This document shows, piece by piece, positions 1 to 64,000 of a stretch of DNA of 64,000 bases. How positions within the stretch are numbered: the stretch's first letter is position 1; every line of letters begins with the position of its first letter. Both the position numbers and the translations under genes were made by a program. Source of the DNA: Stigmatella aurantiaca DW4/3-1 (GTDB taxonomy: Bacteria > Myxococcota > Myxococcia > Myxococcales > Myxococcaceae). The notes beneath the pieces were generated by a model. That model ran no database searches. It was given only the letters and a program-made list of their open reading frames with translations, and was not told where the DNA came from. The stretch covers positions 3,863,501 through 3,927,500 of the forward strand of contig NC_014623.1 in NCBI RefSeq assembly GCF_000165485.1, written 5' to 3'.

Positions 1-2
1 TG

Positions 3-932
3 CAGCTCTCCTCCATCGATACCAATCTCCTCGTGGTCCTGGATGCCCTCCTTCAAGAGGGGCATGTGGGCCGCGCGTCCAAGCGGGTGGCGCTCAGCCC
101 GTCGGCCACCAGTCACGCCTTGGCGCGCCTGCGCGAGCTGCTGGGGGATGAACTGCTGGTCCGCGCCGGACGCCAGCTCGTGCTCACCCCGAGGGCCATC
201 GCACTGGCCCCTCAGGTGCGTCAACTCATGGAGCAGATGGAGCGCATCCTCCGGCCCGCGGAGAGCTTCCACCCCGCGAAGCTGGAGCACACCTTTCGCG
301 TGCTCACCACGGATCACATCGAGTTCGTGCTTCTGCGGCCTCTGGATCGCTTCCTGACGGACGAGGCACCCAGGGTCATTCTCCACAACCGGCCCATGGT
401 TCCGGACGCGGTGGAGGAGCTGCGGGGGGGGCGGGCGGATCTCGCCTTCGGGGTGTTCACCGATCTGCCGGACGACATCTCCAGCCAGGAACTCTTCAAG
501 GATCGGTTCGTCACGCTCGTGCGTGAGGGCCACCCGGTGCTTGCCCGGCCCTTGACGCTCAAGCGGTTCGCCGAGCTCGATCATGTCCTGGTCGCCCCGC
601 GCGGTACGGCCACCTCGCGCATGGACCTCTTGCTGGCGGAGCGGAACCTGAAGCGGCGCGTGGTGCGGACGCTGGGCTCCTTCCTCTCCGCCCCCTTCTT
701 CGTGGCCCAGTCGGACCATGCGGTCACCCTGTCGGCTCGCATCGCGGATGCATTGGCGCCCCTGCTGGGGCTTCGCGTGCTGGAGCCCCCCATCGCCTAC
801 GAGTACACGCTGACGCAGATCTGGCACCGCCGGTGGGACGCGGATCCCGCCCATGCCTGGTTGCGCCAGCTCACCGCACGCGTGGCCTCGGGGTTGCCAG
901 CCCTGCGGCCGAAGGCCGCGAAGCTTCCCTGA
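3..932 (+). CDS. LysR-family transcriptional regulator (5' end outside the window)
   Basis: DNA-binding transcription regulator of the LysR family. The reading frame is open from base 3 and begins inside the classic N-terminal LysR pattern (IDTNLLVVLDALL), so the true start lies just before the window. A winged HTH follows (SPSATSHALARLRELLGDEL), then a periplasmic-binding-like effector domain up to residue 290 or so. The GTG at 33 is therefore an internal codon and not the start. The target and ligand cannot be told from this end of the gene. The next gene downstream runs in the opposite direction. Confidence 0.9.
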   Translation, partial: QLSSIDTNLLVVLDALLQEGHVGRASKRVALSPSATSHALARLRELLGDELLVRAGRQLVLTPRAIALAPQVRQLMEQMERILRPAESFHPAKLEHTFRVLTTDHIEFVLLRPLDRFLTDEAPRVILHNRPMVPDAVEELRGGRADLAFGVFTDLPDDISSQELFKDRFVTLVREGHPVLARPLTLKRFAELDHVLVAPRGTATSRMDLLLAERNLKRRVVRTLGSFLSAPFFVAQSDHAVTLSARIADALAPLLGLRVLEPPIAYEYTLTQIWHRRWDADPAHAWLRQLTARVASGLPALRPKAAKLP

Positions 933-954
933 AGGCCGCACGGCCCGGGCCGTG

Positions 955-1371
955 TCACTTGTGGAGCGCCAGCCCCTTCACCGCCTTGTCGATCTGTTTC
1001 CGGTCGCCACGGAGCGCGAGGCCCACCAGATCGAGATCCTCCGGGTTCTCGGCCCGGAACACCGTGCGGTTCGCCTCATCGTTTCCTGTTGCGAACATGG
1101 CGCCGACATAGACCGCGGCGGTCAGTCCGCGTTCGAGTGCCGCCCGGTGCGCGCCCTGGAGTTGCGCCCGTGAGGCGCCGAAGACGAGCATGGGCTGGCC
1201 GAGCATCCGGCTGTAGCGCCGCCCCGCGGCATCCTCATAGGGCTCACCGAGGGCCTCGGGGGCCGAGGCGGTGATGCCAGAGGCCAGAAAGGCGGTGACA
1301 TTCAGCTTCTGCCAACCGGCGAGATCCTCTCGCACGATGAGGGCGATCTTGGTCGTGAACATCTCGGGCAT
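955..1371 (-). CDS. DUF2000 family protein
   Basis: 138-residue cytoplasmic protein of the DUF2000 family, a small alpha/beta fold related to peptidyl-tRNA hydrolase II. The family signature is at the N-terminus (TKIALIVREDLAGWQKLNVT), followed by ASGI and, further on, PMLVFGAS. A Shine-Dalgarno sequence (GGAGA) precedes the ATG. It lies 27 bp after the AraC regulator on the same strand, so both are probably one transcript; AraC plus DUF2000 is a common pairing. The biochemical function of the family is not established. Confidence 0.8.
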   Translation of the reverse strand: MPEMFTTKIALIVREDLAGWQKLNVTAFLASGITASAPEALGEPYEDAAGRRYSRMLGQPMLVFGASRAQLQGAHRAALERGLTAAVYVGAMFATGNDEANRTVFRAENPEDLDLVGLALRGDRKQIDKAVKGLALHK

Positions 1372-1398
1372 GGTGCTCTCCGCTGTGGAGGCCCATGC

Positions 1399-2295
1399 TC
1401 AGCGAAGGCGGTTCTGTCCGTCTGGAACGTTTGTGCACATGGCGCGGTAGGCTGCGGGCGTCAAACCGAACGCTCGGCGGAACCAGCGGCCCAGGTGACT
1501 CTGGTCGGCAAAGCCCACGGTGGCCGCGACGTCCGCGGGAGCCTCGCCCGCCGCGAGCCGTCGGCGTGCGGCGGCCAGGCGGAGCTGGACGAGGTAGGCA
1601 TGCGGTGGCAGCCCATACGCCGCGCGAAAAGCCCGCGACAGTTGGAAGCGGTCCGCGCCGCAGCGTTGGGACAGCTCGTCGAGTCCGAGGTCTTGCTCCA
1701 GCCGCTCATGCAGCAGGTCGCGGGCCCGGCGGGCGGCGCGGGCGGCCGCCTCGCCCATCCTCGTCATCACGGACGCACCGATGAGCGGATTGAGCGCCGC
1801 GGCCAGCCCATCCAGCGCTTCATCTCGTGCGAGCCGGGACTCCGGCGCGTGCAGTCTCCAGAACGCCCGGCGGATGGCGGCCGCGAGCCGGGGTTCGTCA
1901 TGGAGCGTGGCACTGAATCCGACAGGGTGGGCTGGGAAGCGGCCGTCCGCCGCCCGGGCGCAAGTCTCGGCGAGCCAGGACGGTGTCAGGTAGAGCATCG
2001 AGTACGTGAAGCCCGCCTCGTCCCGGGCATGGCCATCATGGATCTCCCCAGGCTCGATCAGGATGACCCGTCCAGGCGTGCTACGATGGAGCGCCCTGCG
2101 GCACGAGAACTCCTGGAGCCCTTGTTCCGTCACCCCGACGAGGTATGCGTCATGGAAGTGCGGATCGTAGGCATGGCCCGTGAAGTGGGCCCGAATGCTC
2201 TCGATGCCCGTGACCGGGTCACGCGTGACATCGACCCAGTCCTTGCCAGGCCGGGGTCGGCGGGCCCGTTCGGGGGAGGGGGGTGTTCCGGACAT
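1399..2295 (-). CDS. AraC-family transcriptional regulator
   Basis: About 298 residues. The N-terminal half is a cupin-like sensing domain (HFHDAYLVGVTEQG, and EPGEIHDGHA for the second cupin motif). The C-terminal 100 residues carry two AraC-type HTH motifs (LGLDELSQRCGADRFQLSR and ADVAATVGFADQSHLGRWFR, ending FGLTPAAYR). I chose the ATG at 2295; a GTG seven codons upstream (2316) is possible. The partner gene downstream encodes a DUF2000 protein and is the likeliest co-regulated gene. The inducer is unknown. Confidence 0.85.
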   Translation of the reverse strand: MSGTPPSPERARRPRPGKDWVDVTRDPVTGIESIRAHFTGHAYDPHFHDAYLVGVTEQGLQEFSCRRALHRSTPGRVILIEPGEIHDGHARDEAGFTYSMLYLTPSWLAETCARAADGRFPAHPVGFSATLHDEPRLAAAIRRAFWRLHAPESRLARDEALDGLAAALNPLIGASVMTRMGEAAARAARRARDLLHERLEQDLGLDELSQRCGADRFQLSRAFRAAYGLPPHAYLVQLRLAAARRRLAAGEAPADVAATVGFADQSHLGRWFRRAFGLTPAAYRAMCTNVPDGQNRLR

Positions 2296-2478
2296 TGCTA
2301 TCCGGGACGATATCACTCAGCCCGGCTCACTCCAGCGGGTTGGAGAAGTATCGCGAGCACTCATGGAAGCCATATCAACCCTGAGCAGTCCTTGGCGGAT
2401 GTGAATGTTGTTCGAGAAGAGCGTTCCAGGAGCCTTCTCATTGACGGAGTGCCTGGTCTCAGGTGACCTCGGCTTCCG

Positions 2479-4575
2479 ATGCCAGAACGCCTTTCGTTGC
2501 CCGAACATCCGTCAGACACCGAGCGACTCTTTCGTACCTTTGCGGAGGCGATGTCCCAGATCGTATGGATGTCCGAGGGGCACGCGGAGACGGTCTACTT
2601 CAACCCGGCTTGGCACACCTTTACTGGCCTCCCCGCGAACTTGTTGGGGGCTTCGGCATGGAATGCCGCGATGCATCCAGAGGATGTGGCCGAGGCGAGG
2701 GCTGCCTGGGGCAAAGCCAAGGCCGAGGGCTTCTCCTGCGAATTCGAGGCGCGGCTGCGGCGTGAGGACGGCACCTATCGCTGGCACCACCTGCGGTCGG
2801 TGCCGATGACGCATCCGGACGGCTCGGTCCGGTTCTGGATGGGCAGTGCCACCGACATCCATGAGCAGAAGCACGTCCAGCGCCAGGCCACGCAGGGGGC
2901 AGGCACGCGCGGAATCATGGAAACCCGCTTCGAGCTGCTCGCTGAGGCGGCCGGCCTCGGAATCTGGTCCTGCGATCTGGTGCAGGAGACGGTTGAGTGC
3001 AACGCCACCTACCGGGTCCAGCATGGCCTTCCCGCCGAAGGCTTGGTGACGATGGACATGGTGCGCCGCAGGATTCACCCGGACGATCTGTTGCGGATGA
3101 ACCAGGCGGTCCGGCGCGCCATCGAGGAGAAGTTGGGCTACGAGAGCCGCTTCAGGGTGCTGCTCGGCGAGGGAGAGAAGTTCCCAGCCCAGGCCCAGTG
3201 GCTTCACACCGCGGGCCATGTTTTCCTCGACGAGCACGGCCGCCCGCAGCGGCTGGAGGGAATGACCCGCGACATCACCGCTGAGCGGCGGCTCGAGGAG
3301 TCACTGCGGCAGACGCTGATCGAAAAGAACGAGTCTCTTCAGACCTTGGAGCTTGTCAACGCCGTGGGCCAGGCGTTGGCCGCGGAACTTCAGCTCGACA
3401 AGCTGGTGCAAGGCGCGACCGACGTTGGGACGCAGCTGTCCAAGGCCGCGTTCGGCGCGTTCTTCTACAACGTGCTCAACGAGCGTGGAGAGTCGTACAT
3501 GCTGTACTCCCTCTCGGGCGCGTCGCGAGAGGCCTTCTCCAGGTTTCCGATGCCCCGCTCGACCCGGGTCTTCGCGCCGACGTTCAAGGGGGAAGGAATC
3601 ATCCGAAGCGATGACATCACGAAGGATCCGCGTTACGGGGACAACGCCCCCAACCAGGGCATGCCCCCGGGCCACCTGCCGGTCCGGAGCTACCTCGCGG
3701 TTCCAGTCACCTCCCGTTCGGGCGAAGTGATCGGCGGACTGTTCTTTGGCCATCCCTCGCCGGGGGTTTTCTCGGAGCGCGAGGAGCGGCTGGTCGCGGG
3801 GCTCGCGGCGCAGATCGCCGTCGCGATGGACAATGCCCGGCTGTTTCAGCGCGCGCAGGAGGCCATCACTTCCCGGGACACGTTCCTGTCGATTGCGTCG
3901 CATGAACTGCGCACGCCCATCACATCCATGAAGATGCAAGCCCACCTCATGCGCAGGCGGCTCGCCAGTGGTGATCCCGCGGCGGTCTCCCGCGAGACCG
4001 TCACCAAGTTGGTCGACCAAACGGAGCGCTCGATTGGCAGGCTCAGCCGGCTGGTGGAGGACATGCTCGATATCTCGCGCATCGCCACGGGCCATCTGTA
4101 CATGCAGCTCGAGCCGGTGAATCTGAGCGAGCTCACGCACGATGTGGTCGAGCGCTTCGAGCAGCAACTCAAAGAGGCAGGCCACACGATCGAAATGCAC
4201 CTGACCCCGGGGATCGTTGGCAGATGGGACCGTGACCGGCTCGATCAGGTGCTGACCAACCTGCTCACCAACGTGCTCAAGTACGCGCCTGGCTCTCCGG
4301 TGAAGGTAACGGTCTTGGAGGCAGGCGCCATCGCCATTCTCGAGGTCCAGGACCGTGGGCCGGGCATTTCACCCGAGCATCATCACCGTGTCTTCGAGCG
4401 CTTCGAGCGGCTGGTCGATGCGAACCAGTCCAGCGGCCTTGGGCTGGGGCTCCACATCGTCAAGCACATCGTCGAAGCGCATGAGGGAACGATCCGGTTG
4501 CGCAGCGCCGTGGGGGAAGGGGCGAGCTTCTTGGTCGAGCTTCCCATCGCTGGGCCTCAGAGCAAGCCGCGGTAG
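2479..4575 (+). CDS. PAS-PAS-GAF hybrid-type sensor histidine kinase
   Basis: 698-residue sensor kinase without predicted membrane helices, so probably cytoplasmic. Domains in order: PAS/PAC 1 (about residues 25-145, ending FWMGSATDIHEQ), PAS/PAC 2 (about 155-275, ending LEGMTRDITAERR), GAF (about 290-455), HisKA with phospho-acceptor His475 in SHELRTPI, and HATPase_c with N box (NLLTNVLKYAP), G1 (DRGPGIS) and G2 (GLGLGLHIVKHIV). No receiver domain is fused and no response regulator is adjacent, so it is an orphan kinase, which is common in myxobacteria. The signal is not deducible. Confidence 0.9.
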   Translation: MPERLSLPEHPSDTERLFRTFAEAMSQIVWMSEGHAETVYFNPAWHTFTGLPANLLGASAWNAAMHPEDVAEARAAWGKAKAEGFSCEFEARLRREDGTYRWHHLRSVPMTHPDGSVRFWMGSATDIHEQKHVQRQATQGAGTRGIMETRFELLAEAAGLGIWSCDLVQETVECNATYRVQHGLPAEGLVTMDMVRRRIHPDDLLRMNQAVRRAIEEKLGYESRFRVLLGEGEKFPAQAQWLHTAGHVFLDEHGRPQRLEGMTRDITAERRLEESLRQTLIEKNESLQTLELVNAVGQALAAELQLDKLVQGATDVGTQLSKAAFGAFFYNVLNERGESYMLYSLSGASREAFSRFPMPRSTRVFAPTFKGEGIIRSDDITKDPRYGDNAPNQGMPPGHLPVRSYLAVPVTSRSGEVIGGLFFGHPSPGVFSEREERLVAGLAAQIAVAMDNARLFQRAQEAITSRDTFLSIASHELRTPITSMKMQAHLMRRRLASGDPAAVSRETVTKLVDQTERSIGRLSRLVEDMLDISRIATGHLYMQLEPVNLSELTHDVVERFEQQLKEAGHTIEMHLTPGIVGRWDRDRLDQVLTNLLTNVLKYAPGSPVKVTVLEAGAIAILEVQDRGPGISPEHHHRVFERFERLVDANQSSGLGLGLHIVKHIVEAHEGTIRLRSAVGEGASFLVELPIAGPQSKPR

Positions 4576-4614
4576 CCGGTGCCCTGGACGCCTCGACGCG
4601 CACGGAATTCCAGG

Positions 4615-5766
4615 TCACTCCGGCCGCGCGAGCTGGAGCTCCTGGCGGGCCGCCCAGGCTCGCAGATCCTGGCGTTGGATGGCCGCGGCCATGAGCTCTG
4701 GAAACAGATCGGGTGTGCAGGAGAAGGTGGGGATGCCCAGCGCCGCGAATTGCGCGGCGTGGTGGCCGTCATGGGAAGGGGCGCCCTGATCGCTCAGCGC
4801 CAGCAGGCAGACGACGGTCACGCCGCTCTGCACCAGGGAGGCGGCCCGCTGGAGCATCCGGGGCGCATTGCCTCCCTCGTACAGGTCGGTGATGAGCACG
4901 AGAATGGTCTGGGCCGGGCGCGTGATGAGCTGCTGGCAGTAGGCCAGCGCTTGATCGATGTCCGTACCTCCCCCGAGCTGTGTGCCAAACAGCAGATCCA
5001 CGGGATCCGAGAGCTGCTCGCTCAGATCCACCACGGAGGTGTCGAACAGCACCATGCGCGTGGACACCGCCCGCAGCGAAGCGAGCACGGCGCCGAAGAT
5101 GCTCGAATAGACGACCGAGGCCGCCATGGAGCCGCTTTGATCGATGCACAGCACCACGTCTCTCAAGCTCGAGCGCTTGCGCCCATGGCCCACCAGCTTC
5201 TCCACCACCACGGATTGGCGCTCCGGCAGGTAGTTGCCCAGGTTGGCCCGCAGCGTCCGGTTCCAGTCGATTTCCGCCGCTCGGGGCTTTCTTGTCCGGG
5301 AGGAGCGGGACAGCGCGCCCCGCACGGCCCGCTCGGTGGGGGCCCTCAGCCGCCGCTCCAGGTCTTCGACCACCTTGCGCACCACCTGACGCGCCGTCTC
5401 CTTTGTCTTCTGGGGGATGACCTTGCGCAGGGAGAGCAGCGTGGCCACCAGTGAGACATCGGGCTCCACGGCCGCCAGCAGCTCTGGTTGTAACAGCATG
5501 TCCGTGAGCCCCAAGCGCGTCATCGCGTCTCCTTGCATGACGCGCACGACGGAGGCGGGAAAGTATTCACGGATGTCCCCAAGCCAGCGGGCCACGTGGG
5601 GCGAGGAGCCTCCCAGGCCTGCCTTGCGCTCGGAGTCGTACAGCGCCGCGAGGGCCCGGTCCATGCGCAGCTCGGCCTCCCCGAGAGACACTTCCAGCGC
5701 CGCCTGGGCGGGCTCCCCAAGGACGAGCCTCCAGCGCTCCCATCGCTCTTCGTCAGACGGTTTCAT
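4615..5766 (-). CDS. VWA domain protein, last gene of the SWIM-DUF5691-MoxR-DUF5682-VWA cassette
   Basis: 383-residue protein with a C-terminal von Willebrand A domain. The MIDAS metal site is intact: DQSGS in VVLCIDQSGSMAAS, the Thr in GGGTDIDQAL and the Asp in LITDLYEGG. The N-terminal 190 residues are a helical family-specific region. I moved the start to the ATG at 5766 (MKPSDEERWERW), because the upstream extension of the frame is the antisense-like reading of the preceding gene. It overlaps the end of the DUF5682 gene by 14 bp. VWA proteins paired with MoxR ATPases commonly act as substrate or metal-dependent adaptors; the same is inferred here. Confidence 0.85.
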   Translation of the reverse strand: MKPSDEERWERWRLVLGEPAQAALEVSLGEAELRMDRALAALYDSERKAGLGGSSPHVARWLGDIREYFPASVVRVMQGDAMTRLGLTDMLLQPELLAAVEPDVSLVATLLSLRKVIPQKTKETARQVVRKVVEDLERRLRAPTERAVRGALSRSSRTRKPRAAEIDWNRTLRANLGNYLPERQSVVVEKLVGHGRKRSSLRDVVLCIDQSGSMAASVVYSSIFGAVLASLRAVSTRMVLFDTSVVDLSEQLSDPVDLLFGTQLGGGTDIDQALAYCQQLITRPAQTILVLITDLYEGGNAPRMLQRAASLVQSGVTVVCLLALSDQGAPSHDGHHAAQFAALGIPTFSCTPDLFPELMAAAIQRQDLRAWAARQELQLARPE

Positions 5767-7981
5767 CGAGCCGTACTCCCAGCAGCAAGGACAAGATGGG
5801 CAGGACCTTCGCCACGCGCTCCGGGTCCAGTGCCGCTGAGGCATCCGTCTCGTGGCTTGTGCGGGGGGAGGCAGACAGGTGACGGATGTGCTCCGCCATG
5901 GCCCGCCGCTCGGACACGCTGAAGCCGGAGAATGCACGCCGCACGAGGGGAAGTTGCTCGATGAAGGTGTCTCGCGCGAGGTTGGACAGCCACCCGTCGA
6001 GCGCTGACCACAGCTCACCGCGGTGCAGCAGCACCAGCGCACTCCCCGAGACGAGCCCCTCGAGCCAGGCGGCGGCCTCCGAGGGAGGCACGGCGGTGGA
6101 CAAGGCCTTCCGGGCGAGCACCCCCAGTGCTTCGTCCTTCACCTGACCCAGCTCCACCCGCAGCCTCAGCGCCGCGCCTCGCACGAGCCCGTGCACGGCA
6201 TCTCGCTGGGTGAGCCCCTCCAGGGCTTTCGACCAATCCTCCGCACGTGTTCCCCCCTCCAGGAGCGCCACCGCGGCATGCATGGCGCGAAGTTGCTCGC
6301 GCCGTTGGTGCGCGGCATCGTCATCCAGCGAGGTGCATGCGCCGGGCAGACCGATGAGGATGCGCTCGAAGAGTCCCTCGGCGATGGCGAGGATGGGGGC
6401 GGTGGGGGTCTGACGGACACTGCCGTAGCGGATGGCCTGCGCCAGCGCAGGGAAGGCCTCGAGCAGCTTGGGCACATCCGCCGAGCGGGTGGAGAGCGCT
6501 TGGACGTGGGTGAGCACGGTGCCGATGGCGCCGGAGAGTTCCGCGAGGAGGCTTGCTTCGAGCAGGGCCGTCAGGGTGCCGAGCTCGGTCGCCTCGGAGG
6601 CTCGCGCCACCACGCGGCCGACCGCCGCCGATTCCACCGTGTTGCCGAAGAGGCTCGCCTCGACGAGGTTCACGGCCAGCTCGGGCTCCCAGCGCAAGCG
6701 CCAGGTTTCCCGGAAGGTGCCGGCCGTGTTCCGCGTGTCCTCTTCGGGCGTGCCCCAGGCAATGTCGAGGAGGCGCAGCCGGTGCAACAGTTGGCTCCGG
6801 TGTCGATCCAGGTCCTTGCGCAGGTCCAACTCCAGGAGCTTGCTCTCGGAGGAAGGCGGCAGGCGCAGGGACTTCTGCTGTGAGGCCAGGTCGCGCGCGA
6901 GCGGAACCGAGGGCACCTCGGGGGGAACCTCTCCCAGCCCCGTGCCTACCTCCAGCTTGTCGTGGATGAGGGCCAGCGCCGTCCCATCCCCTCCGCACAG
7001 CACGGCGAGCGCAGCATCCCGAAGCTCGCTCAACCCCACCGTGGACAGTCCACGCAGCGCCGCGAGTGCCTCCGCGAGCCGCACCGTTTCAATGACGTTC
7101 GCGGAGGAGGCCTCCAGCCCTTCGTTCCTCAGCAGGTGCGCGATGCGGGCCGCCCAGGAGGCCGCGGGTTTTCCAGGGGTGAGCCACAGGTGCGCGTACC
7201 ACCCGGGGGACTCGACGCCCGCGCCGTATCCGCTGCGCCAGCCGAGCCGGTCATAGGTCCAGGGAATCCAGGTGGCCGCGACCTTCGTTTTCGGCAGGCC
7301 TCGCAGCAACTCGTCGTCCTCCCGGGCGGGGGGCTGACGCTCGAGCGCGGGCGCATGCCAGGCACCGCACACGACAGCGATTCGCTGGAAGCCCTCTTTC
7401 TTCGCTTGGCGGAGGCTGCGCCGCATGAAGGCTTCCCGCAGGGCTTCGCGCCTGGGCAGGGCCCCTTCCTCTTCGCGCAAGGCGCCCATGGCCTCTCGCA
7501 CGGCGTCGAAGGCACCCTCTGCATCGCGGCGCTGTTCGATCAAGTGCTCCCACCAAAGCTCCCCGTCCTCGTAGCCCGCGGCCCGTGCGAGCGCGCCGAG
7601 GGGGTCCACCCGGGGAGACTCCGGGTTCTTCGGGAGGAGAAACTCCGGGGCCAGCTGGTGGGTCTGAGGCAGATCGATGAAGCGCACGGGCAGGGCGTGC
7701 GCCAGCGCGTACTGGATGGCCTGCCACTCGGGCGAGAAGAGGGCGAACGGATAGAAGACGGCCTGGGAGGGCTGCTCGAGCGCATAGACGAGCAGCGCCA
7801 CCGGGGGCTTCATCTCCGCCCGGGCCACCCAGGGCAGGAGTGCGTCCGCTTCGGGCGGTCCTTCGATGAGCACCGTGTCGGGTTGAAGCTTCTCGAGCGC
7901 GGCCCTCACGCTGCGCGCGCTGCCCGGCCCGTGGTGCCGTACGCCGAGCACGTGGACCTCCGTGCCCGGTTTTCCGCTCAC
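5753..7981 (-). CDS. DUF5682 family protein
   Basis: 742 residues starting at a GTG (7981) whose last two bases form part of the TGA stop of the MoxR gene (GTGA overlap). The N-terminus begins with the family hallmark VLGVRHHGPGSARSV, followed by a beta-strand-rich core (DTVLIEGPPEADALLPWV), an ERQPPARE/DDELL region and a long helical C-terminal half. No signal peptide or membrane segment. The protein is known only as a constant member of MoxR/VWA cassettes; the conserved RHHGPGS and EGPP segments suggest an enzymatic or ligand-binding pocket, but the reaction is not known. An alternative much longer N-terminus in the same frame is spurious, since it overlaps the MoxR domain gene. Confidence 0.8.
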   Translation of the reverse strand: MSGKPGTEVHVLGVRHHGPGSARSVRAALEKLQPDTVLIEGPPEADALLPWVARAEMKPPVALLVYALEQPSQAVFYPFALFSPEWQAIQYALAHALPVRFIDLPQTHQLAPEFLLPKNPESPRVDPLGALARAAGYEDGELWWEHLIEQRRDAEGAFDAVREAMGALREEEGALPRREALREAFMRRSLRQAKKEGFQRIAVVCGAWHAPALERQPPAREDDELLRGLPKTKVAATWIPWTYDRLGWRSGYGAGVESPGWYAHLWLTPGKPAASWAARIAHLLRNEGLEASSANVIETVRLAEALAALRGLSTVGLSELRDAALAVLCGGDGTALALIHDKLEVGTGLGEVPPEVPSVPLARDLASQQKSLRLPPSSESKLLELDLRKDLDRHRSQLLHRLRLLDIAWGTPEEDTRNTAGTFRETWRLRWEPELAVNLVEASLFGNTVESAAVGRVVARASEATELGTLTALLEASLLAELSGAIGTVLTHVQALSTRSADVPKLLEAFPALAQAIRYGSVRQTPTAPILAIAEGLFERILIGLPGACTSLDDDAAHQRREQLRAMHAAVALLEGGTRAEDWSKALEGLTQRDAVHGLVRGAALRLRVELGQVKDEALGVLARKALSTAVPPSEAAAWLEGLVSGSALVLLHRGELWSALDGWLSNLARDTFIEQLPLVRRAFSGFSVSERRAMAEHIRHLSASPRTSHETDASAALDPERVAKVLPILSLLLGVRLDETV

Positions 7982-9063
7982 AGCACCTCCATGCACGCGC
8001 GGTAGAGGTCCTTCCACCCCTCGCGCTCCTTCACCACCGTCTTGAGGTATTCCAGCCACACCAGCCGGTCTTGCACCGGGTCCTTCACGATGGCGCCCGT
8101 CAGTCCCGCGGCCAGGTCCGGCGCCCGGAGCACACCGTCTCCGTAGTAGCCCGCCATGGCCAACCCCCCGTTCATGACGGAGATGGCCTCGGCGGTGGAC
8201 AGGGCGCCCGAGGGCGTCTTGAGCTTCGTTGTTCCGTCCAGCGTCGCGCCGCCTCGCAGTTCCCGGAAGAGGGTGACCACGCGGCGGATCTCCTCCAGCG
8301 CGGGCTTCTCCGCGGGCAGCGCCAGGGCCTGGCCCATCTCGGCCACGCGCTTCTCGACGATCTCCACTTCCTGTTCCAGGGTCTCGGGGGTGGGGAGCAC
8401 CACCGTGTTGAAGCGGCGCAGCAGGGCGCTGGAGAGCTCGTTGACGCCCCGGTCCCGGTTGTTCGCCGTGGCGATGACATTGAAGCCCGCGTGGGCTTGG
8501 ACCTCGCTGGAGAGCTCCGGCACGGGCAGCGTCTTCTCGCTGAGCAGGGTGATGAGGGCGTCTTGCACCTCGCCCGGCATGCGCGTCAGCTCCTCGATGC
8601 GCGCGAGCTTTCCTTCGCGCATGGCGCGCATCACGGGGCTGGGCACCAGGGCCTTCTCCGAAGGGCCCTCGGCCAGCAGCCTCGCGTAGTTCCAGCCATA
8701 GCGCAGGGCGGTCTCGTCCGTGCCCGCCGTGCCTTGCACGAGCAGGGTCGAGTCCCCGCAGATGGCCGCGGCGAGGTGCTCGCTCAGCCACGACTTGGCG
8801 GTGCCCGGCACACCGTAGAGCAGCAGGGCCCGGTCGGTGGCGAGGGTGGCCACGGCGATCTCCACCAGCCGCGCGTTGCCGATGTATTTGGCGCTCACCT
8901 GGAAACCATCCGGAAGCTTGCCGCCGAGCAGATAGAGGCGCACGGCCCAGGGGGAGAGCCGCCAGCCTTGGGGCTTGGGCCGGTCATCGGCCCGGGCGAG
9001 CGCGGCCAGTTCTCCGGCGTATTGCTGTTCAGCGTGCTGGCGCAGAAGGGCGGGGGCGGTCAC
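7978..9063 (-). CDS. MoxR-family AAA+ ATPase
   Basis: 361-residue AAA+ ATPase of the MoxR class, starting at GTG 9063 in a GTGA overlap with the preceding gene. Walker A is GVPGTAKS. The Walker B region reads LARIEELTRMP, so the usual Asp-Glu is Glu-Glu. Sensor 1 is VIATANNRD and the arginine-finger region is SSALLRRFN. The C-terminal lid follows from residue 250 or so. MoxR ATPases act as chaperone-like remodelers together with VWA proteins, and the VWA gene two positions downstream in the same transcript is the obvious partner. Confidence 0.88.
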   Translation of the reverse strand: MTAPALLRQHAEQQYAGELAALARADDRPKPQGWRLSPWAVRLYLLGGKLPDGFQVSAKYIGNARLVEIAVATLATDRALLLYGVPGTAKSWLSEHLAAAICGDSTLLVQGTAGTDETALRYGWNYARLLAEGPSEKALVPSPVMRAMREGKLARIEELTRMPGEVQDALITLLSEKTLPVPELSSEVQAHAGFNVIATANNRDRGVNELSSALLRRFNTVVLPTPETLEQEVEIVEKRVAEMGQALALPAEKPALEEIRRVVTLFRELRGGATLDGTTKLKTPSGALSTAEAISVMNGGLAMAGYYGDGVLRAPDLAAGLTGAIVKDPVQDRLVWLEYLKTVVKEREGWKDLYRACMEVL

Positions 9064-10565
9064 GGTGTCAACTCCTGGTGGAGAATGCGGCGCTGGGAGA
9101 CGGTCTGCTGGAAGCGCTGGAGCGCAGGGTGTCCCTGGAGGAGGGGAGAAGCCGACTCGAAGGGCTCGGAAGCGGCTTCGAGGCATTCGAAGGGAAGGGC
9201 GAGGGCGGCGTGCCGGAGGGAGCCAAAGAGCGCCAGGGCCCGGGGGTTGGAGACATCCTGTGCGCGCAGGGCCTGGAGCCAGGCCCTGCCCAGCTCCACT
9301 GGCCACGGCGCGGGTGTCAGGGCCAGGGCCCGTTCCAGCGAGGGCAGGGCGTCTTCCCCTTGGAGGATGCGCAGGGTGCGGCTCGCGCGCTCCGCGAGGG
9401 GAAGGTGCCCGAAAACGGTGATGGCGAGGGATTGTGCCCGCTCGGGCTCGAGCACCTTGGAGTCGAGACGCGGCCAGAAGGAGAGCAGGGCGGCTGCCCA
9501 GTCCGAGGAGGCTCCCAGCCGGAGCGCCTGCGCCCAGCCTTCGGAGAGGGCCACCCCCTCATCGGTCTTTCCGGCGGCGGCAACGAGCTGGGCGGGGGAG
9601 GCTGCGAACCAGGCTTCCCAGGAGGAGGGAGGCACGCATGCCAGGAGCCGGACGAGCCAGTGCGCGTGCTGGCCCAGACCGGGCGGAGGCTTGTCCAATC
9701 CATCCCGCTCCGCCTCGGCATCCCACCGGGAGGGAAACTGGATGTGCAGCCCCGAGCGCGGCTCCCAGAGAAGAACGGCCCGTGCCCGCTCCATCATGCG
9801 CTGGGTGAATGCGGAGCCGGGCAGTTGGGCCAGCAGGCCGCGCGCCACCTCGCGCACCCCGGCAGAGCGGTCCTTCCGGCCCAGCTCTAACAGGGGCTCG
9901 TCCTCGGCAGAGAGCCCCTGCTCGAAACAGGCGAGAAACCGTGCGCGGTGCTCGGCTTTTTCCTGAGGGAAGGTGCCTTCGAGCCAGGCGCGTGCCTGGG
10001 CAGGGTGGGTGAGACGGGTGGCGGCCAGCACCGTGCGCCGCTCTTCCAGGGTGCCTTCCGTCCACAGGCGCTCCGCTTCGGAGGGGTGAGCGGCGGAGGG
10101 GCTGAAGGAGCGCCACGTGGGGTTTATCTGGGAAAGCCAGCGGCCCCGCTCGCCGAGCACGGGCTCCGCCGCCAGGCGCAAGGAGGGTTCCTGGAGGCTG
10201 AGCACGCGGGGCAGCAACTCCGGGGGAAGTCGGCGCCGCGCTTGGGCCATCCGCCCGAAGCACTCGCGCAGCACCTCGGCGTCCTGGGCGACCAGCAACT
10301 CGGTGAGAAGGGCGATCACGCGAGGGGGGCAGACTTCAAGCGTGTCCGCAGGGGCTGCCTCTTCTGGAGGGGCTCGCCGCGAGAGCGGGTGGCCCGCGGC
10401 CTGCGCCACGGCCCGCACGCCGGCGGCCAGCAGCAGACGTTTTTCCGGAGACAGTCCCTCGAGGGCATGGAAAGCCTGGGCCGCGACTCCCTCCAAGGTG
10501 CCGGGGTCTGGCGCCCGGGCGGTTCCCAGCGTTGCCAGGCGTGTCAGTGCATCGAGTTCGCTCAC
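9060..10565 (-). CDS. DUF5691-like helical repeat protein
   Basis: 501 residues, starting at GTG 10565 (VSELDALTRLATLGT), again in a GTGA overlap with the stop of the upstream SWIM gene. It is rich in Leu, Ala, Glu and Arg, has no signal peptide or membrane segment, and looks like a stack of helical hairpins (for example PELLPRVLSLQEPSLRLAAEPVLGE broken over several turns). I assign it to the DUF5691 type mainly because that family occupies this place between SWIM and MoxR genes in related cassettes; the sequence itself shows no catalytic motif. Confidence 0.65.
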   Translation of the reverse strand: MSELDALTRLATLGTARAPDPGTLEGVAAQAFHALEGLSPEKRLLLAAGVRAVAQAAGHPLSRRAPPEEAAPADTLEVCPPRVIALLTELLVAQDAEVLRECFGRMAQARRRLPPELLPRVLSLQEPSLRLAAEPVLGERGRWLSQINPTWRSFSPSAAHPSEAERLWTEGTLEERRTVLAATRLTHPAQARAWLEGTFPQEKAEHRARFLACFEQGLSAEDEPLLELGRKDRSAGVREVARGLLAQLPGSAFTQRMMERARAVLLWEPRSGLHIQFPSRWDAEAERDGLDKPPPGLGQHAHWLVRLLACVPPSSWEAWFAASPAQLVAAAGKTDEGVALSEGWAQALRLGASSDWAAALLSFWPRLDSKVLEPERAQSLAITVFGHLPLAERASRTLRILQGEDALPSLERALALTPAPWPVELGRAWLQALRAQDVSNPRALALFGSLRHAALALPFECLEAASEPFESASPLLQGHPALQRFQQTVSQRRILHQELTP

Positions 10566-11896
10566 CGGAGGGGACCTCCCAGCGCATACATTCTTCCCTG
10601 CACGTGGGCGCTCAAGGGTCTGAGTTCCTCCCCATCCCATTCAACGAACACGTCGAGCGGGTGGCCCCCTGACAGTGCGAGGAGTCTCCATGGGTCACTC
10701 GCACCGGCCCGGAGCGCTGCGCCCGCCGCATCCTGCAACCAGGTACGTCCCGCTGCATCCCGCACGGGGACGACCTGGCCCAGAAGGGCCGCTGTCTGCT
10801 CGTGAAAGGGTTGCTGGGAGAGTTCCTGGGCGAAGCGCTGGCAGAGTCCTTCGAGCGTGAGCGAGGGCAGGGCACCTGTCCAGGGCTGGACTTCCCCCTG
10901 GCGCTTGAGGAGTTTCGCGCGCTGAGGCGCTGCGCTGGGCCAGAAGACCAGCTCCGCGTCGAACGCGGTGCCTGGAAGGAATCGCTCGGTGAAGTGGGCT
11001 CCGGGACCTGCCGCGAACTGGAGGAGCAGCGCCGTCCGGCCGTGGGTGGTGCCGAGCAGGTAGGTGCGCTGAGCCCTGACGCGCTCTGAGTCCTCGACTT
11101 CCTGGGCGATGACCACCCAGCGGTCCATGAGGCGCTCGCCCCGGGCGATGACGTCCTCTTCGCGCAGGGGAATGCCCACGAGGGCGCGGAGGTCCGCCGC
11201 GAGCAGGGGCGGAAGCTGCTCGAGCTTGCGCCACCCTTCGGCGGCGAGCGCGAGCCGCCCAAGCCGCTCCAGCATTCTCCGGGGCCAGCCGGGGCCGCTG
11301 CCCGGGAGCGCCGCGAGCTGGCGCACCTGCGCCGCGAGGCCCGGGGCTTGCGCGTCCACGAGCCTCGCGGCTTGGGTGTTCCACGCGGCGGTCTCCGCTT
11401 CGAGTCCGGCGAAGCCTTGGCGCACGAGATCTTCCATCCAGAGGGACAGGGCCTCCACGCCCTGCCGCACGCGCTCATGGCGATCGGCCGCGCGCCGGGA
11501 TTGCGCCTCGGGATCGACAGGCGCGGGGGCCTGCGTGCCCGTGGCCTCCCGCTTCGCCTTCCGCTCGGAGGCAGCGTTTCTCCGGGACAGCCATTCTTCG
11601 ACCCAGGCGGGAGGCACACCCGCAGGAAGCCGCTCCGCGGCGGTGAGCAGCAGCAGCCCGACGGCATGCTTGCACGGGAACTTCCGGCTGGGACACGAGC
11701 ACTTCGAGGAGAGATCGGCCAGATCGACACGCACTTGGTACAGGGCGCTGCCCTTGCATTCTCCCCAGGCGGCGCGCTCGTTCCGTCCCAGTCCCTGCCA
11801 GGACTGCCCGTTGGCCAGCTTCTGTCCGGCGCCCGCCACGGAGGAGTCCGGCGCGAGCGCGAGGGCCTGTTCCGCTGTGAGAGAAGAAGGGGTCAC
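10562..11896 (-). CDS. SWIM zinc-finger protein, first gene of the cassette
   Basis: 444 residues from a GTG start. Residues 60-85 hold a SWIM-type zinc-binding motif of form CxC...CxH (KCSCPSRKFPCKHAVGLLL), preceded by the usual strand region QVRVDLADLSS. The rest is helical with no recognised catalytic site. SWIM fingers bind DNA or proteins. It opens a minus-strand unit in which each following gene starts inside the stop of the one before, so it probably sets the transcription level of the whole cassette. There is no strong Shine-Dalgarno site before the GTG. Confidence 0.85.
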   Translation of the reverse strand: MTPSSLTAEQALALAPDSSVAGAGQKLANGQSWQGLGRNERAAWGECKGSALYQVRVDLADLSSKCSCPSRKFPCKHAVGLLLLTAAERLPAGVPPAWVEEWLSRRNAASERKAKREATGTQAPAPVDPEAQSRRAADRHERVRQGVEALSLWMEDLVRQGFAGLEAETAAWNTQAARLVDAQAPGLAAQVRQLAALPGSGPGWPRRMLERLGRLALAAEGWRKLEQLPPLLAADLRALVGIPLREEDVIARGERLMDRWVVIAQEVEDSERVRAQRTYLLGTTHGRTALLLQFAAGPGAHFTERFLPGTAFDAELVFWPSAAPQRAKLLKRQGEVQPWTGALPSLTLEGLCQRFAQELSQQPFHEQTAALLGQVVPVRDAAGRTWLQDAAGAALRAGASDPWRLLALSGGHPLDVFVEWDGEELRPLSAHVQGRMYALGGPLR

Positions 11897-11922
11897 GCTC
11901 TTGTTATAGGCGGTTCACGTGG

Positions 11923-13572
11923 CTACGGCGTCTGAGGCCCGGGGACTTCCGCCAGGATGAGGGCTTCCCCATCGTTGGGCCAGCCGATGCCGGGAATGTC
12001 GAGCTGCTGGAGTTCTCGTGGCCGGGTGGCGCGTGCCCCCCAATAAGGCCAGGTGGAGTGGATGAAGGGGCTGTCCCTCCACATGGCGGGATAATCCAGA
12101 AGGTAGCGAACCTTTCGATCGTGCATGTACGCGAGCAGCTCGCCCCGTTTCAGGGCCCGCGCTGCGTCCTCGTTCACCACGCCGTCGAGGTTCACCACCG
12201 TGTATTCGCTCACGTACCCCATGATGCCGGAGTTGAACGCGCCGATCACGGCGCCAGGGGGGACGGCCTGAGAGATATGTCGGCCACCCTGAAGCATCTC
12301 CGCTTGCCAGGGATAGGCCAGTGCCTGCCGGGTGGCGAGCGTTTGGGAGACATCCTGAAAGAGCGTGGCCCCACCCGCGGTCAGGAAGAGCGCACCCAGG
12401 CAGAGGTGTTGCCAGCGCGGAGCCGCCGTGGGCAGGCACAGCCGGAAGAGGGCGGCCGGTGCCAGACACGCCACGAGGGACGCGGAGACGAAGTACCAGG
12501 GCCGTGGCAACCAGCGCATGTAGCCATGGATGAATTGAAGTCCGACGAGCCCTACCGTCAGCCCCAGGACGGTGGCCATTGCCAGAGCACCCTGCGGATC
12601 GGCCAGGCGCTGGCGGCAAGCCTGGAGGAGCAGGGCCCCCACGGACAACGCCAGGCAGAGCCAGAGCAGAACCGTCTGGGGTTGCCCCAAGAGGTCCTGG
12701 GTCAGATGCAGGGCCTCCATGAATACATCGAGGCCGTGCTGGTGGACCTGCTCGGCACTGGCGCCCGGATGGAGGCGGTTCCAGTTGGCGTGGAACAGCC
12801 AGGGCACGGCGGTGGCACTGCTCTGAAGCAGTGAACCCGTCCGGAGCCAATGGGTCAGGCTCAGAAGGGCTACGCCGGCCGCGGTGCCCCCCGCGACGCG
12901 GACGGCATCAGGCCACCCTGCGCGGTGGACCAGGAGCACCATGCAGGCGGGCGCGAGCACCACCAGGGCATCCGAGCGGGACAGGAGGGTGAGGATCAGC
13001 AACAGGGTCAATTTCCATGCGCGCTGCTGGGAGGGCGCCTCCAGATAGCGCACCAGTGCCAGGAGGCTCATTCCCAGGCAGGCAAGAGACAGCGCGGTCT
13101 CCAGCCCATTGAGGGACTCGCGGACCACCCATGGATTGGCGCCCAGGCAGGCCCCGAGCACGAAGGCCAGGAGCCAACTTCGCGTCCAGGCGCGCGCGAT
13201 GAGCGTGACGGCCACGGACGCGAGCGCGATCAACCCCGTGCCCATCCACAAGGCCAGGGACACCGCCTGGGGATCCCCCACGGGAGACAAAGCGAACAGG
13301 GGGAGCAGAAGCAGCAGCCACAGGAAATGCAGCCCCGTGGCGGGAGCGGTCCCGTCGAAGGTCACCCCGTGCCCAGCCCACACCTGGCGTGCGATTTGAA
13401 AGTAGTAGAAGGCATCGTCGGGGATGACTCCGGCCACGAGCGGATCCAGGTCCGCTCGCAGCCAGTTCCACCTCAGGGCCACGGCGAGCGCGAAGTGGCC
13501 CGCCCATAGCCCCACGAGTCCAGCCCCCTGGAGGCGCTTTTTTCGTTCGCCCGCGCCACCCTCTTGGCTCAT
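11923..13572 (-). CDS. Polytopic membrane protein of the GT-C glycosyltransferase type
   Basis: 549 residues with a short basic N-terminus and roughly ten hydrophobic segments between residues 20 and 430, then a soluble C-terminal part. The first periplasmic loop has the acidic pair and aromatic pattern of lipid-sugar-dependent GT-C enzymes (VIPDDAFYYFQIARQVWAG). The C-terminal part contains GAFNSGIMGYVSEYTVVNLDG, a motif seen in bacterial relatives of the PMT/GT39 group (given here as one short stretch). A good Shine-Dalgarno (GAGGA) precedes ATG 13572. It probably transfers a sugar from a polyprenyl carrier at the outer face of the inner membrane. Acceptor unknown. Confidence 0.7.
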   Translation of the reverse strand: MSQEGGAGERKKRLQGAGLVGLWAGHFALAVALRWNWLRADLDPLVAGVIPDDAFYYFQIARQVWAGHGVTFDGTAPATGLHFLWLLLLLPLFALSPVGDPQAVSLALWMGTGLIALASVAVTLIARAWTRSWLLAFVLGACLGANPWVVRESLNGLETALSLACLGMSLLALVRYLEAPSQQRAWKLTLLLILTLLSRSDALVVLAPACMVLLVHRAGWPDAVRVAGGTAAGVALLSLTHWLRTGSLLQSSATAVPWLFHANWNRLHPGASAEQVHQHGLDVFMEALHLTQDLLGQPQTVLLWLCLALSVGALLLQACRQRLADPQGALAMATVLGLTVGLVGLQFIHGYMRWLPRPWYFVSASLVACLAPAALFRLCLPTAAPRWQHLCLGALFLTAGGATLFQDVSQTLATRQALAYPWQAEMLQGGRHISQAVPPGAVIGAFNSGIMGYVSEYTVVNLDGVVNEDAARALKRGELLAYMHDRKVRYLLDYPAMWRDSPFIHSTWPYWGARATRPRELQQLDIPGIGWPNDGEALILAEVPGPQTP

Positions 13573-13703
13573 GACCGTCCTCAGGAAGGTGGCGGGGATA
13601 CCACTCCTGAAGCCGCCCTGGACAGCGTCCTGGTTCCGAGGCGTGCCGCTGAAGCCGGTGCAGGGATGCTAGGTTGGTGGCAGTCCGGAGCCAGGAGGTT
13701 CAG

Positions 13704-14183
13704 GTGAACATCGTCCCGCCGTTGGCTGTGATGGCCTCATGTTTGGCCATGGGGTGTGCCCGTGCTCCCACCGTGCCCGTCCGCTATGTGGTGGGCAGCG
13801 CGGAGGCCCCGTCCTTCCGTCTTCCAGGAGGGAAGGGCACCGCGCTCTTGTTGGTCAACGCTGAAACCGGGGCGAGTGCGGCCTCCTTGGGCGTGCTGGA
13901 GCTCCAAGCGGGAGCCGGAGTGCCCGAGCACGTCCATGAGCACAGCGTGGAGATGCTCTATGTCGAGGAGGGGGGCGCGGAGATGAGCATCGAAGGCCGT
14001 GAGATGTCCGTGCGGCCTGGGGATGCTGTCTATATCCCCGCGGGCGTGCGCCACCTCGCGCGGGTGCCCGAGGGCGTGTCACGCTTCAGGGCCGTGCAGA
14101 TTTATGTGGGGCCTGGCCCCGAGCAGCGCTTCCGCCAAGGTGAGCCCGTGAAGGTGGTAGGCCCCTGGGGTGGTCCAGGCTGA
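13704..14183 (+). CDS. Cupin-domain lipoprotein
   Basis: 159 residues. I chose the GTG at 13704 because a consensus AGGAGG lies six bases upstream. It gives a short signal peptide with a lipobox (LAMGC), so the mature protein is probably lipid-anchored. The body is a single cupin barrel with the metal motif HVHEHSVEMLYVEEG and the second motif RPGDAVYIPAGVRHLARV. A catalytic role is possible, but an export-side binding role is equally likely. It faces the stress-protein gene tail to tail. Confidence 0.8.
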   Translation: MNIVPPLAVMASCLAMGCARAPTVPVRYVVGSAEAPSFRLPGGKGTALLLVNAETGASAASLGVLELQAGAGVPEHVHEHSVEMLYVEEGGAEMSIEGREMSVRPGDAVYIPAGVRHLARVPEGVSRFRAVQIYVGPGPEQRFRQGEPVKVVGPWGGPG

Positions 14184-14188
14184 GGGCT

Positions 14189-15481
14189 TCAGCTTGCTGG
14201 GTTGCGCACCATGAGGACAGGCCGGTCGCTGCGCGCCATCACCGCCTGCGCGACCGAGCCCATCACCGCTCGGGCCAGGCCCGTGCGCCCGTGCGTGCCC
14301 ATGCAGATGAGGTCCGCGCCGTGGCGCTCGGCGGCTTGCGCGATGAGCCCTGCCACGTCGGTCCCGGCGACGACCTCCACCTGCACCTCGTGGTTGCCCT
14401 GTCCCGTGGCGCCGGGCACCCGTTGTTCGAGCTGTTGACGGAGCGCGTGTTCCTGCTCGGGCGTTCCCCGCGAGGGGATGACGTGAAGCAGGTGCAGCCG
14501 GCCCCCGGCAGGGACCAGCGCTCTTGCGTAAGCAATGGCGCGGTCGCCCAGCTCGGAAAAGTCCGTCGTCACCAGGAGGGTGCGTACCTGGGGCAGCGCC
14601 ACGGCTGGGTCTTGGCTCCCCTGTACCGGCACACTCACCACCGACATCTTCGCCAGCCGCAGCGCGTGGTGCGACACACTCCACAGCTTGCCCAGGGCCT
14701 GGCGCTGGTGCGTTCCCACCACCAGCACGTCCACCTGTTCCTCGGCCGCCAAGGCGACCAGATGGTCCGCGATGCGTCCCAGGCCTGGCTCCAACCGCAC
14801 CCGCACGGGTTGGCTCCCTTCGGCCAGAGGCGCCACCAGCGCCGCCGTCTCTGAATCCAATGCCTGCCGCAGCGCGGGGGAGACCTCTCCGAAGCTCAGG
14901 GGACGTTCCAGCCCGAGCCGCAACGCTTCTTCCTGCGGCCAGAAGATGCGGCCACCGACCACCTCCACCGGGCCCAGCTTGCGCAGCCCCTTCACCCACT
15001 CCCGTGCCCGCTCGAAGGGCAGTGAGCGATCCACCCCCAGCATGACCTTGAGCGGCCGGGTCCCCCGTGCCCACGCCTCCAGCGCCGCCTCCTGCCGGGC
15101 GACGAGCAGGGGCATGTGCAGTGCCTCCGCCAGCCGGTCCACCGTACCGCCCATTCCCAGAAAGGGCGTCTCGTGGCTCGGGGCCGCCGTCACCACCAAC
15201 TGGGCGCCTTGCTTCGTCGCGAGTTCCTGAAGGGCCGCGGCCGGCTCGCCGGTGAGCAAGGCCCGCTCGACCTTCACGCCCAGCTTCTCCAGCCGCCGCG
15301 CCTCATCTCCCAGCGCGGCCTCGGCTGCCTCCAGCAGCGCCTTGCCGAAGGCCCGCGCGGAGTCCGAAGGCAGCACATGGACGAGCCACAGCGTGTCTCC
15401 CGACTTCCGGGCGAGCTGCGCCGCGGCGTCGCAGGAGCGGTGCGCGGCATCGGAGAAATTGGTGGCGCAGATGATGGGCAT
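14189..15481 (-). CDS. Universal stress protein with three tandem UspA domains
   Basis: 430 residues made of three consecutive UspA-type folds (about 1-140, 145-285 and 295-430). Only the third keeps the nucleotide motif G-x2-G-x9-G-S (GTHGRTGLARAVMGS). The second has GTHQRQALGKLWSVS, which lacks the second glycine, and the first has no recognisable motif. Most Usp proteins have one or two domains, so the triple arrangement with one apparent ATP site is unusual. The start at ATG 15481 (MPIICATNFSDAAHRS) matches the family start; an upstream in-frame ATG would add 13 poorly conserved residues. Confidence 0.88.
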   Translation of the reverse strand: MPIICATNFSDAAHRSCDAAAQLARKSGDTLWLVHVLPSDSARAFGKALLEAAEAALGDEARRLEKLGVKVERALLTGEPAAALQELATKQGAQLVVTAAPSHETPFLGMGGTVDRLAEALHMPLLVARQEAALEAWARGTRPLKVMLGVDRSLPFERAREWVKGLRKLGPVEVVGGRIFWPQEEALRLGLERPLSFGEVSPALRQALDSETAALVAPLAEGSQPVRVRLEPGLGRIADHLVALAAEEQVDVLVVGTHQRQALGKLWSVSHHALRLAKMSVVSVPVQGSQDPAVALPQVRTLLVTTDFSELGDRAIAYARALVPAGGRLHLLHVIPSRGTPEQEHALRQQLEQRVPGATGQGNHEVQVEVVAGTDVAGLIAQAAERHGADLICMGTHGRTGLARAVMGSVAQAVMARSDRPVLMVRNPAS

Positions 15482-15604
15482 GGTGCTCCTCGAAGAAGGG
15501 CCTGGGGCCATGGAACCCATGTCCTTCTATCCTACCCAAGCGCCTGCCCAGAGAGGTTTGAACACGCTTCGCCGGTCCCCCGCCCTCCTGCCCTGAAAGC
15601 GGCC

Positions 15605-17413
15605 TCAGTTTTTGTTGAGGTTGTACCGGAGGACGTAGGTTTTCCCCGCTTTGACAGAAATGACGCGGGTGACGTCCTTGGCCAGCTCCGCATTGATGAA
15701 GCGGACGGTGTGGCGGCCTTCGGGAATCTCGAGCGGCAGGAAGGGGGTCACTCCCACCTCATGGCCATTGAGGAGGACGCGTGTCGCGGACGCGAGGCGG
15801 AAGTCGACCAGTCCCTTCTCGGGTTCGGATGGGGTGGGACTGGGGGGGGGGTTCTCCTGCCCGGGGCTGGGCGGGGGCTCTGGGGCGCGCGCGCGCTTGG
15901 CGTTCGAGGGCGGCTCCTCATGGGCCTCGATGGGCTGAGGAGAGGGAAAGAGCTGCGGATCCGAGGGGTTGGGGGCGAGCGGCAGGGCAGGCTCGGCGGC
16001 CGCGGCAAGCGTCTCTTCCGCCGGAGCGTCGGTCTCCGAGGGAACCGCGGCTTCGGCCGAAGTCGGCGCCAGAAAGGGAAGGGCGTTGTGGCTCCAGAGG
16101 TAATGGCCTCCGCCGCCCACGAGGACCAAGACCAAGAGCGTGGGCAGCATCCACTGTCGCCGCCGGACCGAGCTGCGCAGTGAGGCTTCGAACTGCGCGG
16201 TGTCGTCCAGCTCCGCGCGGGACAACGGCGGAGGGGTGGGCTTGGGCCTTCCAGCCGGGGTGACTCCGGATGTGCTCGAAGGAGCGGTCCGTGAGGCCTC
16301 TGCGCCAGGCGACGTCCCCTCGCGGCCCGTTTTGGAGAGCCTGGCGGTTTTTTCCTCTGGCCTGAGCAGGCCTACGGGGGTGGGGGTGGTGGGGAGCGTG
16401 GGGCTCGCATCATCGTCTCCTGGGTTGAGGATGGTGCGCAGCGCGTTGGTGTGAAGGGTGCGATCCTCTCGCTTGGAGGGCTCGATCTCTTGCGGCTCCA
16501 GGCCCAGCTGGGTGATGAGCCGCGAGACAGAAAAGCTGCTCAGGGGCTCTCCCGTCGACAGGACGAAGCGTTCCAGATCCGTCTGGAGCGCAAAGCAGTC
16601 AGGGTAACGCTCGTCACGCTCCCGGGCGACGGCGCGGGCCAGGATCTTCTGCAAGGGCTCGGGAAGGTCCGGCCGCCGTTCCTGGGCGGGGACGAACTCC
16701 TCGAAGAGGATGGCCCGCATGAGCGACGCGTCTGTCGTTGCCTCGAAGGGCTTGCATCGCGTGAGCAGCTCGTACAGCACGATGCCGAGTGCATAGACAT
16801 CGGCCCGGCGATCCAGGGGGGCTGCCTTGAGCTGCTCCGGCGCCATGTAGGCCAGTTTGCCCTTGAGGACGCCCTCCTGGGTTTGAGGGCCATACCCTGC
16901 GGCCTTCGCGATGCCGAAATCCGCCACCTTCACCGCGCCCTGGCGCGACAGCATGATGTTGTCTGGGCTGATGTCCCGGTGGATGAGGCCCATGGGCTGC
17001 TGCGTGTTGGGATCCCGGAAATCATGGGCATAGGCCAACCCCTCGCAGGCCGCCGCGACGATCTTCGCGCAGATGGCGGGGTGCAGCGGTTGCTCCATCG
17101 CGATGGCGCGCTTGATGAGGGTGCGAAGGTTTGGCCCGTCGATGTACTCCATGGCCAGGAAATACGCGTTGTCCGCCTCACCAAAATCGAAGATCTGGAC
17201 GATGTTGGGATGGGTGAGGTGAGCGACCAGCTTGGCCTCGGAGAGGAACATCTCCACGAAGGTGGGCTCGTCCGCCAGATGCGGGAGAATGCGCTTGAGC
17301 ACCAACGTCTTCTCGAAGCCCAGCGGACCGGCGACTTTGGCAAGGAATACCTCGGCCATGCCGCCCATCGCGAGCTTGCGGACGATCTCGTATCTGCCGA
17401 TCTTCATTCCCAT
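15605..17413 (-). CDS. Hanks-type serine/threonine protein kinase with C-terminal PEGA domain
   Basis: 602 residues. Kinase domain at about 5-275: glycine loop KLAMGGMAEVF, ATP lysine in VLKR, catalytic loop HRDISPDN (the HRDxSPxN variant usual for myxobacterial kinases) and DFG in VADFGIAKA. After a Ser/Thr/Pro-rich linker, one membrane helix (about 430-448, MLPTLLVLVLVGGGG) precedes a Pro/Glu-rich outside region and a PEGA domain (about 535-600, VRFINAELAKDVTRVISV). It thus has a cytoplasmic kinase and an external PEGA tail. A 10-base cytosine run on the coding strand lies between the helix and the PEGA domain. A plausible promoter lies upstream. Confidence 0.92.
   Translation of the reverse strand: MGMKIGRYEIVRKLAMGGMAEVFLAKVAGPLGFEKTLVLKRILPHLADEPTFVEMFLSEAKLVAHLTHPNIVQIFDFGEADNAYFLAMEYIDGPNLRTLIKRAIAMEQPLHPAICAKIVAAACEGLAYAHDFRDPNTQQPMGLIHRDISPDNIMLSRQGAVKVADFGIAKAAGYGPQTQEGVLKGKLAYMAPEQLKAAPLDRRADVYALGIVLYELLTRCKPFEATTDASLMRAILFEEFVPAQERRPDLPEPLQKILARAVARERDERYPDCFALQTDLERFVLSTGEPLSSFSVSRLITQLGLEPQEIEPSKREDRTLHTNALRTILNPGDDDASPTLPTTPTPVGLLRPEEKTARLSKTGREGTSPGAEASRTAPSSTSGVTPAGRPKPTPPPLSRAELDDTAQFEASLRSSVRRRQWMLPTLLVLVLVGGGGHYLWSHNALPFLAPTSAEAAVPSETDAPAEETLAAAAEPALPLAPNPSDPQLFPSPQPIEAHEEPPSNAKRARAPEPPPSPGQENPPPSPTPSEPEKGLVDFRLASATRVLLNGHEVGVTPFLPLEIPEGRHTVRFINAELAKDVTRVISVKAGKTYVLRYNLNKN
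15842..15851 (-). repeat. 10-base homopolymer (C10 on the coding strand) inside the kinase gene
   Basis: Ten consecutive G on the given strand, encoding part of Asn-Pro-Pro-Pro-Ser in the linker between the membrane helix and the PEGA domain of the Ser/Thr kinase. Gain or loss of one base would keep the kinase and membrane helix but destroy the PEGA tail. Confidence 0.9.
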
Positions 17414-17448
17414 CTTTTCACAATATGGAGGAGGGCCAAGCCAAGCGA

Positions 17449-17478
17449 ATTATGCAGAAAAATGAGTGGTAGATCCAA
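17449..17478 (-). promoter_or_regulatory. Candidate promoter of the Ser/Thr kinase gene
   Basis: On the minus strand, TTGGAT (17478-17473) is separated by 18 bases from CATAAT (17454-17449). Initiation would fall near 17442, giving a leader of about 28 bases before ATG 17413. Based on consensus match only. Confidence 0.35.
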
Positions 17479-17747
17479 AAGACCTTTCCATCTGTAGCAG
17501 CCTGAAGCGGCAGAACAACCCACCCGGGCCTGCAAAGGGCTCTCAGGACTTGAAAGGCCATACGTTTGCGTACACGGCCGAATTCAAGACAAGTCCCGTG
17601 AACCCTGCTGTATTGAGAGGGATTTCTGGATGTTCAGTTGTTGCCGTCTTTCCCGAGTGTGATTGCCTTTGTGGCCAAGGGTCGAGCTGGCGGACTGTTC
17701 GCCGAGCGCCCTTGCCGCTGAGCCCCTCATTTCGCGCTTCAAAATAC

Positions 17748-17759
17748 CTGCATATGCAG
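17748..17759. promoter_or_regulatory. Perfect 12-base palindrome before a lipoprotein gene
   Basis: CTGCATATGCAG is fully self-complementary and ends five bases before the ATG at 17765, a position suitable for an operator or an RNA hairpin that covers the ribosome site. No Shine-Dalgarno sequence is seen in front of the ATG. Confidence 0.35.
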
Positions 17760-17764
17760 CTATC

Positions 17765-18055
17765 ATGATGGGCATGCCGCTTCCTCCACGCTCAGGGGCT
17801 TTGCGTTCATGGTCCCGTGCCCTGTGCTTCCTCGCGCTCGCGTTCACCCTGGGGTGTGCCTCTCCGCGGGACACGGAGGGCGCTCCGGCAAAGCCCGTCT
17901 CCACGGCGGCGCCGTTCAGCGCAGTGCCAGGGTTTGTGGCCCAGGAAGGGGAGGCGGTGTTCGCGAACCACCGGTTTCGCGGGGGGACCGTGCTTCCGTT
18001 GGACGGGGCCGAGTGGCGAGGTGCTCCGGAGTCAGCCCTTCGCCGATGCCTTTGA
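17765..18055 (+). CDS. Small putative lipoprotein, possibly frameshifted
   Basis: About 96 residues beginning MMGMPLPPRSG with a hydrophobic export segment ending in TLGC (an imperfect lipobox), then an Ala/Pro-rich mature part (FVAQEGEAVFANHRFRGG). The frame stops at 18055. The +1 frame from about base 18020 continues as EVLRSQPFADAFELHALERL and stops at 18107; the change of frame joins DGAEWRG smoothly to this segment. This suggests either a recently frameshifted gene of about 113 codons or a chance open frame. No homologous family recognised. Confidence 0.4.
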   Translation: MMGMPLPPRSGALRSWSRALCFLALAFTLGCASPRDTEGAPAKPVSTAAPFSAVPGFVAQEGEAVFANHRFRGGTVLPLDGAEWRGAPESALRRCL

Positions 18056-18153
18056 GTTACATGCCTTGGAGCGCTTGATGCCCTCGCCACCTTCTCGCCC
18101 GCATTGAGATGAGGGTTTTCGCGTTGCCCCTGGGTCCAGCAGGTCTGTCTGGC

Positions 18154-18630
18154 CTACTCCCTGCGCTTGCGGGTCGGCTTCGTGGCACTGGGGGTCAGGT
18201 CCGCACGGACGATGTCTTGCATCAACTGGCGCAGTGCCACGGCCCGCGTGCTGCCGAACACTTGCTCGAACTCGGCCTGCGCGCGAAGCCAGAGCACGCG
18301 GGCGCGCTGGTGGGTGGCCTTCCCTTGCGGCGTCAGGGTCACGGCACGCCTTCTCCGGTCCGAGCCGACTTGCAGGACGATGAGCCCTTCTTTCAGCAGC
18401 GGGCGGAGGTTGTGCGTGAGCGTCGAGGGATCCATGACAAGCTGCTCCGCGAGCTCGTTCACGGTCTTCGGGCCTTGCTCGTGAACGCGGTGCAGAATCG
18501 AGTACTGCGTTGTCCGGATACCGCTCGGCGCGAGCGCCTGATCGTAGAACTGGGTGACGTGACGCGACGCCTGCCTGAGGGCCTGACAGTTGCAGAGGGT
18601 CCAAGGGAACTCTTCGTCGTAGGGCATCAT
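18154..18630 (-). CDS. MarR-family transcriptional regulator
   Basis: 158-residue winged-HTH regulator. The recognition region is KTVNELAEQLVMDPSTLTHN, and the beta-wing is GSDRRRRAVTLTPQGK. Flanking helices form the dimer interface. Cys13 and Cys15 near the N-terminus (TLCNCQAL) could sense oxidation, which is speculative. It is transcribed divergently from the MFS transporter at 18730. The shared 99-base spacer contains a 16-base perfect palindrome, so repression of the transporter and autoregulation are the simplest model. Confidence 0.9.
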   Translation of the reverse strand: MMPYDEEFPWTLCNCQALRQASRHVTQFYDQALAPSGIRTTQYSILHRVHEQGPKTVNELAEQLVMDPSTLTHNLRPLLKEGLIVLQVGSDRRRRAVTLTPQGKATHQRARVLWLRAQAEFEQVFGSTRAVALRQLMQDIVRADLTPSATKPTRKRRE

Positions 18631-18693
18631 CCGTTCCGGAAAGAGCGCGGAAGTGTATCCGCCCGGGACGTCCTTCTGCTTTGGAATCTAACG

Positions 18694-18709
18694 GCGCGCC
18701 CGGGCGCGC
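18694..18709. promoter_or_regulatory. 16-base palindrome between the MarR and MFS genes (candidate operator)
   Basis: GCGCGCCCGGGCGCGC is perfectly self-complementary and lies 20 bases upstream of the MFS ATG, just before its Shine-Dalgarno sequence. Flanking GAATC (18684-18688) and GATTC (18710-18714) add an imperfect outer repeat. Length and position fit a MarR dimer site, although GC-rich sequence makes chance palindromes more likely. Confidence 0.4.
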
Positions 18710-18729
18710 GATTCTGAGGAGGTGTTGCC

Positions 18730-20001
18730 ATGAGCCAACGCAAGATTCACTACGCGTGGGTGGTCGCCGCCGCCGTGTTCGTCGTGCTGCTGTGCTCCGC
18801 CGGCGTGCGGGCAACCCCCAGTGTGCTCATCGTCCCGCTCGAGCGGGAGTTCGGTTGGAGCCGGGCCCTCATTTCCGGGGCCGTGTCGCTGAACCTCGTG
18901 CTCTATGGGCTCGTGGGTCCCTTTGCCGCCGCGCTCATGCAGGCTTTTGGCATCCGCCGCACGACGGTGGTCTCGCTGTCCATCATCGCGGTGGGGGTCG
19001 CCCTGACGAACTTCATGAGCGCCCCTTGGCAGCTCTTCTCGTTCTGGGGAGTGCTCGTGGGACTCGGAACGGGCACGACGGCGATGGTGCTCGGGGCGAC
19101 GGTGGTCCATCGGTGGTTCGTTGCCCGCCGTGGGCTGGTGATGGGCCTGCTCACCGCCAGCACGGCGACGGGCCAACTCGTCTTCCTGCCGGTGCTGGCC
19201 TCGCTGGCCGAGCACCATGGCTGGCGCAGTGTTTCGCTCTCCGTCGCCGCCATCGTCGCGCTCATCATTCCATTCGTCGCACTCGTCTTTCGAGACCGCC
19301 CGTCGGATGTCGGAGCGCGCCCTTACGGAGCAGCGCCTGGCGTGGAAGACGAGGCCCCTGTGTCCACCAACCCCCTCTTGAACGCGCTTGGCGCCTTGGG
19401 CCGCGCGGCCCGGCTGCGTGATTTCTGGCTGCTGGCGGGGAGCTTCTTCATCTGTGGGGCGACGACGAATGGTCTGGTGGGGACCCATCTCGTCCCTGCC
19501 TGCATGGACCATGGGATTCCGGAGGTTCAAGCCGCGGGTCTTCTGGCGGTGATGGGAATCTTCGATCTCGTGGGCACGACCGCGAGCGGCTGGTTGTCGG
19601 ACCGCTTTGACAGCCGCTGGCTGCTCTTCTGGTACTACGGCCTGAGGGGGCTCGCGCTGCTCTACCTGCCCGCCGCGTTCGAGATGTCCGTCTTCGGCCT
19701 GCCGTTGTTCGCGGTCTTTTACGGCCTCGATTGGATTGCGACGGTCCCTCCCACGGTCCGCCTCACGACTCAAACCGTGGGGCCCGCGGATGGCCCGATC
19801 GCGTTCGGGTGGATCGTCGCCGCGCACCAAGTGGGGGCTGGCGTGGGGGCGCTGGGCGCCGGTGTGGTGCGCACGGCCTTGGAGACGTACACACCAGCCT
19901 GGGTGGTTGCCGGAATCATCTGCATGGTCGCCTCCGTTTTGGTGCTACGCATCGGTCGCCGCCCACGCCTGCCCTCCCTCACCGGGGAGCAGCCTGCTTG
20001 A
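18730..20001 (+). CDS. Major facilitator superfamily transporter
   Basis: 423 residues with twelve hydrophobic segments. The opening KIHYAWVVAAAVFVVLL and the pattern PLEREFGWSRALISGAVSL are typical of the oxalate/formate and monocarboxylate type MFS group. The loop between helices 8 and 9 reads ASGWLSDRFDSRWLLFWYY, matching the conserved GxxxDR-type motif. A clear Shine-Dalgarno (GAGGAGG) precedes the ATG. Substrate not determinable; the divergent MarR gene points to an inducible export or uptake role for a small organic acid or toxic compound. Confidence 0.88.
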   Translation: MSQRKIHYAWVVAAAVFVVLLCSAGVRATPSVLIVPLEREFGWSRALISGAVSLNLVLYGLVGPFAAALMQAFGIRRTTVVSLSIIAVGVALTNFMSAPWQLFSFWGVLVGLGTGTTAMVLGATVVHRWFVARRGLVMGLLTASTATGQLVFLPVLASLAEHHGWRSVSLSVAAIVALIIPFVALVFRDRPSDVGARPYGAAPGVEDEAPVSTNPLLNALGALGRAARLRDFWLLAGSFFICGATTNGLVGTHLVPACMDHGIPEVQAAGLLAVMGIFDLVGTTASGWLSDRFDSRWLLFWYYGLRGLALLYLPAAFEMSVFGLPLFAVFYGLDWIATVPPTVRLTTQTVGPADGPIAFGWIVAAHQVGAGVGALGAGVVRTALETYTPAWVVAGIICMVASVLVLRIGRRPRLPSLTGEQPA

Positions 20002-20080
20002 GCGATTCTCCGGCAAGGGGCGGGGCTGGGTGGCACGATGGTGTCCGGCGTCCTTCGGCGCCTCTCTCAGGGGATTCATC

Positions 20081-21700
20081 ATGTCGAGCCTCCTCGAAAA
20101 CCTTTTCTCCTCCGTGAATGCGGTCCCGGCCTCCGCCCGCATTCCTGAGTTCACCGAGCAGCGCGAATACCTGGTCGATGGCAAGCTCCTCACCTGGCAC
20201 GGGGAGCTCAACCCGGTGCGCAGCCCCATCTGTGTGCGGACGGACCGGGGGCTCGAGCAGAAGGTCATCGGCAGCACGCCGCTGCTCACCTCACATGAGT
20301 CCTTGGCCGCGCTGGATGCGGCGGTGCGCGCATATGATCTGGGCCGTGGCGCGTGGCCCACCATGCGGCTGGCCGAGCGCATCGAGCACGTGGAGCGCTT
20401 CATCACCCGCATGCAGGAGCAGCGGCAGCCCGTTGTGAACCTCCTCATGTGGGAGATCGGCAAGACGCAGAAGGACGCCGAGAAGGAATTCGACCGCACG
20501 CGGGACTACCTCGTTGAAACCCTGTCGGCCCTCAAGGAACTGGATCGCAACTCGGCGAGGTTCGTCCAGGAGCAGGGCATCATGGGGCAGGTGCGCCGCG
20601 TGCCGCTGGGCGTGGCGCTGTGCATGGGGCCTTACAACTACCCGCTCAACGAGACGTTCACCACGCTGTTTCCCGCGCTGCTCATGGGCAACACCGTCGT
20701 CTTCAAGCCAGCCAAGTTTGGCGTGCTCCTCATCCGCCCCTTGCTCGAGTCGTTCCGCGACAGCTTCCCCCCGGGCGTCATCAACATCATCTACGGCCGG
20801 GGCCGCGAGACGGTGGGGGCCCTGATGGAGAGCGGCAAGGTGGACGTGTTCGCCTTCATCGGCACCAACCAGGGCGCCAGTGAGCTGAAGAAGATGCACC
20901 CCAAGCCGCACCGCCTCAAGGCCGTGCTCGGCCTGGATGCGAAGAACCCAGCCATCATCCTTCCGGATGCGGATCTGGAGAACGCGGTGAATGAGTGCAT
21001 CCTGGGCACGCTGTCCTTCAACGGCCAGCGGTGCACGGCGCTCAAGGTTCTCCTGGTGCACAAGCAGATCCTCGGGCCCTTCCTGGAGAAGTTCACCGCT
21101 GCCGTCAGCAAGCTCAAGCCGGGGCTGCCCTGGGAGCCCGGCGTGTCGCTCACGCCGTTGCCGGAGCCCAGCAAGCCCGCCTACCTCAAGGGGCTCGTGG
21201 ATGATGCGCTGCGGCACGGCGCCCAGGTGATCAACCCCCATGGGGGAGAGATTCTCGGCTCCTTCTTCTTTCCGGCCATCGTGTCCCCGGTGAACGAGAA
21301 GATGCGGCTGTTTTACGAGGAGCAGTTCGGCCCCGTGATTCCCATCGTGCCCTTCGAGGAGGACGACGAGGCCATCCGCTACGTGGTGAACTCGCCCTTT
21401 GGGCAGCAGCTGAGCCTCTTCGGCAAGGACTCCAAGCGCATCGGGCACCTGATTGACGCGTTCGCCAACCAGGCCGGGCGCATCAACCTCAACACCCAGT
21501 GCCAGCGCGGGCCGGACACCTTCCCTTTCAGCGGCCGCAAGGACTCGGCGGAGGGCACCCTCTCGGTGTCAGATGCGCTGCGCGTGTTCTCCATTCGCAC
21601 CCTCGTGGCCACGAAGACGACGGCGGAGAACAAGGCCTTGGTTCACAACATCCTCACCCACCGGGACTCGGCCTTCCTCACGACGGATTACATCTTCTGA
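20081..21700 (+). CDS. gapN: NADP-dependent glyceraldehyde-3-phosphate dehydrogenase-like aldehyde dehydrogenase
   Basis: 539-residue aldehyde dehydrogenase of the GapN-like type, which oxidises glyceraldehyde 3-phosphate to 3-phosphoglycerate without ATP formation. The nucleophile is Cys318 in SFNGQRCTALK, the cofactor region is VFKPAKFGVLL and the oxyanion-hole region is PYNYPLNE. The motif that normally carries the general-base glutamate (LELGGK) reads LGLDAKNPA, so the glutamate is not in its standard place. The start ATG 20081 has an AGGGGA Shine-Dalgarno; the frame upstream of it lies in the MFS gene. A different aldehyde substrate is possible. Confidence 0.82.
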   Translation: MSSLLENLFSSVNAVPASARIPEFTEQREYLVDGKLLTWHGELNPVRSPICVRTDRGLEQKVIGSTPLLTSHESLAALDAAVRAYDLGRGAWPTMRLAERIEHVERFITRMQEQRQPVVNLLMWEIGKTQKDAEKEFDRTRDYLVETLSALKELDRNSARFVQEQGIMGQVRRVPLGVALCMGPYNYPLNETFTTLFPALLMGNTVVFKPAKFGVLLIRPLLESFRDSFPPGVINIIYGRGRETVGALMESGKVDVFAFIGTNQGASELKKMHPKPHRLKAVLGLDAKNPAIILPDADLENAVNECILGTLSFNGQRCTALKVLLVHKQILGPFLEKFTAAVSKLKPGLPWEPGVSLTPLPEPSKPAYLKGLVDDALRHGAQVINPHGGEILGSFFFPAIVSPVNEKMRLFYEEQFGPVIPIVPFEEDDEAIRYVVNSPFGQQLSLFGKDSKRIGHLIDAFANQAGRINLNTQCQRGPDTFPFSGRKDSAEGTLSVSDALRVFSIRTLVATKTTAENKALVHNILTHRDSAFLTTDYIF

Positions 21701-21717
21701 GGGGCGCTGGGGTTTGA

Positions 21718-22575
21718 TCAGGCCTTATCCTGTGCAGGAAGCTTGGAGGCCGTGGCGCTGGAGCCACGGACCCCGAGCAGGGTCCGCCACGCGGTGGCCA
21801 GCAGGATGATGCCTCCCCCGAGCAGTGCCCAGGGTCCTGGTTGCTCGCCCGCCACCAGAAAGGCCCACACTGGGTTGAGCACGGGCTCCAGGAGCACCAG
21901 CAGGGAGGTCTCCACCGCGGGGACTTCGCGCAGGCCCCGGTGAAAGAGGGCATAGCCCATGCCCAACTGGAAAACGCCCAGGAAGGCGAGCAGTCCGAGG
22001 TCCATCAGGGTGGGCGTGGGGCCTTGCAGGGCAGGCCCCAGGACGCTCAGGCCCGCGAGGAGGTTGCCCCAGATGAGAATGGCGGAGCCTTCCGTGCTCG
22101 CGGCGCGCATTCCGAGGATCGTGAGCGCGAAGGCCACGCCGGACCCCATGGCGACAAGGTTGCCTTGGAGTTGCCCTGACGAAAGCTGGTCGAAGAAGAA
22201 CAGGCTCAGGCCCAGCAGGAAGACGGGCACGGCCACCCACTCCCCGCGTGAAGGCCGCTCCCCCAGGAGCAGCGGCGAGAGGAGCAGCACATAGAGGGGG
22301 GCCGTGTCCTGCAGGAAGATGGCGTTGGCGGAGGTGGTGAGCTTGTTGGCGAAGATGAACAACACCACCGTGGCCGCGTAGGCCGTTGCCACGCCGAGCA
22401 TCCGGACGGTGGGACGGCGGCGGCCATCCGAGAAGACGAGGAACAGCATCAAGGCGGCGATCAAGGATCGCCCGGACGCAAGCTGGAAGGCGTTGAGGGT
22501 GGACAACTTGATGGCGGCGCCAGCCGTGGACCAGAGCACGGCGGCACCCAGCAGGTAGAGGCGAGGGCGGAGCAT
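21718..22575 (-). CDS. EamA/RhaT-family (DMT) transporter
   Basis: 285 residues with ten hydrophobic helices in two EamA repeats of five (first ending near GLSLFFFDQL, second starting GNLVAMGSGVAFAL). Repeat hallmarks are LWSTAGAAIKL near the N-terminus and LLEPVLNPVWAFLVAGE in the ninth helix, the standard DMT signature. I used ATG 22575; a GTG at 22608 would add 11 polar residues. It is probably an inner-membrane exporter of amino acids or other metabolites. Substrate unknown. Confidence 0.85.
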   Translation of the reverse strand: MLRPRLYLLGAAVLWSTAGAAIKLSTLNAFQLASGRSLIAALMLFLVFSDGRRRPTVRMLGVATAYAATVVLFIFANKLTTSANAIFLQDTAPLYVLLLSPLLLGERPSRGEWVAVPVFLLGLSLFFFDQLSSGQLQGNLVAMGSGVAFALTILGMRAASTEGSAILIWGNLLAGLSVLGPALQGPTPTLMDLGLLAFLGVFQLGMGYALFHRGLREVPAVETSLLVLLEPVLNPVWAFLVAGEQPGPWALLGGGIILLATAWRTLLGVRGSSATASKLPAQDKA

Positions 22576-22738
22576 GGGGGCGGTGGTGGCTGGACATAGC
22601 TGGCCCACCGTGACGAGTCCATGAGAGGAGACGCGCGTACCGTGAGCCCCGCGTGCCTCAATTCAAGCGTTCCTCCCAATGAGGCGTGTTAACCTCGCGA
22701 TGCTACATAAACGCGAATTACTCACCTGGGAGTCGAAA

Positions 22739-23023
22739 ATGCGCGCGAAGATGATCGGTGGGCTGTTGATGCTGGGACTGCTGTCGGCCGGGTGTGGTGG
22801 GACGGGAATGGAGCCGGAAGTGGACGCAGAGGCCTTGCAGAGCCAGGATCAGACGCTCGCCGCGCCGGCCTGTGCCGCAGGCTATACCGAGTACCTCATC
22901 TGGGATTGTGAGCGGACCTGTCCCCGGAATGGCAACGCCAATGTGCTGAACCGCTACTGCACCAACGGCACCACCGAATACCTGGCCGGCGCCGTGAGCC
23001 GGAGCTGCGGCGCCTGTTACTGA
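22739..23023 (+). CDS. Small cysteine-rich lipoprotein
   Basis: 94 residues. The ATG at 22739 has a GGGAG Shine-Dalgarno and starts a signal peptide with a good lipobox (LLSAGC). The mature part has six further cysteines (CAAGYTEYL, WDCERTC, NRYCTNG, SCGACY), which suggests disulfide bonding outside the cytoplasm. Small lipoproteins of this kind are numerous in myxobacteria; no function is known. A weak hairpin (GGCCCC...GGGGCC, 23024-23049) directly follows the stop. Confidence 0.7.
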   Translation: MRAKMIGGLLMLGLLSAGCGGTGMEPEVDAEALQSQDQTLAAPACAAGYTEYLIWDCERTCPRNGNANVLNRYCTNGTTEYLAGAVSRSCGACY

Positions 23024-23157
23024 GGCCCCTGCAAGGGGGGCGTGGGGCCACCCCGCCGATAGGCGGTCCATGGCATCCTCACCTTGAGTTTTTTGCCGGG
23101 TGAGGACATAGGAGCGCGCTCCTCGTCCTTCTCCTGGGCCCTCGAGCAAAGATCAGA

Positions 23158-25008
23158 ATGGCTACTGGTTCACCTCGCACCTACCTCACTCCCGCGCTGG
23201 GATGGTGCTTGCTCCACGGTCTGTGTGCTCTCCCGCTTTTTGGAACGGAATTGCTGCGCGCCATCGAGCGGGCCCCGGCGGACCCGCGCGTTGCGCTCGC
23301 CGTGGGGGCGCTCGTGCAGGCCCTCTTTCTGGGGCTTGTCGCGTTCGCCGTGACGCTCCCGTTCCTCGTGCTGCGGCGGGGGTACGTCTGGGCCGCCTCC
23401 CTCGTCACGGCCCTGCTGCTCGCCTTTCTGGTCCTGGATTCATTCATTCATGCCTCGCTGGGATTCCATGTGAATGGGCTCGTCTTGGCGGTGGCGATGC
23501 AGGCGTCCGCGATTGGAGAGACGGGGCTGCGGCGGGAAGAGGTGATGGAGATCGCCGCCCTCGGTGCCGTGGTGCTGGGGCTCGATGTGTGGGCGGGCAC
23601 GTGGGTGTTGCGCCGGTTCGCCACGCCTCGGGGCCCGTGGCGCTGGGTGCTCGTCCTTCTGCTGCTTTGGGGAGGGGAGCGCGTCGCCACGGCTTACCTC
23701 CTCTTCTCAGCTGGGGAGTCCGTGCAGGCCGCGGCCACCATTCTTCCCCTTCAGCCGCCCGTCCGCATGAACCGGCTCTTGGCGACGCTCACCGGCCGGC
23801 CCGCCTCGGCGGGGTTGCGCTTCGGGGCGACGCCCCACGCGGGAACCTCCGCGGCGAAGGTGGCGCCTTCGGAGATCCATTTTTCCCGGCGGCCGGACGT
23901 GGTGGTGCTCTTGGCCGAGAGCCTCCGCGCCGACTTCTTCACCCCGGAGATCATGCCCCTCATGAGCCGTCGCGCGGAGGGAGGGACGGCCTTTCTGCGC
24001 CACTACAGTGCGGCGAGCTCCACCGACTATTCGCTCTTCAGCCTGTTCTACTCGCTGGATGCCCAGCGGAGGGACGCGGTGATGGGGGCGGGCCAAACGC
24101 CGCTGCTCTTTCCGGTGCTGCGCGAGAATGGCTACCGCGTGGCGCTGCTCGCGGCGTCCTCGGTGGATTGGATGGGGCTGAAGGATACGGTCTTCCGCGA
24201 TGTCCGTGATGGGTTGATCACGAACTATGAGGGGAAGCACCGCGTCAAGGACGCGGCGATGCTTGAGGATGCCCGGCGCATTCTTCGGGAGACGCCGCTC
24301 GATCAGCCGCTGTTCCTCTTCGTCTTCTTCGTAGGCACGCACTTCAACTACGACTATCCGCCCCGGGCCGCGGTGTTCTCCCCGGCATGGGACGGGAAGG
24401 GCTCCCTCTCCGCTACCCGCATTCCCGCGGAAGAGTTGCGCGCCCGTGCCCAGAACGCCGCCTATGAAGTCGACCTGAAGATCGACGAGCTGCTCTCCGA
24501 GATGGAGACAATCCGCGTCAACCCTCCGCTGATCATCTTCAGCTCTGACCATGGTGAGGAGTTCCGGGAGCATGGCCGCGTCGGCCATGGCTCGGATGTG
24601 TCCAGCTCTCAGCTCCACGTCCCCATGGTCATCATCGATGGGCAGCTGCCTCCTGGCCGCGTCGATACCCTCACGGGCCACATCGATGTGGTGCCCACGC
24701 TCTTTTCTTTGCTGGGCGACAGGCATGATCCGGTGCTGTTCGGGGATGGCGCGTCGATGCTCACGCCCGATCCCACCCGCTACCTGCTGGCCACCGTGGG
24801 CTGGGAGCCCCGGTATGCGCTGATTGGCCAGTCCCTCAAGGTGGTGTTCGGGCCCGCGCAGCCGGGCACGCTCATCACCGATCCAGACGATCGGCCGCTT
24901 CTGGATGCGAGCAGCCGTTTTGCCGACGAGGTGCCCCGGCTCCTGCGCCGCTTGCGCGACAGCGGGAGCGCGCCGACTTCGCCCAGCCCCTCCCCGGCAA
25001 GTCCCTGA
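23158..25008 (+). CDS. YejM/PbgA-like inner-membrane sulfatase-fold protein
   Basis: 616 residues. Five hydrophobic helices occupy about residues 10-190, followed by a periplasmic alkaline-phosphatase/sulfatase fold (about 235-590). Visible sites are DVVVLLAESLRADFF (first metal Glu/Asp region), candidate nucleophile Thr289 in ASSTDYSLFSLFYS, and the SSDHGEEFREHG metal motif followed by VGHG. The architecture (five helices, DUF3413-like, then sulfatase) is that of YejM/PbgA proteins that control LPS amount or transfer phospholipid headgroups. Which of these applies cannot be told. The C-terminus is Ser/Pro-rich. Confidence 0.8.
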   Translation: MATGSPRTYLTPALGWCLLHGLCALPLFGTELLRAIERAPADPRVALAVGALVQALFLGLVAFAVTLPFLVLRRGYVWAASLVTALLLAFLVLDSFIHASLGFHVNGLVLAVAMQASAIGETGLRREEVMEIAALGAVVLGLDVWAGTWVLRRFATPRGPWRWVLVLLLLWGGERVATAYLLFSAGESVQAAATILPLQPPVRMNRLLATLTGRPASAGLRFGATPHAGTSAAKVAPSEIHFSRRPDVVVLLAESLRADFFTPEIMPLMSRRAEGGTAFLRHYSAASSTDYSLFSLFYSLDAQRRDAVMGAGQTPLLFPVLRENGYRVALLAASSVDWMGLKDTVFRDVRDGLITNYEGKHRVKDAAMLEDARRILRETPLDQPLFLFVFFVGTHFNYDYPPRAAVFSPAWDGKGSLSATRIPAEELRARAQNAAYEVDLKIDELLSEMETIRVNPPLIIFSSDHGEEFREHGRVGHGSDVSSSQLHVPMVIIDGQLPPGRVDTLTGHIDVVPTLFSLLGDRHDPVLFGDGASMLTPDPTRYLLATVGWEPRYALIGQSLKVVFGPAQPGTLITDPDDRPLLDASSRFADEVPRLLRRLRDSGSAPTSPSPSPASP

Positions 25009-25103
25009 CGGGGAACGTTTTCACCTGTTGAAGGCGGGCCGGAGGCCGGCCCTGCCGATCGTCCGGTGCGCTGAGGCACGGCACCTGGAGGTGACGGGGT
25101 GGC

Positions 25104-25634
25104 TTATGCCCCGGGCTTGCTCTTTCCCGCGGCTCCTGCGGAGAGGTGAGGGTGCTCCGGCGACTCTTCTTCCCGGATGACCGTCTGCCCCAGGGCGTGC
25201 AGCATCGGCATGTTGGTCGCGGTGATGTACTGCACGGCGTGGCCCTCCAACGCGAAGTGTTGGTGCCAGCACCAGGGGGGCGTGTAGAGCGAATCGCCCG
25301 CCTCCCAGTCGAACCGCTTCCCCTCGACGATGGAGTAGCCCTTCCCCGAGATGACGTACATCAATGCCTCGTACGCATGCCGGTGGTTGGACGTTTTGTC
25401 CCCTTGGGCGATCTCCCCAATGCTGCAGCTGACCGCCTTGGTCGGGGCCTTGATGGGGAACACCGGGTGCCCTCGCTCCGCCGAGAAGCCACCCGAGGCG
25501 ATTTCGCCCCGGACGCCCTTATGAAGGCAGGAGGCATCCGGCTGCCGTGACGGGACCACCGTCAGGGAGTTGCGATTCTTCGAGGTGTCCGTGAACGACT
25601 CGGAGCCCTGCTTCTCTTCCGTCACTGGAGCCAT
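25104..25634 (-). CDS. Single-domain cupin resembling half of a gentisate 1,2-dioxygenase (last gene of the AHBA cluster)
   Basis: 176 residues. The metal-binding cupin motifs are NHRHAYEALMYVISGKG and GDSLYTPPWCWHQH; the second strongly resembles the GDxVLTPxWxWHxH motif of gentisate-type ring-cleaving dioxygenases. Gentisate dioxygenase has two cupins, whereas this has one. I chose ATG 25634, which has GAGGA six bases upstream; a GTG at 25658 that overlaps the preceding stop (GTGA) is the alternative. In context the natural substrate is an aminohydroxybenzoate derivative, so ring cleavage or another metal-dependent oxidation is plausible but unproven. Confidence 0.75.
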   Translation of the reverse strand: MAPVTEEKQGSESFTDTSKNRNSLTVVPSRQPDASCLHKGVRGEIASGGFSAERGHPVFPIKAPTKAVSCSIGEIAQGDKTSNHRHAYEALMYVISGKGYSIVEGKRFDWEAGDSLYTPPWCWHQHFALEGHAVQYITATNMPMLHALGQTVIREEESPEHPHLSAGAAGKSKPGA

Positions 25635-25654
25635 CGTTGTTCCTCGGAAATCGT

Positions 25655-26461
25655 TCACGCTGCTTGGGAGGAGGCTTGCCCGACCTGCCGCTGGAGCCGC
25701 AGGTACATGTGATCGAAGAAGTTCCTGCGCGCATCCAGGGCCTTCAGCGTCCCGACCGCCAGGTCCAGGCGCCCCCGGGGGGTCTTCGCCAGGTCCACGG
25801 CGATCTTCCGCAGCACCTCGGCGTGGTCGTCATCCACCATGGCGTGCAGATCGAAGAAGACGCGATCGCGGCGGCTCAGCTCCGGCCACGCCTTCTGGAT
25901 GCCCTTGAGCAGGTAGCCGTACATGTACCGGACGATGCCCTCGGTGGCCACGCCCAGCGCCCCGGCGACCTGCTCCTGCGAGCCGGTGCTGCAGACGTTG
26001 TGGAACGTCTCGATCCACGCCACCGTGGCCACGTCGGGCGTCTCCTCGAGCAGTTGCCGCGCGTCCATCCCCACGGCCGACAGGAAGCGGCGGAACAGGA
26101 CCGGGTGAGGGTAGCGCGCGTCCTCCGGGTCAATCCCCGCCTGGCGCAGTTCCTCCTCGTGGTCAGGGTCCAGCTTCCCGGCCTCCTCGGCCATGTTGCC
26201 CATCAGCGAGGCGCGGTGTTGCGGCGACTCGAGCCGGGAGGTGACCGCGCTCAGGTACTGGGTGAACCGGTAGCTGTAGAAGTAGTACTGGCTGAGCAGA
26301 TCCTTGAGCGCCGCGCGCATGTCCACGAAGTCGCCCCGCCCGATGGCCAGCAGCAGGGGGTGCTTGACAGCGGCGGAGTCGACTGCAAGCGCTTGCAGCC
26401 GGTTGACAAACTCCTCGGGGGAAATCTCGGCTTGGACCAGCTCGGTCAGGTTGTTTCTCAT
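25655..26461 (-). CDS. Heme-oxygenase-like diiron oxidase (HDO/TENA-fold)
   Basis: 268 residues, all-helical heme-oxygenase/TENA fold. The candidate iron ligands of the HDO family are all present: Glu92 or Glu93 and His101 (MAEEAGKLDPDH), Glu174 (ATEGIVRYMYG), and His206-x3-Asp210-x2-His213 (FDLHAMVDDDHAEVL). This last spacing equals that of the Chlamydia protein CADD. HDOs carry out amine N-oxygenation (SznF-type), C-C cleavage (UndA, BesC) or pABA formation (CADD). With an aminophenol pathway next door, N-oxygenation of the amino group is my favoured guess. A CGGAGAG Shine-Dalgarno precedes ATG 26461. Confidence 0.85.
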   Translation of the reverse strand: MRNNLTELVQAEISPEEFVNRLQALAVDSAAVKHPLLLAIGRGDFVDMRAALKDLLSQYYFYSYRFTQYLSAVTSRLESPQHRASLMGNMAEEAGKLDPDHEEELRQAGIDPEDARYPHPVLFRRFLSAVGMDARQLLEETPDVATVAWIETFHNVCSTGSQEQVAGALGVATEGIVRYMYGYLLKGIQKAWPELSRRDRVFFDLHAMVDDDHAEVLRKIAVDLAKTPRGRLDLAVGTLKALDARRNFFDHMYLRLQRQVGQASSQAA

Positions 26462-26523
26462 GGCTTACTCTCCGGGTTTCAGCGTAGTTCGAGGCGGGCG
26501 CGGAAGTGAGCACCCGCCCCGCG

Positions 26524-27489
26524 TCAGGTAACGGATGGCGCGGACACGGTGGGGCCCGGTACCCGGGGCTCCACATGCGCGATGAACTCCTCGAAGTGCT
26601 TCAGGACCTCCGCGGGGCGCTCGAGCATCGGCGCGTGTCCACACGCCTTCATTCGCACCACCCTCACATCCCGCAGACCTTGTTCCAGCTTCTCGATGGC
26701 GGTTTCATGAAGAAACCGGTTGGCGTCTCCCCAGATGACGAGCGTTGGAGCGCGGATGCCAGGGAGGTTCTTCTCCAGGAGGTACGGCTGCTCGTTGTTC
26801 CAGAGATCTTTCCAGATGACGCGGTGCAGGGCCTCGGAGGCCAGGGCTTGCTGCCTCAGGTGCAGGTACACCGCGCGAGGGATGAAGGGCCGCTTCACGA
26901 AGAGCAGCTCGGCCACATGGTCGAACTCCTTCGTGTTCCCCGGGACCAACGGTGCCAGGCCCTGACGGATCTGCAAGTCAAGCGCGGTCGGAAGACGGGA
27001 CTCGATGCCCTGCGGCTCCAGGAGGGTGAGGCTCTCCACCTCGTCCGGGTAGTTGTGGGCGAGCATGCCGGCGATGTTGCCGCCCATGGAGTTGCCGACC
27101 AGGTGGTAGCGCTGGATCCCCAGCGCCTGAAGGAACGCGTGGAGCCGCTCGGCCTGCAGAGGAATGAGGAACCGCTCGGAGATGGAGGCGCTCGTTCCAC
27201 CAAAGCCCGGCACATTGGGCGCCAACACCCGGAAATGCTTCACCAGGGAGCCGGCCATCCGGACCCAGTGGTCCGCATTCGCCCCGAAGCCATGCACCAT
27301 GACCATGGGAACGCCCTGGCCGCCCTCCAGATAGCTGAAGGTACGGCCATCGACGGTGAGGCGCTTCTCCTTCAACCCCGAACGCGTCCTCTCCAGGAAC
27401 ACCAACAGCGACGCCCATGGGAGGGGGAAGAGGTAGTAGGAGCCCACCAGCAGCAGCAGTGTTCCCACGAATATGAGCAGTCCAGTCAC
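26524..27489 (-). CDS. Membrane-anchored alpha/beta hydrolase
   Basis: 321 residues. An N-terminal hydrophobic helix (about 3-31, LLIFVGTLLLLVGSYYLF) anchors an alpha/beta-hydrolase fold. The oxyanion region is VHGFGANADHW, the nucleophile elbow GNSMGG, the acid Asp in VIWGDANRFLH and the His in ACGHAPMLE, so the triad appears complete. Sixty-two bases separate it from the diiron oxidase gene downstream and about 90 from the aspartokinase gene upstream. Within the cluster it may hydrolyse or transfer an acyl or aminoacyl group at the membrane; the anchor matches that of the ligase at 37269. Confidence 0.82.
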   Translation of the reverse strand: MTGLLIFVGTLLLLVGSYYLFPLPWASLLVFLERTRSGLKEKRLTVDGRTFSYLEGGQGVPMVMVHGFGANADHWVRMAGSLVKHFRVLAPNVPGFGGTSASISERFLIPLQAERLHAFLQALGIQRYHLVGNSMGGNIAGMLAHNYPDEVESLTLLEPQGIESRLPTALDLQIRQGLAPLVPGNTKEFDHVAELLFVKRPFIPRAVYLHLRQQALASEALHRVIWKDLWNNEQPYLLEKNLPGIRAPTLVIWGDANRFLHETAIEKLEQGLRDVRVVRMKACGHAPMLERPAEVLKHFEEFIAHVEPRVPGPTVSAPSVT

Positions 27490-27578
27490 TTCTCAGTCCT
27501 CGCGGACCCGCGGCGCAGGCGCCAATTGCCTTGGCACCCACGCGCGAGCCTTGGCTCGATGCCCCCTGAGCGCCATGC

Positions 27579-28931
27579 TCAGAGCCCAGCGTTGCTCGCC
27601 CGGCGTTGCTCCACCGGCTGATCCGCATTCTCGGCGCCCAGCTCGAACGTTTCGTGCAGCAGGTTCAGTGCCTTGTCGGCTTGCCCATCCTGAACCAGGC
27701 AGCTGACGCGCAGCTCGCCCGCGGCGACCGACACCAGCTCGATCCCCTCTTGGTTCAGCACCCGGCACGCCGTGGCGGACACTTGGGGATCCGAGCGGAT
27801 GCCCAGCCCCACCAGGGAGACCTTGGCCAGGTTGTTCTCCAGGACGACTTGTTGGGCCTTCACTTCCGCGCCCAGTTGCTCCAGCCGCGCCTGCGCGCGG
27901 TGGACCTCGCTGGTCGGCATGGAGAACGCCACGCTCGCCCGCGACGGCTCGTGCGGCAGGACCGAGTGCGTCACCATGTCCACACTCATGTTCAGCTCGG
28001 CCAACAGGCCCAGGACTTCACCCAGAAGCCCAGAGCGATTCTCGGCCGCGACCAGTTGAACGCGCGTCTGACGGCGATCCACGGCGAGCCCCGTCACCCG
28101 CTGGGACTCCAGTCCCCGGCTCTTGTCGATCACCCACGTACCCGGCTTTCCAGAGAACGTACTGCGAACATGCACAGGGACCTTGTATTTCATAGCGATC
28201 TCCACACTCCTGGATTGCAGAACCTTGGCTCCCAGCGCCGCCAGCTCCAGCATCTCCTCGAAGCCGAGGGAGGGAATCTGGCGCGCGGAGGGGCAGATGT
28301 TGGGGTCCGCCGTGTAGACACCATCCACGTCGGTGTAGATCTCGCACTCGTCCGCCCCCAGCGCGGCGGCCAGCGCCACTGCCGTGGTGTCCGAGCCGCC
28401 ACGCCCCAGGGTGGTGATGTGGTTCTGGGAATCCACCCCTTGGAATCCCGCCACCACCGGGATGATGCGCGCGGCGAGGGCCTCGTGGAGGACCTCGTGC
28501 TCAATGTTGTGGATGCGCGCCTTGGTGAAGGCGTCATCCGTGACGATGCGAACCTGATGGCCAAGGAACGAGCGCCCCTTGCCCCCATGCCGGGAGATGG
28601 CCAGCGCCGTGAGCGCCGCGGACACCTGCTCGCCCGTGGCCGCGATGGCGTCCAGCTCCCGTGTATCCGGTACGGACACCACCTCATGCGCCAGCTTCAG
28701 CAGGCGGTTCGTCTCTCCGCTCATCGCGCTCACCACGAGCACGACGTCGTTGCCGGCCTGCTGGCTTTCCAGGGCCATCCGGGCCACGTCGCTGATGCGC
28801 TCCACATTCGCCACCGACGTCCCGCCGAACTTCATGACCACGAGCGGACGATGTGGGGAACCTGGGGTGGTTCTCCGATTCGACGGGGAGGAACTGTTGT
28901 AGACGAGAGCTTTCATAGAGAGAGGCTGCAT
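27579..28931 (-). CDS. lysC: Aspartokinase embedded in the AHBA cluster
   Basis: 450-residue monofunctional aspartate kinase that supplies 4-phospho-L-aspartate. The kinase domain starts with VVMKFGGTSVANVERI at about residue 31, after an unusual Ser/Pro/Arg-rich N-terminal extension. Other core motifs are ATGEQVSAAL, TTLGRGGSDTTAVALA and CEIYTDVDGVYTADP. Two ACT domains follow (about 305-430). Aspartate semialdehyde is one of the two substrates of the GriI-type aldolase at 30637, so this gene probably boosts precursor flow. No aspartate-semialdehyde dehydrogenase is present in the cluster, so a housekeeping one must be used. Lysine/threonine sensitivity cannot be judged by eye. Confidence 0.92.
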   Translation of the reverse strand: MQPLSMKALVYNSSSPSNRRTTPGSPHRPLVVMKFGGTSVANVERISDVARMALESQQAGNDVVLVVSAMSGETNRLLKLAHEVVSVPDTRELDAIAATGEQVSAALTALAISRHGGKGRSFLGHQVRIVTDDAFTKARIHNIEHEVLHEALAARIIPVVAGFQGVDSQNHITTLGRGGSDTTAVALAAALGADECEIYTDVDGVYTADPNICPSARQIPSLGFEEMLELAALGAKVLQSRSVEIAMKYKVPVHVRSTFSGKPGTWVIDKSRGLESQRVTGLAVDRRQTRVQLVAAENRSGLLGEVLGLLAELNMSVDMVTHSVLPHEPSRASVAFSMPTSEVHRAQARLEQLGAEVKAQQVVLENNLAKVSLVGLGIRSDPQVSATACRVLNQEGIELVSVAAGELRVSCLVQDGQADKALNLLHETFELGAENADQPVEQRRASNAGL

Positions 28932-28943
28932 CTTTCTCTTGAG

Positions 28944-28973
28944 AGTATAACCTTAGAGTGTACTTACAAACAA
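28944..28973 (-). promoter_or_regulatory. Candidate internal promoter before the aspartokinase gene
   Basis: In a markedly AT-rich stretch on the minus strand, TTGTTT (28973-28968) is spaced 18 bases from TATACT (28949-28944). Initiation near 28937 would leave a very short leader before ATG 28931, or about 20 bases before the in-frame ATG at 28916. Confidence 0.35.
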
Positions 28974-29031
28974 GCAATTAAAGAGATATAAGTGAACCTT
29001 GCTTAGTAAGTATTCTCTCATCACAGGAGGT

Positions 29032-29062
29032 CCTGGGTTCTGCCAGGCCGGGCAGAACCAGG
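29032..29062 (-). terminator. Strong hairpin between the ligase and aspartokinase genes
   Basis: GGTTCTGCC (29036-29044) and GGCAGAACC (29051-29059) form a perfect 9-bp stem with a six-base loop; with one bulged G the stem extends to 12 bp. It lies 36 bases after the stop of the ligase gene. No U-run follows in the direction of transcription, so attenuation, RNA processing or mRNA stabilisation are as likely as termination. Confidence 0.4.
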
Positions 29063-29097
29063 TCTCGTCCGTGTGACGCTCAGAGGGGATGGGGTCC

Positions 29098-30591
29098 TTA
29101 GGACCCGCCCATGACGGCCTTGAGCAGCTCGCTCCGTTTGATCTTTCCGGAGGCGGTGCTGGGCAGGGACTCGACGAACACGATGCGGTCCGGTCGGAGC
29201 GCCCTCGGCCGCAGGGTCAGTTCCATCCGCTGGCGCACCTGGGCTTCCCATGCCTCCGTGCCCGAGGCCTGCACGTCCGGCTTGAGGACGATGAAGGCCC
29301 TCAGCCGCGTGAGCCCCTCCTCCGTCTTCAGCGCGATGGCCGCCGTGGAAGAGACGCCGGGCTGGGTCAGCAGGAAGTCCTCGAGCTCGTGGGGAGACAC
29401 CCAGCACCCGCTGAGTTTGATCCGGTCTCCCTCGCGCGAGACGAAGCGGAAGCCTTCGCCCTCTGGCGCGAAGAGATCCCCGGTGGAGAGCCCTCCGCTC
29501 CTCGGCGCGAGGGCTCCTTGAGAGAGGTAGCCCAGCATCATGGCGGGGGATTCGACGCTCAGGGCCACCACTTCCTGGGCGGACTCTCCCTCCATGGCAT
29601 GCGGCCGCGCTTGGTACTGGAATGCCCCCACGCGCTTCAGCATGTCACCCGAGGTGTGTGCATCCTCGCTCAGGTAGGGGAGGAAGGTTTCCGTCGTCCC
29701 GATCGAGTTGAGCATCCGCGAGCCGCTGAAGGCCTCCCAGCGCTCGCGCACCAGGCCAGGCAGGTGCTCACCGGCGGCAAAGCTCAGGCGCAGGGACTTC
29801 GGCCGCACGGGCGTTTCCGCGGCCCGGCGCCAGAGGATGTGGTACAAGGTAGGTACTGCCAGCAGGGCGGTGACACGCTCGGCATGGGCCACCTCGAGGA
29901 TGTCGAGGTGACGGGTCCATTCGGGCACCATCACGGCGGTGGCACCCACGCTCAGCGGCACATGCAGCCCCTGCAGTCCGAACGAGAAGTGCGGGCTGGA
30001 GGCGGCCAGGACCCGGTCGTCGGGCCGGATTCCCCAGAGCGCGCGGGTGACGTGCTGTTCGAACCAGGCGAAGGCCCGGTGCGAGTGCACACAGATCTTC
30101 GCCCCCCCGGTCGAGCCCGAGGTCATCAGCATCAGGGCGGGGCGGTCATCTCCCAGCAGCGCTTCCGCCGAGCCCTCCTGGGCGGGGGCAGGCGCTGGTT
30201 CCGCCAACCAGTGCGAGACGTCCGGCAGCGGCTCTCCGACGGAAGAGGTGCGGTCCGACAGCACGCGCTCGGGGGCCACCTTCTCCCAGAGCGCTGGGTA
30301 GTACGCCTCGGCCTGACGGGAGGGCGCGAGCAGCACGGGTCTCCCGGCGCGCATGGCCGACAGCCACGCCACGGCAAACTCCAGCGTGGCGGAGCCCACG
30401 AGCGCCAGCGTGCAGCCCGGCCGTGTGGTCAGCTCGAGCCACCGCGCCATGGCGCACGTGGCATGGTAGAGCTGGCCGTAAGTCAGCTGCCGGCGCCCGA
30501 GGGTGCCGTGCTCGACGAGGGCCTCGCGGTCCGCGTTTCCGCGGGCCACGTGGCGCTCAACGAGAAGAGAGAAGCATCCGGCGGAGTCCAT
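29098..30591 (-). CDS. Adenylate-forming ligase of the benzoate-CoA ligase type
   Basis: 497-residue ANL-superfamily ligase that activates a carboxylate as acyl-AMP and usually forms a CoA thioester. The phosphate loop is TSGSTGGAKICVHSH (about 157-171), motif A5 is NSIGTTETFLPYLS, A7 is LSTGDLF, A8 is FVSREGDRIKLSG and the catalytic lysine is Lys483 in STASGKIKRSELL. Overall length and the SSPHFSFGLQ region resemble benzoate/hydroxybenzoate-CoA ligases. It directly follows the aldolase gene (45-bp gap), so 3-amino-4-hydroxybenzoate is the most likely substrate. No carrier protein is encoded nearby, which favours CoA as acceptor. Confidence 0.88.
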   Translation of the reverse strand: MDSAGCFSLLVERHVARGNADREALVEHGTLGRRQLTYGQLYHATCAMARWLELTTRPGCTLALVGSATLEFAVAWLSAMRAGRPVLLAPSRQAEAYYPALWEKVAPERVLSDRTSSVGEPLPDVSHWLAEPAPAPAQEGSAEALLGDDRPALMLMTSGSTGGAKICVHSHRAFAWFEQHVTRALWGIRPDDRVLAASSPHFSFGLQGLHVPLSVGATAVMVPEWTRHLDILEVAHAERVTALLAVPTLYHILWRRAAETPVRPKSLRLSFAAGEHLPGLVRERWEAFSGSRMLNSIGTTETFLPYLSEDAHTSGDMLKRVGAFQYQARPHAMEGESAQEVVALSVESPAMMLGYLSQGALAPRSGGLSTGDLFAPEGEGFRFVSREGDRIKLSGCWVSPHELEDFLLTQPGVSSTAAIALKTEEGLTRLRAFIVLKPDVQASGTEAWEAQVRQRMELTLRPRALRPDRIVFVESLPSTASGKIKRSELLKAVMGGS

Positions 30592-30636
30592 GGTGGGCCT
30601 TGTGGGGAAGGCTTGCCTGGGAGGGGCAACAGCCTG

Positions 30637-31500
30637 CTAACTGACCGCGGCCAGAGCCGTCCGCTGCTCCCGCGGCCGCTCCTGAACCGGGAGGAAGGGC
30701 CCGATGGAAGGAGGCGCCGACTCCACGTCCTCCAGCACCACCCGCTGCAAGCGCGTGAGGATGTCCGCCGTATTCTCGCGCTGGAACACGTTGCGCCCCA
30801 CGCACAGCCCGGAGGCGCCGTACAGCGCCACGTCCCGGGCCAGGGACAGCATCGCCTCGTCCGAGGTGACCGCTCCGCCCGCGAAGAAGATGGCCGTGTG
30901 GTCCTGGAATCCATCCAGGAGGGCGGGCAGTTCCTCCAGCTTGGCGGGGGCCGCCAGCTTCAGGGCGTCCGTCCCCAGCTCCACGCACGCCCGCATCAGG
31001 TGCCGCAGCCGCGCCAGGCGCTGGTTGTCCTGGAGGTTCGCCACCTTGTCGTAGAGCATGGTCAGCACGGGCATGCCGTAGACTTGGGCCTCATCCACGA
31101 TGGCGCCCAGCATCTTCCAGTTGTGCGCGTCGTTGCTCCCGTCGAAGTTGATCTGCAGGGACACCGCGTCGGCGCCCAGCCGCACCGCCATCTCCACGGA
31201 CGTCAGCATCTCCTTGCGATCCGGGGCCGGCGCCGTGGCCACCGACGTCATGCCGTTGAGGTGGACCATGACGCCCATCCGCTGCAGCAGGCCGCGGTTT
31301 CCCAGCCGCTCCACCATGCCCTTGTGCGCGATGACGCCGGTGATGCCCGGGTGGGGCATCCACTGCTCCATCTGCCGCATGCTGGTCAGACCTGGGATGG
31401 GCCCCAGCGTCAATCCGTGATCAATCGGGACGATGATGCCCCGATTGGAAGTGGCGTGAAGGAAACGCGACCAACGAAGCTTCTTGGCGACTCCATCCAT
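30637..31500 (-). CDS. griI: GriI-type class I aldolase (3,4-AHBA pathway, first committed step)
   Basis: 287-residue DhnA-type TIM-barrel aldolase. In Streptomyces griseus GriI joins L-aspartate 4-semialdehyde with dihydroxyacetone phosphate to give the C7 precursor of 3-amino-4-hydroxybenzoate. Visible here are VPIDHGLTLGPIPGL (Asp27, His28) near the N-terminus, Tyr150 in MLYDKV and the candidate Schiff-base Lys181 in GTDALKLAAP, then a phosphate-binding region around IFFAGGAVTS and GASGLCVGRNVFQ. A GAGGAAC Shine-Dalgarno precedes ATG 31500. The archaeal shikimate-type enzyme (ADH synthase) is the alternative family function, but the pairing with a GriH-type gene in a bacterium favours AHBA. 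Confidence 0.9.
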   Translation of the reverse strand: MDGVAKKLRWSRFLHATSNRGIIVPIDHGLTLGPIPGLTSMRQMEQWMPHPGITGVIAHKGMVERLGNRGLLQRMGVMVHLNGMTSVATAPAPDRKEMLTSVEMAVRLGADAVSLQINFDGSNDAHNWKMLGAIVDEAQVYGMPVLTMLYDKVANLQDNQRLARLRHLMRACVELGTDALKLAAPAKLEELPALLDGFQDHTAIFFAGGAVTSDEAMLSLARDVALYGASGLCVGRNVFQRENTADILTRLQRVVLEDVESAPPSIGPFLPVQERPREQRTALAAVS

Positions 31501-31540
31501 GGCAAAGTTCCTCAGGAAAGCGGCACGGGGCAGAAAAAAA

Positions 31541-32854
31541 CTACAAGTCCGACAGCGCCTCCCGGATGGTCTTCCGGGTGGATTTCAGCGCGGGAATGGC
31601 ACTGGCTCCAACAGCCACCACCGCCAGCACGGCGATCGACAGGGTATAGGCAGGGGCTGACCAGCTGATGGTGATGGGCACGGCGTTGCTCGAGCCGGGA
31701 GGCACCCAGCTGAGTCCCGCCATGCGGACGGACAACGTCACGGCCGCGCTCGCCAGCAGGCCCATGGCGCCAGCCACCAGCGCGAGCAACAAGCTCTCCA
31801 CCCAGCACAGCGACAGCACGAACTCCTTGCTGAAGCCCATGCTGCGCAGGGTGCCGAACTCGCGGATGCGCCCCATGAAGTTCACATAGCTGGTGTTGAG
31901 CAGGCTCATGAAGGACACCACCAGGGTGATGGCCAGCACGAACCCGAAGAAGCCCATGAGCAGCCCGTAGACTTGGTGGTAGAAGGTCGCACGGTCGGAC
32001 CAGTAGAAGACCCGCACCTTGAGGCCCTTGGCCTCGAACGCCTTCATCAGCTTCTCCCGGGCGTCCTCCATGGAGACGCCATCGGCCAGCCTCACGTGGT
32101 ACTTGCTGACAGACTGGGTGTTCATCAGCTCCTGCGCGTCCTTCATCGGCAGGACGACGAGGCGCTGGTTGATCTCCTTGATGCCCCAGTCCATCACGCC
32201 CGTGGCCGGGAAGCTGACGGCGTTGATCTGGCCCTCGTTGGTGACGACGCTGAGCTGGAAGTCCGGCCGGTCGCACTCGAAGGGCCGCTCCTCGGGCTTC
32301 TCCCCAGGCTTCGTGGGGCTGAACCCCACATCCGGCACCTTGCAGCTCAGCGTCCGGGCCAGCTCCTGCCCGACGATCATCGACGGGGTGCCCGCGGTCG
32401 CCCACAGCGGCTTTCCCGCCACCACGTCGTACTCGTACTCCGGACCCTTGATGGCGCGGATCTTCTCCACGTCCTGGCCAATGCCCGTGAAGATGGCATT
32501 GGTGCGTCCATCGGAGACGAGGCCGGAGATCTCCAGCAGGCGGGCATAGGCCATCACGCCCTGGGTCTCCCCCAGCACGCTGTCGATGGTGCGCTGGGCC
32601 TCCTCGGTCAGCAGGACCTTGGCTGCGTCCTCCTGGGCGGCGCCCTCGGCCACGGGGCTCTCGATCATCAATTGGCCGCGGGCGCCCCAGCGGGTGAAGG
32701 CCTCGCTGGTGAGGTCCAGCGTGGCATCCACGTACCCGTACAGCACGTTGCAGGCGAGGATGCCCACTGCCATCACCAGCAGCGTGCTGAGCGACTTGCG
32801 CCAGTAACGCCGCAGGTTCTGCGCGGCCATCCGGAAGACGAGCGAGGTGGTCAT
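31541..32854 (-). CDS. ABC transporter permease, FtsX/MacB type (export line, second permease)
   Basis: 437 residues with the four-helix LolC/MacB layout: helix 1 at about 20-40 (LSTLLVMAVGILACNVLYGY), a large periplasmic domain (about 45-300) and three C-terminal helices in the FtsX domain. The coupling motif is REFGTLRSMGFSKEFV. The periplasmic domain has a Cys pair (LSCKVP and FECDRP) that could form a disulfide. It begins 16 bases after the stop of the permease-LolA fusion and ends 40 bases before the aldolase gene, so the transporter and pathway genes lie in one transcript. Such permeases use mechanotransmission to extract substrates from the membrane or periplasm. Confidence 0.85.
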   Translation of the reverse strand: MTTSLVFRMAAQNLRRYWRKSLSTLLVMAVGILACNVLYGYVDATLDLTSEAFTRWGARGQLMIESPVAEGAAQEDAAKVLLTEEAQRTIDSVLGETQGVMAYARLLEISGLVSDGRTNAIFTGIGQDVEKIRAIKGPEYEYDVVAGKPLWATAGTPSMIVGQELARTLSCKVPDVGFSPTKPGEKPEERPFECDRPDFQLSVVTNEGQINAVSFPATGVMDWGIKEINQRLVVLPMKDAQELMNTQSVSKYHVRLADGVSMEDAREKLMKAFEAKGLKVRVFYWSDRATFYHQVYGLLMGFFGFVLAITLVVSFMSLLNTSYVNFMGRIREFGTLRSMGFSKEFVLSLCWVESLLLALVAGAMGLLASAAVTLSVRMAGLSWVPPGSSNAVPITISWSAPAYTLSIAVLAVVAVGASAIPALKSTRKTIREALSDL

Positions 32855-32870
32855 GGGTATCTACGCGGGC

Positions 32871-34925
32871 TCAGCGCCCCAGATTGGCGAGGTTGAAGAG
32901 GTTGTCCGGGTGGGTCGCGGACTTCAGGTTGGAGTAGGCCAGCGTGCTGTGCTGGTTGGCGTACTTGCTGTCGACGATCTTCAGCTCCGAGATGAAGGGC
33001 GACGGGTTCGGCCCAGGCGTCTTGTTGCCGTACTTCATCAGCGAGTACTTGAAGGGCGTTCCCGAGGTGGTGAGGTACTCGGCCTTGAGCGCCAGGTGAT
33101 TTTCCTTGTCCAGGTAGAAGATGACCTGGTCGTAGGTGACGTCCTTGCGCTTGGCCATCAGGCGGACCTTGTGCACGGCACGGCCGTCCACGGTGTCCTC
33201 GCCCAGCAGCGTCGGATCATAGTTGTCCGCGAACTGCGCGGAGGCGATGTCGCCGTTGGCCGCCTGGCCACTCAGGCGCTGGCGCGGGCTGATGCTCACC
33301 GGCTTGCGCAGCCCCGGCTTCATGAACCACATGGAGCGCGCCTGGATGAGGATCTGCTCTCCCTTGCTGCTGACGGGCGTGAGCGTGTAGGCGAGCGCCT
33401 TGTCGCCCTTCACATCCACCCGGTAGGACGTCTCGGTGCGGCCCGAGGGCTCTTCCGAGTCGATGGTCAGGCTCCAGGTGTACGCGCCGTAGCCGCCACG
33501 GGCCAGATCCGAAGCACGGATCCACTCTCGCAGCGCATCGACGGACGGCGGCCCCGCGGGCTGTGCGGCGGCGGGAGCCGCGGCCGGGGGCGACTCAGCG
33601 TGAGCGGGCGAGGCTCCCAGCCCCACCAGCGTGGCGGTCACGAACAAGGCAAAGGACAACAAGCGCGTCTGGAACGCATCCACGATTTGCCCCTCCATCC
33701 GCTTCTTGGCGGACCGATACGAAATCAACGCAGCCATGACTCCTCCTGCGATCAGAACTGCAACGAACCCAGCGGCACCCAACTGAATGCTCACCGGTAC
33801 CGGAATCGATAGACGCGGCAGGGTGGTCGTGAGGTTCGTCCGCGCCAGCGCCAACGCGACGATGACGGTCGAGACGATTCCTCCCACCGCGCCAAGCGAG
33901 GCGAGGATGAGTGCCTCCCGTGCGAACAGGCCTCCCAGCCGCCCCTTGCCAAAACCGATGGCCCGGAGCGTGCCCAGCTCCCGCACCCGCTCCAGAACAC
34001 TGATGTTGATGGTGTTCTGGACGGTCAACACACACACCAGCATCACGATGACGCCGGTGAAGGCGAACACCACACCCATGAACCCCATCACGCTCTCGTA
34101 CAGCTTGCCAATGGCCGGGTGCTTCCAGGTGGTGACCTCGTAGCCCGGCAGTTCCGTGTCCAGCTTCTGCTGCAACTGGGCGGACACGGCGGGGGTCAGC
34201 TCGCGGTCGGTCAGCACGACCACCATCCGCGACGCGTCCTCGGTGCGGTAGAGATCCTGGAGCAGCTTCAGGGGCACCTTGATGCTCTTGTTCTCCGTCT
34301 CCTCGATGGAGGTGGAGAACTCGCCCACCACGTCCGCGTCCGAGGCATTCAGGCGGCGGTCGAACCCGATGCCCGCCAACTGCACGTAGGGGGCCTCGCC
34401 CACGGCGGCCGGCTTGAGGTCCAGCACCTGCTTGAGCTGCTTCGTCAGCCAGAGCGAAGGTTTGCCCTCCTCAAGCGCTTCGCCCGAGGTGAAGTCGTCC
34501 ATGGACGTGGCCACCGCCGCACTCCCGGCCAGACGGATCTTCCGGTCATCCTCGGGCACCACGCCCGAGGCCAGGAAGACGGCGGTCCGGTCGTTGTTCT
34601 GGATGATGCCCACCCCCTCCATCTGCGGGGTGACCAGCGTCACGCCCTGGAGCCCAGAGGCGACCTCGCGGATGCGCTGCTGGGCCTTGGCGTCAATGGA
34701 GAACTTCTCGGGCTCCGTCGCCAGGTGCGTCAGCGCGTCCTTCTTGTAGACCTGCACGTGGCCGTTGCCCTGCCGGTAGATGACCACCGCCGACAGCGTG
34801 CGTTCGATGAACTGGACGTACCCCAGGAAGAGGAGCACGCCCAGCGCGCCGAAGCCCACGGAGATCATCGTCACAGCGGACCGACGGGAGTCACGCCAGA
34901 TATTGCGGAATGCGAGCGCCCACAT
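32871..34925 (-). CDS. Fusion of an FtsX/MacB-type permease and a LolA-like lipoprotein-sorting domain
   Basis: 684 residues in one uninterrupted frame. Residues 1-425 form a complete permease: helix 1 near 17-37, a periplasmic domain, three helices (for example VVFAFTGVIVMLVCVLTV and GFVAVLIAGGVMAALISY) and the coupling motif RELGTLRAIGFGKGRLG. At about 430-452 a segment like a signal peptide follows (LLSFALFVTATLVGLGASPAHA). The last 230 residues match outer-membrane lipoprotein-sorting (LolA/LolB-like) proteins: a half-barrel rich in beta strands (MWFMKPGLRKPVSISPRQ, VDGRAVHKVRLMAKR, VIFYLDKENHLALKAEYL). The fusion would hold the shuttle domain in the periplasm beside its own permease. It may alternatively be cleaved at AHA. 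Confidence 0.85.
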   Translation of the reverse strand: MWALAFRNIWRDSRRSAVTMISVGFGALGVLLFLGYVQFIERTLSAVVIYRQGNGHVQVYKKDALTHLATEPEKFSIDAKAQQRIREVASGLQGVTLVTPQMEGVGIIQNNDRTAVFLASGVVPEDDRKIRLAGSAAVATSMDDFTSGEALEEGKPSLWLTKQLKQVLDLKPAAVGEAPYVQLAGIGFDRRLNASDADVVGEFSTSIEETENKSIKVPLKLLQDLYRTEDASRMVVVLTDRELTPAVSAQLQQKLDTELPGYEVTTWKHPAIGKLYESVMGFMGVVFAFTGVIVMLVCVLTVQNTINISVLERVRELGTLRAIGFGKGRLGGLFAREALILASLGAVGGIVSTVIVALALARTNLTTTLPRLSIPVPVSIQLGAAGFVAVLIAGGVMAALISYRSAKKRMEGQIVDAFQTRLLSFALFVTATLVGLGASPAHAESPPAAAPAAAQPAGPPSVDALREWIRASDLARGGYGAYTWSLTIDSEEPSGRTETSYRVDVKGDKALAYTLTPVSSKGEQILIQARSMWFMKPGLRKPVSISPRQRLSGQAANGDIASAQFADNYDPTLLGEDTVDGRAVHKVRLMAKRKDVTYDQVIFYLDKENHLALKAEYLTTSGTPFKYSLMKYGNKTPGPNPSPFISELKIVDSKYANQHSTLAYSNLKSATHPDNLFNLANLGR

Positions 34926-34929
34926 GGCT

Positions 34930-35652
34930 TTATCCCAAGGCCTTCTTCAGGGGCGCCGCTGCCGTGTCTTCCTGCAGCTTGCCGTCCCGGATGCGGATGA
35001 TGCGGTCCACCTTGCCGAGCAGGGACGCGTCATGCGTGGAGAAAACGAACGTCACGCCGCTCTCTTTGTTGAGCTTGCGCATGAGCTCGATGATGGCTTC
35101 CGAGTTGCTCGAGTCCAGGTTGGCCGTCGGCTCGTCGGCGAGCACCAGGTTGGGCTTGGTCACCAGCGCCCGGGCAATGCTCACGCGCTGCCGCTGGCCG
35201 CCTGACAGCTGGTCCGGCAGGTGGTCGATGTAGTGCTCCAGCCCCACCTGTCGCAGCGCGTGCTCCGCCTGCTCTCGCATCTGCTGGGCCTTCAGTCCGT
35301 GCAGTTGCAGCGGCAGCATCACGTTCTCCACGGCCTTGAGCACGGGGATCAAGTTGAAGCTCTGGAAGATGAAGCCAATGGCCCTGGAGCGCAGCTTGTC
35401 CAATGCCTTCTCATCCAGGTCCGACGTACGCGTGCCGCTGATCTTCACTTCGCCGCTGGTCGGAACGTCCAGGCAGCCAATGAGGTTGAGCAGGGTGCTC
35501 TTCCCGCTGCCGCTGGGGCCCGTGATGGCCGCGAAATCATTCTTGCGGATCCCCAAGGAAATCTCCTTGAGCGCATCCACCTCGGTGGTGCCAAGCTTGA
35601 AGCGCTTGGAAACCGAGCTCAACTCGACGACGTTGGTCTGCTCCGGGTTCAT
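34930..35652 (-). CDS. ABC transporter ATP-binding protein, LolD/MacB type
   Basis: 240 residues. Walker A GPSGSGKST, Q-loop region IFQSFNLIPVLKAVENVMLP, signature LSGGQRQRVSIARAL, Walker B LVLADEPTANLD and the switch His in FSTHDASLL are all canonical. It drives the two FtsX-type permeases encoded next (gap of four bases to the fusion gene). The ATG at 35652 is preferred because AAGGA lies at the right distance; the ATG at 35658 adds only two residues. LolD-type ATPases power movement of lipidated or hydrophobic cargo out of the inner membrane. Confidence 0.92.
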   Translation of the reverse strand: MNPEQTNVVELSSVSKRFKLGTTEVDALKEISLGIRKNDFAAITGPSGSGKSTLLNLIGCLDVPTSGEVKISGTRTSDLDEKALDKLRSRAIGFIFQSFNLIPVLKAVENVMLPLQLHGLKAQQMREQAEHALRQVGLEHYIDHLPDQLSGGQRQRVSIARALVTKPNLVLADEPTANLDSSNSEAIIELMRKLNKESGVTFVFSTHDASLLGKVDRIIRIRDGKLQEDTAAAPLKKALG

Positions 35653-35667
35653 CGTCATCCTTTCAAT

Positions 35668-37269
35668 TCAGTGCGTAAAGCTCAGGCCCACACGGACGAA
35701 GCGCTCGAAGGGAAAGCGCTGCACGGAGGACTCTGGGCCGAAGTTGAGCGCCAGTGAGACGAACCCCTTAAAACTATCATAGGAGAAGGAGAGTTCGCCC
35801 GCGGCGATAAGAGAGTCGCTTGGGTTCGTATACATCAAGCTCGTTGATAAAGTCACCCGCTTGCCCGGAGGCAGATCCGGGAAACGCCCGTGCACCAGCG
35901 CGTATCGTTTATCGAGAAAAGGGTGGATGCCAATCCCTGCCGACGTGCCCGCCAGCAGCAGCGGGTACAGTGTGGGAAGTTGTTCCTGAGCCGAGCCGCT
36001 CAGCGCGAATTCGTTTACACCCACCTCGGCGCCAATCTCTCCGCCAGAGCTGAGGCCGTAGCGCACATTGATCAGGCCGTCATAGCCCCAGGCATCCTCG
36101 TGCAAGAACAGGCCGGGCGGGCCGAAGTTCAGGTCGCGCTTGCGTGAGTAGCCCTTGGAAGTGGAGAACTCGGTGCCCACCGTCCAGGCGTCCGACAGCA
36201 AGATCTCGAAATACAGGCCGCCGTGAGGCTGGAATCGCTCGCCTCCCCCTGCCACCGCTCCCAGGGTGAAAGGAAATTCCCCTTGTGACTGGTACTCCAG
36301 GCGCGAGGACGCGAAGTAGGAGCGCAGCGGCTCTTCCGCGCCCCAATCCGAGTCATCCGCCCGGGCCCCCATCACGAAGAGCGTCATCTCCGGCAGCAGT
36401 TCCACATTCACCGCCACCATCCTCCGGCGAATGGGTTCACGCTGGGCGGTGGTGAAAAGTGTTTCCGGGAAAATGCGGTTGGTGGGGCTGTAGAAGATAC
36501 CGGGCCCCCAGCCTTGCACCTGGCTGCCGACCGCGACCACCACCCGGGGAATGGCACTCACCGAGAGGTACAACTCGTGGAAGTAAAAGTCAGGATCCAC
36601 GTTGGGCTCAAACTGCCAGGTGAGCCGGGGCCGGAAGATGAGCGAGCTGCCGTTGCACACCTCGAAGTTACAAATGAGTGTCTCGTTGGAGAACAGCCAC
36701 ACACTTCCGAGGTTCTGCTTGGGCTTCAACCCCAGGATGGGGGTTTCGAAGTGGTCGTAGCGCAGCTCCAAGGTATTGGAGTGTCTCAGCTCGAAGTGAT
36801 CCAGGAAGCCCGGGGTGTCCTCGGCCGGCGGGCTCTCGTCCACGGCCGCGTCCGGATCCTGCCCTTCGGGGGGCGTGGCTTCGGCGGAAGGCGTGGCTTC
36901 GGCAGGGAGCATGGCGGCGTCGGAAGACGGGTCTTCGTCGGAAGGTGCAACAGCGGCAAAAAGGGGAGCGACGTGAAAAGACGAGACAGCGGGCAAAAGC
37001 GTGACAGCAGGTCTCGCAAAGGCCTCGGAAAGTCGCGTGCCGGTGGGGATAGGTGGGGCGGACGCCAGACCGAAAGGAGGAGGCGGGGAGGCGAGCGCCT
37101 TCATCCCGCCCGCCGCCAGTCCTTGAGCGTGTGCCGTCTTGCGGCCCCACTCCCTGGCTCCGGGTGGCTCGATGTTTCCAGCAAGAGCCTCTTCGACGGT
37201 GGCGCATGTCACGAGGCACGCCACCATTCCAGAAGCCCAGGCCCCCCATTTCGACAACCAACGCTTCAT
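35668..37269 (-). CDS. Outer-membrane beta-barrel protein of the export line
   Basis: 533 residues. A signal peptide (about 1-30, ACLVTCATVEEALAG) is followed by a low-complexity region rich in Ala, Pro, Glu and Ser (about 60-150), then roughly 370 residues of alternating strands with aromatic girdle residues (LELRYDHFETPILGL, DFYFHELYLSV, GGLYFEILLSD, LSFSYDSFKGFVSLALNF), ending VRVGLSFTH. No TolC-type helices are visible, so it is not a classical efflux duct. The start codon overlaps the stop of the ligase gene (TAATG). It may be the outer-membrane acceptor or exit port for the cluster product. No named family recognised. Confidence 0.75.
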   Translation of the reverse strand: MKRWLSKWGAWASGMVACLVTCATVEEALAGNIEPPGAREWGRKTAHAQGLAAGGMKALASPPPPFGLASAPPIPTGTRLSEAFARPAVTLLPAVSSFHVAPLFAAVAPSDEDPSSDAAMLPAEATPSAEATPPEGQDPDAAVDESPPAEDTPGFLDHFELRHSNTLELRYDHFETPILGLKPKQNLGSVWLFSNETLICNFEVCNGSSLIFRPRLTWQFEPNVDPDFYFHELYLSVSAIPRVVVAVGSQVQGWGPGIFYSPTNRIFPETLFTTAQREPIRRRMVAVNVELLPEMTLFVMGARADDSDWGAEEPLRSYFASSRLEYQSQGEFPFTLGAVAGGGERFQPHGGLYFEILLSDAWTVGTEFSTSKGYSRKRDLNFGPPGLFLHEDAWGYDGLINVRYGLSSGGEIGAEVGVNEFALSGSAQEQLPTLYPLLLAGTSAGIGIHPFLDKRYALVHGRFPDLPPGKRVTLSTSLMYTNPSDSLIAAGELSFSYDSFKGFVSLALNFGPESSVQRFPFERFVRVGLSFTH

Positions 37270-39038
37270 TAGGATCCCGCGCGGAAAACCCGCTTCAATG
37301 TCTTTCCTGTCACACCGATGGGGAACTCACTCCACCGGGTGACCTTGAGTTCTGCCAGCCGGTCTTTCTCCGGCAGTTTCGCGTTCAGTTCAAGCCTGAG
37401 TCGCTCGGCATCCATCGAATCCGCGCCGTTCTTGAGCGCCACCGCCGCGGCGGGCACCACCTTGCCGTCCGCCTGGGTCAGCGCGAAGACCGTGGTGTCG
37501 AAGACCGCAGGGTGCTTGAGGACTTCCTCCTCCATCAGGAGGGTGTAGCTGACCCCCTGCTGGTGGCTGATGACATCCACCTCGCGGTCCAGATGGACGA
37601 ACTCTCCATCGGGCTGGCGGATGACGATGTCCCCGGTGAACCACCAGCCGTTCTGAGAGGAGGACAGCAGCTTGTCGTGGGCATTCCAGTAACCGCCGAA
37701 CATGCAAGGCCCCTTGATGGCGAAGCGCCCCGGCTGGCCATCCGGCACCGGCTGCCAGTTCTCGTCCACCACCCGGACCTGGGGCCCGAAGAAGGGGACC
37801 GGACGACCCACGCGCCGCCCGAACTGCTTCGTCCACGGCCCGGCGATGCGCAGCAGCGCGGCGATGCCCACCTCGCTCGAGCCCAGCCCGTCCACGAACA
37901 GGGAGCCCGGCACCGGGATGCCCAGTTGCTGCAGGAACGAGCCCTTCTGGATGAGGGGGCGCTGGTGGACCTCGTGGCTGGCGTCCGCCGTGGTGCCCCA
38001 GATGCGCATGGCGTTCAGGTCGTACTTGGTCAGGTCCTCTACCACCAGCTGGGCATAGGTGATGGGGAAGCCGAAGTAGATGGAAGCGCGCCGCCGGGAG
38101 AGCGTCTCCAGCACGCGCTCGGCCTTGAACTCCGAGGACATGATGACCCGTGTCCCGAGCGCCAGCGTGGTGAAGATGTAGAGGTTGGTGACCTGGTGGT
38201 TGAAGGGAACGCAGAAGTACGCCAGGTCCTTGCGCCCCACGAGGTTGAACATCAGCGTCGCCTTGAGCGACTGCGTCAGCCCCCGCGCCAGCAAGATGAC
38301 GCCCTTGGGGAAGCCCGTCGTCCCGGAGGTGTGGACGATGTAGAGCGGATCATCCAGCCCCCGCTCGACGGCCTGCGCCGGCTCCACCGGCTGGGCGAGC
38401 ATCCATTGCAGGCTGAGCACGCGGGGCCCTGCGGGCAGCTGGGCCAGCTCGGTGGGGATCCCGTCCTGTCCGTCCGTCCCCGCGTCGGAGACGATGACGA
38501 ACTCGACGCCCTGCAGCTTCACCCCATCCTTCACCAGACGTCCCAGGGTGGCCAGGTCCGTGATGATCACCTTGGCCCCGAGGTAGGTCACGTACTGGCC
38601 GAACGACTCGGAGGCCAGCTTCCCGTTGACGGGCGTCGCGATGCCGCCGATGCGGATGGTGGCGGAGGCGAACAGGAAGAGGTCGAACGCGTTTTCCTTG
38701 TAAATGATGACGCGATCGCCCATCTGCGGTTTCGCGAACTTCTTCAGCGCGCCCGCGATCAGCGCCACCGTCTGCTGTACCCGGACGGCGCTCCACTCCT
38801 GCTCCTGGGCCGCGCGGACCTTCCCGGCGGGCACCTTCCACTTCAGGGGGGTCTCCAGCTCAATCAGGGTGGTGTCGCCATAGCGGGCGGCGGATTGATC
38901 CACGATTTTGTCGATGCTGGCCAGGCCGCCGAACAGCAGCCCCAGCCGCTCCGGGAAGCCCAGCTTGACGAAGCAGTACGCCATCCACCCCAGCACCAAC
39001 GCCAGCAATACACCCACCACGATGAGAACCAGCTGCAT
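37269..39038 (-). CDS. Membrane-anchored adenylate-forming (acyl-CoA synthetase-like) ligase
   Basis: 589 residues. Residues 2-23 are one hydrophobic helix (LVLIVVGVLLALVLGW), followed by an ANL ligase. The phosphate loop is HTSGTTGFPKG (237-246), A5 is DGLGSSEVGIAAL, A7 is WWFTGDIVIRQ, A8 begins VHLDREVDVIS and the C-terminal lysine region is GVTGKTLKRVFRAG. The A8 linker lacks the usual Gly-Arg pair. The anchor suggests a membrane-associated substrate such as a fatty acid or a lipophilic intermediate. It is coupled to the barrel gene by a TAATG overlap and lies 47 bases after the acyltransferase gene. Confidence 0.85.
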   Translation of the reverse strand: MQLVLIVVGVLLALVLGWMAYCFVKLGFPERLGLLFGGLASIDKIVDQSAARYGDTTLIELETPLKWKVPAGKVRAAQEQEWSAVRVQQTVALIAGALKKFAKPQMGDRVIIYKENAFDLFLFASATIRIGGIATPVNGKLASESFGQYVTYLGAKVIITDLATLGRLVKDGVKLQGVEFVIVSDAGTDGQDGIPTELAQLPAGPRVLSLQWMLAQPVEPAQAVERGLDDPLYIVHTSGTTGFPKGVILLARGLTQSLKATLMFNLVGRKDLAYFCVPFNHQVTNLYIFTTLALGTRVIMSSEFKAERVLETLSRRRASIYFGFPITYAQLVVEDLTKYDLNAMRIWGTTADASHEVHQRPLIQKGSFLQQLGIPVPGSLFVDGLGSSEVGIAALLRIAGPWTKQFGRRVGRPVPFFGPQVRVVDENWQPVPDGQPGRFAIKGPCMFGGYWNAHDKLLSSSQNGWWFTGDIVIRQPDGEFVHLDREVDVISHQQGVSYTLLMEEEVLKHPAVFDTTVFALTQADGKVVPAAAVALKNGADSMDAERLRLELNAKLPEKDRLAELKVTRWSEFPIGVTGKTLKRVFRAGS

Positions 39039-39085
39039 GACTCGACTCCCGCCGGGCGCCCTCGGGCGCCGGCGTCATGGGATGA

Positions 39086-40516
39086 TCAGGCTGCGACACT
39101 TTCGGCGGAGATGGAGAACTCCTGGAACATGTCTCGCAACGCCCGCTTCACGCCTTCGATGATTTGCTCCCGGAAGTCCTTGAACGCATCCGGGTAGTAG
39201 ACCGCGTTGAGCTCCAACCTCTGGTGAAGCTTGGGGGTATAGAGAATGAAGTCCAAGGGAGGAAGCGCACACCCAAACCCGATGTAGTCCTCCACGGGCA
39301 GATCGCTCCGGCCGCACGTCCGGAAGTCCTCGTGGATGACGCCGGGGTTGGAGTAGGCCACGCTCGTCTGCTGGAAGCCGTCCAGCAGCGTCAACCCCAG
39401 CCCATGCAGCACCGGGTTCCGCAGGAACGTGCACATCAGTTTCAGCTTTTCGATCTCCAGGTGGACCCGGCCGCCCACCTTCACCTCGGAGATCTGCTGG
39501 GCGATGTCACTCAGCAGCTCCCGCGAACTGGCCCCCAGCCGGTAGCTCAGCCGGCAAGGCAGCATGAAGTTGCGGTAGTGCTTGCTGAAGGTGGGCCCCG
39601 CCATGTTGCGCATGCTGATGGGGACGATCGCCTTCACCCGCTGATCCTTGCCCGGCTTCAGCGGCAGCTCTGGCTCCATGGCCCGGACCAGCGCCGCGGT
39701 GAAGAGGGTATTGAGGGTGTGCCCCGAAGATTGGGCCAGCGCGTGGATGCTGGCTTGCATCTCCTCGGACAGCACCTCCCGGTGGAAGTCCACCTCGCGC
39801 GCCTTCTGCCGGCGCACGGTCTTCGAGGCCGGACGCAGCCCCAGGGTCTTCTCCAGGACTTCCCGCTTGGCATCCATCGCCACGTTCCACAGGCCGAGCC
39901 CCGTGCGATCCTTGGGCGGAGGAAGTACCTGGGAGACGCCTCGGAAGGAATGGTCGCGCGGCGCGTCGGCCACCCACCGCTCGGCCCCGCCGTGGAGCGC
40001 ACCGTAGGTCTGCAGGAGCGTCTCCAGAAGCATGGAGTCGCTCTTGGCATCCGCGGTGGCGTGCGAGGCCGTCATCAGGAAGCACGAGCGGTCCGGATCC
40101 ACGGGGCTCTGGACGAGCCAGAAGCGCACGGGCGGCGTCTGCTGCCAGTCCACCGGGTGGTCTTTGCTCAGGTTGGTGAGAAAACGCCGGAAGGGGGTGT
40201 GCTCAAAATGGATGCGCCCCTCGAACTTCACCTCCTGAAACAGGACCTCCTCGGGCTTCCACGCATTGAGCAGGATGGTGCCTTTGTGCACCTCGGGCCG
40301 GCTCAACAGGATGGGGAAGGCCGGGACGGTCTGGCGGATGGCCCGTTCCATGATGCCGAACTTCAGCGGGGCCTTCGTCACGATGATCTGCATCGCGTTG
40401 CCGTTGACGCCCCGCCGGGCCGTATGGATGAACAGCTCCGCCAGGGGGTCCAACTCCTCGCGGTCCCCCTGGGGTGCCAATGCTGTGGGTCCTTGCGCCG
40501 GATCAGGCCGCCGCAT
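39086..40516 (-). CDS. Stand-alone condensation-like acyltransferase
   Basis: 476 residues of the CoA-dependent acyltransferase superfamily (NRPS condensation domain, PapA, wax-ester-synthase relatives). The catalytic motif is Ser151-His152-Ala-Thr-Ala-Asp156, i.e. HxxxD with Ser in place of the first His of HHxxxD. A DFILYTPKLHQR-like C-terminal strand region resembles the structural half. No carrier or adenylation domain is attached. The start at ATG 40516 (GAGGAAC upstream) overlaps the reductase gene by 14 bases; the longer upstream frame lies inside that gene. It probably joins an activated acyl group to an amine or hydroxyl, for example AHBA or its reduced form. Confidence 0.8.
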   Translation of the reverse strand: MRRPDPAQGPTALAPQGDREELDPLAELFIHTARRGVNGNAMQIIVTKAPLKFGIMERAIRQTVPAFPILLSRPEVHKGTILLNAWKPEEVLFQEVKFEGRIHFEHTPFRRFLTNLSKDHPVDWQQTPPVRFWLVQSPVDPDRSCFLMTASHATADAKSDSMLLETLLQTYGALHGGAERWVADAPRDHSFRGVSQVLPPPKDRTGLGLWNVAMDAKREVLEKTLGLRPASKTVRRQKAREVDFHREVLSEEMQASIHALAQSSGHTLNTLFTAALVRAMEPELPLKPGKDQRVKAIVPISMRNMAGPTFSKHYRNFMLPCRLSYRLGASSRELLSDIAQQISEVKVGGRVHLEIEKLKLMCTFLRNPVLHGLGLTLLDGFQQTSVAYSNPGVIHEDFRTCGRSDLPVEDYIGFGCALPPLDFILYTPKLHQRLELNAVYYPDAFKDFREQIIEGVKRALRDMFQEFSISAESVAA

Positions 40517-41606
40517 TGGAGCGTTCCTCGGCCTTGGCCTCGGCAACCTTGTGTGCCACGTAGTGCAGCACGCTGCGGCCAATGATGTCCTGGGTCATGG
40601 TGACCGGGCCATACTCCTCGCCGAGTGTTTGCTGAAGCCGCTCCGAGTTGAAAACCCACCGCCCATTGGCGAACTGCTTGTTGCGCTCGAACACGGCGTT
40701 GAGCTGCGCGTCCGTCTCGGTCACCGGCGGGCCGAGCGTGACCTGGACGCCGATCATGGTCTGCAGCTGCTCCACCACATCGGCCATGGTGACGCACTCA
40801 TCCCCGATGCAGTTGAAGATTTCGGTGGGCTGGCGGGCAGGGGACTCGGCCTTCATCAGGGCCATGGCACGGCGGATCACCGTGTCGATGCAGACCAGGT
40901 TCGGCCGGGTGTCCGCGTCGAGATGCAGCCGCAGTTGCGCACTGCCCGCCTGCTTTCCATAGAGCACGGCCGCCGCCATCAGGAACATGCCAAAGCTTGC
41001 CCCCGAGGACCAGCCGGTCTGCTCGTGGCCGATGACGACGCTCGGCCGGAAGATGGCCAGGGGCAGGCCCCGTTCCTTCTGGCTATGGATGAGCGCGAGC
41101 TCGGCCATCCACTTGCTGAGCTGGTACGAGTTGATGAGCTTGGGGGTGAAGTTGATCTCCTCCCGCGCGTCATTGTTCCCGAAGCCCACCGTGTAGGCGG
41201 TGGACACATGGTAGAAGCGCTGGCAGCTGCTGGCGTGCTGCGAAGCAAGCTTGTAGAGCATCGACGAGGCGACGACGTTCTGGTCTACCGAGTCGATGAC
41301 CTTCTTCAGCGAGTAGGTCATCTCGGCCGCGACGTTCCACACGGCGGTCACGCCCTCGAAGACGTGCGGTTGGAGCGTCTGGTCCAGGGCGCGGAAATCC
41401 ACTTCCACGATGGACAGGCGGCTCCACTGCATCGGGCTCAGCGTGAGGCCGAAGCCGCTCGCTGCCTTCTCCACCGCGGCCCGGGTGCGCTGCCCGCCCG
41501 GATCCGTCCGGGACAGCGCCACCACCCGGGTGTCCTCCGCCAAGAGATTGGCGGCCAGCGCGCTACCCACGAAGCCTGTGGCTCCAGTGATAAGAATCTT
41601 GTTCAT
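40503..41606 (-). CDS. NAD(P)-dependent SDR of the acyl-CoA/thioester reductase type
   Basis: 367 residues, extended short-chain dehydrogenase. Nucleotide motif GATGFVGS (8-15), active-site Ser/Thr in HVSTAYTVG (about 134-140) and the Tyr161-x3-Lys165 pair in NSYQLSKWMAE. The segment AIFRPSVVIGH is typical of the male-sterility/NAD_binding_4 group, which reduces CoA or carrier thioesters to aldehydes or alcohols. In grixazone biosynthesis AHBA is likewise reduced to an aldehyde, but by unrelated enzymes (GriC/GriD). A simple ketoreductase or epimerase role remains possible. A GGAG Shine-Dalgarno precedes the ATG. Confidence 0.82.
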   Translation of the reverse strand: MNKILITGATGFVGSALAANLLAEDTRVVALSRTDPGGQRTRAAVEKAASGFGLTLSPMQWSRLSIVEVDFRALDQTLQPHVFEGVTAVWNVAAEMTYSLKKVIDSVDQNVVASSMLYKLASQHASSCQRFYHVSTAYTVGFGNNDAREEINFTPKLINSYQLSKWMAELALIHSQKERGLPLAIFRPSVVIGHEQTGWSSGASFGMFLMAAAVLYGKQAGSAQLRLHLDADTRPNLVCIDTVIRRAMALMKAESPARQPTEIFNCIGDECVTMADVVEQLQTMIGVQVTLGPPVTETDAQLNAVFERNKQFANGRWVFNSERLQQTLGEEYGPVTMTQDIIGRSVLHYVAHKVAEAKAEERSNAAA

Positions 41607-41636
41607 GGCTCACTCCGCTCGTTGAGGAACAGGGGC

Positions 41637-42878
41637 TCAGGTTTCGATGATGTGCTCGTCTACTTTGATGCCCACGTGGCGGCCCGGGACGGCGACGTGT
41701 CCCAACACCTTGTCGCCCGGGCGCAGCTCGGTGATGTTCAGAGGCTTGGCGTCATCCGAGAAGATCCGCACGTGCCAGTCATCCTGCATGATGACGTTGA
41801 TGCGCTCGCCGGTCGGGAAGTCGACCTCGATGAGACGCAGCGGCCGGACCTCGGTCTTCATGCGGCCCACGGAGCCGCGCCGGGTGGCGCCGGTGTGGTC
41901 CACGAGCATCACCGGCGAGCCGCCGCGCAGCTCGCTCATGTAGTCCGTGCGGTTGTCGAAGTTGTAGACGTAGCTGTGGACGGCGCCCGCGTTCACGCGG
42001 AAGGGCCGCAGCTCCATGTAGGGCAGGTAGAACACCTCGGGGCAGCACAGCACTCCGCCCTGCGAGGTGGAGCCGACCAGCATGCCCTCGGTGGGGGAGA
42101 ACATCGTGGTGGTATCGATGCAGCTGCGGTAGCCCATGCCGATGGGCGCGGTGCGGCGCACCGAACCCACCTGGAGCTTCAGCGTCGTGCGGGCGATGGT
42201 TCCCAGCCGCCGCAGGAACTCGTCCAGCGCTCCATGGTTCCGGGGAGAGAACATGACCCCGTCGGCGCCGACTTCCATGACGCCCAGCGTCACGATGGCG
42301 TCGTCCACGTCCTCGGGAGAGCTGATCTCCTTGACGAGGATGGTGTGGGTGGCCTGCAGGGAGGCGATCACCAGCTCCAGGGGGATGTTCGTCGGATCCC
42401 GGAAGCGGATCATCAGGAAGGAGTGGTGGCTGCCTTCTTGGATGGACGCGTGGAGGCTGGCGCCGTCATCGACGTAGGCCCGGTAGCAGGTGCGAAGTCC
42501 CTGGTCCATGGCCCGCTTGAGCAGGCCCACGTGGGCGCTGGCCACGACGAAGTCCTCGCGGGCCTCGCCGGAGAGCAGCTGCAGCTCCTCCTCTTTCTCG
42601 ATGCTGAGGACCTTCACCACGCGTGCCGGCAGCGCGGGCGACAGGGCGGCGAAGTTGTCCGGGTAGAGGACCACGCCCGTGTACGACTGGTTGAGCACGC
42701 GCTTGAGCAGCCCGTCGTGGGCGTTCAGGTCCGAGATGCCCGAAGTGTCGTACCACGCAACGAGTGAATTCGACTCTTTGATGCGGTTGCGATCTCCATC
42801 GACGCGCTCGAGCTTGATGCGCTCGCGCTTCTTCATGGAGACCTCGTCAATGACAATACCGGCGGGAGACTTGCTCAT
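41637..42878 (-). CDS. griH: GriH-type 3-amino-4-hydroxybenzoate synthase (DHQ synthase II family), first gene of the cluster
   Basis: 413 residues of the 3-dehydroquinate synthase II family. In Streptomyces griseus GriH closes and aromatises the GriI product to 3-amino-4-hydroxybenzoate. Conserved segments include TILVKEISSPEDVDDAI, GVMEVGADGVMFSPRN, IGMGYRSCIDTTTMFSPTEG and LVGSTSQGGVLCCPEVFYLP, followed by MELRPFRVNAGAVHSYV. The N-terminal 20 or so residues are charged and less conserved. AGGGGTG precedes ATG 42878. Archaea use the same fold for DHQ synthesis, but the cluster context (aldolase plus aspartokinase) points to AHBA. Confidence 0.9.
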   Translation of the reverse strand: MSKSPAGIVIDEVSMKKRERIKLERVDGDRNRIKESNSLVAWYDTSGISDLNAHDGLLKRVLNQSYTGVVLYPDNFAALSPALPARVVKVLSIEKEEELQLLSGEAREDFVVASAHVGLLKRAMDQGLRTCYRAYVDDGASLHASIQEGSHHSFLMIRFRDPTNIPLELVIASLQATHTILVKEISSPEDVDDAIVTLGVMEVGADGVMFSPRNHGALDEFLRRLGTIARTTLKLQVGSVRRTAPIGMGYRSCIDTTTMFSPTEGMLVGSTSQGGVLCCPEVFYLPYMELRPFRVNAGAVHSYVYNFDNRTDYMSELRGGSPVMLVDHTGATRRGSVGRMKTEVRPLRLIEVDFPTGERINVIMQDDWHVRIFSDDAKPLNITELRPGDKVLGHVAVPGRHVGIKVDEHIIET

Positions 42879-43114
42879 GACACCCCTTCAGGAAAAGCGA
42901 CTAGAACCTGATGACTAGGAAAAACTGTTTACCACGAACGCTCGAATTTCAGAAGGGATTAACATTTACCGCCTCGATCCGTAAACCGCTGAAAAAGGCG
43001 CGAAAGTGAGCAAACACCCACCCCTCTGGGGCAATGGGTGGAAGTCAGTCAATGAAGTGAAATATCCTACTTATTGGGTTGGGCCAGGAGCGGAAAGCCG
43101 GGAAGACCTGCGTG
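42879..43114 (-). promoter_or_regulatory. Probable promoter/leader region of the AHBA cluster
   Basis: About 236 bases, unusually AT-rich for the window, before the first cluster gene. Three TTTAC/GTAAA elements occur: TTTAC at about 42928 and 42965 and GTAAA at about 42981, the last two forming an inverted repeat about the sequence CGCCTCGATCC. A weak promoter match on the minus strand is TTTACG, 17 bases, TTAATC. A hairpin near 43018-43041 belongs to the end of the upstream gene. No regulator gene lies inside the cluster, so control must come from outside. Confidence 0.35.
43018..43041 (-). terminator. Possible terminator hairpin after the 890-residue gene
   Basis: CCACCC (43018-43023) pairs with GGGTGG (43036-43041); a smaller nested CCCC/GGGG pairing is also possible. 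It lies 75 bases after the stop of the gene ending at 43115 and would insulate the AHBA cluster. There is no clear U-run. Confidence 0.25.
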
Positions 43115-45787
43115 TCACCCTCCGCGCGTCATGGGTTTCAGGCCCGTCAGCTCGTTGAGAAGCGTCCAGGCCTGTTCCCAGCCCGGGGTGCGGTCCGTGA
43201 TGCGTCCGTGGAGCCAAGAGATAAAGGTGGCGCGCGGCGCGTCATTGTGCCTGGAGGCCTGATGCACGAGGGCCAGGAGATTCGGGGTCTCTTCTGGGGG
43301 CGCGGACCAGGCGAGCGTCATGGCCCACTCCGCGTCCCCCTCTTGAAGCAGCCGTTGGACTTCGTCTCTCACGGTGGATGCGGCGGTCTTCCAGATTTGC
43401 CGCAGGGCGGCATTGTCATGCGGGCGGATAAGCCGTTCCGCGATGGCCTGGCGGATGAACCGGGCGGGCGTGTGTTGCCAGAGGCGGTTCTCCCGCTCGC
43501 TGAAGTCACGGTGGGGGTTGTCTTTCCAGGACGTGAGGAGGGCGCTCCATTGCTCGTCGCGGAGCCGCTCGTAGGGAAACCGCTCCTCGCGCAGCACCCA
43601 GGACAGCCGCTGGCTCAGGAGGACTTCAGGGGGAACGAGGGCCCAGAGGTCCTGTGCCCAGGGCTGCTGGAATGAGAAGAGCGAGGACCCGTCCTTGTCC
43701 TGTGCCAGCCACGCCCTCCAGAGGGCATTCACGATGGGCTCCCAGGGCTGTTGATGCTGCGCTGCGTATTGAGGCAGGAGCGGGAAGAGCTTGTCCCAGG
43801 ACGCGTGCTCCACATCCCCCCAGAGGAGCGCTCCGGGTTGGAGCCGCGTGAGGAGGAAGGCGGGGACCTGGAGGTCGTGGACCCGGGCAAACGCGTTGGA
43901 GAAGAGCCCCGTGCGAGGCAACAGACGTCCGTAGAATGAGAGGACGCGGAACTGCAGGGATTCGTCGGAGGACTCATCGAACACGGCGGTCCAGACTTGC
44001 GACAGCGCTTGGCTCAGTTCACTTCCCTGGGGGAAATTTCCTTGGAGGGTGAGCATGGGGTGAAGCCCCTCGGGTTTGGCCCTGAGCCGGTCCACCAGTG
44101 TGTGCCCCGCAAGCAGCCACAGCCCATACTTCAACGGGAGGTAGTCGATGTCTGGGCTGTAGCTGATGCGAGGCCGGGGCCAGCCGTTGCGATCGATCAG
44201 CAACCGCTGCTGGAGTTCGAGCACCTCCGAAAGAATCTTCTGGGGAACCTCGGATGTGCCGCGGAAGACGGTGAGGCCCAGGGCTCTGAAGGCGCATTCC
44301 ACGGCCGCCGCCCACGCGGGCGAGTCGAACGGCCGCGTCTCCAGCAGGCGCTGGATGGGTTTGAAGTCTCCGGTGCCGCAGCGCCCGAGCAGACTGGCCA
44401 TCACGAAGCGCGCGCCATGCGCTTTCAGGAGTGCCGTGCCCCATTTCTCGTGCGATTCGTTCAGCAGGTCATCCGCCGCTTGAGTGAGCAGGGTCGTCAA
44501 CAGCCAGCGAGGGTGCAGGGTGTACAGCCGCGGCCGTTTTTCCCGGAGGAGCTGGAGTTGTTGCAGCGAGTGGAGGATGGCAGACGCTGAGGGCGGCTGT
44601 TTCTCCACGGCCTTCTGGAGCTGGCGCTCGTTGAGTTGCAGGCCATGCTGGCCAGACAAGCGTTTTAGGTAGGCGAGGGCCTGCTCATCCGAGGGCATGC
44701 GCGCAAGCTCCAGCCACTCGTTCCATCGTTGTGGCTCCTGCCAGGGGTGCTCACCCTGAAGGACAGCCTGGCCGAGGTGAGTCAGCTGCTTCAGAAGGTC
44801 CGGGACCTTCCCGGTTTCGATCTGGGTTTCGACCTGGTCCTTCCTCATCCGGAGGAAGAGCTTCGCGAGCGTCATCCAGGCCTGTTTGGGCTCCATGCTC
44901 CGGATGTCCTTGGAATACCGGGCATAGAGGCCGATGAAGCCCAGCACGGTCCCGAAGCCATCGAGGATTCTCTGAGGAATCAGCGTGTCCTGCATCCAAT
45001 CCACGCAGGCTTTCGCATCGAAGTGGGGGTCTTTATGCGAACGCTCGTGGACCCAGTTCACCAGGGGCTCGAGCCAGGTTGCCGGAGGGGGAGAGCTCAC
45101 TTGGTCCCATGTGAACTCGGGCTCCTTTTCAGCGGAGAGCGGGAAGAAGTGCTGTGGACGTCCTCGCCGCCTGGGCGCGCCTTCCACGGCAACGCATACG
45201 GACAGGGGGCGCGCCCCTGCGGGGGGATCGCGGGGGAGTCCGTCCGGAGACATCAACTCGATGAAGGTGTCCTGCCCGTCCACCAGTTGGCCGAGTGCTT
45301 CCGCCCAGTTTTCTGCCTGAATGAAGCGGGCCACGCCTTGGGCCTCGATCCATTTGCCCACCAGCGTGCGCCCCGAGCCGCTGGGGGCTCGCCACAGGAC
45401 GGGCCAATCACCGGTGTCGAGGACCGCTTGAGGAAAAACGGGAGGCGGAGGCTCCTTGCGAGGATCCACGCGGCGGATGTCCACATCCCAGAACTGGATC
45501 TCGGGCCTGGGGCGTTTCGATGGGCTCGTCAATTCCACCAACTGGCTGTCCAGATCCTCCGGGTGGAGGTGGAGGAACTGGGCCAGCACCGCGCGGACCC
45601 GGGGGCGGTCTTGGAGCCAGTCCAGCTTCTTGCCCTTGTCGAAATCCCCCAGGTAGGTCCCCAGGGAGTTCTCCCCGAGTTTTTCCTCGGGAGGCCACGC
45701 AGGCAGTGCCTTGAGCTGCCGTGCCATTTCCCGGAAGGAGAGGGGGTCCCCGTGCTCCTTTTGTGCCTGCGTCATCAGCCAGCCCAT
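43115..45787 (-). CDS. Large protein with HTH-like N-terminus and degenerate P-loop (STAND-like, unassigned)
   Basis: 890 residues, no membrane segments. Residues 10-75 resemble a helix-turn-helix module (SFREMARQLKALPAWPP, SLGTYLGDFDKGKKL, RVRAVLAQFL). Residues 134-141 (APSGSGRT) occupy the place of a Walker A loop, but the first Gly is Ala and the key Lys is Arg; FIELMSPDGL downstream could be the Walker B region. The remaining 700 residues are helical, rich in Leu, Trp and Gln, like the effector-sensing arm of NTPase-type STAND proteins. GGAGG precedes ATG 45787. I do not recognise a named family. Neighbours (DUF4145-like, SLATT-like) suggest a conflict-system role. Confidence 0.65.
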   Translation of the reverse strand: MGWLMTQAQKEHGDPLSFREMARQLKALPAWPPEEKLGENSLGTYLGDFDKGKKLDWLQDRPRVRAVLAQFLHLHPEDLDSQLVELTSPSKRPRPEIQFWDVDIRRVDPRKEPPPPVFPQAVLDTGDWPVLWRAPSGSGRTLVGKWIEAQGVARFIQAENWAEALGQLVDGQDTFIELMSPDGLPRDPPAGARPLSVCVAVEGAPRRRGRPQHFFPLSAEKEPEFTWDQVSSPPPATWLEPLVNWVHERSHKDPHFDAKACVDWMQDTLIPQRILDGFGTVLGFIGLYARYSKDIRSMEPKQAWMTLAKLFLRMRKDQVETQIETGKVPDLLKQLTHLGQAVLQGEHPWQEPQRWNEWLELARMPSDEQALAYLKRLSGQHGLQLNERQLQKAVEKQPPSASAILHSLQQLQLLREKRPRLYTLHPRWLLTTLLTQAADDLLNESHEKWGTALLKAHGARFVMASLLGRCGTGDFKPIQRLLETRPFDSPAWAAAVECAFRALGLTVFRGTSEVPQKILSEVLELQQRLLIDRNGWPRPRISYSPDIDYLPLKYGLWLLAGHTLVDRLRAKPEGLHPMLTLQGNFPQGSELSQALSQVWTAVFDESSDESLQFRVLSFYGRLLPRTGLFSNAFARVHDLQVPAFLLTRLQPGALLWGDVEHASWDKLFPLLPQYAAQHQQPWEPIVNALWRAWLAQDKDGSSLFSFQQPWAQDLWALVPPEVLLSQRLSWVLREERFPYERLRDEQWSALLTSWKDNPHRDFSERENRLWQHTPARFIRQAIAERLIRPHDNAALRQIWKTAASTVRDEVQRLLQEGDAEWAMTLAWSAPPEETPNLLALVHQASRHNDAPRATFISWLHGRITDRTPGWEQAWTLLNELTGLKPMTRGG

Positions 45788-45830
45788 GTCTGCCTCCGCC
45801 GATGAGCATAGCGACGGGACGCAACAGCAC

Positions 45831-45851
45831 CCAATTGCGGCCCAATTGCGG
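45831..45851. repeat. Tandem direct repeat in the divergent promoter region
   Basis: CCAATTGCGG occurs twice, separated by one C (45831-45840 and 45842-45851), so the unit is 11 bases and both copies sit on the same face of the DNA helix. It lies between the divergent 890-residue and DUF4145-like genes. The first protein has an HTH-like N-terminus and could bind here. Confidence 0.5.
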
Positions 45852-45915
45852 TGGTGTTGTGGTTGCCTGGCTTCGGGCGTACTCGTTGGCGGCTCTCATG
45901 AACCGAGGTCTTCCC

Positions 45916-46344
45916 ATGACGAATGCGTGTCCGAAGCATCCCCGGCCCCAGTGGATGCAAGCCCTGCCACTCCAGTTCCAGGAGCTCTTGGAAGAGGTAT
46001 ACGTGCTCATCGAGCAGGGCCCCCTGCGCTTCGTGCCCGGAGGGCTGCGGACCCTCGTCGAGCTGCTCGGGCGGGAGGTTCTGGGGGAGTCACTCTCTTT
46101 CGGGAAGATGCCCGGTGCACTCCACGAAAGGCACCTCGCCAGCGCGGCTGAGCGGGACCGGCTGGCGGAGGTCCTGGCCGGGGCCCACGCCGCCGTTCAC
46201 GACGGAACGCTGCTGAGCCGGGGGGCCGTCCTTCACATGCTGCTGTGCGTCGAGCGCCTGCTTCAAAACTGCTTCGTGTTGTCACAGCCCCACGCGGAGC
46301 TGCGGGAGGTGGCGGCGCGACGCGAAGCAGGGAGAAGAGGATGA
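45916..46344 (+). CDS. DUF4145-like protein
   Basis: 142 residues, helical. The pattern LPLQFQELLEEVYVLIEQG, then a GLRTLVELLGREVLG helix and the C-terminal GAHAAVHDGTLLSRGAVLHM helix pair matches DUF4145 domains, where the conserved GN-x-AAH segment precedes a helical bundle; here it is GAHAAVH. DUF4145 domains are common in restriction and other defence genes. I chose ATG 45916; ATG 45898 lies in frame six codons upstream and overlaps the GAGG Shine-Dalgarno. The stop is separated by one base from the stop of the convergent SLATT-like gene. Confidence 0.55.
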   Translation: MTNACPKHPRPQWMQALPLQFQELLEEVYVLIEQGPLRFVPGGLRTLVELLGREVLGESLSFGKMPGALHERHLASAAERDRLAEVLAGAHAAVHDGTLLSRGAVLHMLLCVERLLQNCFVLSQPHAELREVAARREAGRRG

Positions 46345-46345
46345 A

Positions 46346-47245
46346 CTACGAGAGCGTCAACACGACCGAGGTGGTCTCCCCCGGCGTGATGGTCACGACA
46401 TCCTCCGAGGAGACGGGGTTGCCTTTGCGCTTCGCGGTGACGCGGAGCAGGTGCTGGCCCGGCCCCAGGCCGGTGAAGGCCTTGGTGGCACCGGTGTGCT
46501 CTCCCTGTGAGGCCTCGTCGAGGTGGAGCTCGTAGCGGTGGTTGTCCAGGGTGTCGAGCTCGGCGATCTGGACCTTGAGTGCACCATGCGAGGGTGGGGT
46601 TACGGCGAGGACCATCGGAGCTGCCTCCCGTCGCGCCGTGACGGACTTTTCGAACTCCGCCAGCGCTCCGGTGAAGTGGGCCACCCATTCAGACGTTTCG
46701 TTCTTGAGGGCTTGGTTGACGGCGCTGAGCGCGTTCTGAAGCAGGTTGAGGCTGGCGATGAGGCCTTCGCTTTTGGAGGAATTGACGAGCCGGGTCTCGA
46801 GCGCGAGCCGGGTCCAGCCGAATTGGAGCATTTCCAGCCGGGTCTGGAGTTCCAACAGATAGGCGAGGTAGCGCATCCACGTGGACGAGAAGCCGTAGAG
46901 CCGGTCGAGCGCGATGCAACTGGCGCCGAGTGCGGCGAAGATGGAGGCGACAGGTACCCAGCGTTGGGGGGCCCACTCCAAGGGAAACATGGACACGGCG
47001 ATGGGGAGGATGGAGGCCAAGCCCGCCAGCGTGATGGCCGAGCCCCGGAAGAAGACAGCCCGGTACTTGTGGTGTGCTTTGCGGACGTCGTACCAGTGGA
47101 TGGCCTCCTCGATCTTGGCCACCACCGCGTTGTAGAGGTCTTGCAGTTCCTGGTCCTGCTCCGGCTGGTTCGCGGAAGGGAACCGCATGGCCCGGAGGTT
47201 GTCGGTGGGCTTCTCGGACGTGGTGTTGGGCAAGGCAGGCCTCAC
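46346..47245 (-). CDS. SLATT-like two-helix membrane protein with C-terminal beta domain
   Basis: 299 residues. After a charged helix (ELQDLYNAVVAKIEEAIHWY) come two close membrane helices (about 68-90, FRGSAITLAGLASILPIAV, and about 98-115, PVASIFAALGASCIALDRL), then a long helical region (MRYLAYLLELQTRLEMLQFG). This order and the YDVRKAHHKYR segment before helix 1 fit SLATT proteins, predicted pore-forming effectors in nucleotide-signal conflict systems. From about residue 205 a beta-sandwich-like domain is attached (HGALKVQIAELDTLDNHRYE, ending TPGETTSVVLTLS). The start is a GTG; ATG at 47188 is an alternative. Confidence 0.65.
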   Translation of the reverse strand: MRPALPNTTSEKPTDNLRAMRFPSANQPEQDQELQDLYNAVVAKIEEAIHWYDVRKAHHKYRAVFFRGSAITLAGLASILPIAVSMFPLEWAPQRWVPVASIFAALGASCIALDRLYGFSSTWMRYLAYLLELQTRLEMLQFGWTRLALETRLVNSSKSEGLIASLNLLQNALSAVNQALKNETSEWVAHFTGALAEFEKSVTARREAAPMVLAVTPPSHGALKVQIAELDTLDNHRYELHLDEASQGEHTGATKAFTGLGPGQHLLRVTAKRKGNPVSSEDVVTITPGETTSVVLTLS

Positions 47246-47311
47246 GCATCCCTGCGTAGCCGAGGCGAGGCGCTGCGTCCATCCCTCCCCGGGCCGGAAG
47301 GAAGCAGGGGG

Positions 47312-47785
47312 TCAATGCGCGTAGGTCTCACGCAGGCGTTGGATGAGGTCGCGCACCTCTTGGAGACCTGGCTTGTCGCAGCCTTCAATCTGCGCCCGGT
47401 AGGATGTGCTTTCCAACTCCAAGGTGAGGCGGACGCTGCTGTCGGTCACGGGAGGGCAGGGTTGCTCTCCGCGCCCCAAGGTCTCGAGCAAGCGGGAGTC
47501 CGTGGCGGTTTCCCGGACGGCTTTCAGCTCGTTCTCGGGCAGGTGGACTTCCAGGATCGGGCTCCCTGGGTTGTTGAAGCGGTCCACGCGGAAGGTGCCG
47601 TCCGCCAGCACCTCGTCCGAGCCTTGGCAGTCCATCTCCTCCGAGCAGGGGCCTCCCGCGGACTCGAGGAGGAGCCGCCGGAAAGTCTCTGGCTCGGAGT
47701 CGCCGCAGGCGAGCAGCCCCCAGGTGGCGCCGCTGGCGGCGAGGCAGATCAGAAAACGAAGAAATGAAGGGCGATGGGAGCGCAT
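47312..47785 (-). CDS. Small lipoprotein of unknown function
   Basis: 157 residues. Signal peptide with lipobox (GLLAC) and mature protein of about 130 residues with two Cys pairs (GPCSEEMDCQG, EQPCPP with EGCDKPG). No family recognised. It begins 56 bases before the divergent OPT transporter start, and follows the SLATT-like gene upstream on the same strand by 66 bases in genomic order; whether it belongs to that module is unclear. Confidence 0.65.
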   Translation of the reverse strand: MRSHRPSFLRFLICLAASGATWGLLACGDSEPETFRRLLLESAGGPCSEEMDCQGSDEVLADGTFRVDRFNNPGSPILEVHLPENELKAVRETATDSRLLETLGRGEQPCPPVTDSSVRLTLELESTSYRAQIEGCDKPGLQEVRDLIQRLRETYAH

Positions 47786-47841
47786 GGCCCTTCATCTTGC
47801 ACCATCGGTTGGGCGCGGGAGTGCGCTAGCCTGGGTCCTCC

Positions 47842-49662
47842 ATGGCCGATTCTGTCTCGTCTCCTCCCGGAAGCCCTCGTTTTGGTTGGTTGCCCGCTCC
47901 GGGGACCTGGAAGTTCCACCTGCTCTTGAGCGCGGTGGCCATCTTCGTGCTCGGGCCGCTGGGGGGCATCGCCGCCTCGTACATGAACTTCAGCCTGGGG
48001 TTCTTCGTGGGCGGGCAGGTGCTGGCCGGCATTCTCGGCAGTGCCGTCACCTACGGCTACGGTCCCGACGGCAAGCACGGCGCCAACTTCATGCAGACGA
48101 TGGCCGCCTCGGTGGCCTCCATGTGCGCCATGGGGGTGCTCATCCAGGCGATGGTGTGGCTGGGCATGCCGCAGCCCCCCGTCTGGCACCTGATGCTCTT
48201 CGTCGGGTGTGTGGGGATGTTTGGCGTGGGCGTGGGCATGCTCTACACGCCGCTGCTCGTGGATCGGTTGCAGCTGGACTATCCCTCGGGTTACGCGGTG
48301 GCCAACATCCTCCGGGCGCTCACCGACAAGCGGCTGTTGAAGGCCTCCATCGCCAAGCTCGGAAGTGGCACCGCCTTGGGCGCGCTGGTGGCGGGACTCA
48401 CAGAGGCGTCGCGCACCTTGGCGAGCCTGGGCGTGGGCGCCTCCACCGTGGGCGCGGGCATGGTGGTGGGCAGCCGCGTCACGGTGCCGGCCGTGCTGGG
48501 AGGCCTCGTGGGCGCAGCCCTCACGCCGTTCTTGAGGGAGTGGGGGTGGCTGGGCCCCGAGGAGCCATTCCGCAAGGTCGGCTTCCTCGGCGGGTTGGGG
48601 ATGATCTGCGGGGCGGCCGTGGTCGACCTGGCCCTCCTGGCGGGGCAGGCGGTGGACCGGGTGCGCAACCGCGCCAAGGTCCCGGTGGGCGAGGTGCCCG
48701 CTTGGAAGCAGGTGAGCCTTCCCAAGCTGTTCGCATGGATCGCCTTCTGGGGCGTGGCGCTGGTGCTGGTGGCCACGCAGTTGTTGGATCAGCCCCTGGG
48801 GTTCGTCCTCTTTGGCATGACGCTGGCGCTGCTCTTCGTGCTCATCAATGGCATTGCCTACGGCATCACCGACCAGAACCCTATTTCCAGCGCCTTCGTC
48901 GTTTCCGTGCTGCTGATGTCGCTGTTGGGATTGAAGAATCCCCTGGTGGGGATGATGTCCGCGAGCATCCTGCTCATCTGCACATCGGTGGGCTGCGACA
49001 TGCAGCAGGACCGCTCCACGGGCTGGCGGCTGGGCACGGACCGCACCCTCCAATTCCGCTACCAAGTGGTGGGCATCGTGATGGGCGCGGTGCTGTGTGT
49101 GGGGCTGGCGCGCGTCTTCATGAGCGCCTACCCCGTGCTGGCCATCAACCAGCTCGATACGCCCGGTGCGAGTGTGGGGCAGTGGAATTCGGCGATGACC
49201 TACAAGCTCGTGGGCGCCATCCGGAGCCTGGGGGCATTGTCGGACCACACGATGAAGGCGCTGATCGTGGGCCTCGTGCTGGGATTCGTGCTGGAGGTGG
49301 CCCGCAAGCTGCTCAAGCGCAGCGAGCGCTACGTGCAGTATGTGAAGGGCTCGCCCAAGGGCCAGGCGGTGGGATGGGTTCTGGACTCGGTGGTGCTGGC
49401 CAGCCCCTATGCCTCGTCATTCGGCGCTTTCGTCAACCTGTCGTCGGCCATCTGGTTCGGGGTGGGGGGCATTGGCGCTTCGCTCTGGAACGCCAGGATG
49501 CGGCGGAGCGCGCCCCATGCCTCCGGTTCCCCGGGTGAAGGGGGAGAGGCGCTTCCCGAGGACATGAGCACCACCTCTCTTTTGGGAGGCGGCCTCATCG
49601 CGGGCGAGTCGCTCTTCTTCCTCATCGTGGGGATCGCCGGTCTGGTGACCCTGCTGGGCTGA
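47842..49662 (+). CDS. OPT-family oligopeptide/metal-chelate transporter
   Basis: 606 residues with about 14-16 hydrophobic helices. The family pattern is visible in SYMNFSLGFFVGGQVLAGIL-like helix 2 region, YPSGYAVANILRAL and SSAFVVSVLLMSLLGL, together with DMQQDRSTGWRLG, the loop typical of OPT proteins. The family carries oligopeptides or metal-siderophore chelates into the cytoplasm. OPT genes are widespread in myxobacteria. The ATG 47842 start fits (MADSVSSPPGSPRFGW). Substrate cannot be assigned. Confidence 0.85.
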   Translation: MADSVSSPPGSPRFGWLPAPGTWKFHLLLSAVAIFVLGPLGGIAASYMNFSLGFFVGGQVLAGILGSAVTYGYGPDGKHGANFMQTMAASVASMCAMGVLIQAMVWLGMPQPPVWHLMLFVGCVGMFGVGVGMLYTPLLVDRLQLDYPSGYAVANILRALTDKRLLKASIAKLGSGTALGALVAGLTEASRTLASLGVGASTVGAGMVVGSRVTVPAVLGGLVGAALTPFLREWGWLGPEEPFRKVGFLGGLGMICGAAVVDLALLAGQAVDRVRNRAKVPVGEVPAWKQVSLPKLFAWIAFWGVALVLVATQLLDQPLGFVLFGMTLALLFVLINGIAYGITDQNPISSAFVVSVLLMSLLGLKNPLVGMMSASILLICTSVGCDMQQDRSTGWRLGTDRTLQFRYQVVGIVMGAVLCVGLARVFMSAYPVLAINQLDTPGASVGQWNSAMTYKLVGAIRSLGALSDHTMKALIVGLVLGFVLEVARKLLKRSERYVQYVKGSPKGQAVGWVLDSVVLASPYASSFGAFVNLSSAIWFGVGGIGASLWNARMRRSAPHASGSPGEGGEALPEDMSTTSLLGGGLIAGESLFFLIVGIAGLVTLLG

Positions 49663-49668
49663 GCGCGC

Positions 49669-50661
49669 CTACTCTTCGTCCGGTTCCGCGGCTCCCGCCC
49701 CGCCCATGCGGGAGAGGTCGTCCTTGTTCACCTTGTCGACGTTGAACTTCCGGGCGCTGGCCAGCATCTTCGCCACGCTCGGGCCGAACTCGGACGGGCT
49801 GTCGTCCTTCTTGAAGCGCAGGAAGTTGATGCGCGCGACGACGAAGTTCTTCAGGTAGGGGTTTTGAAGGCCCCGTTCCTTGAGCGCGGTGACGACCCGG
49901 ATCACCTCGTCGTCCAGTGCCAGCAAGGCGTCGGCCCGCTCCTCCCGGACCCGGAGCGCCTCGGCCAGGGGCAGGTCCAGGAAGCTTTCCACCCGTTTGA
50001 CGAAGGGGTGGTAGGCGCCCGCCGAGAAGCGAGGACGCTTCTCGTAGGCCGCGCCCAGGGTGATGAAGGCGGGCTCCTCGAAGAGGTGGGAGAAGTCCGT
50101 TTCCTTGCCCGCGCGGGAGCCCGTCAGCCCGCGGTGCATGCGGATGACCTCCAGCGAGCGCTCCTTGAGGTTGTGGGCCTTCTCCGTGTTGAGGGCGAGG
50201 ATCTGGTAGGCCACATCCTCCTCGGGCAGCACGAGGGCCACCATCGCCTTGGCGCCCAGCATCTTCGAGGCGTGCAGGCGGTGGTTACCATTGGGCGTCC
50301 AGTAGCGCCCGTCCTTGCGAACGGCGATGACCGGATCCAGGAAGCGATCCAGCCGCTCCATGGCGCCCACCAGCCGCTTCACGTGGGGCTCGGACAGGTC
50401 TCGCTGGTACGGCGTGGGCTCGACCTTCTCGATGGGGAGCGCGGCGAACACCACCGTGTGCGCGCCCAGTGGATCCCGGTACACCGAGAGCACTTCCCCC
50501 CCATCCTGCTGAATGCCCTGGATGAGCTCCGTGGGGGGCGTGGCGGCCTCGCTGGCCACCTCCGCGGCCGAAAGGCCCCGGGAGCGAGGCTCGGCTTTCT
50601 TGCGGCGCGGCTTGCGGACCGCCGTCCCACGGGGCTTCGAGGCTGCCTTCTTCGCTGCCAT
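49669..50661 (-). CDS. ParB-like N-terminal (ParB/Srx) domain protein
   Basis: 330 residues. A basic Lys/Arg-rich tail (residues 1-30) precedes a ParB/Srx domain of about residues 55-190, with PIEKVEPTPYQRDLSEPHVK, DPVIAVRKDG and the GNHRLHASKMLGAK motif (ParB proteins have GERRxxA here). No central HTH of the segregation type is visible, and no ParA gene is nearby, so it is not a partition protein in the usual sense. It follows pmbA by 24 bases on the same strand. A CTPase or nuclease-like function is possible. Confidence 0.75.
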   Translation of the reverse strand: MAAKKAASKPRGTAVRKPRRKKAEPRSRGLSAAEVASEAATPPTELIQGIQQDGGEVLSVYRDPLGAHTVVFAALPIEKVEPTPYQRDLSEPHVKRLVGAMERLDRFLDPVIAVRKDGRYWTPNGNHRLHASKMLGAKAMVALVLPEEDVAYQILALNTEKAHNLKERSLEVIRMHRGLTGSRAGKETDFSHLFEEPAFITLGAAYEKRPRFSAGAYHPFVKRVESFLDLPLAEALRVREERADALLALDDEVIRVVTALKERGLQNPYLKNFVVARINFLRFKKDDSPSEFGPSVAKMLASARKFNVDKVNKDDLSRMGGAGAAEPDEE

Positions 50662-50685
50662 ACGTCCCTTTCGTCTGGAGGCGTT

Positions 50686-52035
50686 TCAGTCACCCGAGAT
50701 GGTGAGCTGTTTGAAGCGCAGGGTGGGGGAGCCCGACGAGCCACGGAACTGAAGGTCATCGCCGATGCCGTCCAGGTCCTGGAGCATCTGGAGGAGGTTT
50801 CCCGCCACGGTGACTTCCTGCACCGCGGAGGCCAGCTCTCCGTTTTCGATCCAGAGCCCGTTGGCCCCCCGCGAATACTCCCCCGTGACCGGGTTCGCCC
50901 CGCTGCCCAGCATGGAGGTGACGTAGAAGCCATTCTTGACTTCGCGCACCAGCTCTTCCGGCTTTCTCGTGCCCGGCTCCAGGTACAGGTTGTTCGTCCC
51001 GATGTGGGGCAACGAATTGTAGCTGCGTGAGGCGTTGCCCGTCGTCTTCGCCTTGGCCTTGCGCGCCGTGAACGAGTCGTACAGGTAGTTTCGCAGCACG
51101 CCCTTGTCGAGCAGCGCGGTGCGGCGCGTGGGGACGCCTTCTCCATCGAACGGGGCGGTGCCCAGCCCCCGCCTCAGCAGGCCATCGTCCACCACGGTCA
51201 CGGTCTCGGGCGCCAGGCGCTTGCCCAGCTTCGAGACGAAGATGCTCGAGTTCTTGTAGATGGCGTTGCCATCCGCCGCCGAGGCGATGTTGTTCACGAA
51301 GGAGGCGGCCACGAGCGGATCGAAGATGACCGGTACCTGCTGGGTCTTCGCCCGCTTCGCGCCGAGCATGCGCACCGCGCGCCGCGCCGCCTCCCGCCCC
51401 ACCGCCTCGGGCGTGTCCAGATCCGTCAGGAAGCGCTTGTAGTCCACCCAGTAGCTCGTCTGGAGCTGGCCGTTCTCGGAGGCCACGGGCGAGGCGAAGA
51501 GGTACACATAGGTGCCCGAGTAGCCCGCCGCCATGCCCTCGCTGGAGGCCATGTGGACCTCGGAGACGTAGTCCCCGGCGCCCACGTTGTCGAAGGTGGT
51601 GATGCGGGGGTCCACCGCCTTGCCCGCTTTTTCGATCTCCAGCGCGGCCTTGATCTTCCAGTCCCCGGCCAGGTTCGCCACCTCCGGGTCATACAGGTCT
51701 CCGGTCTCCGCGAGCTTGCCCAGCTCCTTGCCGGTGGGCAGGCCATTGAGCTTGTTGGGGGCCGAGGCTTGGGCCAGTTGCAGTGCCCGGTCCACGAAGC
51801 CATCCAGGGAGGAGGGGTCGAAGTCCGAGGTGTAGGCGAAGCCCAGCCGGTGGTCCTTGGTGATGATCCGCAGGCCCACGCCCTTGCTGGTGGCCTGGGT
51901 CAGGTCCTCGATTTCGCCCTCGCGCACCCGGCAGCTGCTCTGTCTGCCGATCTCGATGAAGGCCTCTGCTTGTTTCGCGCCCTTTTTCGTCGCGCGTTGG
52001 ACGAGCTTCTTCGCGAGCTGTTGGTAGCCAGTCAT
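50686..52035 (-). CDS. pmbA: PmbA/TldE-type subunit of the TldD-TldE protease
   Basis: 449 residues, PmbA/TldE family. Motifs include EAFIEIGRQSSCRVREGE, RIITKDHRLGFAYTSDFDP, FDPLVAASFVNNIASAADG, VVDDGLLRRGLGTAPFDGEG and TGNASRSYNSLPHIGTNN. It lacks the metal-binding HExxxH motif, as expected for the non-catalytic partner of TldD. The pair degrades unfolded or natively modified peptides (microcin maturation, CcdA degradation). Starts 13 bases after the tldD stop. Confidence 0.92.
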   Translation of the reverse strand: MTGYQQLAKKLVQRATKKGAKQAEAFIEIGRQSSCRVREGEIEDLTQATSKGVGLRIITKDHRLGFAYTSDFDPSSLDGFVDRALQLAQASAPNKLNGLPTGKELGKLAETGDLYDPEVANLAGDWKIKAALEIEKAGKAVDPRITTFDNVGAGDYVSEVHMASSEGMAAGYSGTYVYLFASPVASENGQLQTSYWVDYKRFLTDLDTPEAVGREAARRAVRMLGAKRAKTQQVPVIFDPLVAASFVNNIASAADGNAIYKNSSIFVSKLGKRLAPETVTVVDDGLLRRGLGTAPFDGEGVPTRRTALLDKGVLRNYLYDSFTARKAKAKTTGNASRSYNSLPHIGTNNLYLEPGTRKPEELVREVKNGFYVTSMLGSGANPVTGEYSRGANGLWIENGELASAVQEVTVAGNLLQMLQDLDGIGDDLQFRGSSGSPTLRFKQLTISGD

Positions 52036-52048
52036 GGTGTCGTGAGCC

Positions 52049-53533
52049 TCAGCCGACCTTGGTTCCGCCGACGGTCATGTTGTCGATGCGCAGCGTGGGA
52101 AGCCCCACCCCCACCGGTACGCTCTGGCCGTCCTTGCCGCAGGTGCCCAGGCCCGGGTCGGGCATGGGATCGCACCCCACGCGGGTGACGTTCTTCAGGG
52201 CCTCGGGCCCCACGCCGATGAGGATGGCGTTCTTCACTGGCTTGCCAAGCTTCCCATCTTCGATCTGGTAGGCCTCGGCGACCTCGAAGACGAAGTTGCC
52301 GTTGGTGATGTCCACCTGGCCGCCGCCGAAGTGGGCGCAGTAGAGGCCGCGCTTCACCTCCTTGAGGATGTCCTCGGGCGCGTGGTCGCCGGGGGCCAGG
52401 TACGTGTTCGTCATGCGCGGCAGCGGCATGTGCTTGAAGGACTCCCTCCGCCCACTGCCCGTGGAGCGCTGCCCCATCAGCTTCGCGTTGAGCTGATCAT
52501 ACAAATAGCCCTTGAGGACGCCCTTTTCGATCAGGACCTTGTGTTGGCCCGGGGCGCCCTCGTCGTCCACGTTGATGGAGCCGCGGTTGTTGGCCATGGT
52601 GCCATCGTCGATGACGGTGACCAGATCCGAGGCCACCTTCTGGCCCAGCTTGCCCGCGAACAGGGACGTCCCCTTGCGGATGAAGTCCGCCTCCAGGCCG
52701 TGGCCCACCGCTTCGTGCAGGAGGATGCCGCTCCAGCCGGGGGCCAGCACCACCGTCTGTGGGCCCGCCTGGCACTCGGTGGCGCCCAGCGTGGCGATGG
52801 CCTGCCGGGCCGCCTCGCGGGCCACGCTCTCGGGCGTGAAGGTGTCGAAGTGGCTGAAGGACACCCGTCCGCCTCCCCCGTAGTAGCCCGTGCGCCGCTC
52901 CTTGTTCTTGCCTTCGGCCATCACCTGGACGGACAGCCGGCACAGATCCTGGGTGTCCTCGGAGTAGTGCCCCTGGGTATTGCCCACGGCGATGCGCTTG
53001 GTCACATCCGCGTAGGAGCCGTTGACCTGTTTGATGCGTGCATCGAACGCGCGCGCCGCCTTGTCCGCCCGGAGTACCAAGTCCGCCTTGCGTGACACCT
53101 CGATGTCCGACAGCGGTGTCGCCACCTTGTAATAAGTGGGGGAGGGGGCGCGGCTGACCTTGAAGCTCTGCTCGGAGCCCCCTCCTTGGGCGATCATCGC
53201 CGCCGTGCGGGCCGCGCGCAGCAGCGAGGCCTCTTCCAGGTCATCCGAGTACGCGTAGCCCACCTTCGCCCCGGCGATGACGCGGACGCCTACGCCCTGC
53301 GCCAGCCCTGTTTGAGCGCTCTTGATGCGCGCTTCCTCCAGGATGACCGCCGTGGTGAGGGCCCGCTCGACATAGACTTCGGCGAAGTCGGCGCCGCGCT
53401 CCATCGCGACCGCCAGCAGACGCTCGAGCAACGGCTGAGGCAGCAGGGGGGGGGGCACCGTCTGCCGGGTGGACAGGGGGCCGAGCAGGGCCGGAGTGGG
53501 ACGCTTTCTCGTCGTCGCCGACGCACGGGGCAT
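52049..53533 (-). CDS. tldD: TldD-type metalloprotease
   Basis: 494 residues. The zinc site is visible in LLHEAVGHGLEADFIRKGTS (HExxxH, then Glu/Asp). Further family motifs are VGVRVIAGAKVGYAYSDDLE and PRMTNTYLAPGDHAPEDILK. The ATG at 53533 (MPRASATTRKR) has GGAG nearby; the longer frame upstream is intergenic. Residues 26-29 are encoded by a run of ten C, a possible slippage site. It forms an operon with pmbA and the ParB-like gene. The TldD-TldE complex hydrolyses small unfolded peptides. Confidence 0.93.
   Translation of the reverse strand: MPRASATTRKRPTPALLGPLSTRQTVPPPLLPQPLLERLLAVAMERGADFAEVYVERALTTAVILEEARIKSAQTGLAQGVGVRVIAGAKVGYAYSDDLEEASLLRAARTAAMIAQGGGSEQSFKVSRAPSPTYYKVATPLSDIEVSRKADLVLRADKAARAFDARIKQVNGSYADVTKRIAVGNTQGHYSEDTQDLCRLSVQVMAEGKNKERRTGYYGGGGRVSFSHFDTFTPESVAREAARQAIATLGATECQAGPQTVVLAPGWSGILLHEAVGHGLEADFIRKGTSLFAGKLGQKVASDLVTVIDDGTMANNRGSINVDDEGAPGQHKVLIEKGVLKGYLYDQLNAKLMGQRSTGSGRRESFKHMPLPRMTNTYLAPGDHAPEDILKEVKRGLYCAHFGGGQVDITNGNFVFEVAEAYQIEDGKLGKPVKNAILIGVGPEALKNVTRVGCDPMPDPGLGTCGKDGQSVPVGVGLPTLRIDNMTVGGTKVG
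53446..53455 (-). repeat. 10-base homopolymer (C10 on the coding strand) near the start of tldD
   Basis: Ten consecutive G on the given strand encode a run of prolines (TVPPPLL) at about codons 26-29 of tldD. Loss or gain of one base would abolish the protease. Confidence 0.9.
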
Positions 53534-53704
53534 TCGAATTCTCCAAAGCGCTAGAAGAGGTGGGAACAGACCGTAATGAGGGCTTATCCTCCGGGCAACG
53601 GACAACGCACGCGCCCTGTTCCGGCGGGACCGTCCGTCCACATTCCCCTGAAGGGGGCCCGCGCTCTAAGATGCCCCGGCCTCGCACCAGGCCCACCCAC
53701 CGCC

Positions 53705-55867
53705 ATGCCCCCTCGCCGACCCTCTTCCTCCCACGCGGACGACTCCCCGAAGCCTTCGGGCGGTGCCTCGCGAAACGATCGCACCGAACTCAAACCGTCG
53801 CCTTTCGCCTCGGGGGGGCGCTCCCGCGCGGGGGCTCGTCCCCGCTCCGTCGAGGTCGATGAGGGAATGGAGAATGGGGGGGAGGCGCCCGCCGAGGAGG
53901 AGTACCGGACGTCCAACCACTACCCGTCCGAGGAAGAGGAGGAGATGGGGGAGGAGGGCACGCCGACTCCCTCGGCGCGGGATGCCACCCGGATGACCGC
54001 CATGGACGGGTTCGCCGAGGAGGGGGAGGAGGAGCCCCTGGCCGAGGACGATGACAATCCGGACTCGACCCGGGCCGGGCCGCCGGTCTCGCTTCACATC
54101 ATCGAAGGGCCGGACAAGGGCAAGAAGCGGCGCTTCCGCGGCGTCCGCATGGTGGTGGGCCGCGGCAAGAAGATCGAGATGCAGCTGTCCGACCAATCCG
54201 TGTCCCGCCGCCACCTGGAGCTGATCCACGGAGATGCCGGGACGCTCATGCGGGATCTGGGCACCATCAACGGCACGTTGGTGAACGACGAGCGCGTGGA
54301 TGAGCGGCTGCTCAAGCATGGCGATGAGATCGCCATCGGCAAGACCCGTATCCGCTACGTGGACGAGTTGGAGCAGGTCAAACAGCTGCGCGCCGAGAAG
54401 GATGCGCGGGAGGCCGAGGCGAAGAAGGCCGAGGAAGAGGCCAAGAAGAAGGCCGAGACGGAGGCCGCGGCGCGCAAGGAAGCCGCGGCGAGCGCCAGTG
54501 CCTCCAGCAAAGCAGAGGTCGATCCCGCCGATCCGCGCCTCAACCAGGCCACCCAGGCCCGCTTCCCCGCGCCCGATGAGCTGCTGGATGTCCCCATCCG
54601 GGGGCGCCCTGCCCGGGGCGGCAACCGCAAGCTCGGGGGGAACAAGGTCCTGATCGGTGGAGGCGTGGGCGTGGCCGTGGTGGTGGCGCTGGTGGTGATG
54701 ATCATCATCATGGGGCGCACCTCTCCGCCCGAGCCGCCCGTCGTGGATCCGCGTGAGACGACGGCCGCCACGAAGATGCAGCAGGCATACAACGCGGTCC
54801 GCAGTGGCGATTTCGCACTCGCGGTGAAGCTGGTCGAGGAGGCCGAGGCGCTCAAGCCTGGAATCGATACGGAGGGGCTGGCCCAGGCCGCCCGGCGTGA
54901 GCTGGCCGTCATCGAAGCGTTCCAGGCCGTGCGGGCCCTCATGGAGGAGGGGCGCTTCGAGGAGGCGCGCCAGAAGTTGAAGGACACCCCGCTGGGAACC
55001 ACGGCCCAGAGCGACGAGGAGCGCGAGAAGCTCGAGAAGGAGCTGGACGAGCGCGAGACGGACTTCCTCGTGAAGCGCGCGGAAGCGTTGTTGACGCAGC
55101 GCGACGTCGAGGGGTTGCGCGCGCTCCTCGCCAAGCTGCCGAGCTCGGCCCAGCCCCTCTACCGGCAGAAGCTGGCGGACCTGGAGAAGGCGCTGGACGA
55201 CGAGGCCAAGGACCTGGCCCGGCAGGCGCGCCAGAACAAGGCCCTGGCGGCGAAGCTGGCGGCCGAGAAGCGCGCCCAGTTCATCTCCGAGGCCTTCGAG
55301 GCGGTGGAGCGCAAGTTCGAGAACGGGGACTACACGCGCGCGGTGCTCGAGTGTGACCGGGTCCTCGAGGCCCACAAGGGCGACACGGAGATCCGCGATC
55401 GCGCCAAGAACCTCAAGCGGCTCATCCCCCTGTTCTCCAAGTCCTTCGAGGACGCCCAGCGCAAGGTCCAGGCCCGCTCGCTGGAGGCCGCCGTCCGGCC
55501 GCTCAAGCGCTCCGCGGAGCTGTACCAGCAGATCGGCTTCAATGGCGGACTGCAAGAAACCCTCAACGAGCAGCTGGCCCGGGCCTCCGTGAGCGCCGGC
55601 AAGGCGGCCCTGGCCCGCCGCGACGTGGCCAGCGCGGCCCGCAGCTTCCGGGAAGCCCTGCGCATCAACCCCGGCGATGCGGGGGCCCAGGAGGGGCTCA
55701 ACAGTCTTGAGGGCCAGGTGGAGGAGCTGTTTCAGAGGGCCTACATCGAGCGGGACCGGGATCCTCGGTCCGCAGCGGAAAAGTTCAAGATCGTCATCGA
55801 CGCAGCCCCCCAGGATTCCGAGCTGAGGCAGAAGGCGCAGTCGCACCTGGATGCACTTCAGCCCTGA
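53705..55867 (+). CDS. FHA-domain membrane protein with helical TPR-like C-terminus
   Basis: 720 residues. A disordered, acidic N-terminus (about 1-125, rich in Glu, Ser, Pro) leads to an FHA domain (about 120-220; VVGRGKKIEMQL, QSVSRRHLELIHG, TINGTLVNDERVDERLLKHGDE), which binds phosphothreonine. A long Ala/Glu/Lys helix follows (KKAEEEAKKKAETEAAARK), then one membrane helix (about 317-337, GVAVVVALVVMIIIMG) and an extracytoplasmic region of TPR-like helical repeats. The likely phosphorylation source is a Hanks-type kinase; the orientation puts the FHA in the cytoplasm. Start ATG 53705 is preferred, with the coding sequence upstream of it showing no conservation. Confidence 0.85.
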   Translation: MPPRRPSSSHADDSPKPSGGASRNDRTELKPSPFASGGRSRAGARPRSVEVDEGMENGGEAPAEEEYRTSNHYPSEEEEEMGEEGTPTPSARDATRMTAMDGFAEEGEEEPLAEDDDNPDSTRAGPPVSLHIIEGPDKGKKRRFRGVRMVVGRGKKIEMQLSDQSVSRRHLELIHGDAGTLMRDLGTINGTLVNDERVDERLLKHGDEIAIGKTRIRYVDELEQVKQLRAEKDAREAEAKKAEEEAKKKAETEAAARKEAAASASASSKAEVDPADPRLNQATQARFPAPDELLDVPIRGRPARGGNRKLGGNKVLIGGGVGVAVVVALVVMIIIMGRTSPPEPPVVDPRETTAATKMQQAYNAVRSGDFALAVKLVEEAEALKPGIDTEGLAQAARRELAVIEAFQAVRALMEEGRFEEARQKLKDTPLGTTAQSDEEREKLEKELDERETDFLVKRAEALLTQRDVEGLRALLAKLPSSAQPLYRQKLADLEKALDDEAKDLARQARQNKALAAKLAAEKRAQFISEAFEAVERKFENGDYTRAVLECDRVLEAHKGDTEIRDRAKNLKRLIPLFSKSFEDAQRKVQARSLEAAVRPLKRSAELYQQIGFNGGLQETLNEQLARASVSAGKAALARRDVASAARSFREALRINPGDAGAQEGLNSLEGQVEELFQRAYIERDRDPRSAAEKFKIVIDAAPQDSELRQKAQSHLDALQP

Positions 55868-55938
55868 AGTCCAGGGCGTGCGTGGGGTAAGGTCGCCTGG
55901 CGGCCGCCGCCGTTCAATTCATGGGTGGGAGAGTGGCA

Positions 55939-57279
55939 ATGAGTGACTCGTCGCTGCGGGAACTCGGAATGGACCTGATCGAGGAGCGCCAGTTCGAGCG
56001 AGCCCTCGGGGTGTTTTCCGAGTCTGTTCGCCGCCGGCCGGCGGACCATCGCTCGCGGATGCTCGCGGCTCGGTGTCTGGCCGAGATGGGTGAGCGCGAG
56101 CGCGCGGTGACGGCGTACCACGCGTGTGCCGAGGGGCTCCTGCGGCGCGACTACCTGCTGTCCGCCATGGCGGCCTGCAAGCTGGCGCTGGAGCTGGCCC
56201 CTCAGGAGCGCCGGTTGAAGGACACGCTGGTGCGCATTCATGCGCGTGCTTCGCGCAATGCCTCCGGGCGCGCGTCCGTGCCCCCGCCGCTGCCGCCCGA
56301 GACGATGTTCGAGGGCAAGGTGGAGCAGGATCTGCTGGGGATGGTGGGTGAGGAACTCACCCAGCGTGCCATCGAGGTGCTGGCGGCGCCGGACCCGGGG
56401 GGCGCGGCGGACCCGAACAGCCGGCCGCCCCTTCCCCTGTTCGCGGCCCTGGAGCGGGAAGCCTTCCTGGACCTGGTGTACCGGATGGCTTGGCGGAGCG
56501 TGCCGCCGGGCACCGTCATGAGCCAGGAGGGAGAGACGGGAGACCACCTCTACGTCATCGTCGCCGGCAAGGCGGAGGTGACGCGGCTGACGGAAGGACA
56601 GCGCAAGACGCTGGGCTTCCTGGGGGGCGGCTCCATCTTCGGAGAGCTGTCCCTCATCACGAACACTTCGCCCACCGCCAGCGTCACCTCGACGGTGGAC
56701 ACGGAGGTCTTCGAGGTCCGGCGCGAGCACCTCAACGCGGTGGCGCGCAATCACCCCTCCGTGCCGCAGGTGCTGGCGGAGTTCGCCCAGCAGCGCATGG
56801 CGCGCAACATGATGGCCACCTCTCCGCTCTTTCAGCAGCTTCCCGAGTCCGACCGGGCCGCCCTCCTGGGGCGCTTCACCTTCCGGGCGCTCCAGCCGCG
56901 GGAGAAGGCCCTGGTGGAAGGGGAGCCCTCGCCGGGGCTCTTCCTGGTGCTGGCCGGCGAGTTGGTGGTGCAGAAGGAGGATCCGGCGGGCGGCGCGGTG
57001 AGCCTGGGCATCCTCCGCGAGGGGGAGGTGGCCGGGGAGATGTCCTTGCTCACCGGAACGAACGCCAGCGCCACGGTGGCGGCCACGCGCAAGACGGCCA
57101 CCGCCTTTCTGCCGCGCGAAGCCTTCTCCGAGCTGACGCAGGAGCATCCGCCCATCAAGACGTACCTGGAGCAGCTCTCGGAGCAGCGGATGCAGCGGAC
57201 GGCCGAGGCGCTGAGGCCCGCGGAAATCATCGACGCGGACGAGCTCGTCATCGAGCCGGAAGCGGCCAAAGCGGTCTGA
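55939..57279 (+). CDS. TPR protein with two cyclic-nucleotide-binding-fold domains
   Basis: 446 residues. TPR-like helices at about 5-105 (ALGVFSESVRRRPADHRSR), then two cNMP-binding folds (about 175-290 and 295-415). The phosphate-binding cassettes read GELSLITNTSPTASV and GEMSLLTGTNASATV; neither has the Arg that contacts the cyclic phosphate (normally R[TS]A), so binding of cAMP or cGMP is doubtful. I chose ATG 55939 with GGGAG upstream over ATG 55921. It lies 71 bases after the FHA gene and the following gene begins 14 bases after it, so the three may form an operon. Confidence 0.8.
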   Translation: MSDSSLRELGMDLIEERQFERALGVFSESVRRRPADHRSRMLAARCLAEMGERERAVTAYHACAEGLLRRDYLLSAMAACKLALELAPQERRLKDTLVRIHARASRNASGRASVPPPLPPETMFEGKVEQDLLGMVGEELTQRAIEVLAAPDPGGAADPNSRPPLPLFAALEREAFLDLVYRMAWRSVPPGTVMSQEGETGDHLYVIVAGKAEVTRLTEGQRKTLGFLGGGSIFGELSLITNTSPTASVTSTVDTEVFEVRREHLNAVARNHPSVPQVLAEFAQQRMARNMMATSPLFQQLPESDRAALLGRFTFRALQPREKALVEGEPSPGLFLVLAGELVVQKEDPAGGAVSLGILREGEVAGEMSLLTGTNASATVAATRKTATAFLPREAFSELTQEHPPIKTYLEQLSEQRMQRTAEALRPAEIIDADELVIEPEAAKAV

Positions 57280-57293
57280 GCCCAGGTCCCCCC

Positions 57294-57785
57294 ATGGTGG
57301 CGATTTCTCGTTCGCGGGTGGTGGGGGGCGGGCTGGCCCTGCTGGCCGGGGCGCTGGTGTTGGCGTTCTGGCCGCGCGAGGAGCCTCCGGTCGAGGAGGC
57401 CATCCGGCGGAAGATCGACGAGATGACGCACGCGGCCGGGCAGAAGGACGTCAGCGCGGTGATGGAGGGCGTCTCCGAGCGCTTCAAGACGGATCAGGGC
57501 TGGGACAAGCAGCGGGTCCGGGGAGTGCTCCTGGCCCAGGTGCTGCGAGGGCAGTGGGTCCGTCTGTTCACCACGGATCTGGAGGTCACCGAGGTGTCCC
57601 CCTCGCGGGGAGACTTCACGGTGAAGTTCATCTTCGGCCGCTCCGAGGGAAAGGACCTCGAGCAGCTCGGGCAAGACAGCGTGATGAGCGCGTGGCGGGT
57701 GGAGGGCTCTTTTGAGGAAGAGGACGGTGAGTGGCGCATGGTGCGTGCCAGCCACCGCCGCCTGGAGCCCTCCGAGCTGTTCTAG
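57294..57785 (+). CDS. NTF2-like membrane-anchored protein
   Basis: 163 residues. An N-terminal hydrophobic segment (GGGLALLAGALVLAFW, about 10-26) is followed by a small alpha+beta body with the helix-strand pattern of NTF2-like proteins (RRKIDEMTHAAGQKDVSAVM, then EVSPSRGDFTVKFIFGR and DGEWRMVRASHRRLEP). No lipobox Cys, so a membrane anchor or uncleaved signal is more likely. Begins 14 bases after the cNMP-domain gene. Function unknown. Confidence 0.65.
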   Translation: MVAISRSRVVGGGLALLAGALVLAFWPREEPPVEEAIRRKIDEMTHAAGQKDVSAVMEGVSERFKTDQGWDKQRVRGVLLAQVLRGQWVRLFTTDLEVTEVSPSRGDFTVKFIFGRSEGKDLEQLGQDSVMSAWRVEGSFEEEDGEWRMVRASHRRLEPSELF

Positions 57786-57815
57786 CAAGTCAGCTCACAT
57801 TGACTGCGTCTTGCA

Positions 57816-58271
57816 TCAAGGGCAGTTTTCGACGGTGACATAGACAATCTCACCGGCGATGTTGAAGTTTTCATCCCACGCCAAATATTGCACGTGATAC
57901 AGGCCATTGGCAGACGTGTTGGGACCCGGGCCGAAGTCATCCGGATCGATGTCGCCTGAGATGCCATCCAGGTCGTCATCGCCCGTGTTGTAACGGTGAA
58001 CGGGCAATGGATTGCCGCATCCGTCCACCGCCGAGACGGTGGGCTCCACCCAGGGCTCATTGCACTGAAGGGTGATGGTGGTTTGGCTCACCGTCAGGGT
58101 GGGGTTGGTGAACTCATTACAACCCTCCAATGTCTTGCTTTGCTGTCCCATCTCCGGGGCAGGCTCTTCGGTGGCGGGGTTGCAAGCGCTGGCCAAGAGC
58201 GCCAGTCCTGTCATGGACCACAAGACGAGCGAGCGGCTGGGGGCTTTCACGCAACGGAGAATGGGAGTCAT
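57816..58271 (-). CDS. Small lipoprotein of unknown function
   Basis: 151 residues with a signal peptide and lipobox (LLASAC). The mature part is acidic and contains TVSQTTITLQCNEPW and DDDLDGISGDIDPDDFGPG, which looks like a thrombospondin-type-3-like calcium loop, ending IVYVTVENCP. Four cysteines. No named family recognised. A 273-base region with no other gene separates it from the SGNH hydrolase. Confidence 0.65.
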   Translation of the reverse strand: MTPILRCVKAPSRSLVLWSMTGLALLASACNPATEEPAPEMGQQSKTLEGCNEFTNPTLTVSQTTITLQCNEPWVEPTVSAVDGCGNPLPVHRYNTGDDDLDGISGDIDPDDFGPGPNTSANGLYHVQYLAWDENFNIAGEIVYVTVENCP

Positions 58272-58544
58272 TTCTGTCGCCTCTCTGTGGGGGTGGTGAG
58301 CAAGTATGAGATGAAAACACTCGCGGCGAAAGGAGAAAGTTTTCTGTGAGTCAATTCAATGTCACGCGGCTGCTGGTCTCGGAAATAAGAAGGATGGCTG
58401 GAATTCGAATGAGCAGGAGTTGGTGAGTGCAATGCGTTAGCGTCAACGTCGGGTTATGTGCGCCTATGTGGATAGAGCTGTAAAGCGTGCTTTCCCGGTT
58501 CGAGGTGTGAGAGGGTTTGGTCTCCTCATCACCAGGTGGACTGC

Positions 58545-59297
58545 GTGCCTCATTCCAAGAGAACCCTTTCGAGAAGGCTGGGATTGAAGTTGGGCGCCCT
58601 GATGCTGTGCGTTTCGGGCTGTGGCTTCGCGGAGGAGCCGCAGCGCGAGGAGAGGCCAGAGGCCGCCCAGGAGCGCGCCGCGCTCGCGGTGAAGAAGGTG
58701 ATGCCGCTCGGGGATTCCATCACCCAGGGGGCCTCGGGGCGCGCGAGCTACCGCTGCGCGTTGTGGCAGAAGATCCAGGCGGGTGGCTCCTCCGCGGACT
58801 TCGTGGGCAGCCTGACGGGGGGGCACGGGGGCGCGAACAGCTGTGGCGTGAGCGGGTTCGATGTCCAGCACGAGGGGCACTGGGGATGGCGCGCGGATCA
58901 GATCCTGGCCCAGATCTCGACGTGGGCGGCCAACACCCGCCCGGACATCGCGCTCATCCACCTGGGCTCGAATGACATGTTCCAGGGAAATACCGTCGAC
59001 AGCACGATCCAGGAACTCAGTCAGATCATCGATCGGCTGCGCGCGGCCAACCCCAACATCCAGATCTTCCTGGCGCAGCTCATTCCGGCCACGAACTCGA
59101 GCGCCCTCCAGGGCTTCAACCAACGCATTCCAGGTCTGGCGTCGTCCAAGAGCACGGCCGCCTCACCCGTGACGGTGGTAGATCAATGGACGGGGTTCAA
59201 CGCGCAGACCGATACCTATGATGGGATTCATCCGAATCCCGCCGGAGAGGCCAAGATGGCCGAGCGCTGGTATCAGGCCATCCGCTCCAGCCTCTGA
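58545..59297 (+). CDS. SGNH/GDSL-family hydrolase, lipoprotein
   Basis: 250 residues. GTG 58545 has AGGTGG upstream; a GTG at 58536 would overlap that site. Signal peptide with lipobox (CVSGC), then an SGNH fold: block I PLGDSITQGASGR (Ser), block III LIHLGSNDMF (Asn) and block V YDGIHPNPAGEAKMAERW (Asp, His). Block II Gly is visible in EGHWGWRADQIL. Esterases of this fold remove acetyl or acyl groups from polysaccharides or lipids; substrate unknown. Likely lipid-anchored. Confidence 0.87.
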   Translation: MPHSKRTLSRRLGLKLGALMLCVSGCGFAEEPQREERPEAAQERAALAVKKVMPLGDSITQGASGRASYRCALWQKIQAGGSSADFVGSLTGGHGGANSCGVSGFDVQHEGHWGWRADQILAQISTWAANTRPDIALIHLGSNDMFQGNTVDSTIQELSQIIDRLRAANPNIQIFLAQLIPATNSSALQGFNQRIPGLASSKSTAASPVTVVDQWTGFNAQTDTYDGIHPNPAGEAKMAERWYQAIRSSL

Positions 59298-59311
59298 GCG
59301 GAGCCCGCGGC

Positions 59312-60916
59312 CTACTTCAGCAAGGCCTCGGCCTCGGCCTTCCATGCCTGGGCCATCTTCGCCTGCCCCGCGTCCGTCAGCTGCTTGCTGATCTCCGCGG
59401 CCTGGGCCTGGAGCTGCTCGGTGGGCACGCCGCGGCCCCGGGCCCGGCTCAGGGCGAAATAGTGGTGCTGACACCCCGTGGCGTAGTCCCCCTGCGCGAA
59501 GAGCAACTCCGCCATGGCCGTGTAGGCCTCGGGGACGGAGCTGGTGCCATTGTCGGGGGTGACGCCCGCGAGCACCTCCTTTGCCCCCGCATAGTCCTTG
59601 CGTGCCAGGAGCAGCGCGCCCTTGGCGTACTGCGCCCGGGCCTGTTGCGGCCCCTTCACGGCCAAGGCGTGCTCGTACGCCGCCAGCGCTTCGTCCGGCC
59701 TGTTCGCGGCCTCCAGCACGTTGCCTCGCGCCAGCCAGTACCGGTCGTCCCGCTCCAGCGCGCTGACCGTTTTGCCCTCCGCCGCGCTCACCTGGACACC
59801 CCGGAAGGTGGCCTCGTAGGCATCGAGCAGCGCCAGCGCTCCGGAGGTATCTGCCGCCTGCTGGAGGGTTTTCGCCCCCTCGATGTAGAAGAGCGGCGCC
59901 GTCTTGCGCTTCGCCACCGCGGCTTCGAATGCCGCGCGGGCGCTGGGGTCCTTCTTCGCCGCCAGGGCCTTGGCGCGTCCGAAGAGGGCGTAAGGTTCTC
60001 CGGGGTGCAGGGCGAGCGCCGCGTCCGCGTCCCGGAGGGCCGCGTCCGGGTTGCCCCGGCTCAGCGCGAGCTCCGCACGGGTGGCAAGGGCGCGTGCCTT
60101 CAGCGCGGGGCTCAGCTCCGCCTCCCGGGCCTGGATGTCCTGGAGGGTGCGCTCCACCTCGTTGAGCTTCTGGCGCAGGTACAGGTGCGCCAGCGCCCCC
60201 GTGAGCCGTGCCTGGAGGTGATCCGGGTTGGCCGCGGTGGCCCGGCCCAGCGCTTCTCCCGCCTGGACGAACAACCCCTCTTCCAGCAGGGCCTCTCCGT
60301 AGGCCGTGGCGAAGCGGGGATCCTTCCAGGCGCCGTCCGTCGCGCGGGCATAGGCCTGCCGTGCCCCCTGGAGGTTTCCGAGGGCCTGGTCCGCTCGCGC
60401 TTGGGCCAGCCACAGTTTCGAGTTGCTCGCCCCCCGCTCGCGCAGCCCCTTCAACGTCTCCGCGGCTTCCGAGGCCTTGCCCTCGGAGAGGGTCACCCAG
60501 GCCCGGACCACCCGGGCGCCATAGCGCTCGGAGTCCTTGGACTCCAAGGACTCGGCCCGGGCCAGATGCTCGCGCGCGAGGGCCTCCGAGCTGGGTTGAT
60601 GGTGGTCCAGCCACAGCACGGCATGGATGTCCGCCGCCAGCACATGCGCGCCATAGACGTCCGCATCCACGGCGAAAAGGCCCTCCAGTTCCTGGAGGGC
60701 CTTCGCGAGGTCCGCGGGGTTGCCGCGCTGCGCCAGGGATTGCGCGGCCTTGAGCCGCGTTTCCGTCTCCTGCCGCACCTGGCCACGATGGACCACGAAG
60801 GTGACGGCACCGCCCAGCAGCAGGGCCACCAGGGCGACTTGGGTCAGCGCACTGCCGAGGCTTTCCCTTCGCTTCCAGTCCCGTTGCTTGCCGTTACTGC
60901 CGCTTGCCGTGCCCAT
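59312..60916 (-). CDS. Membrane-anchored TPR-repeat protein
   Basis: 534 residues. One membrane helix near the N-terminus (about 27-46, VALVALLLGGAVTFVVHRG), then mostly helical repeats (for example ALLEEGLFVQAGEALGRATAANPDHLQARL, given here in shorter form as LFVQAGEALGRA, and NPDAALRDADAALALHPGEP). At least eight TPR-like repeats occur through residue 520. Likely a protein-interaction scaffold at the inner membrane. No enzymatic motif. Confidence 0.85.
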   Translation of the reverse strand: MGTASGSNGKQRDWKRRESLGSALTQVALVALLLGGAVTFVVHRGQVRQETETRLKAAQSLAQRGNPADLAKALQELEGLFAVDADVYGAHVLAADIHAVLWLDHHQPSSEALAREHLARAESLESKDSERYGARVVRAWVTLSEGKASEAAETLKGLRERGASNSKLWLAQARADQALGNLQGARQAYARATDGAWKDPRFATAYGEALLEEGLFVQAGEALGRATAANPDHLQARLTGALAHLYLRQKLNEVERTLQDIQAREAELSPALKARALATRAELALSRGNPDAALRDADAALALHPGEPYALFGRAKALAAKKDPSARAAFEAAVAKRKTAPLFYIEGAKTLQQAADTSGALALLDAYEATFRGVQVSAAEGKTVSALERDDRYWLARGNVLEAANRPDEALAAYEHALAVKGPQQARAQYAKGALLLARKDYAGAKEVLAGVTPDNGTSSVPEAYTAMAELLFAQGDYATGCQHHYFALSRARGRGVPTEQLQAQAAEISKQLTDAGQAKMAQAWKAEAEALLK

Positions 60917-61064
60917 GCGCGACCGCCTCTGGACTGGAAATTTGAATGGTTTCGGACGTTTATGCCTGATAAGGGAGCCGGGGCTAGATAAGGCTGCTGT
61001 CTCCGAGTGTCAACGTGTGGAGGGACGGAGGGTTGAGCGGCTGTCGGCTCCAGGAGGTGGAGTG

Positions 61065-62036
61065 ATGGCGGTGTATACGGTGCTGGATTCCGGGGCATTC
61101 GCGCGGATCGCCGGGGCTTTCGGGTTGGGCGAGGTGCAGACGGTCGATGCCATTCCCGAGGGCTCCATCAACACCAACCACCGGGTCCTCACGTCCTCGG
61201 GCCGCTTCTTCGTGAGGCACACCACGGTGCGCTCGGCGGAGGTGCTGCGTTTCGAGGCCGCGCTCCTGGCCCACCTCGCGGAGTCCCATTTTCCAGGCCC
61301 CACGCCGGTGCTCACGGTGCAAGGGGAACCCTTCCTGGAGCTGCAGGGCGGCCGGGTGACCGTCTTCCGGTGGTTGGCGGGAGAGGAATTGCAGCGCTCG
61401 CAGCTCACCCCGGTGCACCTGGAGCGGCTGGGCCATGAGCTGGGGAAGATGCACCGGCTCACCCAGTCCTTTGGCGGCAGCCGGGACAACCCCTACAGCG
61501 CCGCCCAGGTGCAGGTGTGGCTGAAGGGGCTGCGGAGCAACTCGGACGCGGAGGTGGCCAGCGTCGCCGTGGAGCTGGAGGGGTACCTGGCGCGGGCCGA
61601 GCAGGAGCGGGGCGGCGGTTTGGAGCCCCAGGGCGTCATCCACGCGGATCTCTTCATGGACAACGTGAAGTGGCTGGCGGACCGGGTCGGCGCCTTCTTC
61701 GACTTCGAGATGGCGTGCCGGGATGCCTACGCGCTGGATGTGGCCATCACCCTCAATGCCTGGTGCTTCGACGGGGACTACTTGCCGGAGCTGTGCCAGG
61801 CCTTCTTCCGGGGCTACCAGGACGCGCGCCCGCTGTCGGCGGTGGAGCGCGAGCACCTCTTCGGGCACGCGCTCTTCGGGGCGGTGCGCTACACCGCCAG
61901 CCGCATCCGGGACTTCCACCTGTCGCCGCTGCCGGCGGAGCAGCTCACCCGCAAGAGCTTCCGCACCTATCTGGCGCGGGCCCGGACCCTGGTGTCGCTG
62001 GGCCCCGCGGGCTTTCTGGCCCGCATGGGGCTGTGA
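61065..62036 (+). CDS. Homoserine kinase-like enzyme (aminoglycoside-phosphotransferase fold)
   Basis: 323 residues. The fold is that of the ThrB2/APH group: SINTNHRVLTSSGRFFVRHT in the nucleotide lobe, the catalytic loop VIHADLFMDNVKW and the metal-binding FFDFEMACRDAYALD. AGGAGGTGG precedes ATG 61065 well. It probably phosphorylates homoserine for threonine synthesis; choline or other small alcohols are possible substrates for close relatives. Confidence 0.82.
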   Translation: MAVYTVLDSGAFARIAGAFGLGEVQTVDAIPEGSINTNHRVLTSSGRFFVRHTTVRSAEVLRFEAALLAHLAESHFPGPTPVLTVQGEPFLELQGGRVTVFRWLAGEELQRSQLTPVHLERLGHELGKMHRLTQSFGGSRDNPYSAAQVQVWLKGLRSNSDAEVASVAVELEGYLARAEQERGGGLEPQGVIHADLFMDNVKWLADRVGAFFDFEMACRDAYALDVAITLNAWCFDGDYLPELCQAFFRGYQDARPLSAVEREHLFGHALFGAVRYTASRIRDFHLSPLPAEQLTRKSFRTYLARARTLVSLGPAGFLARMGL

Positions 62037-62054
62037 GCGCGAGGAGGGGCGTCT

Positions 62055-62528
62055 TCAGATGCCGGAGATGATCTTCCACTGGCCGTCGCGCTTCTCGAGC
62101 ACCATCTGCTCCAGCTCCGAGTCGCTCTGGCTGCGGGACGTCAAGGTGGGCAGGCGCCAGCTCGCGTTCCAGTAGTAGATGGCCATGGCCCGGTTCTCCT
62201 CCTCGAGCAACTGCACCCGGCGGACGTTGATGTCCACCTTCGGGTTGTCCAGCTTGGAGAAGAGGTTCTGCAGGTGGGTGGGCAGGTTGGCGTACGTGAG
62301 ATCGTCCTCGAGCGTCTCCGTCCCCGCATCCTCGCGGAAGGACTCGGAGACGAGCGCCTGGATGGCCCTGGCATCCTTGGCCTCCAGGGCGGCCCGGTAG
62401 CGCTCCATCACGGCGAGGATGGCGCGCGAATCTTCGGTGTCTTCGATATCGGTGCCCGGGATGCGCCGGGTGGCGCATGCCGCGGTCAGGAGCAGCAGGG
62501 GCAGGACAAGGAGCGATCGGACGTTCAT
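62055..62528 (-). CDS. NTF2-like lipoprotein
   Basis: 157 residues. Signal peptide with lipobox (LLTAAC), followed by an NTF2-like domain (AILAVMERYRAALEAKDARAI, ALVSESFREDAG, RQLLEEENRAMAIYYW-like strand, ending KRDGQWKIISGI). The role of such lipoproteins is unknown. Confidence 0.75.
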   Translation of the reverse strand: MNVRSLLVLPLLLLTAACATRRIPGTDIEDTEDSRAILAVMERYRAALEAKDARAIQALVSESFREDAGTETLEDDLTYANLPTHLQNLFSKLDNPKVDINVRRVQLLEEENRAMAIYYWNASWRLPTLTSRSQSDSELEQMVLEKRDGQWKIISGI

Positions 62529-62594
62529 GGTTCGGTGGCCTCTATGAGTCCAACCGCTCCGGTGTCAACTCATTCCCCGGCCGGCCGGGGAGGC

Positions 62595-63119
62595 TTACGG
62601 CTTGCGCACGAACTCGGCGATGAAGCGATTGAGCACCGCGGGCTCGGCATCGAGGATCTTCAACCCCTCGGACTGGATGACCTTCTCGCCAATGAGCGCC
62701 AGGGGCTTCAGCAGAAAGGGCAGCTTGAGGGAGATCTCCCCGTCCATGATGCGCTCGGTCTCGCCGTTGACGTCCCTCAAGCGCAGCACACCGGTGTTCA
62801 CCATCATCTTGGAGATGGCGTTGGAGGTCGGCACGTTGGTGAACGTCAGCTCCTTGGTGCGCTTGTCATAGGTGGACGTCTCGATGAAGGCGAACCACTC
62901 GGGAGGAACCTTCTTCGGACCGATGGCGCTGATGACGGGCTTGGGGCGGTAGCGTATCCGGCGCCGGACCTGGTTGCCCTCGTCCTTGACCTCCAGCGTC
63001 TGCACCTCCAAGAGCACGCCGTGGTGCTTGAGCAGAAAATCGGAGTACCGCTCGTCGAGCAACGCGCGCTCCACCTCGTCCACCGTCCCCTGAATCCGCT
63101 GCCGCGCTTCGAACCGCAT
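62595..63119 (-). CDS. DUF2505 family protein
   Basis: 174 residues. The N-terminal pattern (MRFEARQRIQGTVDEVERAL, then ERYSDFLLKHHGV) and the central WFAFIETSTYDKRTKELTF match DUF2505, a START-like lipid-binding fold. No signal peptide. It is often found alone in myxobacteria and actinobacteria; ligand unknown. Confidence 0.75.
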   Translation of the reverse strand: MRFEARQRIQGTVDEVERALLDERYSDFLLKHHGVLLEVQTLEVKDEGNQVRRRIRYRPKPVISAIGPKKVPPEWFAFIETSTYDKRTKELTFTNVPTSNAISKMMVNTGVLRLRDVNGETERIMDGEISLKLPFLLKPLALIGEKVIQSEGLKILDAEPAVLNRFIAEFVRKP

Positions 63120-63148
63120 ATCTCCTCCTGTCGAGTAGGCGGATGCGT

Positions 63149-64000
63149 CTAGCGGAAAGCCCGCCGGGGCACCAGGGGGCCGCCGAAGGCACCATCCTCG
63201 AAATCACACCGGGCCACCCATTCGGTGGCCGCCATTTTGAAAGCGGGTCCAAAATCTGGCAGAGCCCCCACCTCGTGCCTCACCGCGCCGCAATCTCCGG
63301 CCAGATAGGAGGATTCCACCAGCAGCCGCAACGTCTCCCGGCGCAGGGCTTCGGACAGCGGGGGCGACGCCTCGAGCGTCCGGTGCAGTTGCTCCACCGC
63401 GAGCGAGGGCTCGCCCACCTGGTGCAGGCGCCGCCCGAGCAGGTAGTGGAGGATGGGATCCTTCGGCGCCGTCTCCAGCGCCCAGGCCAGCCGCAGCAGG
63501 CGCATGTCCTCGCGCGGGTCCCGGAAGAAGCGCTCGATGGTCTCCAGGCGCGAGGGGGAGTCGAGCGCGGAGAGTTTCACCTGGGCGGTCCGCTCCAACT
63601 CGGGGCTGGGCGCCAGGGCGAGCACTCGCTCCAGGTGCCGCCGGGCCTCGTCGAGCTGGGTCAGGCGCAGGGCCATGTCCGCCTGTTTCAGGGCCACCTC
63701 GGCCTCCAGCGCGGGTTGGGCCTGGGATTTCTCCGCCAGACGCGCGAGCACCTGGGCCGCCTCGGCCGTCTGGTCGAGCTGGTCCAGGGCGGTGGCTTGG
63801 CCGATGACGTAGTTGGGTTCCTCGGGCTGAAGCTCCGCGGCGCGCTGGTAGAGCTTCAGGGCGTCCTCGGGATCTCCCGGGAGCGAACTCCACGCCGCCT
63901 CGGAGAGGCGCGCCACCTCGCGGGCGCAGGTGCGGGTGAAGAGGCTGCCGGTGCGGAAGCGCAAGAAGGCGCGGCTCAGCGCGGCTTCATCCAAGGGGAG
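63149..64000 (-). CDS. TPR-repeat protein (5' end outside the window)
   Basis: At least 284 codons, open to the window edge on the minus strand; the in-frame TTG at 63994 is not a convincing start, because the frame stays open beyond it. Helical repeats follow (DALKLYQRAAELQPEEPNYV, QADMALRLTQLDEARRHLER). C-terminal part contains GDCGAVRHEVGALPDFGPAF and a Cys pair region WVARCDFEDGAF. Upstream of it the gene lies outside the window, so only the C-terminal part is described. Confidence 0.75.
   Translation of the reverse strand, partial: LPLDEAALSRAFLRFRTGSLFTRTCAREVARLSEAAWSSLPGDPEDALKLYQRAAELQPEEPNYVIGQATALDQLDQTAEAAQVLARLAEKSQAQPALEAEVALKQADMALRLTQLDEARRHLERVLALAPSPELERTAQVKLSALDSPSRLETIERFFRDPREDMRLLRLAWALETAPKDPILHYLLGRRLHQVGEPSLAVEQLHRTLEASPPLSEALRRETLRLLVESSYLAGDCGAVRHEVGALPDFGPAFKMAATEWVARCDFEDGAFGGPLVPRRAFR

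What the first reader, a model, noticed from the sequence alone, without database searches (positions are those of the whole stretch)
25655..26461. HDO-fold enzyme with a full CADD-like ligand set next to an aminophenol pathway
Seen: Glu92/93, His101, Glu174, His206-x3-Asp210-x2-His213. Established: HDO proteins perform N-oxygenation, oxidative C-C cleavage and pABA formation. Inferred: N-oxygenation of the AHBA amino group (to nitroso or nitro), or oxidation of an activated AHBA, is a reasonable but untested reaction.
Basis: partly seen in the sequence, partly recalled or inferred. Interest (0 to 1): 0.65.

Follow-up and report, generated by a model that had tools for sequence, protein, structure and literature searches.

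The report
Diiron oxidase paired with diazotase-like ligase
A bacterial iron enzyme next to the genes for an aminophenol building block is one half of a conserved two-enzyme oxidase pair that, in this bacterial order, stands near every diazotase-type ligase found, so it may be a new way of supplying the nitrogen oxide needed to make diazo-type bonds.

Summary
The gene at 25655-26461 (-) encodes a true HDO-fold protein (PF14518; AlphaFold model pLDDT 91, closest to HrmI, BesC and CADD) with a complete 3-His/3-carboxylate ligand set, but one assigned ligand is wrong. His101 is Glu or Asn in relatives, and its segment is deleted in others. The ligand is His119, so the set is Glu93 (Glu92 also invariant), His119, Glu174, His206, Asp210, His213. 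CADD's sacrificial Tyr and Lys are absent.

The gene belongs to a 14-gene run with GriH/GriI (3,4-AHBA) and aspartate kinase. Its closest partner is the overlapping cupin gene: in every family member examined the HDO is beside, or fused to, such a cupin.

A second association was unexpected. In 145 genomes of the order only nine ligases of the diazotase/N-nitrosylase clade (AvaA6, Tri17) were found. All nine lie within about 16 kb of an HDO-cupin pair, in three cluster types; seven are in AHBA clusters, two in a PKS cluster without AHBA. No nitrosuccinate lyase (CreD) reaches its cut-off.

I therefore propose that HDO plus cupin make an N-O species, most likely nitrite, for the ligase. AHBA itself as substrate is weakened, not excluded. 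The reaction is inference.

The parts
25655..26461 (-). HDO-fold dimetal oxidase/oxygenase (268 aa); ligands E93, H119, E174, H206, D210, H213
   Evidence: invariant in all relatives, aligned to CADD H88
   Evidence: E or N in relatives, segment deleted in type-2 HDOs
25104..25658 (-). three-His cupin, gentisate-dioxygenase-like; overlaps the HDO gene end if the GTG start is used (a later in-frame ATG is possible)
26524..27489 (-). alpha/beta hydrolase
27579..28931 (-). aspartate kinase (aspartate semialdehyde supply for GriI, inferred)
29098..30591 (-). AMPlig1, benzoate-CoA-ligase-like ANL enzyme
30637..31500 (-). GriI-type aldolase of 3,4-AHBA formation
31541..32854 (-). ABC permease (FtsX/MacB-like)
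32871..34925 (-). ABC permease fused to LolA-like domain
34930..35658 (-). ABC ATPase (by translation)
35668..37269 (-). putative outer-membrane protein, no Pfam family
37269..39038 (-). AMPlig2, ANL enzyme of the diazotase/N-nitrosylase clade; DASHEVHQR motif at residue 352
39086..40582 (-). PapA/condensation-like acyltransferase (hits below the curated cut-offs)
40503..41606 (-). thioester-reductase-like SDR
41637..42878 (-). GriH-type 3,4-AHBA synthase (DHQ synthase II family)

Best explanation
The protein is the dimetal (most likely diiron) half of a two-enzyme oxidase module, HDO plus a three-histidine cupin, that serves N-N chemistry by the diazotase-clade ANL enzyme of the same cluster. 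Shown: the HDO fold and full ligand set (with H119), the conserved HDO-cupin pairing, and the co-location of HDO-cupin with every diazotase-clade ANL found in this order. Inferred: the HDO N-oxygenates an amine, the cupin completes the oxidation or rearrangement, and the released N-O species, most likely nitrous acid/nitrite, is used by the ANL enzyme at 37269-39038 with ATP to diazotise or nitrosate the amino group of an AHBA-derived intermediate. The module would replace the CreE/CreD route.
For: HDO fold: PF14518, model pLDDT 91, VIA Z 25.8 HrmI, 24.1 BesC, 24.0 CADD. Ligands. Cupin beside or fused in all members examined; of 11 PF14518 genes in this genome only 3 have such a cupin, so it is not a general property of HDOs. 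In 145 genomes only 9 ANL genes match the AvaA6 diazotase model at E<=1e-45, and all 9 are within about 16 kb of an HDO-cupin pair: 5 type-2 AHBA clusters, 2 window-type, 2 in a PKS cluster without GriHI. The ANL tree puts the window enzyme with Tri17 and the other solved members at 100/100, apart from same-genome acyl-CoA ligases, with a shared DA[AS]HExHxR-type motif. Among 22 GriH loci the 7 with HDO-cupin are the same 7 with this ANL. CreM-type pathways use CreD/CreE nitrous acid (PMC11429834); no CreD over cut-off in 145 genomes. HDO+cupin is the architecture of SznF and GrbD and of HamA/HamB (PMC11705231, PMC11659414).
Against: No reaction is shown. The HDO fold also supports C-C cleavage and desaturation, and Z values for HrmI, BesC and CADD are within 2. 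The nine loci are only about three independent cluster types. The window ANL is sister to, not inside, the characterised clade, and scores far below the AvaA6 cut-off (199 against 975 bits); the G078/G079 enzymes score higher for a general acyl-CoA ligase model. Fused and gammaproteobacterial HDO-cupin copies have no such ANL in the stretches fetched around them. The cupin resembles gentisate dioxygenases, not SznF. Nitrite could come from nitrate reduction. CreE was not searched for, and one PF00206 gene of this genome was not classified.
Confidence: 0.4

Rival explanations
1. One reading: the HDO N-oxygenates the amino group of 3,4-AHBA, or of an AHBA thioester or ester, to hydroxylamino, nitroso or nitro; the cupin acts on the product.
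For: HDO in the GriH/GriI operon; a second, about 30% identical HDO-cupin pair recurs in another AHBA cluster type in five genomes; HDO N-oxygenases HrmI and SznF are known (PMC13108848); no copper oxidase was seen among the cluster genes.
Against: Most GriHI loci (15 of 22) lack HDO. The close pair in G078/G079 stands without GriHI, and fused and gammaproteobacterial pairs have no AHBA genes nearby. A diazotase-clade ligase would need the free amine that this reaction consumes.
Confidence: 0.2
2. HDO and cupin catalyse a different oxidation of a cluster or general metabolite, such as C-C cleavage, desaturation or aromatic ring cleavage by the gentisate-dioxygenase-like cupin, unrelated to N-O chemistry.
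For: BesC and CADD are as near in fold as HrmI; the cupin is nearest to gentisate and 5-nitrosalicylate dioxygenases; pairs also occur alone, away from N-N genes.
Against: It does not explain why every diazotase-clade ANL in the order has an HDO-cupin pair nearby.
Confidence: 0.27
3. The co-location is incidental: HDO-cupin is a self-contained accessory, for instance protection against a reactive product or metal or redox homeostasis, carried along in mobile clusters, and AMPlig2 is an ordinary acyl-CoA ligase.
For: Only about three independent cluster types; OsmC peroxiredoxin follows the cupin in type 2; the G078/G079 ANL scores best with a general ligase model.
Against: Differently assembled clusters keep the trio, and the ANL tree is strongly supported.
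Confidence: 0.1
4. CADD-like self-sacrificing pABA synthase, or TenA thiaminase.
For: CADD is among the nearest solved structures; TENA_THI-4 is a weak second Pfam hit.
Against: CADD Tyr27 and Lys152 are Leu37 and Leu184; score 60 against the CADD cut-off 200; a full metal ligand set is conserved.
Confidence: 0.03

Closest known systems
SznF / GrbD (HDO-cupin N-nitrosating enzymes); HamA with HamB (fragin cluster)
   Same: An HDO and a cupin work together, as one chain or as neighbouring genes; N-oxygenation linked to N-N chemistry.
   Different: The cupin is gentisate-dioxygenase-like, and no SznF match appeared in the sequence-profile lists; fold Z to the SznF HDO is only 17.3; SznF has an N-terminal domain and a 3H/4C set; here a separate diazotase-clade ligase and AHBA genes are present.
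CreE/CreD nitrous acid pathway with CreM/AvaA6/CmaA6 diazotases (cremeomycin, avenalumate, crexazone clusters)
   Same: An arylamine scaffold (3,4-AHBA in cremeomycin and crexazone clusters) plus an ANL enzyme of the diazotase clade.
   Different: No CreD-type lyase in the cluster or over cut-off in 145 genomes; HDO plus cupin stand where CreE/CreD would be. That they replace them is inference.
HrmI / BesC / CADD (3H/3C HDOs)
   Same: Fold and six-ligand set.
   Different: About 20% identity; insert 94-117 with an extra helix; CADD catalytic Tyr/Lys absent; partner cupin.
Closoxazole cluster of Pyxidicoccus fallax (PMC12118335)
   Same: Myxobacterial 3,4-AHBA pathway with AMP ligases; a similar locus exists elsewhere in this genome (L015).
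   Different: The window cluster has no condensing amidohydrolase and adds HDO, cupin, diazotase-clade ANL, PapA-like protein and an ABC export system.

Membership tests
HDO (heme-oxygenase-like dimetal oxidases, PF14518) | Heme-oxygenase fold | tested here: met
   PF14518 1.9e-24; model pLDDT 91.3; Z 24-26 to HrmI, BesC, CADD
HDO (heme-oxygenase-like dimetal oxidases, PF14518) | Six-residue 3H/3C ligand set E-H-E-H-D-H | tested here: met
   E93, H119, E174, H206, D210, H213 invariant and aligned to CADD ligands; H101 rejected.
HDO (heme-oxygenase-like dimetal oxidases, PF14518) | Binds Fe or Mn and activates O2 | not testable with these tools
   needs purified protein
CADD / pABA synthase | Score over the TIGR04305 cut-off | tested here: not met
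   59.8 bits against 200
CADD / pABA synthase | Sacrificial Tyr27 and Lys152 (positions recalled, not looked up) | tested here: not met
   aligned to Leu37 and Leu184
SznF/GrbD-type HDO-cupin enzymes | HDO and cupin together | tested here: met
   adjacent here, fused in paralogues
SznF/GrbD-type HDO-cupin enzymes | Sequence kinship of HDO and cupin to SznF | tested here: inconclusive
   no SznF chain at E<=0.1 with HDO profile A1 nor among the best 60 listed for the cupin profile; HDO fold Z 17.3
Three-His iron cupin (gentisate dioxygenase-like) | HxH plus distal His | tested here: met
   H92, H94 and H132 invariant in 10 relatives; gentisate 1,2-dioxygenase 3bu7 E=4.9e-32 with the profile. 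Metal binding itself not tested
Diazotase/N-nitrosylase ANL (AvaA6, Tri17) for 37269-39038 | Groups with characterised members, apart from acyl-CoA ligases | tested here: met
   100/100 clade with 8ztz, 9xb8, Tri17 and type-2 enzymes; sister lineage, not nested
Diazotase/N-nitrosylase ANL (AvaA6, Tri17) for 37269-39038 | Score over the NF058622 equivalog cut-off (975) | tested here: not met
   199 bits; type-2 enzymes 476 bits. It is not claimed to be AvaA6
Diazotase/N-nitrosylase ANL (AvaA6, Tri17) for 37269-39038 | Nitrite- and ATP-dependent diazotisation | not testable with these tools
   needs assay
CreE/CreD nitrous acid pathway | CreD nitrosuccinate lyase present | tested here: not met
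   0 of 145 genomes over cut-off 650; best hit in this genome is PcaB-like, 381 bits
CreE/CreD nitrous acid pathway | CreE flavin monooxygenase present | not tested
   no genome search made for CreE

The most novel reading that the evidence does not exclude
HDO plus cupin form a previously undescribed nitrous-acid (nitrite) or N-O donor pathway, independent of CreE/CreD, that feeds diazotase-clade ligases in myxobacterial AHBA and polyketide clusters, and that exists alone in other bacteria as a nitrite or NO source.
Probability: 0.28. Interest if true: 0.8.

Novelty: new variant of a known kind. Interest (0 to 1): 0.6.

Why it matters
Known ATP-dependent diazotases are typically fed by the CreE/CreD nitrous acid pathway. 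In this bacterial order every diazotase-clade ligase found lacks CreD and instead has an HDO-cupin pair nearby. If that pair makes the nitrite or another N-O donor, it is a second biosynthetic source for biological diazo and nitroso groups and a new function for the HDO superfamily, of which only about a dozen members are characterised. It also gives a genome-mining handle (HDO + cupin + DA[AS]HExHxR ligase) for diazo-type products in myxobacteria. The correction of His101 to His119 matters for any mutagenesis.

Tried and rejected
First genome-contig scan with the window protein alone found nothing; the second with alignment A1 found five loci. A scan of 369 genomes of the Sideroxyarcus class found no further member. 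The HDO gave no PHROGs hit. The two-domain model of the fused protein was mediocre (pLDDT 74), and its fold search listed mostly HDO-domain matches, so cupin placement relative to SznF could not be tested. E112 as first ligand (spacing 7 to H119 as in CADD) was rejected because it is not conserved. D/E100 as a seventh, SznF-like ligand was rejected because type-2 HDOs lack the segment. The HDO tree of distant PF14518 paralogues was unresolved. Plasmid searches found an HDO without cupin in Indioceanicola (outside the pair family, 32% identical) and cupins without HDO. No paper was found that links HDO proteins to 3,4-AHBA or to diazotases, or diazotisation and nitrous acid to myxobacteria; the library lacks most subscription journals.

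Full report
Observation. The ORF at 25655-26461 (-) is a real gene for a 268-aa protein with PF14518 (1.9e-24) as best family and TENA_THI-4 a weak second. The codon-position composition is coding-like and a 95% identical orthologue lies in a syntenic cluster of a close relative. AlphaFold on an 11-sequence alignment gave pLDDT 91.3 and pTM 0.88. VIA-align ranks HrmI (Z 25.8), BesC (24.1) and CADD (24.0) first, with UndA at 21.1, HamA at 20.8 and SznF at 17.3.

Ligands. It is Glu in the fused myxobacterial paralogues and Asn in gammaproteobacterial relatives, and in the type-2 HDOs the whole segment is deleted. His119, in the motif PHPxLFRRF, is invariant and is the residue HMMER aligns with CADD His88 and with the corresponding His of BesC and HrmI. 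The first alignment stretch pairs Glu93 with CADD Glu81 (the CADD ligand numbers are from my own knowledge). The set is E93, H119, E174, H206, D210, H213, with E92 also invariant; residues 94-117 are an insert with an extra helix (99-107). CADD Tyr27 and Lys152, recalled as the sacrificial residues, fall on Leu37 and Leu184, and the protein scores 60 bits against a CADD cut-off of 200. So it is a complete 3H/3C HDO but not a CADD-type pABA synthase.

Surroundings. A run of 14 minus-strand genes (42878 to 25104) encodes GriH, a thioester-reductase-like SDR, a PapA-like protein, an ANL enzyme (AMPlig2), a putative outer-membrane protein, an ABC ATPase, two permeases (one fused to a LolA-like domain), GriI, a benzoate-CoA-ligase-like enzyme (AMPlig1), aspartate kinase, an alpha/beta hydrolase, the HDO and a cupin. 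GriH, GriI and aspartate kinase match the known 3,4-AHBA route. A second GriH-GriI-AK locus in the genome (L015) resembles the closoxazole cluster described in Pyxidicoccus fallax (PMC12118335).

The cupin. It overlaps the end of the HDO gene. Every member of the HDO family examined has one: as a neighbour in G077, G078 and G079; fused to the HDO (about 435 aa) in G047, G073, G097 and G114 and at a paralogous locus of this genome; and as a neighbour in gammaproteobacterial and other proteobacterial MAGs. Of 11 PF14518 genes in this genome only three have such a cupin. H92, H94 and H132 of the cupin are invariant; its nearest solved relatives are gentisate 1,2-dioxygenases. Among characterised HDOs a cupin partner is known for SznF, and is reported for GrbD and for HamA/HamB in N-N pathways (PMC13108848, PMC11705231, PMC11659414).

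The unexpected link. Weaker HDO hits in five genomes lie about 5 kb from GriH. These loci are a second AHBA cluster type: AK, GriH, GriI, amidohydrolase, BagE/FevW-like ligase, ANL enzyme, HDO (about 32% identical), cupin (about 37%) and, in four of the five, OsmC. Their ANL enzyme matches the AvaA6 diazotase model at 476 bits. Its best solved matches are 8ztz, 9xb8 and Tri17 (384, 361 and 344 bits), with 4-coumarate-CoA ligase next at 105; 9BQ0/8TF7 are Tri17 according to PMC11705231, while the function of 8ztz and 9xb8 was not looked up. In the window, AMPlig2 is by far the best AvaA6-model hit of the genome (189 bits against 76). A maximum-likelihood tree puts it, with the G078/G079 enzymes, as sister to type-2 plus the solved diazotase-clade proteins (whole clade 100/100), apart from acyl-CoA ligases of the same genome; they share a DA[ASV]H[E/A]xHx[R/K] motif absent from the other ligases.

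How strong is the link. In 145 genomes of the order only nine genes match the diazotase model at E<=1e-45, and all nine are within about 16 kb of an HDO-cupin pair. Seven are in AHBA clusters; two (G078, G079) are in a cluster with PKS, MMPL, PaaA-like and PapA-like genes and no GriHI nearby. Among 22 GriH loci the seven with HDO-cupin are the same seven with this ANL. A crude estimate of chance co-location is 0.6% per locus, or about 2e-7 for three independent cluster types. The relation is one-way: fused and gammaproteobacterial HDO-cupin copies have no such ANL in the stretches fetched. That asymmetry is what one would expect if the pair supplies a small co-substrate from a common metabolite, but it does not prove it.

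Mechanism. Known CreM-type pathways obtain nitrous acid from CreE/CreD (PMC11429834). No nitrosuccinate lyase reaches its cut-off in any of the 145 genomes, and the best hit of this genome is a PcaB-like protein. CreE and nitrate reductases were not searched. The best-supported proposal is that HDO plus cupin generate an N-O species, most likely nitrite, for the ANL enzyme, which then diazotises or nitrosates an AHBA-derived amine; export by the ABC system is a guess from gene content. Fold, ligands, pairing and co-location are shown; substrate, product and the nitrite step are inferred.

Novelty. Each part belongs to a known superfamily. The combination of HDO, gentisate-dioxygenase-like cupin and diazotase-clade ligase, without CreD, was not found described in the searched library, which lacks most subscription journals.

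Noticed in passing
L015 (G000:C1:7490500-7510000): A second GriH-GriI-aspartate kinase locus of the same genome with AMP ligases and an amidohydrolase-like gene, closoxazole-like and without HDO or cupin.
   Followed up: partly
L098:9511-10794 (G000:C1 ~762 kb): A third HDO-cupin fusion (427 aa) in this genome whose alpha-3 H-x3-D-x2-H motif is lost and whose cupin histidines are changed; a degenerate, possibly non-catalytic paralogue.
   Followed up: partly
L020, L014, L021-L024: Fused HDO-cupin genes sit in a conserved cluster with GNAT, dipeptidyl-peptidase-III-like, SDR, DUF2817 and LuxR genes of unknown product.
   Followed up: partly
L074-L076 (G079:C15) and L075 (G078:C27): PKS cluster with diazotase-clade ANL, PapA-like protein, PaaA-like diiron protein and MMPL exporter about 14 kb from the HDO-cupin pair.
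   Followed up: partly
L049 (Burkholderia stagnalis plasmid plas2): A distant HDO in a fatty-acid/PKS-like cluster ordered alpha/beta hydrolase, HDO, aldolase, diiron oxygenase.
   Followed up: no
L025 (G124:C35): An HDO of this family in a frame that runs on from a cNMP-binding-like stretch, followed by a divergent cupin.
   Followed up: no
window 32871-34925: An FtsX/LolC-type permease fused to a LolA-like domain in one ORF.
   Followed up: no
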